Shown here: positions 1 to 64,000 of the stretch, in pieces
Layout of the letters: the number at the start of each line of letters is the position of its first letter
How positions within the stretch are numbered: position 1 is the stretch's first letter
DNA from: Styela clava
Taxonomy: Eukaryota > Chordata > Ascidiacea > Stolidobranchia > Styelidae
Length of the DNA stretch: 64,000 nucleotides
Direction: 5' to 3'
Assembly: GCF_964204865.1 (NCBI RefSeq)
Contig: NC_135262.1
Coordinates: 4,278,001 to 4,342,000 of the forward strand
Notes under the pieces: model-generated
What the model saw: only the letters and a program-made list of their open reading frames with translations
Told to the model about the DNA's origin: nothing
The model's database searches: none
Position numbers and translations under genes: made by a program

Positions 1-205
1 TGGTAACCGCTGGTCGATTACGACTCCCTCCAACATGAAGTCCATACTTCCAAAAACAAATAACTGGCTGGCTGATCCCATACCCGACATGGAAAGGTAA
101 CCGGACGAGAGGCCGTGGTTCGTCATATAAGTAAGCCGCCCTGTCTTATCGGCTTTCCTCTCCTCCTGGATAAATATGTAAATCCTATTAAGTCAATGCA
201 AACCG
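1..205 (+). repeat. tRNA-derived SINE, body and tail, cut by window start
   Basis: The stretch with GGTAACCGCTGGTCGATTAC, CTCCCTCCAACATGAAGTCC and CCATACCCGACATGG matches, in opposite orientation, the fuller copy at 45140-45455. The tRNA-like head lies off the left edge. The tail (CTTTCCTCTCCTCCTGGATA then AAATATGTAAATCC) recurs at 50472-50525. Confidence 0.6.
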
Positions 206-842
206 CAACATTCTGGGCGTCGCAAAGAGGATGATATGACCCATCTCTAAGCAACATTGAAAGGTGACTAATTTTTGAATTCAAAAGACTCATTGTTATG
301 TTGTATTTGTAATGTTCGACTTTTTATTTAAATTAAAAAAAATATGCTATATAGGAGTCTCCTGACGTATACATACAAAAATTAAATTTTTACGTTTTTG
401 ATATTTGTGCGTATTGAAGTGGAAATCGATTTCTTGAGCCACGACCGATTGAAAAAACAATCTTTTTTTGCCAACGTGGAGCCGGTGCCAAATTCCGAGC
501 GTGGCGTAACCAGAGTTCTATAAAATTTGTCTCCGAGCCAATAATATTGCGTGGAAGACTGCAACGAGGTTGAAATACGTCATCTTGAAAATGAGGAAGC
601 GTCAGGCGTGCGTTGATGCCCAACGGACCATATATAGACATACTCGTGTCTCAAACAATAGATATCTTAAACAAAGGGGTGAACAAAGCCCCCTTAGATA
701 AAAAGAAACTTCTAGATCGTCGAATTGTGTAGGTAGCGTACACGTCGCAACGTTCTAGGTATAGTTGATCTTTAAAATCAAATAACTAGATGAAAAGCAA
801 TTAGTTTGATTGGCGTTACGTCGTCAGCTAAAAGAACAGACA
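206..842. other. intergenic, nothing recognised
   Basis: AT-rich sequence with two short overlapping minus-strand ORFs (382-564, 390-641) that show no family signature. No exon, RNA gene or repeat is recognised here. Confidence 0.5.
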
Positions 843-850
843 CTATAGTC

Positions 851-1162
851 CAGTGGTTCTCAAACGGTGGTGCGCGCCCAACAAAGGGGGCGTAGGCAAT
901 TTTTGAGAGATTTGAAGCTAAATAATATATAAATATTTGTTAGATTTGATTTTGCCCGCCTTATTTTGGATATTCGCATTTCTTTATTGTTTAGAGATTG
1001 ATTGTTGTGCTCATTGTTAATTTTATTTCCTGTTATTTATATTACTCTCGCCCTATTATCTGGTATTTGTAGCTAATTGTTGGCTAGTTATATTTGAGGT
1101 GGGGAGCGGGAAATCAGAATTCAAAAAAGTTGGGCGCGACTTAAAAGGTTTGAGAACCGATG
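851..1162. mobile_element. hAT-type MITE (312 bp)
   Basis: The left end CAGTGGTTCTCAAAC and the right end, reverse complement CATCGGTTCTCAAAC, form terminal inverted repeats typical of hAT elements. The flanks 843-850 (ctatagtc) and 1163-1170 (ttatagtt) agree at 6 of 8 positions, as expected of an aged 8-bp target duplication. It has no coding capacity. Confidence 0.7.
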
Positions 1163-1373
1163 TTATAGTTATTTAAACATCAAATAGTTCAGAGGATGAA
1201 TATCAATGTGGATATATAGCGTATGTTTCAGTCGCTCTGTTTTGTATTAGTCTTTCCACGTGATATTATCTAACTAATAAACTGACTTAAACTATCAAAT
1301 GACCAGTTAAAAACGTAGTTAAACCTGTTGTGGCCATATATACATTGTCACCGTACGTAAATTTAACGGCACC

Positions 1374-4300
1374 ATGAACAAACTACATTTACTCATTGTG
1401 CTGACAATTTGCAGCTTGGCAGCTGTGGGATCGGAGGCCAGGTAAGTAATACCATTTCGATAAAGGTTTAATATTTCTTTCTTTATGTCGTCATTATAAA
1501 TTTTAACTATCCGGCCGTTATCCAAAGTTTTTAGTCCGTAGAATTAGAATAGTGATTTCCAGCACAAATTTATTAGTAATATCGATGTCCCCGTTCTACG
1601 TCTTCGTTTGAACCCCGCATCATTACATAAATAGCCACAAATCTGCACATATTATTTTCACTGTCGTCCAGATTCACATTTTTGACTATAAAATATGGCG
1701 CCATAATGGCATTTGAATGGGTACTCCTGTAGTATGCAAACCAAGATGGCGGACATCGGCAGGTAGTATTGTACCAGGTTGGGGTTAGGCCATAGTTTCA
1801 GGTACAAATACTACAGGAGTCACTTGGCTAGTCCCCAAAATCGTAATATAACTAAAATGAGGGAAAACTGGAATAAAATTATGGCATTACCATAAACTGG
1901 TACACATATTACGTTCCGGTGTTCGCTATCTTGGTTCACATACTATAAGAGTACCGCTGGAAGCGCCCACAATATACCCAAACATATCATTCATTGACGG
2001 AAAAGTTATTCAGAAATGTCAGATTCTTTTTAACGAATTAACAATTTTCTATTCGTTTATACGAGCCTTGCATATACAGTACATATATTAACTGAACTAT
2101 ACATTAACTTGAAAATTAATTTGTCCATTTCAGGCACATCCAGAATGATGTTGCCAGATTATGCCAAACAACTCCACTTTCAACTATTCAGAAAGGAATC
2201 AATTGCTCGTGTTCAGCTCACCACAGTCTACAGTCCATTCCGCGTCAAAATGATTGGCAGAAAAATGGTCTGGTTCTGACTATACGTCTTCATGGTTGTA
2301 GGGATATCGGAAGCATCGGCAAAGGTGCATTTTATTTCCATTCACAAATTATTATCCAGGTCTGCTTGGCGCCGGGTAAAATTTATCTGGATTCAAATTT
2401 CATCTCGCGTGTTTCTTTTTTTGCTTGATATTGGCAAAATTTAATATTTTGGAATCATGACAGTCGCCACATAATTAGTCTATATTTCCTACACCCTGTA
2501 CAGAAACTGCACACAACAAAGAAATGTTACAGAAAAAATAGGAAAATCCGACAAGACGACTAAATCATATGACGTACCTGGGCCTGTCGTCTGCCAGTTC
2601 ATGTTCGGTACTAAATTAGTTAGTCGGGTATATGTTTTCAGAGGCATAGGCGAGCTGGTGGAGAAAACCGTAACCGACCAGCTGCTACGTGAATTTCACA
2701 ATTAAACTTCACAATTTATCAGTACGTATCTATTACAGAGCTGTCCACATACCACGATCTAAAGACTCTGGATATTCAAGGAAGTGGAATAAAAAAGTTG
2801 GAAAACGGAGCGATGATTTTTAACATCGACATCACAACATTAATTATAAAAAACAGCAAAATATCGAGAATTGAACCAAACGCCTTTATCGGTAAATCGC
2901 TTTACTGTATCTTGTCGTTTCTTTTAAAAAAAATATTGAGTGAAAAATTGTTTAAGAAAATTGCCAACCTTAATTATTTTGAATATAGATGACTAAGTCA
3001 AGCCAATGTGCGCCCAACTCAAAAGTTTTATGTGAGATGAAAGATTAGCAAATATTCTGTAATATTTAAAATACTTTTACATAACTTTGAAGGCATTTCC
3101 AAACTTCGATATCTGGATTTATCTGGGAATAAGATTGACAACTTGCCCGCAGAAGCGTTCAAAGAGGCCAAAGCTTTACAAACTCTGAATCTAGATGGCA
3201 ACAAAATAGATTTCATAGGCAAAGAAATTTTCGTGAGACTCTCTTCACTGCAAAGTCTGTCCCTTCGAGGTAAACAATAAAAAAAAACGATTATTCTTAT
3301 GTGAAATTTTGCCTAATACATAAGCTGATATTATACTTGCTTCAAACTTCAGGCGGAATCGCAACGTCATTTATATTTAAAAAAACATTCAAACTATTGT
3401 GTTCCCATCAATTGTAAGGTATCGGGGTAGCCACTAAAGCTACATTATTATCCAATAATTTATTTCATTTTGTTTTACTAAGGAAACAAGATTAGTACCA
3501 TCGACCCAGACGCATTTCAGAACACGTTGTTACTTGGAGAAATATTTTTGGACAACAACGTGATTACAAATTTGGATTTCACATCTTTCGTTGGACTACC
3601 GGAATTGATTACCCTGAGTGTTACCAACAATAAAATAACAAAATTGACTGTACCATGTGAAGGGGTGGGTATCTATTGTTTGCTGAAGTGTTTTTGTTGT
3701 TATTATGGAAAAGAATCTCCACAAAAAATGTAACAATTGATATCAAATTTTCAGTGTCTAAAAATGGCTTTAGCGTGGAGGCATATCCTTGTAATTTTCT
3801 CAAAGTTTCTTCATCGTATAGGAGGCGCAGTTTTTGCCACTTCATGGCAGCTCCTGTTACGAACGAACAGATGGCAGCTCTTGCCGTGGTTATGGCGCTA
3901 TTACCTGCTGTATATTCCCAAAGCCATGTACTAGATTTTAGTTCATCATGCGGATTTATACCTACCCAAACCTGAAACCTAAATCCATTAAAACTGCAGC
4001 AAGATTTTACCCGCCCTTGGTTTCCAATTTGCTGCCGTGGCTGTAGCAACGGCAGCTCGTCATTTATTTGTGGCAGCTAAAAAGTCAGTCATCATGGGTT
4101 TGGCCACCGCGGCCATGGTTTGGAAATCTCGCCATGGTTTTGCGGTATCTTCAGACGCCACAAAATACTTGAAACTGCACTTGTCGGATAGCGTGATCAC
4201 TGGCGTGACGTGCCTATGTCTTATTTTTGTGGTTGTTTAGCCACTGATGTATTCACAGTGCCCATTACGACATTGGAGCATTTTATAAATCCCATTTTTT

Positions 4301-6801
4301 GTCACATTTACAGAACGGCGTATATGATACCAACGTAGATGGAAATGAAAATTGCTCTCCAGCAAAATTAATTTTAAAGTAAGAATTATATAAAATGAAT
4401 TGCGTAATGTTGTTGAACTAACAAGTTCCCATAGTACTTAGATGACTTCTATTTTAGGCTTCTAGGAACTTTTTTTAATAGTTTTCCGGGGATGAAAAAC
4501 GGGAATTTTAATGATGCAACTTTTTCCCTTTATTATAACGTAACCCATTACAGTATTATAACGTACACAATTCGCAATCGTGAGCCCAAAAGGATAGGAA
4601 ACATGATATATATGATCTTTATTCAGTCTGAACTGGTTTATACCAGATGGTTACACAATTATGTTTCAATTTCCTAGGATGTATGTAACAACACAATTTA
4701 TCGAAATTGACCCCTCGCATTCCAGATATTGTTGCGCTGCAGTGGTGCCGTATTATAGGCGTCACGATGTAGTCGCGGAGAATATATGCTATTTTCTATT
4801 GTCCACTAGACGGCGAAGTCACGATGCAAAATTGATCTGATCATTTGTTCATACAGGATTCTCAATATGGCAAACAACGACATGACGGTTTTGTCTGACA
4901 AATTTATTCAAGCGATGCCATTCATTGAATATTTTGATGTTTCTGACAATTCGTTAACTTACATTGGAGGAAACGCAATCTCAAAACTAAGGCAAGATAT
5001 CTATCTGCTCAACTGATAATATGGTGTAATATCTCCAAACGTGTATCATGCCATCACATTTTTATTTTGGTTCATCAACCCCATCACAGTTAACTCTAAG
5101 TCCATACTGCGAAGTGTTTGAAGTTATCTGAATTTTTGATAGCCTGTTAACATAAAAAGTGTTTTGGCAATTTCCCTTTGGACTATGGGCGCTCCAGAAG
5201 TATGTGTACCAATATGGAGGACGAGGTAGCTAATTTTGTACGCCCATTTTACATCAGTTTGTGTAACGGGACTGAAGCCTATTCACTTGGCTAGAACAGA
5301 CAGTCCCAGAACTAGAAATAAAATAAGGAAAATCGGAAAAAAACATGCCCGAACCCTAACCTGGTACACATACTACGGGAGTACCGGAGCATGTTAAAAG
5401 TGGAAATTGCTTTAATTTTATTTTTATATTTTAGAAACCTTAAAGTTCTCAATATATCCGGTAATGAATTGATATCTCCAAACGTCGAATGGGTTTTGCC
5501 AATAAGGGAAAACGGAGCAGGGTTTGAGAGCGATTTGAGCAACAACCCGTGGATTTGCAACTGTGAAACTGCAAAATACCAGGTTAGAACGTTCTTAATA
5601 ACACAGATACTATCCATCATTTAACAAAGTTCAGTCCCGTGGCAAAACCATGACTTTTCTTCCGGCTCCAACTCCAATCGAGTATTATAAGAATATTCGG
5701 TACTCCCATAGTATGGGAACCAAGATGGCGGACACCGGAACATAGTATGTGTACCAGGTTAAGGTTAGGCCATAATATCAGATACAAATGCTACGGGAGT
5801 CACTTGGCTGGTTCCCAGACTCGTAATAGAACTAAAATAAGGAAAATTGGAATAAAATTATGGCGTAAAGGCTGACCCTAACCTGGTACACATACTACGT
5901 TCCGGTGTCCGCCATCTTGGTTCACATACTACGGGAGTACCGATTATTCATCTATTTGTCCTAAATATATGTACTTGGATAGACGCCGTATCCAAATGGG
6001 TTATCCACGCGCTCAACACCGCCCCACTCTCCTGGATATTTACCCAGATACAACTACAGGATTATTAGACATGAAAAAACTTAGAGGAATTATCCTTGAA
6101 CAATTATGAGGCTTGCCAGGTTTAAACCCCTCAAAACGTTTCACATCGTCCAATAAGAAAGTAAATTTCACCCTATTTCTCGATATTTTGTTTCCATTAT
6201 CAAAATATATATATAATAATTGTCCCAAACATTCATGCAAATATGTTCAACGCAGCTTTTATATTTTCAGGCATTCATACTCGCAAATGGAAATAACGGC
6301 ATGGTGGCATCGTTGAATGTCGAGTGCACGCCGAAGAGTGAAAAGGAATACAGAGAATATCAACAGTGCCTCAACCCAAAAGGTGAAGAAACAACCTCGG
6401 CTGCAACAACGACATATGGCATTACTAGTTCTGAATTACCAACAGTCAGGCCGGCACATGACAATATTAGTTTTGAATTAACAACAGCCAGGCCGGCACA
6501 TGACAATACTAGTTCTGAATTAACAACAGCAGATGACACTTTAAACCAAAGCGAATATTATACTAATAGCATATTAAGCGCGATACTAATATTGTTATGC
6601 CTTGTGGTAATAGGATTCAATATATACTTTTGGAAGTTTCGACCCCAACAACAAGTGTACAGAGACGGTAGAATTATTGCTGAAAATATTCAGAGCATTC
6701 GTATTTCTCGGTCACATTCTCCGAGATCATCTCCAGCTCTATCTGAAGCGTCTTCAGGACTGTTAGATACCGAAGGTGGACCAAGAGAAAATGTTGTCTA
6801 G
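1374..6801 (+). CDS. LRR type I transmembrane protein, nine exons, 549 aa
   Basis: Exons by splice consensus and phase: 1374-1441, 2134-2324, 2739-2891, 3093-3269, 3483-3664, 4314-4378, 4857-4991, 5435-5582, 6271-6801; they join in one frame ending TAG. Residues 1-22 form a signal peptide. A Cys-containing LRR N-cap lies at about 35-60, followed by roughly eight leucine-rich repeats to about 350 (for example LRYLDLSGNKI and LRNLKVLNISGNEL). An LRR C-terminal cap starts at NPWICNC and has further Cys at 392 and 406. A Ser/Thr-rich stalk (about 411-470) contains a duplicated 14-residue unit. One membrane helix spans about 473-494, followed by a 55-residue tail with no TIR or other known domain. 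Exons 3, 4 and 5 begin in phase 1, as in many LRR genes. The donor of intron 7 is GC, not GT. The role is probably adhesion or ligand recognition at the cell surface; no specific orthologue is recognised. Introns carry foldback elements. Confidence 0.8.
1720..1955. mobile_element. foldback element, 240-bp class
   Basis: It lies in intron 1 of the LRR gene. It begins GGTACTCCTGTAGTATGCAA followed by ACCAAGATGGCGGACA, and the same sequence returns inverted at the right end, finishing AGAGTACC. The organisation matches 5699-5941. No clear target duplication is visible. Confidence 0.7.
2638..2697 (-). repeat. SINE fragment
   Basis: AACCGTAACCGACCAGCTGC followed by TACGTGAA matches the body of the SINE at 45140-45455 (GCCGTAACCGACCAGCGG, TTACGTGAA). 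It lies in intron 2 of the LRR gene. Confidence 0.45.
5187..5385. mobile_element. foldback element, 200-bp class
   Basis: It lies in intron 7 of the LRR gene. It starts GGGCGCTCCAGAAGTATGTG, ends CATACTACGGGAGTACC, and shares its interior (TATTCACTTGGCTAG, AAATAAGGAAAATCGG) with the copies at 15627, 59528 and 61628. Confidence 0.7.
5699..5941. mobile_element. foldback element, 240-bp class (best copy)
   Basis: The terminal inverted repeats are about 40 bp: GGTACTCCCATAGTATGGGA then ACCAAGATGGCGGACACCGG, mirrored at the right end. The flanks gaatattc and gattattc agree at 7 of 8 positions. It lies in intron 8 of the LRR gene and does not code for protein. Confidence 0.8.
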
Positions 6802-9144
6802 CCTAGCGAACGGCTGAAGCCCCATTGCCTGTCTCATGACGAGACATTGAATATCTCAATCTCGTGACATATATATATATATAAGTTTAAATGTCATACG
6901 GTGTATGGACGGTTTGCTTAAATTATAGTGATTGCAATTATATTTTATTAATTTGATATTTCCATGTTGTGTTTCGACATATATATATATATATATATTC
7001 AATTCACATTTTACGGCAGATCTTTGAGGTGCGTATTGAAACACACAAAAATATCAGTAAAAATGGGCCCAGCAAATACGCTTGCCTATAGATAAAGTAT
7101 ACTTATTGAACATGGCAAATCCGACCCGTTGGGTAATTCAATCTGACGCTGCCACAACCATACTTAAATGTTTTAGCTGAAAAATGTATCGAGATTAATA
7201 TTAAATTTAGTTTTGGCACGAGGCTTATTGTTTTTCACTTTTACTTTGTAACACTGTGAATATTGTTTATGAAATGTTACTTTTTACATTACACTTACAT
7301 GACCCGTCAGTCTAGGTCTAAAATTTTTGGTATCTGATCTAAAAACTTTGCCCACCCCTGCTATAGACCGTCAGTGTATGCCAGATTTAAATATAAAAAA
7401 AAAAACAGAATTTTTTGGATTAAATACCGACCCTGAACAAATATATATACTAGCGATCTCTTCCATCTTCAAATATTGAAAACTTGAAGTGTCATTAGGT
7501 CTTGTTTTTATAGGAAAATTGATTTTCCTAACAACAACAATCATGTAGTATAGCCATCCATAAGCGATTTTCAGTCACACAATTTAAAAAATATATTATT
7601 GTGCTGTTATGTGATTTTATTGCGAATAGTATAAATGATTTATTTCGTGGCTTTTGTGATAAAAACCAAAGTATGTTTATTAATTGGACTGGGGGGACAC
7701 TCAAATAGAGTATAATAAATAGTTATGCATAAATGTACAATTTTCTTACACAATGAATGTTAAAATGAGTAGCCTAAGTCACGAAGATTGATTAAGATCA
7801 AATATATACTATTATATTTTTGCTTTAATCATTGCGTATATATTCCATTGTTGATAAAAATAAACAGTTCACTTTGACCGTTGGGTTTTAATCGTAGTTG
7901 TAATAAAGAAATTCAAAGAAATCTTTTGTTTACGTCGATAACTATAAAACGAAACGAGAATTGTGTGCGGGGCAGACGCAATTTGCACCAAAATGATAAA
8001 TACGGACAGCAGGGATTGTATATCCATTTTATTTCGAATTGCATTTACATATTGTACGGACCTTTGTTGGCGACAATGTAGTATACATATTTATATACAT
8101 AATACTTATATTTATTGTATTTTTGTCACAAACATCCTTTTTCGTGGTATTAGTAGCCAAATTCAATATTGAGCTATACAGCATACTCAGTGATTTCCAA
8201 AACTGCTGGTTGCGATTTGAATAAAGCTTTAGTTCTGTTATTATACCCTTTTATGGCAGAAAAACTGGAGGTACAAAAAAAAAAATAAATAAAAGCGAAC
8301 GAAACCCGCTTGTCTATGAAATGGACAAAATGAGAAAGATAAGTGAGACACCAAAAAAAACAGCGCAAACATGCCATACGTATTTGGAGTCACATGATGA
8401 AACTCGCCACCCAGACCAAGATACGTCATCGTATATCATATTTCCCAGAACATTGTATACAATACTGAATTACCAACAATAATCAAATTATAAAAGTATT
8501 CAACAAATTCAAACAAGTTTCGGTTTGAACTCTAATGGTTTCCATATAGTGTTTTTCTTTAATCCAGATTTGTTACATACTGGCGTAGAGACCTCAATAT
8601 CACAAATTCCTTCACCACCAAGGGTACGCATGATGCATCTAAAACTAATAAAAGGACAAGATGGCCGCCACGTGGCCCGCCATACGATTAGGTCGTATTA
8701 TAGACTTTCCTCTCCTTCGAGATAAAAACATATCTTATCCTTATTAATGCATTATGTCCAAATGAGCAATATTAATAATATTGTATTGCCGTATCTATGG
8801 GTGTAGGACTAGGTAAATCGGTAAGCAAACGCGGGTTTCTCCTTTAATGATTACAGTTTCGATTTTGTATGCATCATTCAAATTTGAATAAAAATTTCAA
8901 TTTTCCTCTAGTTTTTAATTTTTCGTCATCTTTATTCTGGTTTTCCGTGCATAACTAAACTTAAATGTATTTGTATCCCGGTCGTTCCCAGTTTCAATGA
9001 CGTCAATTTATTTCGTTCCGCACACTGATTTCAAACTGTAAAACGGGCGTGCATTTCTGTTTGGTGGAGATTGTTCTGGAAGTTTGTTGGTTCTGGTCTT
9101 ACATTTAACTGTTATATTCGAGAATTCGCATACGAAAAGCGAAA
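6802..9144. other. intergenic, LRR gene to CCT5
   Basis: It holds the presumed 3' UTR of the LRR gene, (TA)n microsatellites at about 6869-6890 and 6978-6998, and AATAAA hexamers at 7714-7719 and 7859-7864 that could be poly(A) signals. At about 8660-8735 a stretch resembles the SINE tail. Short ORFs here show no family signature. Confidence 0.5.
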
Positions 9145-10761
9145 ATGGCGGCGGCAATGGCATTCGATGAGTACGGGAGACCGTTTATCATCGTCAGAGA
9201 TCAAGAAAGTAAATCTCGGTTAAGTGGACTGGAAGCAATTAAATCTCATATTTTAGCAGCTAAAACTGTAGCCTACACTGTCCGTACATCGCTTGGACCA
9301 AATGGCCTAGACAAGATGATGGTGTCTCCAGATGGAGAAGTCACTGTGACAAATGATGGAGCCACTATTTTAGATAAAATGGACGTTAACCACCAAATTG
9401 CTAAATTAATGGTGGAACTGTCAAAATCTCAGGATGACGAAATTGGAGATGGGACAACAGGGGTTGTTGTTCTGGCTGGGGCTTTATTGGAACATGCAGA
9501 ACAGTTGATTGATCGCGGAATTCATCCGATTCGAATTGCTGATGGTTACGAGGCAGCCATGCATGTTGCAATTAAAAAATTAGATGAAATCGCTGACGTT
9601 TTCAAAGTTGATCCAAACGATTCAGAAAATTTAGTCAGAGTTGCTATGACAACATTGGGGTCTAAAATCGTTAACAAGTGTCATCACCAATTTGCTAAAA
9701 TTGCTGTCGATGCAGTAATGGCTGTTGCAGATTTCAAACGTAAAGATGTCGATTTCGAATTGATCAAAGTAGAAGCGAAACAAGGAGGAAAATTAGAAGA
9801 CAGTCAACTCATCAAAGGTGTTCTTGTTGACAAGGATATGAGTCACCCACAGATGCCAAAAGTCATCAAAGGTGCCAAACTGGCTATCCTAACTTGTCCA
9901 TTTGAACCTCCAAAACCTAAAACCAAGCATAAGCTCGATGTTACTTCTGTGGAAGACTACAAACAGTTGCAAGAATATGAAAAAAAGAAGTTTCATGAAA
10001 TGATAAAGCAGGTGAAAGATACTGGAGCAAATTTAGCAATCTGCCAGTGGGGATTTGATGATGAAGCTAATCATTTATTACTGCAGAATGAATTGCCTGC
10101 TGTTCGATGGGTAGGAGGACCAGAAATTGAGCTGATCGCCATAGCAACTGGGGGTAGAATCGTACCTCGATTTTCAGAGCTCACTCCTGAGAAATTAGGT
10201 CATGCTGGACTTGTTCGAGAGTTGTCATTTGGAACTACGAAAGATAAAATGTTGGTTATTGAAGAATGTAAAAATACAAAAGCAGTAACCATTTTCCTTC
10301 GTGGTGGAAATAAAATGATTGTCCAAGAAGCCAAGCGTTCTGTTCATGATGCTCTGTGTGTAATTCGAAATCTTGTTCGTGATAATCGTGTTGTGTACGG
10401 AGGAGGTGCTTGTGAAATCGCCTGCGCAGTTGCAGTGTCTAAAGAAGCTGAATTAAACCCATCTTTGGAGCAATACGCTATGCGTGCCTACGTACAAGCA
10501 CTTGAGTCTGTGCCCCTTGCATTGGCAGAAAATAGTGGTTTGAATCCAATTCAGACCCTTTCTGATGTTCGTTCCAAACAAGTGAATGAAAGTAACTCGA
10601 ATCTTGGAATCGATTGTTTAAACAAAGGCACAAATGACATGAAGGAGCAACATGTTATTGAAACGCTTGTAGGAAAGAAACAACAAATCTCACTTGCAAC
10701 ACAACTTGTACGAATGATTCTGAAAATTGATGATGTCAGATCACCTGGTGAACAACAGTAG
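9145..10761 (+). CDS. CCT5: T-complex protein 1 subunit epsilon
   Basis: This is a subunit of the cytosolic TRiC/CCT double-ring chaperonin, which folds actin, tubulin and other proteins using ATP. The single 538-residue frame is close to the usual CCT5 length. Group II chaperonin signatures are intact: [12 protein letters not shown] from residue 48, TNDGATIL at 69-76, the nucleotide-binding GDGTT at 101-105, and VYGGGACE from 417. The N-terminal FDEYGRPF and the stretch around [16 protein letters not shown] identify the epsilon paralogue. The start ATG sits in a good context (gcgaaaATGGCG). No introns interrupt the coding region, and no poly(A) tract or flanking direct repeat marks it as a retrocopy, so a functional, intron-poor native gene is the simplest reading. 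An ATTAAA at 10833-10838 may be the poly(A) signal. Confidence 0.97.
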
Positions 10762-12180
10762 ATTTCTCACCACACATCGATGCGTCTTGCTCTTTCCTCA
10801 AATATCAAATGCACAATTGTACCACCCTTCCTATTAAATAGACTTCAATGGTAGAAGTGCTATATGGTTATCAAAAATTTAAACAACGTTTAACAGGAAA
10901 TTAAATATGTTATCATGAAAGGGAACCAAGCATCGTATCAGAAACACGAAATTATAACTTTTTTTGAAGTGTAATCATTGTTATTTCAATTTAGGAGGAA
11001 TTGCAGACCCAATCCTCGTTAGATGGTTGCATGAATTTTCTCACATCTGTTTGAATTATTCTACTTTAGTCATCTGATTAAGTATGGCCAAACTGTGTTC
11101 CTTGTTCAACTTTTGGCCAGCTGTAACGTGATATTTTGTATTGTTGCTCTAGGTAAATTGAAAGACTTGTTCCATCTTTTTCGCATGATTTGTTATTAAA
11201 ATGTAGACAAAAATGAATTTACAGTTGTTGAAATTCCTGCTAAATTGAGTTTATGTAACGAAAATGCTAGCATTCAGGATTTTATAGAGTATATCCTGAA
11301 GACGACATGAAAGGCAATTAATTATGCGAGCAATGTATGACAAACCATAGGCCTCTTCCCATAACTGTTGTATGTCAGTTATATCTCCGGTCAAAACACA
11401 TTTCAGACGCTCCACACAATTTTGAAGTCCATTCGATTTTAGGGAAAAGGGAATAGTTGAGTTGCGGTTAAGGTGAAAAATATTACAAATTTTCCTATTT
11501 TGTAGGGTTTTTGTCTTTTATCTCGATTTTTTTCCACATAGCATTAAAAAAAAGGTTTAGTAATATTACAAGGAAGCCACAGTAACGGTCTTTTCCTTCA
11601 CACCCGAAACAGCCACACTATTGTGTCATTTTATATTATTTATATTCACCGATGTCCTGATTACGTCATTGCCTCTCTGATACATCAACAGTTGTAATTA
11701 CAAACACCACATTATGACGGGTGAGAGTAATATTTGATGAAAGTTGTTTATTATAATTCTGCTAACCTATGTTAGTCCTTCGCGGTTGTCAGAGGTTTGT
11801 GACGTAACAGTTGATTCTCTTGAGAGCTGTGTTCCCATCTAAACTTGGAAAAGTCAGTTTTGTTGAAGTTTAAAGGTATTTTTCATACGTATTACTCAGT
11901 ATAAATTAGTGAAAGTAATGCTTCATAGTGTGATATCATACAAACTAAACGTACTAAGTTTGATAGAAGAGTCAGAGTTAGGACTTCTAGTTATTTTATT
12001 ATAGCTTATAACTGAAAGTGAGCACTGATTTGACATAACTCTGGTAGCAGTCATTATCTATACGTAAATAGGACACCAGGCCTCTGAAATCGTGTGTACA
12101 TCATAGATAGATTGTTCGCCTTATCCGTGGCCTATGGTAAATGATTTCTTAATCCCGTGTGCAATCAACGTAAGCATTTA
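10762..12180. other. CCT5 3' UTR and intergenic sequence
   Basis: No ORF of note and no repeat boundary is visible. The segment just after the stop, to about 10850, is probably CCT5 3' UTR. Confidence 0.5.
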
Positions 12181-12190
12181 TCAACCGGAC

Positions 12191-12343
12191 TATAAATAGG
12201 TCAACGACGTCTATGACAAAGGCAAGCTCTCTTTGTAGTGATATTCATTTGTGTACTGGTTCCAGATCGTGCAGAGTGTACTTTTAAGAGGAGCGAGACT
12301 TGCAGGAGTTGATAGAACGAAGAAATCTAGCCAGACAAAAGGT
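12191..12343 (+). promoter_or_regulatory. candidate TATA promoter and non-coding first exon
   Basis: TATAAATA at 12191-12198 is followed about 30 nt later by a pyrimidine-rich stretch where transcription could start. An ATG-poor segment then ends at a donor-like AAAAG/GTAGAT near 12341. It could be a 5' UTR exon of the HSPB7-like gene 1.5 kb downstream. This rests on motif spacing only. Confidence 0.3.
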
Positions 12344-13827
12344 AGATTGATTTTTGTATGAGTATAAGATTATTTCGACTCAATAATCATAACAGGCAAT
12401 GATAATGATATGACTGATAAAAACAAATGAATATAAACTGATTATAAAATCATGATTGTGTTCAAGCTATTCCACCCAAAGAAAGTAAGATAGAGATTTA
12501 TTGCCACAAAAACAAAGTCACCACTATTATAAACATAATACGATAAAGAAAATATTTCAGCAGTAATGACATTGATTGAAAGTCTCCAATGCTTCTGGAT
12601 AAGGTTCACTTTTAGGTTGTTCGCGTTTACACAAGCCTCTGAGAATACCGACGAAATAAATATCTGAATCAAAATTTTTCAAAATATATATGTGTATTAT
12701 ATTATGTAGTCTTGAAGCCTAAACCATGATGTTAGTGTACCTTATTGTTGAATAGTGATAATTCGACACCCAATATTCTTTCGTAGTTGACATGCTGTGG
12801 CAGAAATAGTACATAACTTCCTTGTTGAATAGTTTTAACGAAAAAACATTGCCCTCTGTTTTCTGTCATTATTTAAAAATATAGACCGAGTGGTGAGTGC
12901 TAAATTATGATAACCGAGATGTAATAAAGTGTTTAAATGTCACCAGTTGGAGATAAAAGATAGATTAGTTTGAATAAAGCATTCCTCGCGTGTATGTTTA
13001 TATGCTTTTTGGTGGACGGGCGCGTACTCGTAGGTTTTTTTTTTAAAACTTTGTCCTTTTAAGTTATGCTCGTCCTCCAGGTCCTCTGCATTTTGTTTGT
13101 CCGTTTGTTGTTGTTTTGTTTTATGCATAGTGACCGAAATAAAATCGATACAATCGTCTTCAAGATCATTCTTTGTCTTAAATTGTTTTTAAGCTGGTTG
13201 ATGATCTAAAAATGTATTTAAATTTTCAAATAGATTATTTTCGGCTAATATTAATTTTGAATTTCAAAAGTAAATTTTCTGGGAATTTTGTCACTGGTTG
13301 TGTACTCGGGGATAATAATTTTAACAAAATGGCGACAAAACCCAATTTGACGCTCACGCTCATCCTCCAAACAATGCTCCACAAAGGCAGTTGAGGAATC
13401 TTCTACGTCCAATTTTGAAGCGTGATATCACACTGTAATTCCTAAATTATAATTGTATTAAAACATATAGAATATGGCATATTCATCAGTGTAGAATATC
13501 GTATGTCAAATACATAAAACGTTTTTATATGTTACAAATAGTTTTGTCGCTAAAAGCAAAATATTTACCACCTCATAGATTTCGAAACACCCCCCCCCCC
13601 CCCCCTAAAAGGAAAAGCTGGGGAACACACTGAGTAGACTCCTTTCCTGGCATGACAAATCAACTGCAACTGTTGGCCAATCAAAACTTTCACAGCTGTT
13701 TTCAAGCACTCCATTTACGCATATTGCTGTCTAGTAAACAAAAACAATAAAGTGTAAATTTGAGGTATTTACTTACCGATTGCAGGTATTTTTAGTTATT
13801 GACGTATTTGCTACGTAGCAAACATAG
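12344..13827. other. intergenic or 5' UTR intron, with poly-C run
   Basis: AT-rich, with no recognisable exon. It contains an uninterrupted run of 16 C at 13590-13605. Confidence 0.45.
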
Positions 13828-14737
13828 ATGGCGACGATCACGTCAATAGCGCGGTACACATCCACCCCAAGAGACATGTGGAGCATTAATGTAGCCATTG
13901 GAAAAACATTTGCACCGGAAGACGTCATCATAAAAGCCGTGAACAATGATCTAGAAATTATTGCGGAGAAATGGTCGCCGAACGGGACTGATTTACTAGC
14001 AAGTTTCAAACACCAGTAAGCAAATTTATATTTCAAGAATAATCCTAATTTGGTCTTCAAGATTTTCAAACAGTGTTTAGGGGCACAGAATTTCGGGCCA
14101 GTTCTCACAAAATTACATCTACCTAAAACCTCATCTTGGCACAATTTCTTCTCCCCACGGAATATGCAACTGATTAGTCAATGGACCCGTGGATTCTTCG
14201 TCAGTGTTTCAATCCACGCTTCGTTCAAGTCAAGTTCATTTTTTCCAACCAGTAAAACAAACAAAATGAACACAGAAAATACGAAAAAAAATGCGGGGAA
14301 CCAAAGCTGGTTATCCAGCAGCGACACCCGACTTGTACGCAGTTCTCACAAAATTCGTTTTCTATAAATAATTACATCTCCTCAAAACCTCATTTTGGCA
14401 ACATTTCATCATCCTACGGAACAAGCTACTTTAACCGCTGAGGCATGAATTTTTCGTCAGTGTTTTGATCCACGCTTCGTTCTTGTACGCATCTTGGTTT
14501 AATATAAGGTCAGGCTGCCCCATCGACTCTCCTTCCGTCGATATATATATACTGAGCTATATCATACATGCTACTCGGAATATTATTTGGAGCTGGTAAC
14601 ACAAAAATACATCCGTTTACATTTTTTATTATTATTTCAGATGTCATTTACCAGACGACGTTGACGCAAAAACCATCACTACCCAATTATTACCCGGAGG
14701 AAAATTGATGCTCAAAGCCCGCAAAGTCTCGAACTAA
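13828..14737 (+). CDS. small heat-shock protein, HSPB7-like, two exons, 94 aa
   Basis: Exon 1 is 13828-14015 (donor CCA/GTAAGC) and exon 2 is 14641-14737 (acceptor TTATTTCAG), joined in phase 2. The product is essentially an alpha-crystallin (HSP20) domain: INVAIGKTFAPEDVIIKAVN in the first beta strands, then AEKWSPNGT, and CHLPDDVDAKTI with GGKLMLKAR at the end. The order PEDV...NN..E..AEK...GT...F.H.C.LP.DVD..T...L...G.L...AR resembles vertebrate HSPB7 more than other small HSPs. The family consists of ATP-independent holdases that bind unfolding proteins. There is no N-terminal arm and no C-terminal I-x-I tail, so the protein is much shorter than vertebrate relatives (about 170 residues). 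A missed upstream coding exon is possible. The intron contains a tandem duplication. Confidence 0.8.
14098..14484. repeat. diverged direct duplication in HSPB7-like intron
   Basis: Copy 1 (about 14098-14227) and copy 2 (about 14339-14484) both run from GTTCTCACAAAATT through AAAACCTCAT and TTCGTCAGTGTTT to CCACGCTTCGTTC. Copy 2 carries a small insertion near its start. Confidence 0.7.
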
Positions 14738-14937
14738 ATATTAAAAGTCACTACCGGTTCTTGAATGAACAATTTTTGCAAATCGATAAAACGAACTGAT
14801 AAGACAATTTTGCCCTGAATGCCCAAACATATCGACATTTTCTACTATACATTATAGATTATACCATTGTCATATTTCGCCAATTTCTGACTACAATTTT
14901 AGTTTCAGAGGGTGTAATAACGGCCTTGCAGTTCACG

Positions 14938-15225
14938 TACCGTGTTTTCTCGACAATAAGACCTAGTCGATAGCCCAATTTTTTTTTGGCCTTAGTCGAT
15001 AGCAACAAATCTTAGATCAATCATTTAAAATGTGTGAGAGAGGAAAAGGTTCAATGACATGAGGCAACGTGAAGATCACGCCACATTCATATTTTATATA
15101 TTTGAAAATCTCGTAATTCGCTACTTTATAATTGCGTTCTTAATACATGAAAATAGAAGCCCTAGTGTTACTTTTCGAAAGAAAATTGAAGTGAGAATCT
15201 GTCTTATTTTCGGGTAAACACGGTA
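14938..15225. mobile_element. CCGTGTTT inverted-repeat element
   Basis: It starts TACCGTGTTTTCTCGACAAT, then AAGACC, and ends TCTTATTTTCGGGTAAACAC then GGTA. The ends are inverted copies of each other. Two more members of the family lie at 23055-23451 and 51797-52172. Confidence 0.65.
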
Positions 15226-15626
15226 TTATGGCTACAAAAATTGCCACGTGTGGCGAAATTTTTCCATTTCGACCTGTATATGAGACATATTTCTGGGCAA
15301 AGTATGTCATGGGAAAAAAAAGTTTTTTAATTGAATTTCATGTTTTCCAGCCTACCACATTCAGAATGAGATTTTGGTTAAATTAAAATTGGCAATGAAG
15401 AGAAATACATATGTTTGCTTGATGAATTTATAGCCTGTTATTGTTTCATAACTAACCTATAGTGGCTGGTTAAATTGAAAAGTACTCATACACTGAATCC
15501 TCTCATGACTTCGTTTACTATTTCTCAACATAACCATTTGAAAGTTACAATGGTACACCAAAAGGCCAATTTTCGTTTATATTTTATATCAATAGTTTCT
15601 AGATTGTAAACGATTTGTACAATTTT

Positions 15627-15841
15627 GGGTATTCCCGTAGTGTGTGTACCAGGTTAGAGTTAGGCAAAAATTTTATTCCGATTTTCATTATTTTAGTTCT
15701 ATTACGAATTCGGGGATTGTCTGTGTTTACCAAGTGAATATACCCCCTGTCCATAGGTTTCATTCTCTTTAAACAACTTGATGTAAAGTAGGCGAACAAA
15801 ATTAGTTACCTCCATATTGGTACACAAACTTCTGGCGCGCC
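15627..15841. mobile_element. foldback element, 215-bp class, 7-bp duplication
   Basis: It begins GGGTATTCCCGTAGTGTGTG and ends CTTCTGGCGCGCC. The flanks 15620-15626 and 15842-15848 are both caatttt, a perfect 7-bp duplication. Confidence 0.8.
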
Positions 15842-15853
15842 CAATTTTGAGTA

Positions 15854-16060
15854 TATATAATAAACAGTTTGCAGTACAAGAATATTCAGTGTTAAATTTA
15901 TGTACTCGTGAGTGACTTTTTTCCTGTGATATCATTCTCTGTTTTTACATTGTCATTTAGAAATAAACTTGAAATGCACTTTGAAATGATAGCGGCTCAT
16001 TTTTTTATTTAGGATAGCCATGGGCACATCTATGTTATTGCTGTACGAATTATCTGGATA
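15854..16060 (+). repeat. 207-bp direct duplication, copy 1
   Basis: It aligns without gaps to 16271-16477 with about six substitutions (roughly 97% identity). It begins TATATAATAAACAGTTTGCA. It is non-coding. Confidence 0.9.
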
Positions 16061-16270
16061 AGCTGGTCTTTAATGGTCATTCTCATGTCTTGAATTGTTT
16101 TTGAGCTGAATAATTGAAATAACAGATCATGGTCATTTAAATCGCGGGTTGTATAGCGGTATGGATGATAGCGGTGTACTTGTATTCTAGAATTATATTT
16201 TGTAATATATATTGCGATTTAGAATATTCTAAACACACACATATTATGTTAAGTGTTTAATTTATGATAT

Positions 16271-16477
16271 TATATAATAAACAGTTTGCAGTACAAGAAT
16301 ATTCAGTGTTAAATTTATGTACTCGTGAGTGACCTTTTTCCTGTGATATCATTCTCTGTTTTAACATTGTCATTTAGAAATAAACTTGAAATGCACTTTG
16401 AAATGATAGCGGCTCATTTTTTCATTTAGGATAGCCATGGGCACATCAATGTTATTGCTATACGAATTATCTTGATA
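16271..16477 (+). repeat. 207-bp direct duplication, copy 2
   Basis: This is the partner of 15854-16060, 417 bp downstream in the same orientation. The high identity suggests a recent duplication. Confidence 0.9.
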
Positions 16478-17139
16478 GCTACCTATCGCATATAAAATAT
16501 ACCGACAAAAGCCATACATTTTACTTGGCTCGGCATTTTACATTTGCTTTTGTTTATTTGTTTTGTGTTATTTTATATAGACCGCAACGGTCTGGGGTAA
16601 TAAACGAATTGAAATTAAAAATGTGGACCGCCGTAACTTACTAGCACCTGCATGCGGGCCATCGTGGCTTTAGTTAGCAGGTCTGTGTCACAATGATGAT
16701 TCATGTGTCTTGTGCCAACATCTGGTCCTGCGTCGCCAGTATCGAAAATCTTCCGAATTTAGCGTAGCAAGATTTCGCAAAATCAAAATGAAAGATTGCA
16801 GTCATTCTTGGCGGATTAAAAACACAAATATAAAATTATAACACTGTACACCGAAATTTAGGATGAAATATCAGATTACAATGGGATTATATTTTGAAAG
16901 TTACTAGATTGATGAGCATCGCCGCTTGTTGTCTTAAGCGCGAGGGTTTTATTTAGGAAGTGAACATCAGTAATAAGTAGTTAAAGACTGGACTATGATA
17001 TAATTTCCATGTAATTCACATGTCCCGTGACAATGATCTACTCTTCTCCATTCAATTGCAACATGAATTGAAATACTAAGTAATCCGTTTCATTCCCTTC
17101 TCCATTATTGGAACAAAATATGAAAACAAGCCCCGCTTT
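16478..17139. other. intergenic, nothing firm
   Basis: No gene is recognised. At 16585-16622 the sequence GGTCTGGGGTAATAAACGAA followed by TTGAAATTAAAAATG resembles the A-rich 3' end of a LINE or SINE, but no body is identified. Confidence 0.35.
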
Positions 17140-18780
17140 TACCAGACAGCTACGAGTTAGTTCAGTGCCACCGCGCTGTGTTACGGTGGTAGCGGAACCG
17201 CCCTATCTGCAGAAGTTCTTATCTTGTGACAGTGTGAATTGAAATTGCAAGATGGTCCAACTCACAACTGTAGTAACACCAATGATCCGAGTCACTACTG
17301 TAATATACCACCAAGTACGGCACTATTCGCCATTTACCATTCCTCAAATCTTAGCAAAGCAAGGATTCCTTTACGAACAAGAGAGCTGTGCTCAAATATA
17401 TGTATACGTCACAAGGTGTCGCTATTTTTTATTCTGACACATAAAAAACGAGTCTCTTGAAATCTACAGAAATTTTTGAAATAAGTAAAAGTAATAGCCT
17501 TCTGGCAAAAAAATCAATCTTCAACCACTGAAAATTTCAAAGCAATTGATTCAGTATTCGGAGAGAAAAGAGATTTCATCATGACGAAAGAGAAGAATAC
17601 TAACAAGAACAAGAGAGCAATGCTCAAATATATGGACACCCAGAACAATTCCCCAAAAATCATATGCGGTGTCTTACCAATACCTGTATAAACAAAGCAC
17701 CACATCACAGAAATCAAACAGACTAAAACACGGTGGTCGCAAATTGGTTGACAACGATATTATCGACGTTTTGGAAATGCGCACCCTCTTATACCCCCTC
17801 CTTTGAATGTAAAAACGCGAAACCTTCAAAGATGGTTAAAAGAAACACAACTCTACCCACCTGCCAAGTTTCATCTTTTTATCTCTTACATTTGTATGAA
17901 TTTTCAAGCTTTTGACAGCTACGAGTTAGGTCAGTGTCACCGTGCTGTGTTACGGTACCAGAACTTTTCTATCTTTAAAAACATTGGGCTTTTAATTGCA
18001 TTTCTGACTGTCATATATTTTAAGAACACGGTTATTTCGAACAAAACTCGTCAAACTATAAACAAAGCACCACATCACAGCAATCAAACAGACTAAAACA
18101 CGGTGGTCGCAAATTGGTTACCAAATATATTATCGACGTATTGGAAATGCGCACCCCCCTATTCCCCCTCCTTTAGATGTAGAAACGCGAAACCTTCAAA
18201 GGTGGTTAAAAGAAACACAACTCTACCCACCTGTCAAGTTTCATCTTTTTATCTCTTATATTTGTATGGATTTTCGAGCTTAGGACAGCTACGAGTTAGT
18301 TCGGTGTCACCGCGCTGTGTTACGGTACCAAAACTTCTATATCTGGGCTTCTAATTGCATTTCTGACCGTCATATATTTTAAGAACACGGTTATTTTGAA
18401 CAAAACTCGTCAAATTATGAACAAAGCACCACATCACAGCAATCAAACAGACAAAAACGCAAATTGGTTGACAAAGATATTATCGACGTTTTGGAAATGC
18501 GCACCCCCCTATTCCCCTTCCTACCTGTAATGCCAGACGCTTCTTCTTTGCAAAACCAACTTATTCGATTTATCACGGTAATTAAACAGCAGATACCACA
18601 GTCTACAAATATATTCACACCAAGCGAAGCATTTCGACCACAGTCTACAAATATATTCACACCAAGCGAAGCAGTACTGTACCTGTACGGTTACCGTACC
18701 TTTAGACCACAGTCTACAAATATATTCACACCAAGAGAAGCAGTGGAGTACGGTTTTCCGTACCTTTCTAGAGTCTAGAC
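17140..18780. repeat. tandem array with ~360-bp period plus shorter repeats
   Basis: AACAAAGCACCACATCACAG marks unit starts at 17691, 18061 and 18420, giving periods of 370 and 359 bp. Within units, GACAGCTACGAGTTAG with CGCTGTGTTACGG recurs, and it also appears at about 17145, so a partial unit precedes. From 18598 the motif CACAGTCTACAAATATATTC then ACACCAAG repeats three times and resumes beyond the hAT insertion at about 20886. ORFs inside are by-products of the repeats. Confidence 0.85.
17462..17570 (+). repeat. array-associated segment, copy A
   Basis: AATAGCCTTCTGG, ATTTCAAAGCAATTG and the sequence around them closely match 21127-21232 on the far side of the hAT element. Confidence 0.7.
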
Positions 18781-19335
18781 CAGTGGTTCCCAAACTTTTT
18801 TGACCATCGCCCCCCTGAAGTAGTTTATACAACTTCATCGCCCCCCGGCAATACAAAAAAATGTAAAGTCAGAAACGAATATATTACAGACCAAATAAGA
18901 AGACAAATCATAGTTTATAGTGTTTTTTAATGAGAATAGATGAGCTTGGTGTTCTTCAGCGAGCTTTTTTTTATTATGTTTAAAATTACCCCGTTTAAGT
19001 CGACTTCGTTGTATTGATTGCAATAGTAGCACGGCAGAAAACCCCTTTTTCACCATATAATAGGTCGGAAATGAAAGAATCTAGGGTTCCACCTACTCAA
19101 AAACCGCCGTGTACTCTTGCCTTATAGCATTTCACTTCCTAAATTCACCCCATTTCACATTAAAATAATGAAAACAAAGTTAATTTTCCCAAACTTATAA
19201 TATTGATTTTCGTACATCTCATTCATTCGTACAGCCTGATGACCTTCCCCAAAATACTTCGGTAAAATTCACCCCCGATTCCTCATCCTACCACGGCCTC
19301 CAGTCTGATCATCAGTCCATAATTACCCAGCCATT

Positions 19336-19395
19336 GTTTTTGGATTCATGGACTCGGATGTGGAAGAAGCCGTGACCGACTATCGGCTACGGCCC
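19336..19395 (-). repeat. SINE fragment within hAT element
   Basis: TTCATGGACTCGG and AGAAGCCGTGACCGACTATC followed by GGCTACG match the SINE body at 45140-45455. Confidence 0.4.
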
Positions 19396-19603
19396 AGATT
19401 GTCGGCAAATTTTATGTCGCTCGCAGGACAAAATTCAGGGTTGCTATGCTTTTGCGGGTCGCATATATTTTTCGGAAGTTAAAAAAGGAACAGCGCACAA
19501 AATCTGCGACAATTCGTGAACTCAACTCAGTCGTCTTATTATAAAAATATTACAATGACATTTAATGTGACACTGTCTTTTTGCTGCATCACGCTGGATA
19601 GCT

Positions 19604-19786
19604 TTACGACGCCAAGATTGAAACATTTTCTAAATGGGCATCACTAATCCCAGTTCGTTGCTTGTTCTTTGTAATGTTCATTTTCGAAAATAATTGTTCG
19701 CACAAATATGTACTTCCAAACATCGAAGTGAATATTTTCGCATGATTTGTGAAATTTCGATAAAGATTTTCTTTAAGAAGATACAT
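19604..19786 (-). pseudogene. hAT transposase remnant, C-terminal dimerisation region
   Basis: The 60-residue minus-strand frame contains FGSTYLCEQLFSKMNITKNK followed by QRTGISDAHLENV. This is the conserved C-terminal hAT pattern (Y.CE..FS.M...K...R....D.HL) seen in transposases and in domesticated GTF2IRD2/ZBED-type proteins. The rest of the roughly 600-residue transposase is not open. It belongs to the element at 18781-20878. Confidence 0.8.
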
Positions 19787-21126
19787 TCTTACAAAAATTA
19801 AGCAGTGATGAATCTCTCGAATAGAATATGAATTTTATTTCTTTATGGCTTTGCAATATATTCGAATATTGACTGCGCTATTGAACCCCTGCCATCAGCA
19901 TCAACTTTTCTTCGAGTTTCCATTTGTTTAATTATAATTAAATTGTAGGCTCGTTAAACGAGAAGCCGTTCAATAGAATTTTTAGGATATATATAATAAA
20001 ATTTAGTCCAAAAGTTTCTCACGATAAATTCTGTTACGAAAAAAAATGTTATTTACTCCTCAAGCGTAGATTATAAATAAAAAAAATTTATCGTCAAAAC
20101 CGCCGTTTGGATGTTTCCCCGGGCATAGACTTCCTTGTTTACGTCGTGACATTGGCCAATCAGCAAGATGCAAAAAACGTAACAATGCCCCCTTTCGCAT
20201 CCGCTCAAGCGCTCAGACACGCTCACTCAGACAGATTTTCAGGCGTGGTGGTGAACATTACCTCATTTTCGCGTTTTTGAATTATATTCGTTAGTTTTTA
20301 GTTGTTTTTCGGAAATTTAAATATAAATCAAATAAGTCAATGATTACTTTGTCCTCCTATGAGTTTCAGTTTAAATACAGAAATCAAAAATTAGTGTAGA
20401 AATAGCTGTGATAGACTAGGATAAAATTCTTTATCGGTACTTTCAAAAAACAGATGGTTGAATGGTGTGTATTAGAAAGATAGTTTGAAACAAATACCCC
20501 ATTTTACAGGCAACAACTCGTGAAACCACTCTTTTAAAATAAGCACCGACAATTTTAAAATGGTAAAGTATCGGAAGAATTTTCCGCAGTCAAAGGTCGG
20601 GGAAAGATCCGTTCAGTGAATCGAATTTACTCCGGCCGTATTTTGCCGACCACTGGGATACGCAAACTACCGTACCTTACTGCGAAGACGAGTTCAGAAA
20701 TCCTTTCGCGTGTGATAATCGCCCACATGATTCAAGCCTGCGAATGCACACAGAGTACAGAATTAAGTGCGCCGAACATAAAACAGATTTCGCGAAATCG
20801 CCCCCTTCGAATTTTTCGCCCCCCTCCGTATCGTTTTCGCCCACTGGGGGGCGATATCGCCCACTTTGGGAATCACTGGTCTAGACCACAGTCTACAAAT
20901 ATATTCACACCAACAGTACAGTACGGTCTACCGTACCTTTAGCATCACCGCCATTCACCGGTAACCTCGAAAACTTGCGATTTTTGAGTAGCGACGACTT
21001 TCAGAATCCGCCGTCACCCCAACATTCGATGGCACGTGATCAAAAAAGAAGTGCCTGCATAGTGCATATGCGTTCGCAGAACGTTCAGTGACGTCATAGC
21101 AAACAAAAACAAATCTCACAGAGCTA

Positions 21127-21232
21127 ACAGAAGTATTTGAAATAAATAAAGCAATAGCCTTCTGGAGAAAAATTTCATCTTTAATCATTAAAATTTCAAA
21201 GCAATTGGTCCAGCGATCAAAGAGAATAGCGG
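21127..21232 (+). repeat. array-associated segment, copy B
   Basis: This is the partner of 17462-17570 (shared AATAGCCTTCTGG and ATTTCAAAGCAATTG). It shows that the repeated region continues downstream of the hAT insertion. Confidence 0.7.
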
Positions 21233-21279
21233 TGTTTTAATATTCCCACTAGGTGTCCAAAAAGTGTCAAAGTACAACA

Positions 21280-21375
21280 TAACAACAAAACGATCGTTAT
21301 GTCCACTACGTGTCCAACAACAACATAATATTGAAACGATCGTTATGTACACTGACGTGTCCAAAAACGGTTGAA
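21280..21375 (+). repeat. two-copy ~60-bp tandem repeat
   Basis: AACGATCGTTATGT followed by a CACT(G)ACGTGTCCAA block occurs twice with related flanks (ACAACATAA). Non-coding. Confidence 0.6.
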
Positions 21376-21767
21376 GTTACGTAAGTTGCATATAAGGAGA
21401 GGGAGTTGTGGTTGCAAACCATGCAAAAAATCTCAATTTTGGTCAAACCACACTGACCATTCGCATGTTGGTCATTGCGTTAGCTTCAGAGCAAAAACAA
21501 GGACAAAATTTGTGTATACACACAGGACACCGCATAGAATATCATAGCATATTGAAATGATTTTGTTGCGACATATCCGATGTTCAAACCAAGCACCATT
21601 GTTGAACCAGATATGTAATAAATTAATGTAGGTTTTCTCTTTGCTATCTAATCAAAACTACAAACATGACGCAACTTAATCTGTGTGTATGGTCAATCTT
21701 ATGTCACTTGATGATATAAGAGTAAAATTCAAGTATCAAACATTCAAAAAATCGCGATATATATAGC

Positions 21768-22263
21768 TAGGGTTAACATATTTTTGTGACTTCAAATCGG
21801 GACGCCTCGAAAGACAACGACCCCTTAGCTGTGATTTTGTAACTTTAAATTTTCCGACTTTAATACATAGGCCTACATTCCCACATTTAAAGCTGTCTTT
21901 ATTGACCATATTGTTATCGAAATTTCATGCGCATATTCTCTGTCCAAATATCGGGTTCAGTTCGAAAAATAGGAAGGAATTGACGTTAACGATACCGGTA
22001 CAAATAATTCGAATTTAGACTAAACAGTATTGGTTTTACATGCGATACGTCTGCCCTCAATAGGAATCAGCGGGGAACGAACGCATTCACCTCCAGTAAG
22101 TAGGCTAGCGCTGCGCTACGCAGCAACAACAGTAACGAGAACATGTTTTTGTATTATGCTGGAAAAGCGGGACTTTTGTCTGACTTATCGGGACGGCGGG
22201 ACAAAACGCTGAAAACTGTCTAGCGGGACTGTCCCGCCTAAAGCGGGACGTATGGTAAGCCTA
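21768..22263. mobile_element. hAT-like element (496 bp), perfect 8-bp target duplication
   Basis: The left end TAGGGTTAACATA and the right end (reverse complement TAGGCTTACCATA) are inverted repeats. Flanks 21760-21767 and 22264-22271 are both tatatagc. Subterminal CGGGAC motifs occur near both ends. There is no intact transposase. Confidence 0.88.
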
Positions 22264-22439
22264 TATATAGCAGATAAATATATTGCATTGCATGGGGTCT
22301 ATTCATTGTTTATGTGTGTATTGATCCAAAGATCTTGCTAGCTTATGTTTTTAGATCAAGTACATCGCTGTGACAAAAGCACGACTCAGATCTATGTCAG
22401 TCGCATTCATAATTTGCAGTTATACTCGACATTGACAAG

Positions 22440-23045
22440 ATGCAGCGTATCATTTTAGACTCATTCTTAGTACTCATGTTGGCAATTTTCTCAAAAGCCT
22501 GCAAACTTCCATCTACTGACGTCGAGATTAATTTTGATACAATTCCGCAAAAATGGTATGCTGTAGCGCATTCTGGCCAGGCTGAGTACAACTCTTGGAA
22601 GTGCATTGTAATCAGTAAGCACAAAACTCTAGACGAATTCGAAGCCGATTTGCGTATCTTTCATACCGATGATCAAAGAGTACCAAACAACTTGACAGCA
22701 GTATTCTCGAGAGTCGCGCCATCAACATTTCAGGTGACAACTTCGAGTGGATTGGAGCTGGAGATACAGAAGCAACTGGATATTGTCCACGCAGAAGCAA
22801 GTGTTATAGTCGAGGAAGATGATTTTAAAAATATGCCAAACGTATATTTAACTGACGATGACCAGGAGTATTTCATCCTTCTCCAGTGTAGTCTCAACGG
22901 CAATAAGAGAGTGATTTTGGAGTCTTCGACACCCGTCCCCAGTGCCGAAATAATTTTGAAAGCACATAACATGCTTGTCCGAATCGGTGATGGCTGGGAG
23001 AGAGTAAAACTCCTGCCAAATAGTTGCAATGATTTGGGTGTTTAG
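22440..23045 (+). CDS. secreted lipocalin-like protein, 201 aa, intronless
   Basis: Residues 1-20 form a hydrophobic signal peptide ending around Cys21. The mature N-terminus has DTIPQKWYAVAHSG, the lipocalin first conserved region in which W follows the first strand. The length and the late Cys pair (149 in FILLQCSL, 196 near the end) with Cys21 and Cys54 fit a lipocalin barrel with two disulfides. Lipocalins bind small hydrophobic ligands in extracellular fluid; the ligand cannot be told from sequence. The C-terminal stretch SAEIILKAHNMLVRIGDGW may be the terminal strand and helix. Acceptor-like AATTTGCAG ends at 22419, 20 nt before the ATG. The stop codon is followed after only 9 bp by an inverted-repeat element, so the 3' UTR is transposon-derived. 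Sequence divergence makes the subfamily uncertain. Confidence 0.7.
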   Translation: MQRIILDSFLVLMLAIFSKACKLPSTDVEINFDTIPQKWYAVAHSGQAEYNSWKCIVISKHKTLDEFEADLRIFHTDDQRVPNNLTAVFSRVAPSTFQVTTSSGLELEIQKQLDIVHAEASVIVEEDDFKNMPNVYLTDDDQEYFILLQCSLNGNKRVILESSTPVPSAEIILKAHNMLVRIGDGWERVKLLPNSCNDLGV

Positions 23046-23054
23046 GAAAACATA

Positions 23055-23451
23055 TACCGTGTTTCTCCGAAAATAAGACCTAGCCTGAAATTAAAAATGA
23101 TTTTAATATAAACCCTCCCCTTAAAATGAGCTGGTCGATAGCGCATAGGTGAAAAATTTGCCAGAAAATTCAGTTCAATCTAGTGAATTGCAAGACCTTC
23201 CAGAGGATGTTGGTATGTTTATTTTTGAATAGTCTGTTTAACAGCTTTTCAAATAAAAACGTTGTATTTATAAGTAAATGAATATCGGTTTTCATATCTT
23301 GTATATTCGAAAATCTCGTAATTCTTTACTTTGCATTTTATTTTTGATAAATGAATATAAAATACCCTCTTCCAGAAAAAATAAGCCCTAGTGTTGTTAT
23401 TCGGAAGAAAATTGAAATGAGACCCTCTCTTACGTTCGGGGAAACACGGTA
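23055..23451. mobile_element. CCGTGTTT inverted-repeat element (397 bp)
   Basis: It starts TACCGTGTTTCTCCGAAAAT then AAGACC and ends CTCTTACGTTCGGGGAAACA then CGGTA. It is the best-preserved of three copies and directly abuts the lipocalin stop codon. Confidence 0.75.
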
Positions 23452-23671
23452 TACATATAGCCCACACGCAATGTATTGTGCTTCAATATAATATATATCG
23501 CCAAATATTACTAAACGCTTATAAAAAGGATTGCTTTAATCAGCTTGAAAATAAAATCATATCAATAAAAAATATTTAGATTTTTTTACGTATTTTCGAG
23601 TGGCCAGCAGACGATGTATATTTTTAAATGACTAACTAGCGATTTAATTAGTTATTGACATAAGTGGTTTT

Positions 23672-23817
23672 GGTACTCCCTTAGTATGCGTACCAGGTTA
23701 GGGTTAGGCCATAATTTTATTCCGATTTTTCATATTTTAGTTCTATTACGAGTTCGGGGACTGTCTGTGTTAGCCAAGTGAATATACCCCCTGGGTTTCA
23801 GTCCCTTGTACACAACT
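23672..23817. mobile_element. foldback element, truncated
   Basis: It starts GGTACTCCCTTAGTATGCGT and follows the 215-bp class through GGACTGTCTGTGTTAGCCAA, but lacks the right terminus. Confidence 0.65.
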
Positions 23818-24071
23818 AGATAGATATATGGCTCCAGTCGGAATTTGAATAGACTTATCCACAGAAGGCAGTTGAGCTGCCAAATAAACACGGATTTAAT
23901 TTTGGGGCAACCGCACAATATGAGTCCTACCAACATGGATGGCCATAATAGAATACGTTACTATTCCGAATACATTCTGGAAAAATATTTTCGAATCTGA
24001 AATTCCGAATACCTTCCAGAACCCGTAAAGCATGAATTTTATTCACATTTCATAAATCCAAAGACATAGGA

Positions 24072-24967
24072 ATTGGGCTTAAACAATTTAAGCACGTGCT
24101 TAGGGCACCAATCAAAGAGGGCACCACAGAAATTTTAGAGCAGAATTTTATATAGTTTATCGGTGTTTATTATAATATTACGAGTTCACCAAACGACTTA
24201 AACTTCGAAATGTTCCTTATTTTTTGTCTTCAAGTATCATATTAACCTTCTTTATTAAAAATAAACACTGGAACATATTTACTGGACACGAAATAGGCCT
24301 ATGAGTCGTTTTCTTAAATTGTTGTTGTTTCTTCTCTCTAGTATTCTCCTTGTTGCTGAATTTTGCTTTGAAAAAATTTCTTTTTTCTTCAACAACAACT
24401 TCTGTGTCGGTTCCACGATCGGATTTCAACGATCTAGTAATAGTCTGATTAGAACGGTAAACTCTCGTAGTTTATTAAATTTAAAGTAAGTGAACACGCG
24501 ATATTTCGGTCACCTTTGGGTTTTACCTGACTTGCGGCCCGCGAGACCTCCTCAAAAGTTTATGCAGAGTTTCAGTTTTTTATGTCTTTCAACCTAGCAA
24601 CCTTGAACCACCCTGAGGTAGACTACTATAGGTACGGGTAAAATTTCAAACTACAGGTGTGACTTCTATCCTTTGGTATTTCGATTCACGTTGAGACTGG
24701 AGGCATGGATCTTTATTCATGCCTCCCTCAGGATTAGAGATCAACCGATATATCGGCGCGATATTGCGTGTTGTGGCCGATATATATATAGCCTAACAGT
24801 TAAAAAACCTAAAAATGTTCGTAAAGTTGTTTTATTTACTGTTGGTTGTGATTATTTTTAATGGATAATAAACTTATGTGGTTTATTGTTTTTATAAATA
24901 AATTACACATGAGGGGGCACCAAAGTCTTCAGTACTTAGGGCACCAAAGGGGCTTAAACCGCCCCTG
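24072..24967. mobile_element. degenerate inverted-repeat element (GGGCACC type)
   Basis: The left side has GGGCTTAAAC and GTGCTTAGGGCACC. The right side has TACTTAGGGCACCAAAGGGG then CTTAAACCGCCCCTG. Similar motifs are mirrored at the two ends. A second element appears nested from 24734 (GATCAACCGATATATCGGC). Confidence 0.45.
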
Positions 24968-25339
24968 AATAAGCACACGAAAAATGAATAAAACTGATTC
25001 CATGCAATATCTTTATCTTCTATATACTGTATATGATTTTTTGATTGTTTGAAACTTTTTTTCAATATCCTAAAATTGGCAATGCACGCAGATTGAATTT
25101 TGAGCTCCGTATGGGCCGATATGTTAGTCGTTGTATGGGCTGAAAATGTTAACGGTATTAGTTACATATATGATTTAATATAATTACCAAACCTATTAGG
25201 TTTGCGCTATTCTTAAACCTGCCACACTTTGAAGGTCATTTTGTTTCGCCAATATTACCCTTGCCTTTATATATATATTTTATAGCATATAAAATTCCGA
25301 CAATAAAACTATTTCACGACGGATCCTTCGAGCCTCCAG

Positions 25340-25500
25340 GATGTTTCATTGGCGTTCCGTTTCACCGAAAGGTTTGAAAACCACTGGCATTGACATCCAA
25401 GACATTGACTGAATTGTATTGTTTGCTCTTGCCAGTTGAACAAGTTCTAGTACAGGGATGGCGAACCTTTTTCAATGAATGGGTCAAAAATTATAATTTT
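25340..25500. mobile_element. hAT end fragments
   Basis: A right-end-like GAAAGGTTTGAAAACCACTG stops near 25386, and a left-end-like CAGGGATGGCGAACCTTTTT starts at 25453. No partners with target duplications are found for either. Confidence 0.45.
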
Positions 25501-28006
25501 ATCGCGGAACAGAAGAGAGTGGGTCACAGATATTTAATTCACGTTCGTATCTATAAAAAAACTTCTGAAACAAATCTTATAAGCTGGTGTTGGTGTAGTT
25601 TTGGGCTTTACTTATGCAGCACTTCTATCAGGGACTTTTCATGGCACTTGGGTTTATGATATTAGAGTACGAAAACACGCACATGAATTACCAAAAACGT
25701 TTAGGATGATGCGTTAAATTATTTTACGGTTCTAGTGTTTGGAGGTAATTCCGCTTTGATAGTGTTATAATTTTCGATCAGCTTCCAACCACATTAAGCC
25801 ACTTTTACACTTCCCCATTGTTGTATCAGATTTCTAGATTTTTATTTCAAGTCTGAAAGTTTTTGTTTCCACAACGGCATTGTAGACTAGAAACTAATAA
25901 AATGCAAGGTAGCATCTAGTTCTCGTATAACCCCTAAAACAGTCTGCAGATGCACTTCCAAATAAGACAGGCGTTGCGAGAAATGAACAGATCAATTGCA
26001 TTGTTATGCCATAAACGATGTCAGGCCCAATAGCTGAATAACGGTACACAGCGGTGCATACTTGCGTACAAGATTAGGGGTTTTGAAAATTACCATACCG
26101 GCCCGAAATCAACATTTTGAACATGAGCGATCGCAGCCCTTCCTGACTGTCCAACTGACGGTACATTATAATAGTTTAGTTATTGTTAGATTAATTTTAG
26201 GCCGGTTTTATCAATTTTTATCACTGATATGTTAGCATTTTTTTATTTTATTCGTGCCTTTGCTTTTCAGTGGTTAAAGATTAATTTTTTCGCTAGAAGG
26301 CTATTACTTTTATTTATTTCAAAATTTTGCGTGAATTCTATGAAATTTGATATTTCGTCTAAAATTGTGCTGTATTATTTTTTATCCATGGGAACACGGA
26401 TTTTAGTCAGTGTCATGACTGGCTGTACGTTTTGATTCTGCAAAATATCGGCCCAACCGGCCGATATATATTAGTGTTAGTCGCTTTTCCACGTTCTAAA
26501 AAATGAGTATTTTTGCCCGGGAAATATCTGCGGCCGAGCGTTTTCTTTTTTTCGCTTCTCTCATTTTGCCTTTCAGTGAACAGAGTTCTCTTCTATATTT
26601 CTCTCTCTCTCTTTTATCTCGTCGTGCGGCGCAAAATCCTCGCCTTCGAATATCTTGCGTCCCAACTAGGCTTGCACCAATGACATTAAACAACATGATG
26701 CGCAACTCCGGCATTTTTGTCCGAAGATCGTATTCGATAGCACGCTCCAATGCACATACTTGACGAGACGAAAACGAGCGGATGTGTGCTGCTTTCAAGG
26801 CGTAGCACGAATGGTGTTCGTGCCTGCTTTGACAGTTGTTGTCGATTTTAATGATATTTTTGAAAGTTGGGGTAAAAAGAAATCGGTAAAAGGTAAGGTG
26901 AATACTATTGTTGTATATCACACCCGGGCATCGCACTGTTAAGTACATGTGGGAAAGCCAGCCTTTGTCAAATACTACGAAGTTATTAATTCAGTACGGT
27001 ACGTAGTTGCCCATTTGCCGAAATTACATATTTACTTACCCCTTATGGTTTCAAATAGTTCATGCACCTCCAGTTAGATTTTTTGAATCAGTGAGGATAT
27101 ATACTCATTGTTGATTGCTGCTCATTGTAACATACTATTACGCATTCACTTTTATTTGCGTATTGAATCAAAGTGTTAACAAGTTCACCTAACATTTCAC
27201 TCATACCGGTCTATATTGTATAGTCTGATTTCTCAAGTATTTGGAGCCACGAATGCTTGTAATTTTCTGACTAAACCCTTTTATTAGTTGGTTTATATAC
27301 CAAATTCAGTAAAATATTTTTTAAATAAAACATGAGATATTGGATTTATTAGCTTTTCCATTCTGAATCATATAGACTGCTTTATTTATTCTTAACGAAA
27401 ATTAATAAATCTCCTCTCTTTCCTCAGATGTGAAAGTTGTGGACAAACCTGTCTAAGCATTGTGAGACTCTTGCAGCACAAGAGGCAATAGCAGAAATAG
27501 TAAGTATATCAATCAAAAAATTAAGCCGACATAAAGCAAAACTTTCAACTATTCGTCTAATCTCAATTTCCTATTATTTATTCACAGGACAACTATAGCA
27601 GACGGGGAGATATCAGAAGTCTGGCGACATATCAGTGACAGTGTGATTCCAAGAAATATAATGCAATTGAAAATAGAAATTTGCGATAGAAAAACAACCT
27701 ATGGAGGCATGCAAAGACATTTGACCCTCCGGTAGAGTTGTGTATGGCCCCCACATCCTGCAAGGCTTGAGGAAAATAACTAAAAATTCCAAAGCGTAAG
27801 ATTGCATAAGCGGTCTTATTTGTAAAAAGGCACAAAACACGCCAGACATACTTAAAACAGCTTTGGAAATGAGGATTACGGGTACCTCACTGCACCTGTG
27901 TTATATTTGGTTCATCAACTTTTGGTAGTACTATAGAAGAAATTCCGGAAGGGGTATAATCATCATTCATGATAAAATACTATCATATATTTTTTGAACA
28001 ACTTCA
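25501..28006. other. gene-poor, transposon debris
   Basis: A stretch at 26440-26480 (CGGCCCAACCGGCCGATATA) resembles the CCGATA-type element ends. A 150-residue minus-strand frame at 26496-26948 has no recognised motif and an Arg/Lys-rich C-terminus. Nothing is supported as a gene. Confidence 0.4.
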
Positions 28007-28014
28007 ATCTAGAC

Positions 28015-29173
28015 CAGGGATCTCAAACTCGCGGCCCCAGAGAACTTCCATTCCAGTGCGGCCCTCGAACGCTTAACAATAATTGTAATAGTATTTTGAA
28101 AGTTTTTTTTTTTTTAAATGTAATAGATTTTTTAAACCTTCTAAAGTGAAATTGATTATTCACACAGAAAACAATTTACTGAAAGTAGTTTTGGAATATT
28201 AATTTTTTTGTCCACATTTTGACCCAATTAAGAATACACATCAAGCTAGCAAAAGAATACTTGAATAAAACACTTGAGTAATTAAATTAAACGCAAAGTA
28301 CATGAAGAAGGTGGCATTTTCGAAGAAAATGGGAGTTGTAACATTTCTGCTCTTCACAAAATTCTGAAGCACATTGTTTAATTTGTCATATTTCCACCAA
28401 TACAATCAAAAAACACAATAAGCTCAGCAGTCAATATGACAAATTCGAAGACCAACTTCGAACAGAAAATTTCCATGTGTTTGTATATTAATATAATTAT
28501 ACAACGACTTAGTTACTAAAAATCAATATCAATAATAATTCAAGCAATCCTATGCCACGCAATGTAGTGCGAAATGTCTTGTCGAAAAAATCTGTCATTT
28601 GTTTTTTTACTGATCTATACATGAAATGATAAAAGTAACTTTTTTGCATTACTGGAATTAGTTAAACATTCGTAAAGATCCAGATAAACCCATGATCATG
28701 TGGCCTCGTTAGTTAGAGTTGGTACTATAAAATCATTTCAGACTGGCCTTAGTATGCTGGTGACACAAAAAAGATGCCAAACGCCAGGACAAATGTAATT
28801 ATTAAAACATTGAGTTTATACTGTAGTATTTTTGTTAATTTTAGGTTCATATATTTAGATTAAGTTATTTTTAGTGTATGTATTATTCTTTCCTAATTCA
28901 AAGCTTGTTCAAAAATGATTTTGATGGTTGTACATAGAATTTTACGATTTTTTATAATAAATACTGTAACTTGCAAATGTTGCAATAATAGTGGAATGCA
29001 AATATTAATATGTAATTGCATTTGAAATTGAAGAAAATAATAAAACTTAATCCAACTGTTTAGTTGCATCGCAATATATGTCACAAACTAAAACTATCTT
29101 AAAAATATCTTTTAAGTATACATTATCAAAAACTGTTTGCGGCTCTCGAAAACCCATGAGTTTGACACCACTG
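28015..29173. mobile_element. hAT-type element (1.16 kb), non-coding
   Basis: The left end is CAGGGATCTCAAACTCGCGG and the right end (reverse complement) is CAGTGGTGTCAAACTCATGG. Flanks atctagac (28007-28014) and atctattc (29174-29181) agree at 6 of 8. The interior is AT-rich and has no long frame. Confidence 0.72.
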
Positions 29174-30464
29174 ATCTATTCTAGACGATTCAAGCATTGC
29201 TTTGGGAAATTATATCACTTCAATTAAATTGAAATAATCTCGCTACATTAAATACAAAATCGTTGCTATCATAAAGGTAAACCAATTCAGCCACTCGAAA
29301 TATATTGGCCTTCACAAAGCAATGGAGGCAAAATTGGGAGTTAATGAGCTATGAACATTTGTTCTTTTCTTTGTCTTGAACTTTTCATACTCCACAGCCC
29401 CTATTAATTTTTTTTAATTTTAATTACCATGTGATGGTCATACATATCTTTAACTTGTATTTTCTGTCATGATGTATTATCTAAATGTGCCAAACTATTA
29501 ATTAGTGTGCATATTTTGCTTCCAGATGACATAAATGTGTTGTCATGTTTATTACCTCAGCTTGGAGTATTGACAACAAAAAGGTGCCAGTAAATTAGGT
29601 AAAAAAATTTCCAACTCATTGTAATAATCAGAATTCACAATCAATAGGAATTATAAACAGCCAACAATCAGTGAGAATTATATGCGAAATCCCCCAGAAT
29701 AAATTTGTCTAAAATCGGAGGAAGGCAAAAAATATAGGTAGTTTCCATCCACACAAGCATTTCAAGAAGACTTGCTCGAGCCAAACTAAATGAGCATCGT
29801 CAGGTGATCGGTAAGGCTGCAAGTTGAATTCAGCCCTGCAACCTCCTGCATAGAAGATAATATTAATTAGTGGGCTATGAGCTAAATTCCTAAATTTAAA
29901 CAAACCTATCTACGATGCATTATGTACCAGCAATGTTACCCACGATTAACTGAATATGTAATATGTCTAATAAATTCACCTACAAAAGCAAGTTCGATAG
30001 GTGCAAACTTTGTGTTATGGAATTGTATTGCAGCACAGTTTTGTATGACACCCTCTTTAAATGAAATTTCAATGATTAAGCGCAAACATTAAAATTACTA
30101 ACTTTGAACTTTGTCATTATCTGCAAAATGTTCCACACAAATCTTTCCGCTATCGCGTTTGTAATCTTCTCTGATAAAAAAAAAACGTCTATGATGTCCA
30201 GAATTGCTCTTTACAGCTTGCCTGTTATTCCAGCTTTCCAAGTAAGCAAAACTTCTTAGATATAGAGATTATTTTGTTTCGTTACAGGCGCAAAAAGGCA
30301 GGTACTACACGTAAAAAAGACGCCGAGTAGCAAAAGCGAGCGGAAAACGGACGCGAAAGGCGACGAAAAAATATGTGCATTGGAGCGTATCATGAAATAC
30401 AATGTTTTGCCTGTAGTCTTATGGAGTGACGTCAGAGTTGCCTATCATGTTGTTTAATGTCATT
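29174..30464. other. intergenic, nothing firm
   Basis: AT-rich. The 19-mer TATATGCGAAATCCCCCAG at about 29681 also occurs at 45085 beside the SINE, so an SINE-related fragment is possible. No gene is seen. Confidence 0.4.
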
Positions 30465-31729
30465 GCTTGCACGTAATCGACAAAAATCAATTCTGTAATT
30501 ACGGCAAAATTGATTACGTAATGACCCCGTAATTGCGATATTTTTTCACACATTTAAACCTATCATAACAACCATTTGAATCCACTTCTTTTCCGAACGG
30601 GGCATCGAAATTGGTTTTCATATTACCGACAGTACTACACGCCGGCGACAGATGTTAAAGACAAACACAAAGGAGTGAATTCAAATTAAATTTATTCTGA
30701 TTTTTATCTTTTGTGTTGGCTGTGATTTTCCTTTATCATCTTCGCAAATTAACCGTCCCAATTTTATGCGATCAATTTTATCATTACCGAGACTGGTATT
30801 CGAATATTTATGAAACGATAGTTGGCTTTTTTAAAATCGACTTTCGTATTGAATAAAAATTTCGGGTTTCTAAGTTATTAATCAACGACAAGCGCATTCT
30901 CTCGTTTGATTATACCTGCGCTTGCCTCGCGACGAAGACTTGTTATTGCTACGTTTTTTACATTATCCGACTTTGCTACCTAGTTAGCATTTTATAATAA
31001 TTATTGATGCTGAATTATTGACGATATTCCGATTACCAAGCTTCATTTTATATCAAATTATTTCGCGGCCTAAATGTTATAACATTATTTGCGATAAATT
31101 TAGATCAAATATTAATTATTTAGCCGGCGATAAATTCTTACCCGTAACTCGTTGTAAATTAATGCTAATAAATTCTATTTTGTTTTTTAATGCGCCGTGA
31201 TTTGTATTAATAAAAGTGATTGAGTCGGGAAAAGAAAGTAGCCTTCTCTCCTTTTGAGGGCCCATAGCGGTGGTAAAATTCGTTTCATGTCTGTTTCACG
31301 GAGAGAAAGAAAAATACGCCTTCCGGAATTACAATCAACTATCACACATTCTTATTTATCATTATCAGCGCCGAATAAAAAATATACCAAATCGTGAAGA
31401 CAAAAAAGCCTGTCGGTGTTAATTGCGTTACGGTGATAACGCTCATAATAATATCGTTTTGACCGTGAAACCGAACGCTTTTGACCGTGAAACCGAACGG
31501 GGTGGCAACGCGTCATGCCTTCCCCCACCTGCGTAACAAGAGAGAGAAAAACGGAGCGAATACCGTAACTGTAACTTCTTCTACTTGTTAAACTTTCATT
31601 TTTACAACCGACGGAATTGACTGCTTTGAAGGAGTACGTTTCAAACGCGAAAGCGCTCGACCAATAATTACGAATTTACGTAATTTGTAACTCGAAATAA
31701 TTACGTAATTCCGTAAATTACGTGCAAGC
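30465..31729. mobile_element. ACGTAATT-rich inverted-repeat element (~1.27 kb)
   Basis: The left end GCTTGCACGTAAT and the right end ATTACGTGCAAGC are perfect inverted copies, with further ACGTAAT and ATTACG motifs inside both ends. No convincing target duplication is seen. A 20-bp TTTTGACCGTGAAACCGAAC repeat is tandemly doubled near 31460-31499. Confidence 0.6.
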
Positions 31730-32430
31730 CTACTCTCCACCTACTACTGTATGGATTAAAATGGACTTTCAGAACCTTTTTAATGACTGCCTTTTTTCTT
31801 TTGTGCTTGGTTTTTTCAAACATTGCCTTCTGTGTGTGTTCTTATTGTTTGCTGTGAAACTTTTATCAATGATGCAAGCACTGTGTAGGACTGCTTTATT
31901 TTTCAACATAAACTTTTGATTGACTGAAACTTAATTTTCCTTACTAGTTGTATTTACTGCGGGTTCAGGTTGTAGATATCGGTATGTCGATATCGGTTAT
32001 CGGTCACTAGTTGGCCGATTTATCGGTATCGGTGCCAAAAAGTGATATCGGTCGAGCTCTAGGAGTACAGTTTTTGTGCAACTTGTGTAACGGTACTCAG
32101 GAAGTATAAATTCATTGAATAAACTGATGAAAGTGTAGTTACCGGTTTGATGTTTGACAATTATATTTGCACATTCTATCTAAACACGAGTATAATTAAA
32201 ATAAAACAACTTCAAGTACCTTATAAATGCAGGAGTTGTGAAAAAGTACCGTAGTGCAGTAGTGTACCGTACAGTCATACAAGTAGGATATCGTACGGTA
32301 TATTTCAGATCTTTATTCAATTAATGTTTAATTTTTACTAATTATGCAGAAATTATATTAAAGTAGCCTAGAATAAGTTGAAATCCTTATCAAATATTTA
32401 ATATTTCTAATGTGTCAGTGTTATTGGGTA
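31730..32430. other. intergenic with CCGATA-type element end
   Basis: At 31972-32058 clustered TATCGG motifs end in GATATCGGTCGAGCTCTA, a right terminus related to the element at 49288-50463. No matching left end with a duplication is found. Confidence 0.45.
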
Positions 32431-32474
32431 TAATTATTTGTAGGTACGGTGATGAATAGGTGACAGACAGAAAA

Positions 32475-33593
32475 ATGGAAACAAAAGATTTGTTAATCCT
32501 TGAACCGTTTTATGGTGGATCACACAAACAACTGATAAAAACGATAACAAATTCGTTGGATAACCACAATGTAAAATATGATTTATTCACACTACGAGCC
32601 AAGAAATGGCCTTGGAAAGCAAGATGTGGAGCTATTATGCTGTCGGAGGCCATTCCAAGAGATGTCTCATACAGAACATTATTCTGTAGTTCGGATTTGA
32701 GTCTCTCAGAATTTGTCGGAATAAGACCGGATTTTTATCACTGCCACAAGGTGGTGTATTTTCATGAAAACCAACTTGTATATCCAGTGCAGAAATCTGA
32801 AACTCTCGATTTTCAGTTTGGATATAACCAAATTTTGACAGCTCTTGCCGCAAATGAAATATATTTTAATTCTTTATACAACTTTCAATCGTTTGTTATG
32901 AATATAAATGAATTTCTACGGAGAATACCCGAATATAAACCCAAAGATATCAAAGAAAAAATAGAATCAAAAAGTAAAGTTTTACATTTTCCTCTGACAT
33001 TTAATAAAGAAATTTCAACTTTAAAAGTAAAAGAAGATTCAAATGAAAAAATACTTCACATTGTTTGGGCCCATAGATGGGAGTATGATAAAGATCCATT
33101 GACATTTTTTAAGACTTTGTTCGAGTTGCAAGAGAATGATTTCAAATTTTGCGTCTCAATTCTGGGACAGGGGTTCACCGATGTTCCGAAGGTTTTCACA
33201 GAGGGCAAGGAGAAGTTGAAAGAGGGTACAATTCAAAACTGGGGGTATGTTGAGGACAGGAACAAATATTTATCCATTTTACAATCGTGTGATGTCGCTA
33301 TATCAACAGCAATCCATGAATTCTTTGGAGTATCTATGATGGAATGTTGCTATAGTGGTTGTTATCCATTATGTCCAAATAAACTATCTTACCCAGAAAT
33401 ATATCCTTCTGAATGCCTTTACAACACGCCAAGGCAATTGTATAAAAAATTGAGAGAATTTTGTTTGAAACCCTGGCTTGCCTCAGAGTTGCATAAAAAG
33501 TTAAACATTGATTATTCAAAATATTCATGGGATAAAATGGAATCTGATTATTTAAACATTTTGAAAGTAGGATCAAAACGTCAATGTACATGA
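32475..33593 (+). CDS. GTDC1: tRNA-queuosine mannosyltransferase family protein (GTDC1/QTMAN)
   Basis: The 372-residue intronless frame matches GTDC1, which in vertebrates transfers mannose to queuosine in tRNA-Asp (QTMAN). The N-terminal domain shows LILEPFYGGSHKQL (residues 7-20) and the conserved LRAKKWPWKAR. YFHENQLVYPV and FQFGYNQILTALAANEIYFN follow. The C-terminal GT-B half carries EFFGVSMMECCYSGCYPLCP from residue 282, with the E-x7-E pattern of GT4-like nucleotide-sugar binding, then LSYPEIYP. I start at ATG 32475; an in-frame TAG at 32457-32459 excludes an earlier ATG. Human GTDC1 is longer (about 458 aa), but both conserved halves are present here. Acceptor-like TTATTTGTAG ends at 32443, 31 nt before the ATG. 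It probably acts in the cytosol on tRNA. Confidence 0.93.
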   Translation: METKDLLILEPFYGGSHKQLIKTITNSLDNHNVKYDLFTLRAKKWPWKARCGAIMLSEAIPRDVSYRTLFCSSDLSLSEFVGIRPDFYHCHKVVYFHENQLVYPVQKSETLDFQFGYNQILTALAANEIYFNSLYNFQSFVMNINEFLRRIPEYKPKDIKEKIESKSKVLHFPLTFNKEISTLKVKEDSNEKILHIVWAHRWEYDKDPLTFFKTLFELQENDFKFCVSILGQGFTDVPKVFTEGKEKLKEGTIQNWGYVEDRNKYLSILQSCDVAISTAIHEFFGVSMMECCYSGCYPLCPNKLSYPEIYPSECLYNTPRQLYKKLREFCLKPWLASELHKKLNIDYSKYSWDKMESDYLNILKVGSKRQCT

Positions 33594-34083
33594 GAAAATG
33601 AAATTGATAATCCTGTGACAAGGGATTTCTAAGTAATTGTTGAAGCGAAATTTTAAAGCAGCATTCTGTGAAGTGCTTTTTTTAGGATTTGCTATTCTGA
33701 TTGCCATAATTCAGTAATTGTTTTTTCTGTAGAGGTATTTTTGAAGTGGGATTATGATTTATTTTTATATTATCATTATTTCACTTCAAAATAAGTCGCA
33801 CGTAAAAAGAAATATAAGCATGGTGTAATCTAATTTATACTATCAAATCGTTCGTTAAATATTTGGAACATGAATTATGAGGCATTGTATGGTCCCACAA
33901 AATATTAATTATGTTTGTATTGATAGTATTTCTCAATCTGCTGATACAGATGAAATGATCATGTTTCACGTATTTTTACAGATGTTGTGACTTCTATGTT
34001 AAAAAGAGTAGGTGTTGCTCTATTTATGTTAGTGCTCTTCAAAATGGAATAATCAGTGGGGTGGATGTCATTAAAAAACAGGC
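33594..34083. other. GTDC1-CYP4 intergenic
   Basis: 490 bp, AT-rich. It has acceptor-like TATTTTTACAG ending at 33981 and AAAAAACAG ending 2 nt before the CYP4 ATG. No ORF or repeat is recognised. Confidence 0.5.
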
Positions 34084-35667
34084 ATGGGTGACACAATTTA
34101 TCTTTTTCGGATGGCCCTGTGGACAGCATTTGTAGGAATCACCATTCATTTGCTGGTGAAGTTATCAATATGGTTCTGGGGGCAATATGAAATCAGGAAA
34201 TGTACTTACGCATACTGGCCTTCATTGCCTTATCATTGGTTTTGGGGTCATTATCAACTTGCTGCAGTTATTCAGAAGTCACCCGAAAAAATGATTGAAT
34301 TTATCAAATCTGCCACTGATAAATTTAGTCATGGTACTGCTCTGTATGTTGGTCCACTTATAACGTACGTGCGTGTGTACCATGAGAATATACTCAAAAC
34401 AATTCTTGGCGGATCTGAGAAAAATTTCCCAAAGACTCCGACTCAATATCACGCTTTTGGTCCCTGGCTCGGAAAAGGCTTGTTAGTGCTTGATGGAAAA
34501 GAATGGCAACGACGCAGACGACTACTATCGAACTCATTCCATTTTGACATTCTGAAATCATATGCAATTAAAATGAATGAATGTTCGCAAGTTTTAGTTG
34601 ATAAATGGTCGAAAAGATTGAAAAGTCATGATGAAATGAGTGTTGAGATATTTCGTGAATTCAGCTTAATGACCATTGACGTTATCTTAAAGTGTTTAAT
34701 GGGTTTTGATTCTGAATGTCAAAAAGAAGACAGTGAGCATCAAGCTTATGTGAAAAGTATTTACAAAGTCACACGATGTGCAGCACAGCGATTTCGAGGG
34801 TCTATTTTACTGAGGTTTGATTGGATATATTATAAAACTCATGACGGGAAGGAATATTTAAAATCAAGTAAGGATGCTCGAGATTATGCCGAAAAAGTTA
34901 TCAATTTGAGAAGAAAGGAATATGCGGACGGGGCAACTATTGGCTCTAAATTAGGACTGAATAGAAAGAATAATCGGCATCATGATTTCCTTGATATACT
35001 TCTACAAGCGAAAGATTCCGATGGAAATCATTTAACGGAAAAAGAGATTTCAGATGAAGTCAATACTTTTATGTTTGAGGGTCACGATACCACAACAAGT
35101 GCAATATCATGGACTTGCTATTGCTTGGCTACGAATCCAAAACACCAAGATCTTTGTTACGATGAAATCTCAGAAATTTTAGGCGGCAAGGAAGACTTGG
35201 AATTAAATGATCTAACAAATTTGCCATATCTTACCATGTGTATAAAAGAAGCCTTACGTCTGTATCCACCCGTGCCTTCTATCACCCGGTCTCCAACATC
35301 AGATCTTAATGTTAATGGTAAAATTATAAAAAAGGGAACAGATGTTATTTTATCAATGTTAGGTGTTCACCACAACTCAAGACTTTGGCCAAATCCAGAA
35401 CTTTATGATCCGAGTCGATTTACACCCGAAAACTCATTGAAGCGTGACCCATTTTCTTACATTCCGTTTTCAGCTGGAATCCGTAACTGCATTGGCCAAA
35501 ATTTTGCGATGAATGAAATCAAAATATGCGTGGTGCATGTGCTTAGGAACTTCCATCTTGCTCTTGATGAAACGAAGCTGATCACAGAATCACTGGAGGT
35601 AATTTACAGGAGCAGAACTGGAATTCATTTAATTGTGAAGAAAAGAAGCCATAATGAACTTGAATAG
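34084..35667 (+). CDS. cytochrome P450 family 4 (CYP4F/4V-like)
   Basis: Microsomal monooxygenase, 527 aa, intronless. An N-terminal membrane anchor lies at about residues 9-32, followed by a Pro/Trp-rich hinge. The I-helix has EVNTFMFEGHDTTTS (325-339), which is the CYP4 signature; Glu332 is the residue that esterifies heme in this family. The K-helix ExxR is at 389-392 (EALR), followed by LYPPVPSITRS. The heme loop PFSAGIRNCIGQNF places the axial Cys at 469. CYP4 enzymes omega-hydroxylate fatty acids, eicosanoids and related lipids, and substrate preference cannot be read from this sequence. The start follows an acceptor-like AAAAAACAG by 2 nt. All catalytic motifs are intact, so it should be active. 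The assignment to CYP4 is firm; the subfamily is not. Confidence 0.95.
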   Translation: MGDTIYLFRMALWTAFVGITIHLLVKLSIWFWGQYEIRKCTYAYWPSLPYHWFWGHYQLAAVIQKSPEKMIEFIKSATDKFSHGTALYVGPLITYVRVYHENILKTILGGSEKNFPKTPTQYHAFGPWLGKGLLVLDGKEWQRRRRLLSNSFHFDILKSYAIKMNECSQVLVDKWSKRLKSHDEMSVEIFREFSLMTIDVILKCLMGFDSECQKEDSEHQAYVKSIYKVTRCAAQRFRGSILLRFDWIYYKTHDGKEYLKSSKDARDYAEKVINLRRKEYADGATIGSKLGLNRKNNRHHDFLDILLQAKDSDGNHLTEKEISDEVNTFMFEGHDTTTSAISWTCYCLATNPKHQDLCYDEISEILGGKEDLELNDLTNLPYLTMCIKEALRLYPPVPSITRSPTSDLNVNGKIIKKGTDVILSMLGVHHNSRLWPNPELYDPSRFTPENSLKRDPFSYIPFSAGIRNCIGQNFAMNEIKICVVHVLRNFHLALDETKLITESLEVIYRSRTGIHLIVKKRSHNELE

Positions 35668-35794
35668 ATATTTTGTCCAGGTTGGGTCATTACATTTCTT
35701 GGTTTGTACCTAGTTTGTTCTTTGTTTATTCACGCATCTGAGTAAAAGTAACACTATCGCCATTGCATTACTGATTACTCTGCTGATAGCTGTG

Positions 35795-36080
35795 GGTGAT
35801 GATTATGTGCCAGATTCACCCTGTTTCCAGTCCATGTGGGGTATGGGAATAGCTTTCCTGTTATTCGTCTTTCAGATGCATGGACTTGATTGTGGAAGAA
35901 GCGTAACCGGCCAGTGGTTAGGTGAACCGCCCTACTGCTGCGAGGAGTCCAGCAATCCTCTCGCATATAATTATCCTCCACAGGATACGAGCCTGCGAAT
36001 CAATGCAAGCTAATCAAGACGTATGATGGCGAGTGTATTCCTATCGCTTAGCATGATGTGCACATCATTGAGACGATTTT
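35795..36080 (-). repeat. tRNA-derived SINE, near full length
   Basis: It matches the SINE at 45140-45455: CATGGACTTG, AGCGTAACCGGCCAG, GAGGAGTCCAGCAATCCTCT then CGCATA, and the tRNA-like head (reverse complement) near 36040-36070. The orientation is minus, with the head at the right. Confidence 0.75.
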
Positions 36081-36243
36081 TCAGTTATGCATTACTCCAT
36101 CATCAATGACCATATATCAGGCTCGGCAGAAACCATTTGTCACCGCATCTTTGAATGGGTTCACATGTTTGAACCCCATGGAAAACAATAATTTTCGAGA
36201 AGATTGCTAGACTTTTCACCATAGGTAGACTCTTTGTCATAGG

Positions 36244-36345
36244 ATAATTCCTGTAATCGCTGGTCAGTTACTGCTTCCTCTACCACCAAGTCCATGCAAC
36301 TGATTGAAATAATTGGTTAACAAATTCCATACCCAAAAGGCCTTG
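36244..36345 (+). repeat. SINE fragment
   Basis: GTAATCGCTGGTCAGTTACT, CCACCAAGTCCATGCA and TTCCATACCC match the plus-orientation SINE body at 1-205. Together with 35795-36080 it forms a head-to-head pair 164 bp apart. Confidence 0.6.
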
Positions 36346-38070
36346 ATTCACTGTATATTTGAGACATCTTTTCGCTTTTCAGTCATTACCATATCCGGTC
36401 TCAACTGGTAGAATTAAGAAACCAATGGCTGGAATTAACCTGTTTTATTATCATTTTTTTCTCTTCTGTATAATTATGAAACTCCATTTCATTTTGGTCT
36501 ATGCTTGATGGCAGCGGAGTCGAGCATCTCTGCCAACCACTTAGAAGAAGTGTTCAGGCATATTATTGCGTCATAATTGACAGTTCACTGCAAAATGTCT
36601 ACTAGTTACCTAGTATTCTACGCTAGAAGGCTGTTGCTTTCACTTACCTTCGTCTTAGTGTCCATATATTTGAGCATTATATTTGATTGATACACAGTTT
36701 CCATTTATGTTTTCCAATATTCTCCAGGGTAAATTTTTATACAAAGTTCTACTATAAGACGTCTACTTAGCAAAGTTTTGATTTCTTTTTCAAACATAAC
36801 TAAAGGGTAAAGTTTTTTATATGCGTATTCATTATTCATTGTTTTATTTCTTGAATATGATAATAATATAAATATTATTTTGCAGTATTAATCCAATAGT
36901 AAAGCTTTTATTTGTTTGTTTCTGATATTTTCTTGATGTTACTTAAATCTGTTATAACAATTTCTTCAATATTTTTAATAAATTTTATTTATGACACGAA
37001 TTTGTGTCTGCCACTCTAAACAATACCAACTGATATCTGATGACATGTAAGGTGCTCCTGTTTTTTTGAAAAAAAAAAAATCTTTTCGCTTCAGCATTGC
37101 CTACCTAATTTGTTAACCCTGAGTGGAGTGGTTTATTTGATTTTACTACCTTTATTGATTTAGTTCCCAAGCAGCCTCAATCAATTTTTATATCTTAATA
37201 CAGGGGTCGGGGACCTTTTTGATCAAGAGAGCCATGAAAAGTACATATTTCCAATTCGTGTAAACCAAATAACTTTTCTTCACTCAATCAGGCGTTAAAT
37301 TTTTACTCAAAAGTCAACACTTACAGTCAATATACATTTAATGTGGCTTCTGATGCTGCATGTTGTGCTGATGGCCTTGAACGCTTGCTCTGATGCAGCA
37401 CAAGTTGAAATCTACGATACTCATCACCCTTCTTTCGTTTAGGCATTTCTGTAGTATTTTAAAAACTAGCTTTCCTAGTCCGATCTAAATATTACAAATT
37501 ATATTTCCATGGGTATTTATCACTCTTCTTATTGCTATTATAATCGGTTGCTGCGCAATCGTTCTCTCATGCAATGTGCACTGTTGAGATGTTTTAAATA
37601 TTTAGCCAACTGTTAGGCATAATTATCATTTTGCACCAATAATGTGCTCTCAAATGCTTTTTAATTTAGAATGTATCTTTTCATAATTTCAATCTATAAA
37701 TTGTAGAAATCTTCTTCCATATTGTGTGATAATTTGAAAATTCTAAAATATTTCCGAGTAGTATACTATACCAAATACTTTATGAAAAATATTCTTAAAT
37801 TTGAAAATTTGAATGTTTAACTTAAATATTTGAATGAATTGCTTTCTAGATTCTTTCAGATTTAATTCTAGGAATATAATAAATCTTTATTTTGTTCAAT
37901 TTGCTGGAGTGACAATTTTGGAATAAAAATGTTAGTAATTAATAATTATTCATGATTATTATTTGAATCAGGAATTATGAGAAACAACCAGTTTTAAATA
38001 TATTCGATTCATTTTGTTCATCACTATTGTTAAATTCATTCAATATAACACTATGGGATATTGAATTCAA
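36346..38070. other. CYP4-UGDH intergenic
   Basis: AT-rich. A hAT-like left end, CAGGGGTCGGGGACCTTTTT, starts at 37201 without a matching right end; the decayed element may extend to about 37450. No gene is recognised. Confidence 0.45.
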
Positions 38071-38077
38071 CAAATTT

Positions 38078-38189
38078 GGGACCTCCATAAGTATGCGCAC
38101 CAAGATGGCACACAACCTGAAATTAGTATGTGTGTACCAGTTGGGATTCAGGTTGTGTGACATCTTGGTACGCATACTTCTGGAGCTCC
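38078..38189. mobile_element. foldback element, 111-bp class, 7-bp duplication
   Basis: Nearly perfect hairpin: GGGACCTCCATAAGTATGCG then CACCAAGATGGCACACAACC, mirrored to ATACTTCTGGAGCTCC. Flanks 38071-38077 and 38190-38196 are both caaattt. Confidence 0.85.
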
Positions 38190-38684
38190 CAAATTTTTGT
38201 GGACATCTATTGACTTAAATTTATTTACATAAAATAATGTGTTCAATGTGAATATCGTTACTTTCTTAATAATTAATATCTCCCTTTGTTACTTCTATGT
38301 TATGTGCAAACTGTTATTTGGTGCCCAAGTGCATTTGTTAGGTTTCTGTCATTTCTAACAAATACTAAGAATTTTTTAATAAGAAAAATGTCCTCCATAT
38401 CACATATTTTTAAATTCTAGAAATCTAATTCAGCGTTAATTTATATTTCTTAGAATACAGCTTCAGCGTATGGCTGAATTTTTATTTTTGATCTTTCGAG
38501 ATGCAGTGAAGCTTGACTATATCTGTCATAATGATATTATCCTGTACATGCTTCATTGAAATTGACTTTTGAATTTGAAATTGGGATTTTTTCAAAAAAT
38601 ATTGGAATGGTCTTTCTGTTCAAAGTGTTAAATTCTTCATTGTATTTCCAGTTTATTAATAGTCATTGAAAGATAGTTATTAGA

Positions 38685-41600
38685 ATGTCTGTAAAGAAAA
38701 TTTGCTGCATTGGGGCTGGTTATGTAGGTGGACCAACATGCTCTGTGATTGCAAAAGAATGTCCCCATATTCGTGTGACAATCGTGGATATAAATGCAGA
38801 TCGTATCGCTGCCTGGAATTCAAATGAATTGCCGATTTATGAACCGGAACTGGAAGACATTGTGATGTCATGCCGAGGAAAAAATTTGTTTTTTTCAACA
38901 GAAGTAGAAAAAGAAATTATTGAAGCAGATTTAATTTTTATTTCTGTGAATACGCCAACAAAAACGTACGGTGTAGGAAAAGGAAGAGCAGCAGATCTGA
39001 AATATGTAGAAGCGTGCGCAAGGACAATTGCTGCAGTTTCAAAAAGCGATAAAATTGTCGTGGAAAAAAGCACAGTACCAGTCAAAGCAGCAGCAAGCAT
39101 CCAAAGGATTCTCGGTGCCAATATGAATTTAGATATTAAATTTCAAGTCCTTTCAAATCCTGAATTTCTTGCAGAAGGGACTGCAATTCAAAACTTGCTT
39201 CATCCAGACAGGGTTTTAATAGGTGGAGAAGAATCTAAAGCTGGGAAAAAGGCAATTGAAACCTTATCTGAGGTATATAGCAATTGGGTGCCTAAAGAAA
39301 AGATTATAACAACAAATACATGGTCTTCGGAATTATCGAAATTAGCTGCAAATGCTTTTTTAGCTCAAAGAATCAGCAGCATTAATGCTATGAGTGCAGT
39401 TTGTGAAGCCACAGGGGCTGACGTGGAAGAAGTTGCGAATGCCATAGGAATGGATACAAGAATCGGCAATAAGTTTTTGAAAGCTTCGGTCGGTTTTGGA
39501 GGAAGCTGTTTTCAGAAGGACGTGTTAAATTTAGTATATTTGTGTGAAAGTTTGAATTTACCGAAAGTAGCACAATATTGGCAACAAGTTATTGAAATCA
39601 ATAATTATCAACGCAAACGTTTTGCTAGTGGGATCATAAATTGTCTTTTCAACACTGTATCGGGAAAGAAAATAACACTGTTCGGTTTCGCTTTCAAAAA
39701 GGACACTGGAGACACCAGAGAGTCATCTGCAATCTACATTTCAAAATACCTTCTTGACGAAGGTGCAAAGTTAGCAATATACGATCCAAAAGTGTCGAGA
39801 CGACAAATTATAAGTGATTTGAGCCATCCAACCATTTCAACTCCAGAAAAGGTAGCTGAGCTTGTTACTTCAGTAACAGACCCGTACGAAGCATGCAAGG
39901 ATTCCCATGCAATTGCAGTCTGTACTGAATGGGACATGTTCAAAGACCTTGATTATAAAAGAATATTCGATTGCATGTTGAAACCGGCATTCATTTTTGA
40001 TGGTCGTGGAATTCTGCCTCATGAAGAATTGAATAGCATAGGATTTCATGTAAGTATACTTATCGCTTAGATCTGTGTAAATTTGAGTAACTATCAGGTT
40101 GAATAATTGTCTTGGTAAATCATTAAAAGTCTTGCATTGTTTAACACAGTGGTTCTCAACCATTTATGCTGTGTGACCCCTCTTCTGAAGGTATTTATCA
40201 CTTATGGTCCCATGTTTATCATTCCAGTGGTATTTATAGTGTTATGTTGACTGTTGGATCCCATTATGTTCAAACAATTCATGCTCAAAAAAGTGAAAAC
40301 ATTATGTTTAAACAATTCATGCTCAAAAAAGTGAAAACATCCTGTGAAATAATTTTATCAAGTCATGCAACTAGAAGAACAAGGAGTTTTCTTGTAAAGT
40401 GGAAAGTAAAGTCAGTTTTGGGCCCACAATTGGGGCCTCCCTCCAATGCTCTGTGGCCCCCGGATGGAACATTGATGTCTCCCAAATATTTGAACTACAA
40501 TTCAGGGACGTTCTAACCGGTCAATTTGATTGAAAATTTAATATATAAAATATTTTAAATTCCCGATTATCAAAATAATTTAGAATAGTTATATATATTA
40601 AAATCATTACAGCAAATGAAGTCTCACAGTCCGATCAGAAAAGCTCTCTTTCAATTTTTGAAAATAATAAAAAAAAAAAAAGATTTGTGACTCTATTTGG
40701 AATATATACAATATTCAATGATATTATTTTATAATCTGTTTGGGAATGATTGTTCTTCCACCTGCAGCCACCCCGCTGCAGCTTTTTGAATAAGAGTTAT
40801 GCTATTCATGCGTCGTATTATTGACCCTGCTTTGATCAATACATATTCAACGATATTATTTTCTAGAAAAAATATCTGTTATGTTGCAAAAAGACATGTT
40901 TTCTCGATTAACTTATCAAGCATTTACGATTATATATATACAGCTATTATTATTCAAATCACGAAGGTTATTTTCGAAGGCTTATTAAATTTTTCTTTTA
41001 TCTTGGCTCAATAAATTGCACTTCTGTGGATTTAAATAATCCTTATTAGAAATTGACCACCGATCTACTTTAGTAAATTTAATCCTTGTTTTAATATTTT
41101 ATTAATTAAAATTGTGATTTATTCCACATCGCCCTCGGTCATGCCTAAGATTGTGATCATAATATATCATTAAATGAGTTATGTTTATAAAAACCATTAA
41201 GGAGTGGCCACCTGATAATAACCATGGAATGCAATATTGTAAACTAAAATAGAAAGAGAGCTTCCTAGAAATTGGTCATTTCCAGACTCTAAATATTTTG
41301 AAATCAAAATACCAAGGACTTATTTTGTCAATTATCTTTGCCAATGTTTAGATTCCAGTGTCTGTTATTGTTTTTAGGGGGAGCAGTTAATACCTGTTCA
41401 GACTAACAGTCCCCACAGTGTGATTTGTATTCAGTAAAATAAATTTATTGTGTAAGGAACAGTGATGAGGAAATTTCTTGCCAATTCTACTAAATAAAAT
41501 TAATTTTGATACATCAAAATATGCCTTATTTACTTCTTAATGCTTTATTTTTCAGGAGCGACATTTGACATTATTCATATTGAAATTTGTTAAACTCAAG

Positions 41601-41981
41601 TAAAAATCATTAGAAGAATAAAAATAAATACAGTAATTCTAAAACATAAAATTGTTTCCCATTTCCTATCATAATGGCATCTCTATGAAATAAAATTTGT
41701 CAGAGGGAAAAATAATAAGTCATGGGTGGCAGCTTTCAAACCCTTTGTAAATACATACCTGGGCGTTAACTTTTCTTCTCTATATTTATGTATAACTTGA
41801 CATTTAAATGCTAAAGGTTTCTTACAACCTTCACAATACCAAAAGAATTTTCATTCATAAAATACTGCTGTTTACTTTTTAGGTGGAGGCGATTGGAAAG
41901 ACTGTTTCAAAAGGAAGCGCCTTCATGGTACAAAGCAATGGAAATAATATATTATCGCCTACGTCAAGAGTCCTGCCATAA
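38685..41981 (+). CDS. UGDH: UDP-glucose 6-dehydrogenase, two coding exons, 487 aa
   Basis: It oxidises UDP-glucose to UDP-glucuronate with two NAD+, supplying glycosaminoglycan synthesis and glucuronidation in the cytosol. Exon 1 is 38685-40049 (donor CAT/GTAAGT) and exon 2 is 41883-41981 (acceptor CTTTTTAG), phase 0. The N-terminal Rossmann motif [10 protein letters not shown] covers residues 9-18. NTPTKTYG and KSTVPVKAA follow. [10 protein letters not shown] and the catalytic [13 protein letters not shown], with Cys275, are intact. [20 protein letters not shown] belongs to the UDP-binding half. Exon 2 restores the expected tail after GFHV ([11 protein letters not shown]...). Human UGDH is 494 residues. 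The continuous frame running to 40070 reads into the intron and is not the real C-terminus. The intron (1,833 bp) carries a hAT end and a 38-bp tandem repeat. Confidence 0.95.
40147..40340. mobile_element. hAT left-end fragment in UGDH intron
   Basis: CAGTGGTTCTCAACCATTTA followed by TGCTGTGTGACCCCTC is a canonical hAT left end. No right end with a matching 8-bp duplication is found inside the intron. Confidence 0.5.
40263..40338 (+). repeat. 38-bp tandem duplication
   Basis: Two adjacent copies begin ATTATGTT(C/T)AAACAATTCATG and differ by one base. Confidence 0.9.
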
Positions 41982-44900
41982 TGAATTTTAGTTATTTGCT
42001 GCTGTATTATGTACAATGCCGTATTCTTCAATTATGTAGTGATTGGTATTTATCTACCATATCCTGTTACTATTATTTATTATATAGGGCGGATGCTTAT
42101 TACCACTGTTCAAAATTCAGTGGCCCATCTAATTTCTCATGCAAGGGAAAAACTATGAGAAACAAGAATTTTTTTTCGCAAAAATAGACACTTCAACTTT
42201 TTACTCAAAATGAAAAAGACGACCCAATTTCCAAAAACAGCATCATCATTCATTGATAGTCAATCAAATTATACCTATTTATCAATAACTCCTGCAATTT
42301 TCAATGTGTTTATGACTCACCTGAAAATGTGTCTGTGACCCAGCAGTGGGCCATGCATGGCCCACTGGTTGAGAACCGGTGCTCTAGTCATTTACTTGAC
42401 CCAAGTTGGATGAGATTCTGAATCACTAATGAAATGAAAAATGACTTGGATTTGAACTCAACTGGCCACCACTGAGACTCAGTGATTGACTCGACTTGAC
42501 TCTGGTTTGAGGGACCTCCACAAGTGGCGACATGGGCAAACTACTAATATACACTAGTAATGCATTTTTGAATGAAATATTCTCCTATATCACAATATCA
42601 TAAAGTATGTTAGTTTTGTTTGTAAAATTTGTTTTTACTTGTTTGTTTTATACGCCATAGTTCTGAAGGAGTTGTGTAAATCGAATTTAATTTCTAATAA
42701 TATAATTTTAAATGTGTTTCTTCAATGAAATCAGTAATATTAATAATATTGTTCAATTAAATATGTGTTTCTAACTGTTATTCCAACTTAATCCGTGTAA
42801 AATGGATTTATTGCTGTGTTGTTTTTTACCCTTTATCAAGATTATGGGATTTGTATTATTAATTTCATATGTATGCTTACTTTATTTTCTCTTGCTATGC
42901 TTAATGCTTGGAAAGTGGTTAGAACCTTTTATACAGACCACGGCTGACCGACAGTCTATGTTCAGTCACCACAGTTATTTCTGATCTTTGCAGTAGGATT
43001 TTATCCGCTAAATCTTTGAGTGCTGGTTGCAGTATGTAATCCACGTGCCATTGTGATGAACAGAACCCTGTATCATGACTAACATAAATGTTCAACTCAT
43101 AATATGTTCCCATTGGTCAATATATCAAACAAACTTGAAGTCAAATCAAATCGAATTTCCTGCGACCCTTCAGTTTGGTGATGATTGGCGCTAACATTGT
43201 CACTGGAACAAGCATGTAGACCAAATACTACACACACAACAATATTTCTATCATTAAAATAGCCAACAAAATTTAATTTCCTCACAAAAATTGAAGTAAC
43301 AAATCGATTAGTTAAGATAAGTCAAGTCGTTATTTGTTTTCAGATGCATGGACAGATATGTATGTCGCAAAATAATGTCCACATCAACATCTGTCAAGTG
43401 CTGTTATGTTCATTCTAATACACAAATGTTAATGTTGCCAAGTTTTTAAGAAGTTCCAAGTCCACTGTATTTTGATACAACATTAACTTATTAGATTGTA
43501 TTCACAATAAGCTACACAATTCTGGACCAATGTTTATTTTCCTGTTGCCATGATTATCTCTATATTTAATGAGCGATTGATGCTATCATGTTTTTATATT
43601 GTTACTTTTATGTTTGATTGCATATCATTGTGGTCATGCTTTCAATCCCAATTCCAGATTAAACTTTGAAACCAAGGTTTTTTGATTGTTGCATTATGAC
43701 CTTGTTTGGGTTACTGGTGCTATGTTTTTTTATTTTTCAACTTCATTACTGTTTTTCAATATTATTTGCGGATGTGCTAGTCAAGGATTACAATTTTAAT
43801 CAGTTTTGAATACTGTATAATTAAAGCATTCTTTTTTGTTGCATTGAATGATTTTTATTATATGCAATAATACAGAAAGAATGATTTTTTGAAAATAAGA
43901 TATTATTAGCTGTTATTTATCCTACCCATCAAATGATGAAGTGTAATGAATTAAAAATATTACATATGAATGGTAAAATTATTGGCAATGCACGCTTGGA
44001 GGTGAACTCTCACACTTGTAGTGCGACAAAATTAATCAATTTTAAAACATTCAAAGTTGTGAGAAATTTTACAAGTGTACACCAACATACTGAAACTGGC
44101 ATGTGACCATACATATATAAAATTTAGGGGTCAATTTATTTGATGAGTTGACTATTCCCAGATATGATGGGGTTGATGACCACTAATAACAAGTAAAACA
44201 AATATCCATATTTTTTTTTCGATGTGTGATAGATATTGTTTTCATAGAAACATTATTCCTTTTATACTATATGTTGCGTATATGTTTATTACTATTTAAT
44301 TATTTGTGCCATAGTACTTCACTTAGCAATTTTCAACTTACATTTACTGCAAGAGCTGGAAACTTTCCTGATACATGGCTTCCAAAGACTCTCCTTTTCG
44401 TCGCACCTGGCTCTTTTCAACAAAAGTACTTTTGCTTTCATCAACGTGTTTGCCCGGTGGCAACACGTCAAACTCCCATTTCAACTCCCGACTTTGAGGG
44501 AATTATGACTTTTGACTTCCGGATGTTTCAGAAAACGACTCTGGCTCCGAATCCAATGGCGAACTGCCGACTCTGCACCCTGCTTGCAACGACTTGATTG
44601 ACAGAACCTTCATAAAATTCCAACAACATATTATAATGTAATCATGAAGCGCAATAATTTCCACTATATATTTTATTTTCAATTTCGTATTGTGCACAAT
44701 TAGGCAATCATTAATTTATTATGACTTGTTCTGTAGCTGCCTGTAGTAAGATATATATGATATGAAGTGTCCTGTGTTTCTCTTGTATTGGTTGGAGGCC
44801 TTTGATCTAAGAAATTGAAAAGAAGGATCGATCTTGATTCCGTCCGTTTTGAAATCAAAGTGCGGTCATGCGTAGTCGGGAAGGGTTTCCCAGGGCTGAG

Positions 44901-45100
44901 GGTTTGGAAATATTCATTATTACTTCATTACCCATTACATCACGCAATTTCCTGGGTCTCTCATTGCGTGGATAGGACAAGCCATCGTCCCAATCCCATA
45001 TTTTGAATGCCCATTGTATTCATCATGATAAAATTGCATTATGAATTAATTCACAGAAGGATTTGAAAGATGAATGAAATATATATGCGAAATCCCCCAG
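41982..45100. other. UGDH 3' flank and intergenic
   Basis: AT-rich. A hAT right end (GGCCCACTGGTTGAGAACCG then GTG) ends near 42373. A 123-residue plus-strand frame at 44226-44597 has a hydrophobic start but no recognised domain and no conserved-looking splice context. No gene is supported. Confidence 0.45.
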
Positions 45101-45139
45101 CACTTTTTACACGCTGTTCAAGTATATGCTTCCGTAAAA

Positions 45140-45455
45140 AAATAACTTGCTAACCGATTCCATACCCGACGTGGAATGGTAAACGGACGAGAGGCCATGG
45201 TATGGGATTAGTTATTTGTTTTCGGAAGCATGGACTTGGTGTTGGAGGGAGCCGTAACCGACCAGCGGTTACGTGAACCACCCTACGGCGGCGAGGAGTC
45301 CAGCAATCCTCTCGCACATAACCATCCCGCATGAGATTCGATTCCTACGAACCCAATCAATCAATCAATCATCCCACACAGAGTAATTAGAGGTGCGACG
45401 GCGAGCGTATTCCTAACGCTTAGCACGATGAGCCACACCGCCGCGCCTATTATGT
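45140..45455 (-). repeat. tRNA-derived SINE, reference copy
   Basis: Read on the minus strand, the head has GGTGTGGCTCATCGTGCTAA then GCG (A-box region) and a B-box-like GGGTTCG...ATCGAATC. The body is GTGCGAGAGGATTGCTGGAC then TCC, GTAACCGCTGGTCGGTTACG, CTCCCTCCAACACCAAGTCC and CCATTCCACGTCGGGTATGG. This matches the other SINE copies in the window, so it is a dispersed family made by RNA polymerase III transcription and LINE-assisted insertion (the mechanism is family knowledge). A short GATT/AATC tetranucleotide repeat lies between the boxes. Confidence 0.8.
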
Positions 45456-45603
45456 TGCATTTCGCAATTTTAGATGATGGAAACTTAAAGGCTGAATATC
45501 TCTCATTCGACTCTTCAAGGGTCGCCGACGGAGTTCTACGTCGAGCAGTGGCAAACGAGTAAACGCCTATTAATTCAGGTTAATGAAGATCACGTTTATT
45601 TGA

Positions 45604-45714
45604 CGGCGCTCCCGAAGTATGTGTACAAAGATGGCGCACAGCCTGAACCATAACCTGGTAAACATACTATGTTCAGGTTGTGCGCCATCTTGGTACACTT
45701 CCTTCGGGAGCTCC
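45604..45714. mobile_element. foldback element, 111-bp class, 7-bp duplication
   Basis: It forms a hairpin with GGCGCTCCCGAAGTATGTGT and AAGATGGCGCACAGCCTGAA mirrored at the right end. Flanks 45597-45603 and 45715-45721 are both tatttga. Confidence 0.85.
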
Positions 45715-45899
45715 TATTTGATAGCTAGATTAGCATCTGCTGGATTTCTTCTGGAACGTGTTTTGTGTTAAAATAGTGTTATCTATCGTGTAATGATTAA
45801 AATAAAGATTGAGAATAACGAAGCGTTTAAATCATGTATGGAAAATGTGATAGTCACACATTTGTTAGTAATATGAAGTAGCAAGCAATAGAATGGAAC

Positions 45900-45935
45900 G
45901 GTGACAGCACATTTGAACCCATACATTGGCACCCG
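45900..45935 (+). repeat. end fragment of the GGTGAC element family
   Basis: GGTGACAGCACATTTGAACC followed by CATAC matches the left terminus of the element at 62698-62903. No right end is visible. Confidence 0.4.
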
Positions 45936-46489
45936 TACTCTCAAAATAAACACATATAAAAAACTGGCTCTATGGTCAATTATAGAAGAACTTTTTCAAT
46001 GGTATATGAGCTATATGATGAGGTATAGGATGGTTGCATTTGACCAGTGGTATTAAATTTTTTTTTGGATGGAACTGAACCCCAATGAAACCATATTCCA
46101 GAGGAAACCATGCGCAGCAGTTTAATTATATATATTTAGCAATAATATTTTATTGAATTTTGCAAAGCATTCTGTAAAATAGTCAAGATATAAATCAAGA
46201 TAATAATTCATTTTATCATTATCGTTCGTGCACAATTTACACTAAATATCCATATATATAAAACTTTTAAGAAAAAAAAAAAAAATTGGCCCAGGGTCGA
46301 AGTCCCGCGGGGTCGGAGGAAGTCGGACCCACTAATAAGTTATTTTGAATAACTCTTCAAGCAGCTTTCGCAGCTGCATTCGTTCTACGTTTGATTTATG
46401 CATCCACCCTCCAGCTATCTTGCCACATTTGCACATTGTTGCCATAGCAACGAATCGAAATTTACGCCCGATTTTCAGTTAAAAAAATA

Positions 46490-47450
46490 TCGGGGTAAGT
46501 TAGACACTTTGTGGGCAAGACGGACACACACCAAAATAAACTTGATGGAGTCTAAGATTTCGGTCATAAGACTTCGGTCAGCGCCCAGATGCCCCAGGAT
46601 TATGTCTCTTCAATTTTTTTCATACATATCACTTTTCTTGCATATTAAAAAGTATGTCCGTCTTACCCCATAAAGGAAATTACAGGGCAATTTTCAAGTG
46701 AGTTTGAACAGTTTTAGAAAAACCAGAAATTAGAAATTTAGTTTGCACTTTTTCAACTGCAATTTTTATATCTTCTTTACACGGACTACCTCTAGAAGTA
46801 TTTATTTTGTAATTTCTTGGCATAACCTTGGGCGTATTTTATACGCATATGAAAAAAAAAAATTGGACGGGGTAAGATGAAATTTTACGCCTGACCTAAC
46901 TTCTAGGAGACCCAGTATAAATATGGCGATGAGTGTGCTTTTGATCTTTGGTGTAAAAGGGTACTTAGTACCAAAAAATAATTATTTACAAGTTTCGATG
47001 ACGACGGCCCATTGACATTCCCAACAGACTATATTGAAAAAAATTCTTCCACCTTCCCCATCCAAAATCCACCCTACCTGTTAAGTGACCCTACCAACCC
47101 AAAAATGAGTACCGGAAGTCTGCTGAAGAATTTATCCGATCTAATGTAACTACTTTCAACGAATAAACAAAATAGAACCGAGTTCGCAAACTTTTTTGGC
47201 TAAAATTAATCTTCGCCACCATGGGACTCTATAATTTGACGTTTTCTGTCCCATCAGAAACACTCCTACCCCAAAAAGCACCGCTTTGTAAGTTGTCGAG
47301 CCTGAAATGTAAAATCTTGGTTCTGTCGTTGTTCGCATGATGGCCCCCTTCACGCGATGCGTTTTGAGCGATTAAAAAGCGCGAGGTGTCTCTATTAGGA
47401 GGATTTTATTCCGACTGACCATCATACCCCGGGTGTCCGATTTACCCCGA
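46490..47450. mobile_element. CGGGGTAA inverted-repeat element (~960 bp)
   Basis: The left end TCGGGGTAAGTTAGACAC and the right end (reverse complement TCGGGGTAAATCGGACAC) are inverted repeats. More copies of GTAAGA/CTTACCCC occur inside, near 46660 and 46868. The superfamily is unknown and no target duplication is clear. Confidence 0.6.
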
Positions 47451-47560
47451 CCTACATATATCAAAATCGAAGTCGACTCCATTCACTTTTTGACCTCGGT
47501 TGGTTAGCTATGGTGGTCATTCATTCATCATCATTTACACAAACCTTACGTTCAATATCA

Positions 47561-47670
47561 GGAGCTCCCGTAGTATGTGAACCAAGATGGCGCACAACCT
47601 GAACATAGTATGTGTACCAGGTTAGGGTTCAGGCTGTGCGTCATCTTGGTACACACACACACCTAAAGTT
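47561..47670. mobile_element. foldback element, 111-bp class
   Basis: It starts GGAGCTCCCGTAGTATGTGA then ACCAAGATGGCGCACAACC. The right half is partly replaced by a CA microsatellite. Flanks ttcaatatca and ttcgatatca agree at 9 of 10. Confidence 0.7.
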
Positions 47671-49279
47671 CGATATCATTCCTATCATAACTTGTCGAAA
47701 TTCGCGCTGAACTTCAGGTTTTTGTTGGATCCAGAAAAACGTTGTCCATTGCAGATATGGCGCTCATCAATAAAAAATTTAAAAAACATAGTTGCCACTT
47801 TCTTTATTTTAGGATCTCCATGATTTCTGAGGATCGTAATTGTTTTAAATATCATTCAGGCATTTCATGGATATCCAATACCTCACCGCCATTGATCATT
47901 TTACAAAGCAGCACTATATTTATAATAATAGTAGGCTCCATAAACCTAAAATATAATGTGATGCAATTTTTGTTCGCTTCTTTCTTATACGAATCTTGCC
48001 ATTTCAATTTATACACAGTATGGTAAGGGCTGTAATGCTTGATAGTGAAATCCATTCATCCTCAACCATTATGGGATAAATATGTTGTTCTTTAGCTCGG
48101 TCTTGAACGCAGAGGTTAAATATATGCGGAAGGATTATTTATTTCAATGTGTGTTTCTCAGAGCATTTACTTTTTCGTTCAGGCTAGCAATAAGGTAAGT
48201 GTTGTAGAATGATAACCTAGGTTGATCGAGCAAATTGTCTAAAATAGCTTGCGCATTTGCGAGTGTTTCCAACCCCTCATCAATAGAGACGCCGAAATAT
48301 TTTGAGGCCGCCAATGCATATCCAATCGTCCCCAAGCGCGATAAAGGCGCAGAAAACAAACAAACAGACAAATACCCACCAACTATATATAATACGGCTT
48401 AAACATATAGTGAACCACGGCAAACCTCTCGCACATAACCATTCGATTCGAACCTGCGAACCCACGCAGGGTGATCAGAGGACGCTTAGCACGATGCGCC
48501 ACGCCGCCGAGTAGGGAAGTTTTATCGATGCTTTTAATATTCTCGATTTGACTAAGATGTGGATTGGCCTGGGGTTTTTTAAAATAAATTTTCATTCCAT
48601 GCTCGGGGTATACATAATAAAATTTTTATATACGATTGCATGTCATTATAAAAATCTCAGAAAAGCAATAATGATGAAAAATAATTGGAAACATTGCATT
48701 TTTCTGTTTAGAATCACAGATGTCTTCAATAAAATAGATATTTTTTTTGTAATTCAATCATTCATATGAATTTTTTTTTTTTGATAGAATATCTTCCTAT
48801 TAAACTACAGTGGTTCGTACAAATGATTCACATCAGAAATTCATCTTTGCTGGAATGCCGACTGAACAAGGCACATGCAATAATCTACATGGCCACTTGG
48901 AGCGGTATAGTTCAATTATCGAATTTTTGAGAAGTACTAATTGTTTGTTTCAGGCACTGGGGGCCTGGGGGATGAAATACAGCAATTTTACTACCGTACT
49001 GGTATGTGCCGATATTCAGTGATGAAGTTGTACCAATATTGTTTAGATAGTCAGTGTTTTGGTATAGGTACATATTTATACGCTCAATCACACGGTATAA
49101 GTCAGCTGAACATCTCACCACATAAGGATCCTCCATCAAAAAAAGTAAAAACCTATACGCCCATACGGTACTTTCTATGCATAACGGTACCGGTTGAAGG
49201 GAAAGCCGCACAATTAATTATAACGCGTCGAGCGCAATCTGCAGTACCGTAGATAGGCCTACTTAAAATGTGGCTGTGG
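47671..49279. other. intergenic, no gene supported
   Basis: A 75-residue minus-strand frame (48144-48371) looks fairly protein-like (DEGLETLANAQAILDNLLDQ) but matches no family I know and has no clear splice partners. The SINE head at 48412 follows. AT-rich otherwise. Confidence 0.4.
48412..48512 (-). repeat. SINE head (tRNA-like part)
   Basis: On the minus strand: GGCGTGGCGCATCGTGCTAA then GCG, and GGTTCGCAGGTTCGAATCGA, which contains a perfect B box GGTTCGAATC. The extra spacing and missing acceptor-stem pairing show it is a SINE head, not a working tRNA gene. Confidence 0.65.
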
Positions 49280-49287
49280 CTTTCTAT

Positions 49288-50463
49288 TAGGGCCCGACCG
49301 ATACTGCCTTTTTGAACCGATACCGATACTGCTAGTTTTCCAAAACTAGGCCGATAAGCCGATAACGATGTTTCTTCACATAAAAAAATTGCTACAAGTA
49401 ACAAACAACACTCTGAGAATTCTGTGTTTTTCTTGCAAAAGAAATAAATGTTGAAACTCATGCAATGATTATAAAAAAATGCAAATTTGTGCATCACTAA
49501 GTTTTTTTAAGAATAGCGATTTTCAACGCCAGCATTTTCTGTCACGAGAAGAGTCATTATTTTCTGGCTCACAAGTTCATATATTTGTGGCAGCATTTCT
49601 GTTCTGAAATACTTCTCAGTCTTTAGGGCGTAGCGAGGTTCAATGGTTTCTATTAGCCTGCGGAATCCATCATCTTGCACTATTGCAAATGGCCTGTTGT
49701 CAGTGGCTATCATCTCCATTATTATTTTATCAAGTGATTTCGTTCTTGCGTCATTTCCATGCCATTTATTAAATTTATCCATTATGTGTTCCCATGAAGG
49801 TTGCCGATTAAACTGGGAAGCTTCAGCTGGCCTTTTTCGCGTTAACTGCGTCTGCGAAATCTCATCATACTTGCTCTTGTGTTTCGATCTGAGATGACTC
49901 CACAAATTACTGGTGTTTTTCTTTTTGGAATCGGCGGAACCTTGACTTAACAATGATGAGCATTTTTTACAAAGTACACCATCACTGTGGCATACAAAGT
50001 ATTCCCATACTTTGCTCTTACCGCTAGAACCAGCCATCTATAACATACCAATACAAGAAGTTAAACAATACCTTCAACGACTAAAGCGCAAGGGAAATCA
50101 AGCGCCGTGTAAACTACGCGAAAATTCTCTATCTAGCGTATATTATTTGACACAAATAAGCCGTTCACGTGTTCTATTGCTTCGATTTGTGAGCCACCAC
50201 GCTGCAAACTTGCTTGCAAAGTGTGAAATCCCGTGTCGCAATCGTCCGTGAAACCGCTTTTGATAAGAGAGAAATAGAAATAGTGAAGAAAAAGAGTTTC
50301 ACGCAGAACCGCTCTCGAATTAAACAAGCGATAAAACTGCTTTCCCGGCGCAATTTTGACACTTTGGCAGTCACGTGATTAGCCGATAACTATCGGTAAA
50401 ATTAGCCGATACCGATAGTTCAAAATTTGTGAAAAACAAGGCCGATATATCGGTCGGGCCCTA
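49288..50463 (-). mobile_element. hAT element (1,176 bp) with BED-finger ORF, perfect target duplication
   Basis: Both ends read TAGGGCCCGACCGATA inward, with many subterminal CCGATA/TATCGG motifs. Flanks 49280-49287 and 50464-50471 are both ctttctat. It retains one intact frame (49507-50037, minus) for the transposase N-terminus and lacks the catalytic part, so it is an internal-deletion derivative. Confidence 0.92.
49507..50037 (-). CDS. truncated hAT transposase: BED zinc finger plus start of catalytic region, 176 aa
   Basis: The frame begins MAGSSGKSKVWEYFVCHSDG. It shows a BED finger: the aromatic VWEYF, CKKC at about 23-26, and NLWSHLRSKHKSKY with paired His. Then PFAIVQDDGFRRLIETIEPR, the hAT block that follows the DNA-binding region in ZBED-like proteins. 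It stops before the D-D-E catalytic and dimerisation parts. The start and the ORF are undamaged, and the element has identical target duplications, so it may be young. If expressed, it would be a DNA-binding protein without transposase activity, possibly able to compete with full-length transposase for element ends (inference). Confidence 0.8.
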   Translation of the reverse strand: MAGSSGKSKVWEYFVCHSDGVLCKKCSSLLSQGSADSKKKNTSNLWSHLRSKHKSKYDEISQTQLTRKRPAEASQFNRQPSWEHIMDKFNKWHGNDARTKSLDKIIMEMIATDNRPFAIVQDDGFRRLIETIEPRYALKTEKYFRTEMLPQIYELVSQKIMTLLVTENAGVENRYS

Positions 50464-50471
50464 CTTTCTAT

Positions 50472-50525
50472 AGTAATCTTATCGGTTTTTCTCTCCCCTG
50501 GGATAAATATGTAAATCCTATTCTA
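50472..50525 (+). repeat. SINE tail fragment
   Basis: TTATCGGTTTTTCTCTCCCC then TGGGATAAATATGTAAATCC matches the tail at about 150-195. The hAT element at 49288-50463 appears to have landed just beside it. Confidence 0.45.
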
Positions 50526-50810
50526 ATTACTATGTTATGTAGATGTGAGTCATGTGACTCATATTTGAAATGTTAAACCTTATTTGACTGTTTGAAGTTT
50601 TGGTAACCTTTTTGAATTTCTGTCCTGTGTATTATCCATACTACTGAGGGAGTTAAAAAATTATTATACTTATGGTAATTAGAAAGAAGATTTCTATAAT
50701 GCCAATTGCCAAAATATTCACAAATATTTCTTGATTGAGAAACAATTTTATCAACCTTTAAATCTGTTTCAATATGCATATCAGGTTAAGTTATATAAAT
50801 CAGTATAGCT

Positions 50811-53800
50811 ATGTCGGTGACGGAGCAGGACAAACCAGAGGATTCTTTGTCTCAAGATGGCGTTTATGTAATGTCGGCCTGGGGAAAACGACAAATAGTT
50901 TTGAATGGATATCTGTACCGAAAACAAAAAGTTATAAAACATAAATCTTATTGGAATTGTGTTTCTGAAGCAAAATATAAATGCAAGGCAAAAATTCATG
51001 TCAGCGAGGATGGAGCGGCTACACCAACCATAACACGAGCACTTGAAAATCACTGCCATGATCAACTTTTACATAAGATAGAAGAGAGACTAGCCGTCAG
51101 CAGGTTAATATTTTATGTTCCTAATTATATAAGAAAATATATAAGTTTTCTCTTTATTTAAATCACTGGTTCTTAACCGCCGGTCCGCGGACTGGTGCCG
51201 GTCCGCGGCAACCTTGCTGCCAGTCCGCCAAATATTTTCCAATATTAATATATTATAAGCAAATTGCAAAATACAGAGTGTTGACGGCATGTCCGTTAGT
51301 TTTTTTTTTTCTTCTAATTATTGATTCGTAGTACCGCAGTCTAACTGTTGGACCAGTAGTGGGCAAGATTTTCAGACCGGGGCCAACAATTTTGCCCATC
51401 TAGACTGGCGGACCATGGAAGTATGAAGTAAAATGTGAAAATTACATTTATGGACAATATTTGCAATGCTACAAAAGCAAAAGTAGAAAACGATAAGCCC
51501 CATGCCAAAACTAAATTTTATCGCAATCCCAACAAATTCCTTGAGCTATTTTTTGCTGAAACAGCAAAATTTGGATTTAGTTTGGTTGTAACACCAACAG
51601 GCGGGCCAGATTGAATAACCCAACAGGCCGATTCGGCCCGCGGGCCGTAGTTTACCCATGCCTGTGTTAGACTCGAACAACCAAACTTGGTGAGATGTCC
51701 TTTGCCAATTTCAAGCCCTGAACTACTTGATGTTCGTTAAGTCTATGACCTCATAACGGCGACTAGCGTAATAACGGAGGAGTTTGATAGCACATTCCGT
51801 GTTTGCCTGAAAATAAGACTGGGTTATATTTCAATATTTTTCTGAAAAAATAACACTGGGGCTTGTTTTCGGGGGATGTCTTATATTTTTATTTAATAAA
51901 AACAAAATTCAAAAGTAAAGAATTACGATAATTTCGTATATATATATATAAAGTATGAAAACAGATATCCATTTACTTATAAATATCACGTTTTTATTCA
52001 AAACAACTGCGACGTGTAGGAGAGATTTCTTGATATCGACTAGGTCAAAAAAAAGTTTGCGTTATTGACTAGATCCCATTTTAATAAGGGGGGGGGGCTT
52101 TTATTAAAATATTGCTTAAAATTCAGGCTAGGTCTTTTTTCCATGGTATGTCTCAATTTCGGGGAAACATGTTTCACGTTTCAAAAGAAACCCAGCGGTG
52201 AAAACCAATTTAGTGGTGTTTACAGGAAGAGACTGCTACTTCAACTTTATAACATACCCCGAAACGACCTTTCATGTTGCAGCAAAATTGACATGGATCA
52301 TGCGTAAACGAGCAAAAATCGAGAGGGATATTTTATTGAGCACTATAATAACTATTTGGAGCTAGGTTTCACTATTGCTCCCAGCAGCGAAAAAGTACCG
52401 CTTCCTATGTGCCTAGTCTGCGCCAAAATTCTTTCAAACGGCGCAATGAAACCCGCAAAGCTAACGAAATCGTGTGGAAGTCAACGCTCTACTTTGCCTT
52501 GCACAAACTTCATTAGAACTACGTTCAACACGTATAATATCAAAAAGACAGCAGCAAATTTCTCATTGAATTGGATTGTCTTCTTTTGCACCGCCTACTT
52601 TTGTCGTAATCGCATTCTTTTGATTATGTTTTGTGTTCATGACATTTTTGGTTAATTTTGAAGGTCCGCCAGTCCGCGAAATTTTTTTTGAAATTTTACG
52701 GTCCCCGAACTGAAAAAGGTTGAGAACCTCTGATTTAAACCGTTTCCCAATAGTTGAGAAATTCCGCTCCAGAACAAAGTTTTGTCAATCTTGTGGAGGA
52801 ATTTTGCATTGGCTTTGTATTCGCTGTACATTTTTCTAATTATGTTGGAATTATGGGATAGAGATCTGAGATATACTTTAAAAAAAACATCTTTGTACTT
52901 CTGAAAATAGCTTAATGTCTAATTGGTTGCTCATCAATTCATTTTAGACTGAAAATGAAAGTTTTAGAATCTGGGGAACCTGTGGCGAAAGCAATGAGAA
53001 AATTTGTTATTGAAGAACCAATTATTGCTGAGAAAGGAGAAGAGAAAGTACGATCTGCTATGAGAAAAGTGAGAAGAAGAGTTAGACAATCTCAGGTTTG
53101 TTTCTCTTTCGACAATTTATTTTCAAATTCACGGAAGAATTAAGGAGTTTTGTTGATAAAGTATTCAATGCTTTGTACCATTGCTGTATCATCATCGCAA
53201 AACATTTTAATTCTTTTTTTAGAGTAAAGTCCACATTGGTCCTAATTCTCTTGCTTGAATGAAAAATCTAGATGTGAATTTTTCAAATGGTCTGGAGAAG
53301 CAGTCATTCATAGAATAAGTTTATTGGCTTTATGCCAGTTATCTGGTTGAATATTGTTCACAATTTATTGCTCTCTACTCTTTTGATAGTGGTTTCCACA
53401 AGGCCAAATCTAACAAAAAGTTTCATACCGTTAGAATCATTACCATTAAAAAATATACGGCAAAAATTGTTTATTCAATCAGTTGGCTTGATTAATTACT
53501 AATAGATATCATTGCGTTTTGGTAAATCATGTTCTCTGAAATGTCCATATAATACATTCGCATTTCGACTTATATCTTATTATTTATTGTGTGTTCCCCT
53601 CAAAGATGGCAACAATTAATTATAACGATATGATGTTCAAGTAAATGTTTTGATATTTTTGCATGTTTTATGTGACAGTTACAAGTGACTTGCATCAGGA
53701 AATGCATGAGGTGACATGTTGACACTCACCAGTCATTGATTGAGAATTGATCATAAAATCTTCTCTTTGAGTTTCCTTTTCATTCAGTCTGTTTGTAGCC

Positions 53801-55538
53801 TGCACTGCAGCAAGGCAGAAGTTTTCATTTGCAGAAAATCAAATTTGAAAGTCTTTTGTGAAGCTTAATAAAGTAAAAATAACTTAGAAATTGAGATTCT
53901 AAAAGGTCTTACTTTAGTAAGAATAAAGATATCTTGATAATGGATATTGTAAAAACAGTTTTAGTTACAATAAGTTTGTAGCCTATTCAATATCTATTTA
54001 CCCAGATGTTTGAATCTTTTAACGTAATTTTCAATGATGCGGAATTTATTAAACATGTTTTTGGGGTCAGATTTTGCTTCTATTATCCAATTATTTCATA
54101 TGCTCTAGATTGATGCGATTCACTATTGTTTCCTTTTAATTAGATTGAGTGGATATGCTGGACTAGTGGTCAAAGAGTTTGAATTAATTGTGTTGGCATC
54201 GTAGATTGAAAATCTTGTGTTCAAATCTCATGCTCACCGCTTCAAAAAAAATTAGTAATGAATTTGGATGGATAATGCCAAACTGGAGTTACGGCTTTTC
54301 AAATATAAGAGTTCTTCGCATAGTAGTGGTTTCTCACGCAGAGTTTTGTTTGGAATTAAAGACAATTAAAATTAATTATCAAAACATCTGTTCAATACAG
54401 TATTGAATATCTTTGAATCCATTATGTTTGTTTGAAATTCATAAAATGTCAATGGTATAAAGTTTAAACAATGAAATGTTTCGTTTTACAGAGGTTATCA
54501 CTGGAAAACAGTGAGGAATCAAACAACACAAAAAAGAAATCTAGCAAAAGTAAAAAAGACGCCACTCTTGTCTATGATTGGGAGGGTATCAGTAATTCCC
54601 CATCCTTTATGAGAAGTGGATTTATGCAAAATCTTGGTTCAAAATATAAAAATTCCTCAAGTGAATCTTTGATTAAATCTGACAATTTAAACAGCGAATC
54701 AATATCGAACTTACCAAATTTGCAAGTTGAAATACAAGTACCAGAACCATATTCCGAGAACGATACGAACATGAGTGAATTAAGCGCATTCGAAGGAAGT
54801 TTGCAAGGCAAAGTAATCTTAGTCGCTGGTGCATCAAGTGGAATCGGGAAGGCTATTGCGGAAGCTGTTGCAAGAGCGGGTGCACACGTATGTGTTGGCG
54901 CACGAAGACAAGATAAACTTGCTGAAGTCTGTGAAAAAATTGACTCTGAAGGTGGTATTGTACACCAATATGAATTGGACGTAACGGATCGGGCTCAATT
55001 TTCTGAAGTTGTGAAAACTATTGAGGAACTTATGGGCCCGATTGATATTTTAATAAACAATGCTGGATGCATGTTTTACACGCACATGCACAATGCAATG
55101 ATGGATGATTGGGATAAAATGATTAATATTAATTGTCGTGGCGTAACTAACGGTATTGGGTGTGTTCTACCTGGAATGGTAGAAAGGGGGAAAGGTCATA
55201 TTGTTAACACATCATCAGATGCAGGCAGGAGAGGGTTTCCTGGTTTAGCGGTATACTCCGCAACAAAATTTTTTGTAGAAGGACTTTCTCAATCTTTAAG
55301 GCAAGAAGTAAAAGACAAGGGGGTCAGAGTAACTTGTATTCAACCCGGTGACGTTGCGACTGAAATTGGGAATTATACGAGAGATCTGGATGCCCAAGTG
55401 CAATACAATACAATGGGTTCAGCAAGTAAAATCCTTGACCCTGAAGACATTGGAAGGGCTGTCTTATATGCCCTTACTCAGCCAGATCATGTAGGTGTAA
55501 ATGAAATTCTTATAGAGCCCACAGAAGCTCCAATCTAA
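50811..55538 (+). CDS. FLYWCH zinc finger fused to short-chain dehydrogenase/reductase, three exons, 495 aa
   Basis: Exons: 50811-51103, 52948-53095, 54492-55538; the joins are phase 2 and phase 0 and give one frame. Residues 29-83 are a FLYWCH finger: LNGYLYRKQK, then YWNC (W48, C50), C58 in YKCKAKI, and the closing HCH (81-83). Residues 98-147 are a Lys/Arg-rich linker (MRKVRRRVRQ). Residues 251-495 are a complete classical SDR: cofactor loop AGASSGIG (259-266), NNAG (336-339), catalytic Ser389 in NTSSDAG, and Y402-x3-K406 in YSATK, then QPGDVATE. The SDR should be an NAD(P)-dependent oxidoreductase; its substrate is unknown. FLYWCH fingers bind DNA or proteins and derive from Mutator-like transposases (family knowledge). 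If the SDR alone is a gene, it could start at ATG 54471. Intron 1 hosts a nested hAT element. Confidence 0.65.
51354..51664. mobile_element. nested hAT-type MITE (GGGCAA family)
   Basis: The left end is CAGTAGTGGGCAA and the right end (reverse complement) is CAGGCATGGGTAA. Flanks tgttggac and tgttagac agree at 7 of 8. The interior is about 310 bp and is shared with 62138-62445 and 63330-63620 (for example ATGCCAAAACTAAATTT). Confidence 0.8.
51797..52172. mobile_element. nested CCGTGTTT inverted-repeat element
   Basis: It starts CCGTGTTTGCCTGAAAATAA then GAC and ends GTCTCAATTTCGGGGAAACA. It is a third copy of the family at 14938 and 23055. Confidence 0.65.
52293..52500 (+). pseudogene. hAT transposase N-terminal remnant
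   Basis: The frame reads LELGFTIAPSSEKVPLPMCL then VCAKILSNGAMKPAKLTKSC. The pattern GFT......P.C..C...LSN.AMKP.KL is the modified BED finger found at the start of ZBED5/ZMYM6-type hAT transposases. No catalytic part remains open. It belongs to the element at 51164-52732. Confidence 0.75.
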
Positions 55539-57533
55539 TTTATGGTATTTGACAACCTTTCCGTATCTGAGCGTTTGTTTTTCAGATATGTTTTTAAGTT
55601 TACTTAGTCCAATGTATGCTGTTCCTGCCAGACTAAAATCAAGCCGAAAGGCTGTTTCAAGCATTAGTTGAAAATAATATTAAATTCTGGGTGCCAATAA
55701 TATTGTGTTTTGTGACAAAATCATGATACATAAACTGCATGAACTGGTATATAAATCGTGTTTTCTTTTGTTAACTAAACTGCTTGTATATAGATTGTGA
55801 TAGCCAAATGTTTTTTATGCATGGAATATATTTGTGAGGTCAACTTTTCGCAGTTACATATAGACGATAAATTATTCCAGAATTTTAATAAAAAGTGTGT
55901 TTTTGATTTTAGCGCTTGTGGGAATTATGGCATACCGGTACTTGAATTATTTTATTTACTGATTTCCAACAAATGTTAAACTGACTTATATCATATAATC
56001 AGGGAAATCACTACGAAATGGTTAAATTAGATGTCAGTTTACGTATAGTCCAATGTATTTTTCTGGTTTTGCTTTGAAATCGTGATATAATGTGGTCTAT
56101 TTTCAAACTACTTGGTAAATTGTTTTTGATGTACGTAGTCCAATTTTGATTTTTAAGCTGTTTTTCTTCAGCAATTATTCAGTTTACTCCAGATCCCAAG
56201 TTTTTATGAATGGAGGAATATTGAATAATGTTTATTCAGAAGATTGATTAGTTATTAAAGTTTTAAAATATATATCATACCAAACTAATGTTTCGTCTCT
56301 TAAGAAAATACTTTTGTAGTGTTATTATTGTATTTTGAGGCTTTCATAATTATGTTCATTCATGGAATACCTTCTAATAAAAGCATTATTAAATGCATTT
56401 GTGTAGTTTGTAGGAATTATATCTAAACATTACTGTAACTACATTTTTAGCACTTGACCTTAGAGATGGGATAGGGAATTTTTTCATTATTTTAATGAAT
56501 TAGAAAATTATAAATTGAAAAAAAAAGGATGGGCATGAAATGGAGTTGCAAAACTTTCTGCCAGCTCCATTTACAACAAAAATCCATGGCTTTAGTCCCG
56601 TCCGAATACTCCAGTAACAAGGCAGCATTTACCTGATTAAGTGCGCCTGACTTGGTTTCTAGTTAATACTGGACTGTGGTTTGCTATGGAATGATTCATC
56701 TTATTTTCAATCTCAGGGTTTATATAGAAATTCTATCAGCTTGGTAAACCAAGTATTGCAAAATGGATCTTCAAATATTGTACAATCATTTCTACCTTTT
56801 TTTCTTATCTCCAAGTTATTTATTCCTCACATTCTTGGTGCAGATAAAAATAGTAGGCTATTCAAATTATCATTCAGTAGATGCTTTTCATTCTCAAATT
56901 AATTGCATAGACCTGAGACAATTACAAAGTTATCTATACCCATACTTGTCCTGGACATACAACCGGACAAGAAACAGTCTACCATAGGATTAAGCCATTT
57001 CATCAGCCTTGCTCAGGATAAATATAAAAAACCTATCTTGATTGTCATTAGCAAATATGCTATACATGTTGATTATATTCTTATATTATAAGCGGTAGTA
57101 ATGAAAATTTGATTAAGTTATTATAAAACAACGATTACGGTACTTGTAATATGAACGAGTGTTTTCTTCTAACATTGATTTGGTTTTGACGTGTATGGGC
57201 CAAATATCAAAGTTTTTTATTGAAAAATTTTGAGTTTTGTTTTCCAATAATCCAGGCCTCCTTGTAAACATAGGCCATTGCTTCAAAAACGTTTTTGATC
57301 TATTCAAGCATTATTAAAATTATCATCATTCATTTCTCATTTTCGTTTATTTTTACATATTGTTGAATCACTCAACTCATCAAAACAGTTTTTTTGGGGG
57401 ATTCGTTACCATGGGAATCGAAATCTTCATCAAAAATTGTTTTTGTGATAATCTGTTATATGTTAAACTATTATTAATTGAATTCTTTCAATGTAGATTA
57501 ATTGATAGTTTAATTAACTGTATTCGCTGACCC
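55539..57533. other. FLYWCH-SDR 3' UTR and intergenic
   Basis: AT-rich. TAATAAAAGC holds a strong AATAAA poly(A) hexamer at 56376-56381, about 840 nt after the stop. No other gene or repeat boundary is recognised. Confidence 0.5.
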
Positions 57534-60500
57534 ATGAAGGTCATTGAATGCAGCAATATGAACGATTCATTGCAGTCTTACATTGCGAAACATCCTATTG
57601 AATGTATGTTCTTCAGTGAATTTCATCATTTGCAAGGACCCAAGATAACTTATCAGGTATTTAACAATGGAGTGGACCTATAAATCGTTTTGTGAATATT
57701 ATGTTGTTATTGTTCTTCTTGGTATTTTTCTTCTTATGGTTATGGAAAAATCGTTTTTTTCTTCAACTCCTGGACCAATTGCTTTGGAATTTTTAGTGGT
57801 TAGAGATTGTGTTTTTCATATTTAAGCATTGTTTTGTTGTTTCTTGAACATTGTCCATGACTGAATATTATAAGGTTGAAATATGTCTCAGTATTTTTAA
57901 TGTGTTCTGTACAATAATATAAAAAAAGGGAATATTGAATGTAGAAGTAAAATTGTTGTATAAGTTCAAGTTTCGTCTCTTGTTTTTCAAAAATCTGATA
58001 ACTTGAACAAATTTTCATGATTGTAAAACATCTACTACATCTAATATTGGTCTAACTATCATTAGCTCTGGAATATAGTTTTCTGATCAGTGATGTTGTC
58101 CTTCCTATTGTTATGACTTGATTTCCTTCTTTGCAATAAATCATTTGATATGATATTTTAATTTCAGTATCCTGATGGATATTTTAACCAACAAGAAGGA
58201 TTATTTGAAGAAGTTACGAATTATATCATTCCTAAACCAGAATTACAAGAGAAATTGACAACTGTGTTGGTATATTTTGTAATTTATTTTCCTTGAAATG
58301 AATGAAATACACACAAAATTTGGTCAAATAACAGGGAAGAATATCTCAAGCCCAGGGGTGTGCAATCTTTATTACATGAAGACCACATTCAAATAACTGG
58401 AAGAAAACGTGGCCCGCACCTTTATTTAACATAGGCTTTAATGTAGTTGCATGCACAAAAAGCTAGCTAGCTGTTAGGGCATTGTAACGTCGTAAAAATT
58501 GGTCTCGGGTATAGGCTTTGCAACTCTAAGGTATTGGGGTTACTCGCTCATACCAGATAAAACTAAATTAAAACTGCGTTTCCCGGGCCGCACACAATCC
58601 AAAATTGGCATGTCTCCGCAGGCCGCACAATTTTTCCCGGTGGGCCTCAATTGGCTTGCAGGCCACAGGTTGCACAACCCTGCTTCAGCTTGTTCTGAGC
58701 TGTAAATGGGATTAAAATATTTTTGTTTAATCAAATTTTCTGCAATACACTATGACCAAGCTATTCCTAGATTCTGACTATCGTAGAGAATTGTGGTTTA
58801 CTATAATTGGTGGTATTCAATCAGAGTCTGATTTGAAAGGGTGTACTATTTGGAATCTGGATTCAGTATTTGGGACTTTGAGAGAGTTGGGAGTCCAAAT
58901 TTTTATTGGTTAAAATAGTAGTTAAAATAGTTTCTCACATTTGTAAGCTGTAGTGAGTTAAGATTTTGTCAATTCAGACCCTTGACTTAGACCTGCATTT
59001 TGAATCTCTGGAGTGAGAAGAAACTTTTTTCAGACAAAAAACGTCCTAACTATGTATTTTCATAGGGCTATTCTGAAATGAAGGTAGCTGTGTTTGCTTC
59101 TCTTTAGCTATCATGCAGCATTATTAAAAATGTGACTATAACACGCAGTAAATATCATTTGTCTATAATTAATACTGTATTTAGGAATGTAGGGAAAAAG
59201 AAAGTGATTGGATGTCCAGTATGTATCGAGGGATCTCATTATCCAAGAAATAATTTCATCTTTAACTTTGGTCTGGTGCTCGATAGTAAACATAAGAGTT
59301 CTCCTTGTATTCCAATGATCAAACAACTCTCAAAATATATGTCAGAACTTGAGAAGGAGAATGGCTTCGTTTCTAATGAAGAGACTAGAGAAATGATTCC
59401 AAGTAAGAAACAACCCTTAACTGTAAATCTGGTTTGAAAGAAATTTAGGACTTCTGCTCAATTTAACTGCCAATAAGAAATAAAAACCATCGCATTTTAA
59501 GTCTTTTTCATAAATAAACTGAAAAATGGGCGCTCCAGAAGTATGTGTACCAATATGGAGGTGACTAATTTTGTTTGCCTATTTTACATCCAAGTTATAT
59601 AAAGTGACTGAAACTTGTGGGCAGGGGGTATATTCACTTGGCTAACACAGACAATCCCTGACTTGTAATAGAATTAAAATAAAGAAAATCGGAATAAAAT
59701 TATGGCCTAACCCTAACATGGTGCACATACTACGGGAGTACTCAAAAATATATTTGGCCCTGTGCAGACAATACAGCTAGTTATGTTATTGTTATGTTAA
59801 GTATATATCTTGATTTTAAACAAAAAAATAAGTCTCATTCTTTCAGGGTGTAAGAATTTGGTAGGTTTTGCATAAACATAGATTCTGGTTATTTTAAAAT
59901 ATTGTATCCGTAGATCTATATCCAAACCCTCGTTTAAAGTACATTTATGAAATGTCCCAAAAATAGCCAAATTAATATTACATTCACGATACAAACACTC
60001 ATTTTACAGTCGTATGAAGCAGATCTCATATTTTGGAGCGAAATGTGTGTGCATAATAATGCAAAATAGCCTGCTCCTGTTTCTTTCCCGCGGAGCACTA
60101 TAATCCGGCCCGCGACGCTTCACTAAATTATAGTAACAAAACATCCGTTTTGACGAATATATTCTTTAGACTTAATTATATTATAACCCAACAATTATAT
60201 AATTCACAATTACTCGTTTAATGAGCATATAATTTAATTATAATTAGGCAAATGGCAACAAAACGCGGAAAAGTTAATTCTAAGTGCAAAGGGTTCAATG
60301 GCGCTGAAAATATTCAAATGGGATTTTATGAGATGCAATGAGGAAATAAATCTATATTCTATTCGAGAGATGTATCAGTGCTTGATTTTTATTATAAAAA
60401 GTACCATCCGTTCGAAATTTTCAACTTTCTAAAAATATGTGCGACCCGTCAATGACTTGCAACCTTAATTTTGGCCCGCGAGTGACAAAAGGTTTCCTCA

Positions 60501-63500
60501 CTGCTGTACTCTATTGGTTTGATTGTAAAACAATCACCTTTGAGGTTTATTACCATTACAGATTACATTCCTACATTTTTCTAGATATTCTGCGCGATAT
60601 GCTTGAAGAACTAAATACAAAAGGAAGTTGCTGCACAAGGGTTAATGATAACACAACTTTATTTTTAAAAGTATTTCCCCCCACAACCCTTCCTCCTGTA
60701 GTAAAAGATCATGATGTGCCGATACTGATGGTATCGATAGATGAATTCATGCCAGGAGGATGGGATTTGACCACAGAAAGGGTAAGATTGTAGTTAATGT
60801 GAATTTTGAATATTCCATAGTTAGTGGGACCTCCTGAAGTATGCGCACCAAGATGGCGCACAACCTGAACTCAGGTTGTGTACCAGGTTAGAGTTCAGGT
60901 TACGCGACATTTTGGTGTGCATACTTCAGGAGTACCGTATTTTTTTTATATTTTATAAGGTTTCCAATCTCCACTCGTGAGTTAATAATTAAACATGGTT
61001 TTGTAATTTGGCTTACAAGGAAGGTAAGAAATGCTCATGGATGTGAGCTTTGAATATTTCATGGTTGAAAATTGGGTACTTCTATAGTGTGTTTACCAGG
61101 TTAGGCCATAATTTTTTACCGATTTTCCTTATTTTAGTTCCCATTTTCCCATATTTTCAATGAGTTCTTGATAGAATAATCATTTGACAATAAATTTAGC
61201 ACATTCTATGAATTTACTATAAAATTGGGACATTTATCAGAAATGAAGAATATATCTGTATTTTCAGGGCTGAAAATTAGATTGCCAAACTGTTTGAACA
61301 TTTGCATTCATAATTAAATTAAATCACCAACCCATATTCTTTTTTTTTTCTGATACTGATTGCACGAGGACGTACCATCATCGCTTTCCTTTTTTTCAGA
61401 TTCTTCCATTCATTGATGGATTTCGTCATGTTCAGAAGATCGCATATTTAGCTGATGTTGATCCAAGGTTGACAAGAACTTGCATCAGGGATCTTGCATT
61501 TTACAGAATTGTCGAATTGATTTCTATATTTCAATATTCGAATACTTATGTGACAACATCAAATTTGTCGAGGTTTGATGATGAAAATTTTTCTTTTATG
61601 TATTTTTGTTAAAACTTACTAATTATTGGGTATTCCCGTAGTGTATGTACCAGGTTAGGCCATAATTTTATTCCGATTTTCCCTATTTTAGTTCTATTAA
61701 GCGTTTGGGGACTGTCTGTGTTAGCCAAGTGAATATACCCCCTGCCCATAGCCTTTCGTCCCTTTACACAACTTGATATAAAGTGGGTGAACAAAATTGG
61801 TATTATATTGGTACACATAATTTTGGAGCCAATTATTGGCAGTTTTGTCATTTTTATTCCAGGTCAGTGATAAGGTGATAAAAATACCACTTAATCATTT
61901 GATAAACCATGGTCGGATTCGGTTCCAAGTTGGGTATGTGGTTACCTAACCCAGGGGGGTGCAACTTGCGAGCCACAAGGAAAATTTGTGTAGCTCGCGG
62001 AGAAATGTCAATTTTGAATAGTGTGCCGTGCGACCTGCTGAATGAGTTTTTAATTTTGTTTAATCTGGTACGTACAAGCAATGCCAATTCGTTACAGTGG
62101 CCTAACAGCTAGCTTGTGCGAAGCGAACAACTCAGAGCAGGGGTGGGCAAGGTTTTTAGATTACGGGCCAAAAAAATTTCACGACCTAGACTGGGGTGCC
62201 ATGTATGCGTGACGTAAAATGTTACATTTCATGAACAATATTTACAGTGTTACAAAGCAAAGGTGAAAACAATAAGCCTCGTGCCAAAACTAAATGTAGT
62301 CGCAATCTCGGCGAATTTCTTGAGATATTTTTTAGCTTAAACTGCAAAATATGACTTTTCTTCGGTTGTGGCAGCACCAGGCGGGCCAGAATGAATTACT
62401 CAGCGGGCCGGATTTGGCCCGTTGGCCACAGTTTTCCCATGTCAACTTTAGAATGTACTTTTATTCACAAATAAACATTTCACCAAAAATTTTCAGGTTG
62501 ATGTCTGATAAAGCTCTTCAGACTGAATGTATTCAATATGTATCTAGACCTGGACATCCAAAACCAACACTGAATGATATTCTTGCGATTTATTGTGGTT
62601 TAACTCCCGGTGTAACTGTTGATAACTTATGTAGTCGACATCAGAAGGAATTGAATAAAGTTAATGAACAGTAAGTTCAATATGAAGTAAATTCTTTGGT
62701 GACTGTACATTTGAACCCACGTAGATTTGAACCCATGTGTACATTCACGGGTTCAATCTATGTGCAGGTGCTAAAACCCATGGGTTAGGGTTGGTATGAG
62801 TTCAAATATCCGTAAAACAAAAAAAAAAACTCCATAGGTGCAATAGTATGCAGGTGCCATTGTCGTGGGTTACAATGTACGTGGGTTCAAATGTAATGGA
62901 ACCAAATTCTTTATATTTTCATTATTTATTTAGGACACTCCATAACCCGCTGCTAAGCCACATAAACATTTTCAGGTTACAAATCTATTAAAAATTGATT
63001 GACTTGTTGATAAATTAGTTGAATTTGTTGTATTAGAAATGAATGATAATGTTCTTTTTCGCTACTAAATGGTAATTTTCATTCCTATTAAAACAGACGT
63101 ACCCATTCTTGCGAAATGAATTTCTTGTTTTTCTTGTAGTTTTTCGCTTGCACATGTTAATTCAAGGGCACTTAATGGGCCACCTAATATTTTTGTACAA
63201 CGAAAGTGGGCCACGAGAGAAAAAAAGTATGAGAACCACTGATTTAGGGGAAGATGAATAATGAGCTATTGTGGTTAACTAAAGCTGTTGGGCCTGGCAA
63301 AACTCTCAACTCCAGGTTGTGAGAAATTAGGACTCTGACTCCAAAAATTTTGCTCATATAGACTGGCGAGCCATGTAGGTGTGACATAAAAAGTTATATT
63401 TTTAAACAATAATTACAGTGTTACAAAAAATAAAAAGTGAAACAATAATCCTCATGCCAAAACTAAATTTAATCGCAATCTGAACAAATTTCTTGAGCTA

Positions 63501-64000
63501 TTTTCAGCTAAACATTAAAATTGGTTTCAGTTTGGTTGTGGCAGCATCAGTCGAGCCAGATTGAAGTAACGAACAGGCCAGATTTGGCTCGCGGGCCATA
63601 GTTTGCACATGTCAGCTCTAGCAGATTTGGCTAATGTCAGCTCTTGCAGCATCGTATTATAAAAAGACAAAAAAGAAATTAACAAACCATTTTTGTATTT
63701 TTTTCGACTTGATGAATAATCTTCCCCCTTTATTCTGAATAAATTGTAATAATCACAATTAAAATTGTTAGCGTCTGAAAATTTTATATACTTTATATTT
63801 GCATAGCTCAAGCACACAGTTTCTGTGCTCATTTGATCTCCACAAATAAACAATAAACCTCAACTCAACATCCTTGGTTTTTGGATATATTATCTAGCAG
63901 TTTCTAATAAGTCAAACATCACAATTTTCAGAAAATTAATTCAGTTTGGACTCATTAACAAATTAATTCGAAGAATCCACGTTTATCCTGTGAAAACCAG
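57534..64000 (+). CDS. NPRL2: GATOR1 complex subunit NPRL2, seven exons, 3' end outside window
   Basis: NPRL2, with DEPDC5 and NPRL3, forms GATOR1, the Rag GTPase-activating complex that inhibits mTORC1 at the lysosome when amino acids are scarce. Exons: 57534-57656, 58168-58265, 59185-59402, 60585-60781, 61400-61572, 62497-62670, 63932-64000 (cut by the edge). They join in frame to about 350 residues of an expected ~380. Signatures in order: IECMFFSEFHHLQGPKITYQ, IIPKPELQEKL, KKVIGCPVCIE, FNFGLVLD, LEELNTKGSC, DHDVPI, GGWDLTTERILPFIDGFRHV, FQYSNTY, YCGLTPGVTV and KLIQFGLINKLIRRI. The first ATG (57534) follows an in-frame TGA at 57528; ATG 57558 is an alternative start. The donor after exon 2 (ACTGT/GTTGGT) is weak but is the only one that keeps phase and family spacing. 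Introns 2-6 hold at least eight small transposons. Confidence 0.93.
58353..58682. mobile_element. hAT-type MITE (GTGCAA family)
   Basis: The left end CAGGGGTGTGCAA and the right end (reverse complement CAGGGTTGTGCAA) are inverted repeats, in NPRL2 intron 2. The flanks agree at only about 5 of 8. A truncated, inverted relative lies at 61951-62137. Confidence 0.7.
59528..59742. mobile_element. foldback element, 215-bp class
   Basis: It starts GGGCGCTCCAGAAGTATGTG, ends CATACTACGGGAGTACT, and lies in NPRL2 intron 3. Flanks gaaaaat and caaaaat agree at 6 of 7. Confidence 0.8.
60826..60936. mobile_element. foldback element, 111-bp class
   Basis: It forms a hairpin with GGGACCTCCTGAAGTATGCG and CACCAAGATGGCGCACAACC mirrored at the right end (ATACTTCAGGAGTACC). 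It begins 44 bp after the exon 4 donor of NPRL2. Confidence 0.8.
61074..61145. mobile_element. foldback element fragment
   Basis: GGGTACTTCTATAGTGTGTT then TACCAGGTTAGGCCATAATT matches the left third of the 215-bp class; the remainder is missing. Confidence 0.6.
61628..61830. mobile_element. foldback element, 205-bp class, 7-bp duplication
   Basis: It starts GGGTATTCCCGTAGTGTATG and ends ACATAATTTTGGAGCC. Flanks 61621-61627 and 61831-61837 are both aattatt. It lies in NPRL2 intron 5, 55 bp after the donor. Confidence 0.85.
61951..62137. mobile_element. GTGCAA-family MITE, truncated and inverted
   Basis: It begins CAGGGGGGTGCAACTTGCGA. It matches the reverse complement of 58353-58682 through AATCTGGTA and the GCTAGCTGTTAGG region, then stops against the next element. 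Confidence 0.6.
62138..62445. mobile_element. GGGCAA-family hAT MITE
   Basis: It starts CAGGGGTGGGCAAGGTTTTT and ends near GGCCACAGTTTTCCCATG. It aligns along its length with 51354-51664. Confidence 0.7.
62698..62903. mobile_element. 206-bp inverted-repeat element with perfect 9-bp duplication
   Basis: The left end GGTGACTGTACATTTGAACC then CACGTA mirrors the right end (reverse complement GGTTCCATTACATTTGAACC then CACGTA). Flanks 62689-62697 and 62904-62912 are both aaattcttt. It sits 27 bp after the exon 6 donor of NPRL2. Confidence 0.85.
63125..63243. mobile_element. hAT right-end fragment
   Basis: GGGCCACCTAATATTTTTGT and GTATGAGAACCACTG form a hAT-like right terminus; the left end is not seen. 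Confidence 0.5.
63330..63620. mobile_element. GGGCAA-family hAT MITE, decayed ends
   Basis: ATGCCAAAACTAAATTTAAT then CGCAATC, and GGTTGTGGCAGCATCAG, match 51354-51664 and 62138-62445. Both termini are degraded. It lies in NPRL2 intron 6. Confidence 0.65.

Follow-up and report, generated by a model that had tools for sequence, protein, structure and literature searches.

Organization of the Locus

The window, i.e., the whole 64,000-nt stretch of Styela clava DNA analyzed here, contains a predicted gene whose three exons encode, in this order, a FLYWCH zinc finger, a basic stretch and a complete SDR domain (Table 1). Joined, the exons encode 495 amino acids plus a stop codon, with intron phases 2 and then 0 and GT..AG boundaries at both introns. 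The sequence-only reading had proposed this model with usable splice sites; its exon coordinates and phases were reproduced, and W48, C50, C58, H81, H83, AGASSGIG (259), NNAG (336), S389, Y402 and K406 were all found where it had placed them. The FLYWCH–SDR reading frame that it observed in this DNA is confirmed, and the three parts can be read as one gene, the splice from 53095 to 54492 being a prediction. Scans for Rfam families and tRNAs found nothing in the window.

Table 1. Coordinates of the predicted FLYWCH–SDR gene and of the transposon inside it.
Feature	Position	Strand	Description
Three-exon model	50811-51103, 52948-53095, 54492-55538	+	1488 nt joined in frame
Exon 1	50811..51103	+	Start codon, N-terminal tail, FLYWCH zinc finger, start of post-finger helix; ends in phase 2
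Intron 1	51104..52947	+	GT..AG, 1844 nt, of which the transposon insert makes up 1569 nt
Transposon in intron 1	51164..52732		Multi-copy, imperfect terminal repeats
Exon 2	52948..53095	+	Basic region after the FLYWCH finger, containing MRKVRRR; ends in phase 0
Intron 2	53096..54491	+	GT..AG, 1396 nt
Exon 3, 5' part (linker)	54492..54770	+	93 codons, Ser/Lys-rich (KKKSSKSKK)
Exon 3, remainder (SDR)	54771..55538	+	Complete classical SDR domain, intronless, runs to stop codon

Transposons sit in intron 1 and upstream of the gene. The intron-1 element is flanked by ATTTAAAT and ATTTAAAC, which resemble an 8-bp target-site duplication differing at one position, and near full-length copies of it occur elsewhere in the genome at 89–90% identity. 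Elsewhere in the genome, matches to intron 2 cover only about 130 nt of it, and intron 2 is mostly single-copy.

Coding signal was assessed against 60000 random draws from non-coding stretches of the window, counting the draws that were open and whose codon score was at least as good. This was so for 9 of the 60000 with exon 1, for none with exon 2 and for 118 with the exon-3 linker. Stretches of linker length were open at all in 448 of 60000 draws, and among these the linker's codon score is ordinary (matched by 118 of the 448), which counts against the fusion model, as do three out-of-frame ATGs in the 140 nt before the proposed start.

Splice sites were scored with approximate matrices, a standard one and a version softened for AT-rich DNA. 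Among all GTs, the two donors fall in the top 7.7% and 3.8% by the standard matrix and in the top 1.3% and 0.5% by the softened one; their lower standard ranks were also counted against the fusion. The exon-3 acceptor lies in the top 1.3% of all AGs, and the exon-2 acceptor is mediocre (top 16%). Softened-matrix scores in the window are 3.5 and 4.8 for donors and -0.4 and 4.5 for acceptors, compared with 2.9–7.6 and 2.1–7.1, respectively, at three of the four introns of gene A, an SDR gene on contig C1, and with 1.7 and 0.0 (donors) and -1.2 (acceptor) in the FLYWCH paralogue L056. By length of phase-0 frame, the AG before 54492 ranks first among 542 downstream AG sites. The placing of exon 3 as the next exon is supported by the frame, acceptor and conservation tests.

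The FLYWCH Finger and Its Paralogues

The Pfam family FLYWCH (PF04500) matches residues 19–83 over its full profile (1–62 of 62; E 2.8e-13, 50.3 bits against a cut-off of 23.6), and the characteristic tryptophan (W48) and C2H2 zinc ligands (C50, C58, H81, H83) are present. In a nine-row alignment, W48, C50 and H83 are invariant, while C58 and H81 vary. The finger matches human FLYWCH1 in sequence (2rpr, E 2.9e-5) and shares its fold: 2rpr is the top PDB match of the AF2 model (mean pLDDT 78.8; E 6.4e-4, TMt 0.75), followed by a WRKY DNA-binding domain (E 0.13). By Pfam assignment, ligands and fold, exon 1 belongs to the FLYWCH zinc-finger family.

FLYWCH matches number at least 86 in the genome. 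ORFs were read at eight of these (L028, L033, L056 and L069–L073) and include Mutator-like ones; unlike the window gene, none of the ORFs read contains an SDR. Four loci (L028, L070, L072 and L056) entered the spacing and profile tests, leaving out L033 and L073, of the same family as L028, and L069 and L071, whose copies are changed or truncated downstream of the finger. As in the window gene, the finger of these four FLYWCH proteins and Mutator-like transposases is followed by an arginine motif, 52–58 residues after H.H against 52 in the window gene. The score of exon 2 against the profile of the four was reached by 39 of 5000 shuffles, and its pairwise match to the MULE region is weak (reached by 376 of 5000). 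Basic clusters follow the finger at 140 (RRR) and 161 (KKK).

Exons 1 and 2 do not lie in a multi-copy, Mutator-like transposon, as a genome search with their protein returned only itself and one paralogue at 28% identity. In the paralogue L056 (C1:17595525), an intron coincides with intron 1 in position and phase, splitting an AG/N codon 15 residues after H.H, and the second exon, which carries RRVRR, is laid out similarly to exon 2 of the window gene. Given this agreement in intron place, phase and second-exon layout, the join of exons 1 and 2 is very probably real. The second exon of L056 meets a stop two codons past its candidate donor, which is weak (about 0.0), and may be the last exon of that gene. 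The FLYWCH gene of the window could then likewise terminate at the stop codon of 53143, 16 codons beyond exon 2, which weakens the case for the fusion. No SDR or other third exon was recognized in the 7 kb downstream of L056, and among 14 and 81 candidate stretches in viral contigs no FLYWCH relative was confirmed.

The SDR Domain and the Origin of Exon 3

Residues 254–443 match the Pfam family adh_short (PF00106; E 4.3e-59, 199.7 bits against a cut-off of 26.6). The cofactor motif AGASSGIG is present, and N361 completes the usual SDR tetrad with S389, Y402 and K406; an alignment of 23 rows that used 22 of the 25 bacterial loci shows no variation at S, Y and K and almost none at N. The best match by sequence is 2jah (E 1.5e-52), which is also the best fold match of the model (TMt 0.92, 42% identity), whose core is mostly above pLDDT 90. 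By Pfam, fold, cofactor motif and tetrad, exon 3 encodes a classical SDR. The clavaldehyde (clavulanic acid) dehydrogenase 2jah/2jap shares with it an ARR motif after strand 2, and the arginine at this place (R285) suggests a preference for NADP(H); unlike the window protein, the bacterial enzyme is without a DNA-binding part. An earlier analogy to HSCARG/NmrA-like regulators proved loose: NmrA (PF05368) reaches 15.1 bits against a cut-off of 27, and the window enzyme is a classical SDR with its catalytic set intact.

SDR-like matches occur in 133 phage records, the 20 listed having 31–40% identity, and are ordinary SDR background; none of three candidates in viral contigs proved a relative of exon 3. 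In a pattern-limited bacterial search, 25 of 77 candidate stretches encode relatives at 26–38% identity. The nearest SDRs are far closer, namely two tandem five-exon genes on contig C1 (66–68% identity) that lack the linker, so that a recent transfer from bacteria is unsupported. Among the 92 matches listed, identity exceeds 38% only at these two loci. In a tree of the C1 pair, 13 of the 20 genome SDR loci fetched and 7 of the 25 bacterial loci, the window SDR and the C1 pair form a clade (support 100/99).

The window copy lacks all four introns found in the C1 genes. It resembles a five-exon gene copied without introns, which suggests a route by which the FLYWCH–SDR architecture arose. We infer intron loss in the window copy rather than gain in the C1 pair; more distant SDRs of the same genome are open over most of their length, so that gain in the C1 pair is also possible. 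Relative to the C1 genes, dN is 0.26–0.28 with no stop in the window copy, and fourfold sites differ at 54 of 77 and 53 of 75, dS being saturated (NG86). Judged by these values, the copy is old, and it is intact and conserved although its synonymous sites are saturated. No poly-A tail was seen beside the SDR, the only A-run of at least 8 sitting about 1 kb past the stop, which counts against the model; at such an age, both the tail and a target-site duplication are expected to have been erased.

The linker showed no similarity to the 5' flanks of the C1 genes, and the first 58 residues of exon 3 found no genome match but themselves. With a model pLDDT of about 30–50, the linker is probably disordered. 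In the 60 kb around the C1 SDR genes, exons 1 and 2 had no match below E 3.

One Gene or Two

We interpret the locus as a single three-exon gene for a chimeric 495-aa protein, in which a FLYWCH gene captured an SDR retrocopy, and put the probability of this reading at roughly two in three. Exons 1 and 2 would be those of a host gene family that resembles Mutator-like transposases in their N-terminal part, and would supply the FLYWCH finger and the basic helix. In the simplest scenario, a retrocopy of a five-exon SDR gene landed downstream and was captured by splicing, and the 93 linker codons would derive from formerly non-coding sequence.

Two neighboring genes are a possible but distinctly less favored explanation: a FLYWCH gene of exons 1–2, ending at 53143 or in a further 3' exon, and a separate SDR gene starting at ATG 54471, 54609 or 54771, in which the acceptor at 54491 could serve spliced-leader (SL) trans-splicing. 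The unspliced ATG 54471 does open an SDR protein in frame, in a good start context with adenine at -3, and the C1 SDR genes start beside the SDR core; the possible end of L056 within its second exon points the same way. Against two genes, exon 3 is open over its first 39 codons with no in-frame ATG, and softened-matrix scores place the exon-2 donor among the best in the window. The 15 codons of read-through past exon 2 score poorly (81% of open random stretches equal them), and the first strong, long phase-0 exon downstream is that at 54492. In Ciona, 11,797 of the 12,615 transcript models whose 5' ends are defined undergo SL trans-splicing, and about 20% of genes belong to operons (PMC2760879), so that a lone acceptor in front of a gene is expected there. 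Operon genes of Ciona, however, lie by definition less than 100 bp apart and mostly abut (PMC2760879), against 1.35 kb here. A Ciona leader sequence was not found at 0 or 1 mismatch, although the leader may differ in this species; at 2 mismatches there are 38 sites against 21 for a control, 11 of them copies of one string, and the one copy inspected did not have the look of a leader RNA gene.

A fused mRNA could also be real with the FLYWCH part as a mere passenger, the product being a cytosolic SDR with an N-terminal tail, much as the GST of Drosophila GFZF suffices for its mitochondrial role; we consider this unlikely. The strongly conserved part of the protein is indeed the SDR with its full catalytic set, the genome search gave no close relative of exon 1 by which to gauge its conservation, and GFZF without its fingers rescues the mitochondrial phenotype in Drosophila (PMC6616599). 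Against this, exon 1 retains its four zinc ligands, a good codon score and a model matching the FLYWCH fold, and is followed by the two basic clusters.

It is very improbable that the locus is no functional gene but belongs to a mobile element or is a decayed copy: the abundance of FLYWCH matches, with Mutator-like ORFs among those read, and the nearby transposons would fit, but the exon 1–2 protein finds just itself and one distant paralogue, the SDR is intact at saturated synonymous divergence and intron 2 is mostly single-copy.

Proposed Function

If a single chimeric mRNA is made, the FLYWCH fold and the arginine and lysine clusters may anchor the protein to nuclear DNA or chromatin. Classical SDRs oligomerize, and the SDR domain would likewise be expected to oligomerize and to bind NADP(H). 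It might then reduce or oxidize a small carbonyl or alcohol locally; alternatively, its NADP(H) or substrate state might control the binding of DNA or partners. A bolder reading, clearly less likely than not, is a chromatin-bound, NADP(H)-dependent dehydrogenase whose finger would bring an active SDR to chosen genes, with cofactor or substrate state directly setting DNA binding or the local metabolite level, i.e., a one-protein redox-sensing regulator born by retrogene capture; as a whole, this picture is speculative.

Precedents and Implications

The architecture had been called possibly new. No FLYWCH–SDR protein was found in the literature search, and a word search of PMC12062965 gave no mention of FLYWCH, SDR, adh_short, dehydrogenase or tunicat. 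The joining of FLYWCH to a metabolic enzyme, on the other hand, has a precedent in Drosophila GFZF, described as four FLYWCH fingers and a GST in one protein, with a transcriptional coactivator role and a separate GST-dependent role (PMC6657725, PMC6616599, PMC9540044). Both proteins carry FLYWCH upstream of a metabolic enzyme domain; four fingers and a GST stand against one finger and an SDR, and an independent origin is presumed. Among the 16 Pfam families listed for the window protein there is no GST, and it has one FLYWCH stretch, a layout different from that of GFZF.

Drosophila Adh is an SDR. In jingwei, an alcohol dehydrogenase retrocopy merged with the upstream exons of another gene (PMC6881317, PMC4972966). 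Jingwei is an SDR-type chimeric retrogene, as proposed for the window gene. Here, too, an intronless copy of a multi-exon gene is found (four C1 introns missing), and phases, donor and acceptor fit the predicted junction with another gene's exons. Unlike in jingwei, the captured exons encode a DNA-binding fold and the SDR copy is old by its saturated synonymous sites.

Host-transposase fusion transcription factors are a further relative in kind, in which splicing joins the DNA-binding domain of a transposase to an unrelated domain of the host; in the window gene, the partner is a catalytically complete enzyme, seemingly joined by retroposition.

Together, our results describe a predicted gene whose product looks like a working protein and might link metabolism with DNA binding. 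Provided that the transcript is real, this would be a further, apparently independent fusion of FLYWCH with a metabolic enzyme after GFZF, and one in which a jingwei-like origin yielded a DNA-binding enzyme. It would offer a compact protein for a direct test of whether DNA binding is coupled to the NADP(H) state, and would suggest that joining a transposase DNA-binding fold to a metabolic enzyme is a repeatable route to metabolite-aware regulators.

Gene model and domain architecture

The sequence-only reading had proposed a FLYWCH–SDR fusion protein, and its three-exon join was recovered in full: the exons give 495 residues plus a stop codon, both introns are bounded by GT..AG with phases 2 then 0, and all the residues it had named are in place in the translation. 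Pfam places FLYWCH at residues 19–83 and adh_short at residues 254–443, each well above the cut-off; the best solved-structure matches are human FLYWCH1 (2rpr) for exon 1 and clavaldehyde dehydrogenase (2jah) for the SDR.

Features of the FLYWCH–SDR locus and of other genes and elements in the window
Feature	Position	Strand	Remark
TCP-1/cpn60 chaperonin	9142-10761		single uninterrupted ORF
QTMAN-type glycosyltransferase	32475-33593		single-ORF gene, adjoins cytochrome P450
Cytochrome P450	34084-35667		single-ORF gene, adjoins QTMAN-type glycosyltransferase
UDP-glucose dehydrogenase (presumed)	38685-40070		single uninterrupted ORF
hAT-like element (presumed)	49288-50463		
Exon 1	50811-51103		FLYWCH finger
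Transposon insert in intron 1	51164-52732		1569 of the intron's 1844 nt
Exon 2	52948-53095		basic region
Exon 3	54492-55538		linker and SDR
NPR2 (nitrogen permease regulator 2)	60398-61609	+	at least 2 exons, downstream of FLYWCH-SDR

In the exon 3 model, the SDR core is confident (most ten-residue blocks at 90–99, apart from a loop around residue 305 that drops below 50) and its top structural match is 2jah (TMt 0.92), while the first 90 residues have low confidence and are probably disordered. The exon 1 model (pLDDT 78.8) first matches 2rpr (E 6.4e-4), followed by a WRKY DNA-binding domain at no better than E 0.13. Because strand 2 of the SDR is followed by two arginines (GARRQ), as in 2jah, the sequence points to NADP(H) as the probable cofactor.

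Coding signal was assessed against 60000 random non-coding stretches per exon, equal in length to it, with a codon model derived from six genes of the window, one of them the SDR. Draws that were open with an equal or better codon score numbered 9/60000 for exon 1, 0/60000 for exon 2 and 118/60000 for the linker (54492-54770). Since 448 of the 60000 linker-length draws were open at all, and 118 of those 448 scored at least as well, the evidential weight of the linker lies in its openness, not its codon choice. With separate training on five genes without the SDR, and relative to open stretches, exons 1 and 2 came out beyond the 99th percentile and the linker between the median and the 90th.

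Relatives of the FLYWCH half

The window's own assembly amounts to 376.6 Mb in 379 contigs and places the window at C17:4278001-4342000. It contains at least 86 FLYWCH matches, the window's having the top score. The exon 1–2 protein matched itself and one paralogue only (L056, C1:17595525, 28% identity), in which the FLYWCH exon ends identically, 15 residues past the histidine pair (H.H) of the finger and with the split codon AG|N. An exon-like frame holding AMRRVRRKKHM starts 561 nt after that exon; because its phase-0 GT is weak and followed by a stop two codons on, it may be that gene's last exon, and a search for a third exon at the locus (L056/L068) found none in the 7 kb downstream. L056 and L068 (C1:17594025-17604000) form a second intron-containing, host-type FLYWCH gene.

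The order of FLYWCH then arginine motif recurs, uninterrupted by introns, in L028 (Mutator-like ORFs), L070 and L072 (FLYWCH ORFs). H.H and the motif lie 52 residues apart in the window, 57 in L056, and 56, 52 and 58 in these three. Against a profile of these four relatives, 39/5000 shuffles of exon 2 did as well as exon 2 itself. By sequence comparison, we regard the exon 1–2 join as close to established.

The transposon in intron 1, bordered by ATTTAAAT on one side and ATTTAAAC on the other, has further genomic copies at about 90% identity. Subtracting it leaves a pre-insertion intron of about 270 nt. The element that we take to be of the hAT superfamily has terminal repeats matching at 16/16 positions, a perfect 8-bp duplication (CTTTCTAT) and a minus-strand 176-aa ORF that carries a BED zinc finger; it lacks the length for a complete transposase of that kind. 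Elsewhere, an ORF of 753 aa, which may be a host gene resembling FLYWCH1, has four FLYWCH matches and occurs in two copies (C14:9580923-9582191 and C79:17700-18968), and the string ATTCTATTGGAAAAAGGTA, probably a repeat, occurs at 11 genome sites, locus L074 among them.

Origin of the SDR half

Among the 92 SDR matches listed, the nearest are two C1 loci (69–74% identity per exon); the rest reach at most 38%. These are tandem genes, A and B, of five exons each when joined; the introns of A measure 1491, 858, 694 and 183 nt, all in phase 0. Both begin with MSVSISDLH adjoining the SDR core, with in-frame stops upstream, and exons 1–2 had no match under E 3 in the 60 kb around the pair. A tree groups the window SDR with A and B (support 100/99). 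Over 251 codons its identity to A and B is 67.7% and 66.1% (dN 0.26 and 0.28); fourfold sites differ at 54/77 and 53/75, and dS was not computable. As the frame is open and all catalytic residues are kept at such divergence, the window SDR must have been under long-lasting selection.

None of the four C1 introns (0/4) is present in the window copy, and retroposition appears the simplest account of its origin. Possibly, introns were instead gained in the C1 pair: the genome's distant SDRs are often open across most of their length. No poly-A tail was seen beside the window SDR. Other uninterrupted ORFs lie in the window: the presumed UDP-glucose dehydrogenase has no second match in the genome and the chaperonin none above 51% identity, so that the sole copies of both genes seem intronless, possibly through retrogene replacement.

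Evidence bearing on a proposed single transcript

Splice sites were scored with approximate matrices, one standard and one softened for AT-rich DNA. Judged against all window GTs, the donors of exons 1 and 2 fall within the top 7.7% and 3.8% with the former and within the top 1.3% and 0.5% with the latter; among window AGs, the acceptor of exon 3 is in the top 1.3% and that of exon 2 in the top 16%. These scores fall inside the range of homology-inferred introns of the C1 and L056 genes. Of the 542 AGs from 53096 to 63980, none opens a phase-0 frame as long as that of the AG ahead of 54492, which runs to 348 codons. Five others combine a top-5% acceptor with a frame of 40 codons or more (58–109 codons, codon scores −8.7 to 1.1), two of them inside a downstream NPR2 exon.

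Against the join, the paralogue L056 may finish in its exon 2, the SDR could be made unspliced from an ATG at 54471, and tunicates, should the source be one, use spliced leaders, according to excerpts of PMC2760879. Because exon 2 closes with a good donor, the 15 codons of read-through past it score poorly and are not coding-like, and 54492 opens the next good phase-0 exon, the sequence nevertheless favours a FLYWCH–SDR fusion through the splice 53095/54492, with a probability of roughly two in three.

Precedents for the architecture

The literature found on FLYWCH with short-chain dehydrogenase consisted of what appear to be a proteomics and a transcriptome survey, and that found under tunicate terms made no mention of FLYWCH. 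The pairing is therefore undescribed in the literature searched, whereas GFZF and jingwei provide precedents for the ingredients and for the route. GFZF was reportedly described by Baumann in 2018 as a transcriptional coactivator. According to excerpts of the respective papers, GFZF joins four FLYWCH fingers to a GST (PMC6657725), thus FLYWCH plus an enzyme, where the window has FLYWCH plus SDR; its portion without fingers rescues a mitochondrial phenotype (PMC6616599), and the upstream FLYWCH exons are found in two isoforms (PMC9540044). For the proposed route, the SDR-type chimeric retrogene jingwei provides the precedent; excerpts of PMC6881317 and PMC4972966 give it as a retrocopied alcohol dehydrogenase joined to exons of another gene upstream.
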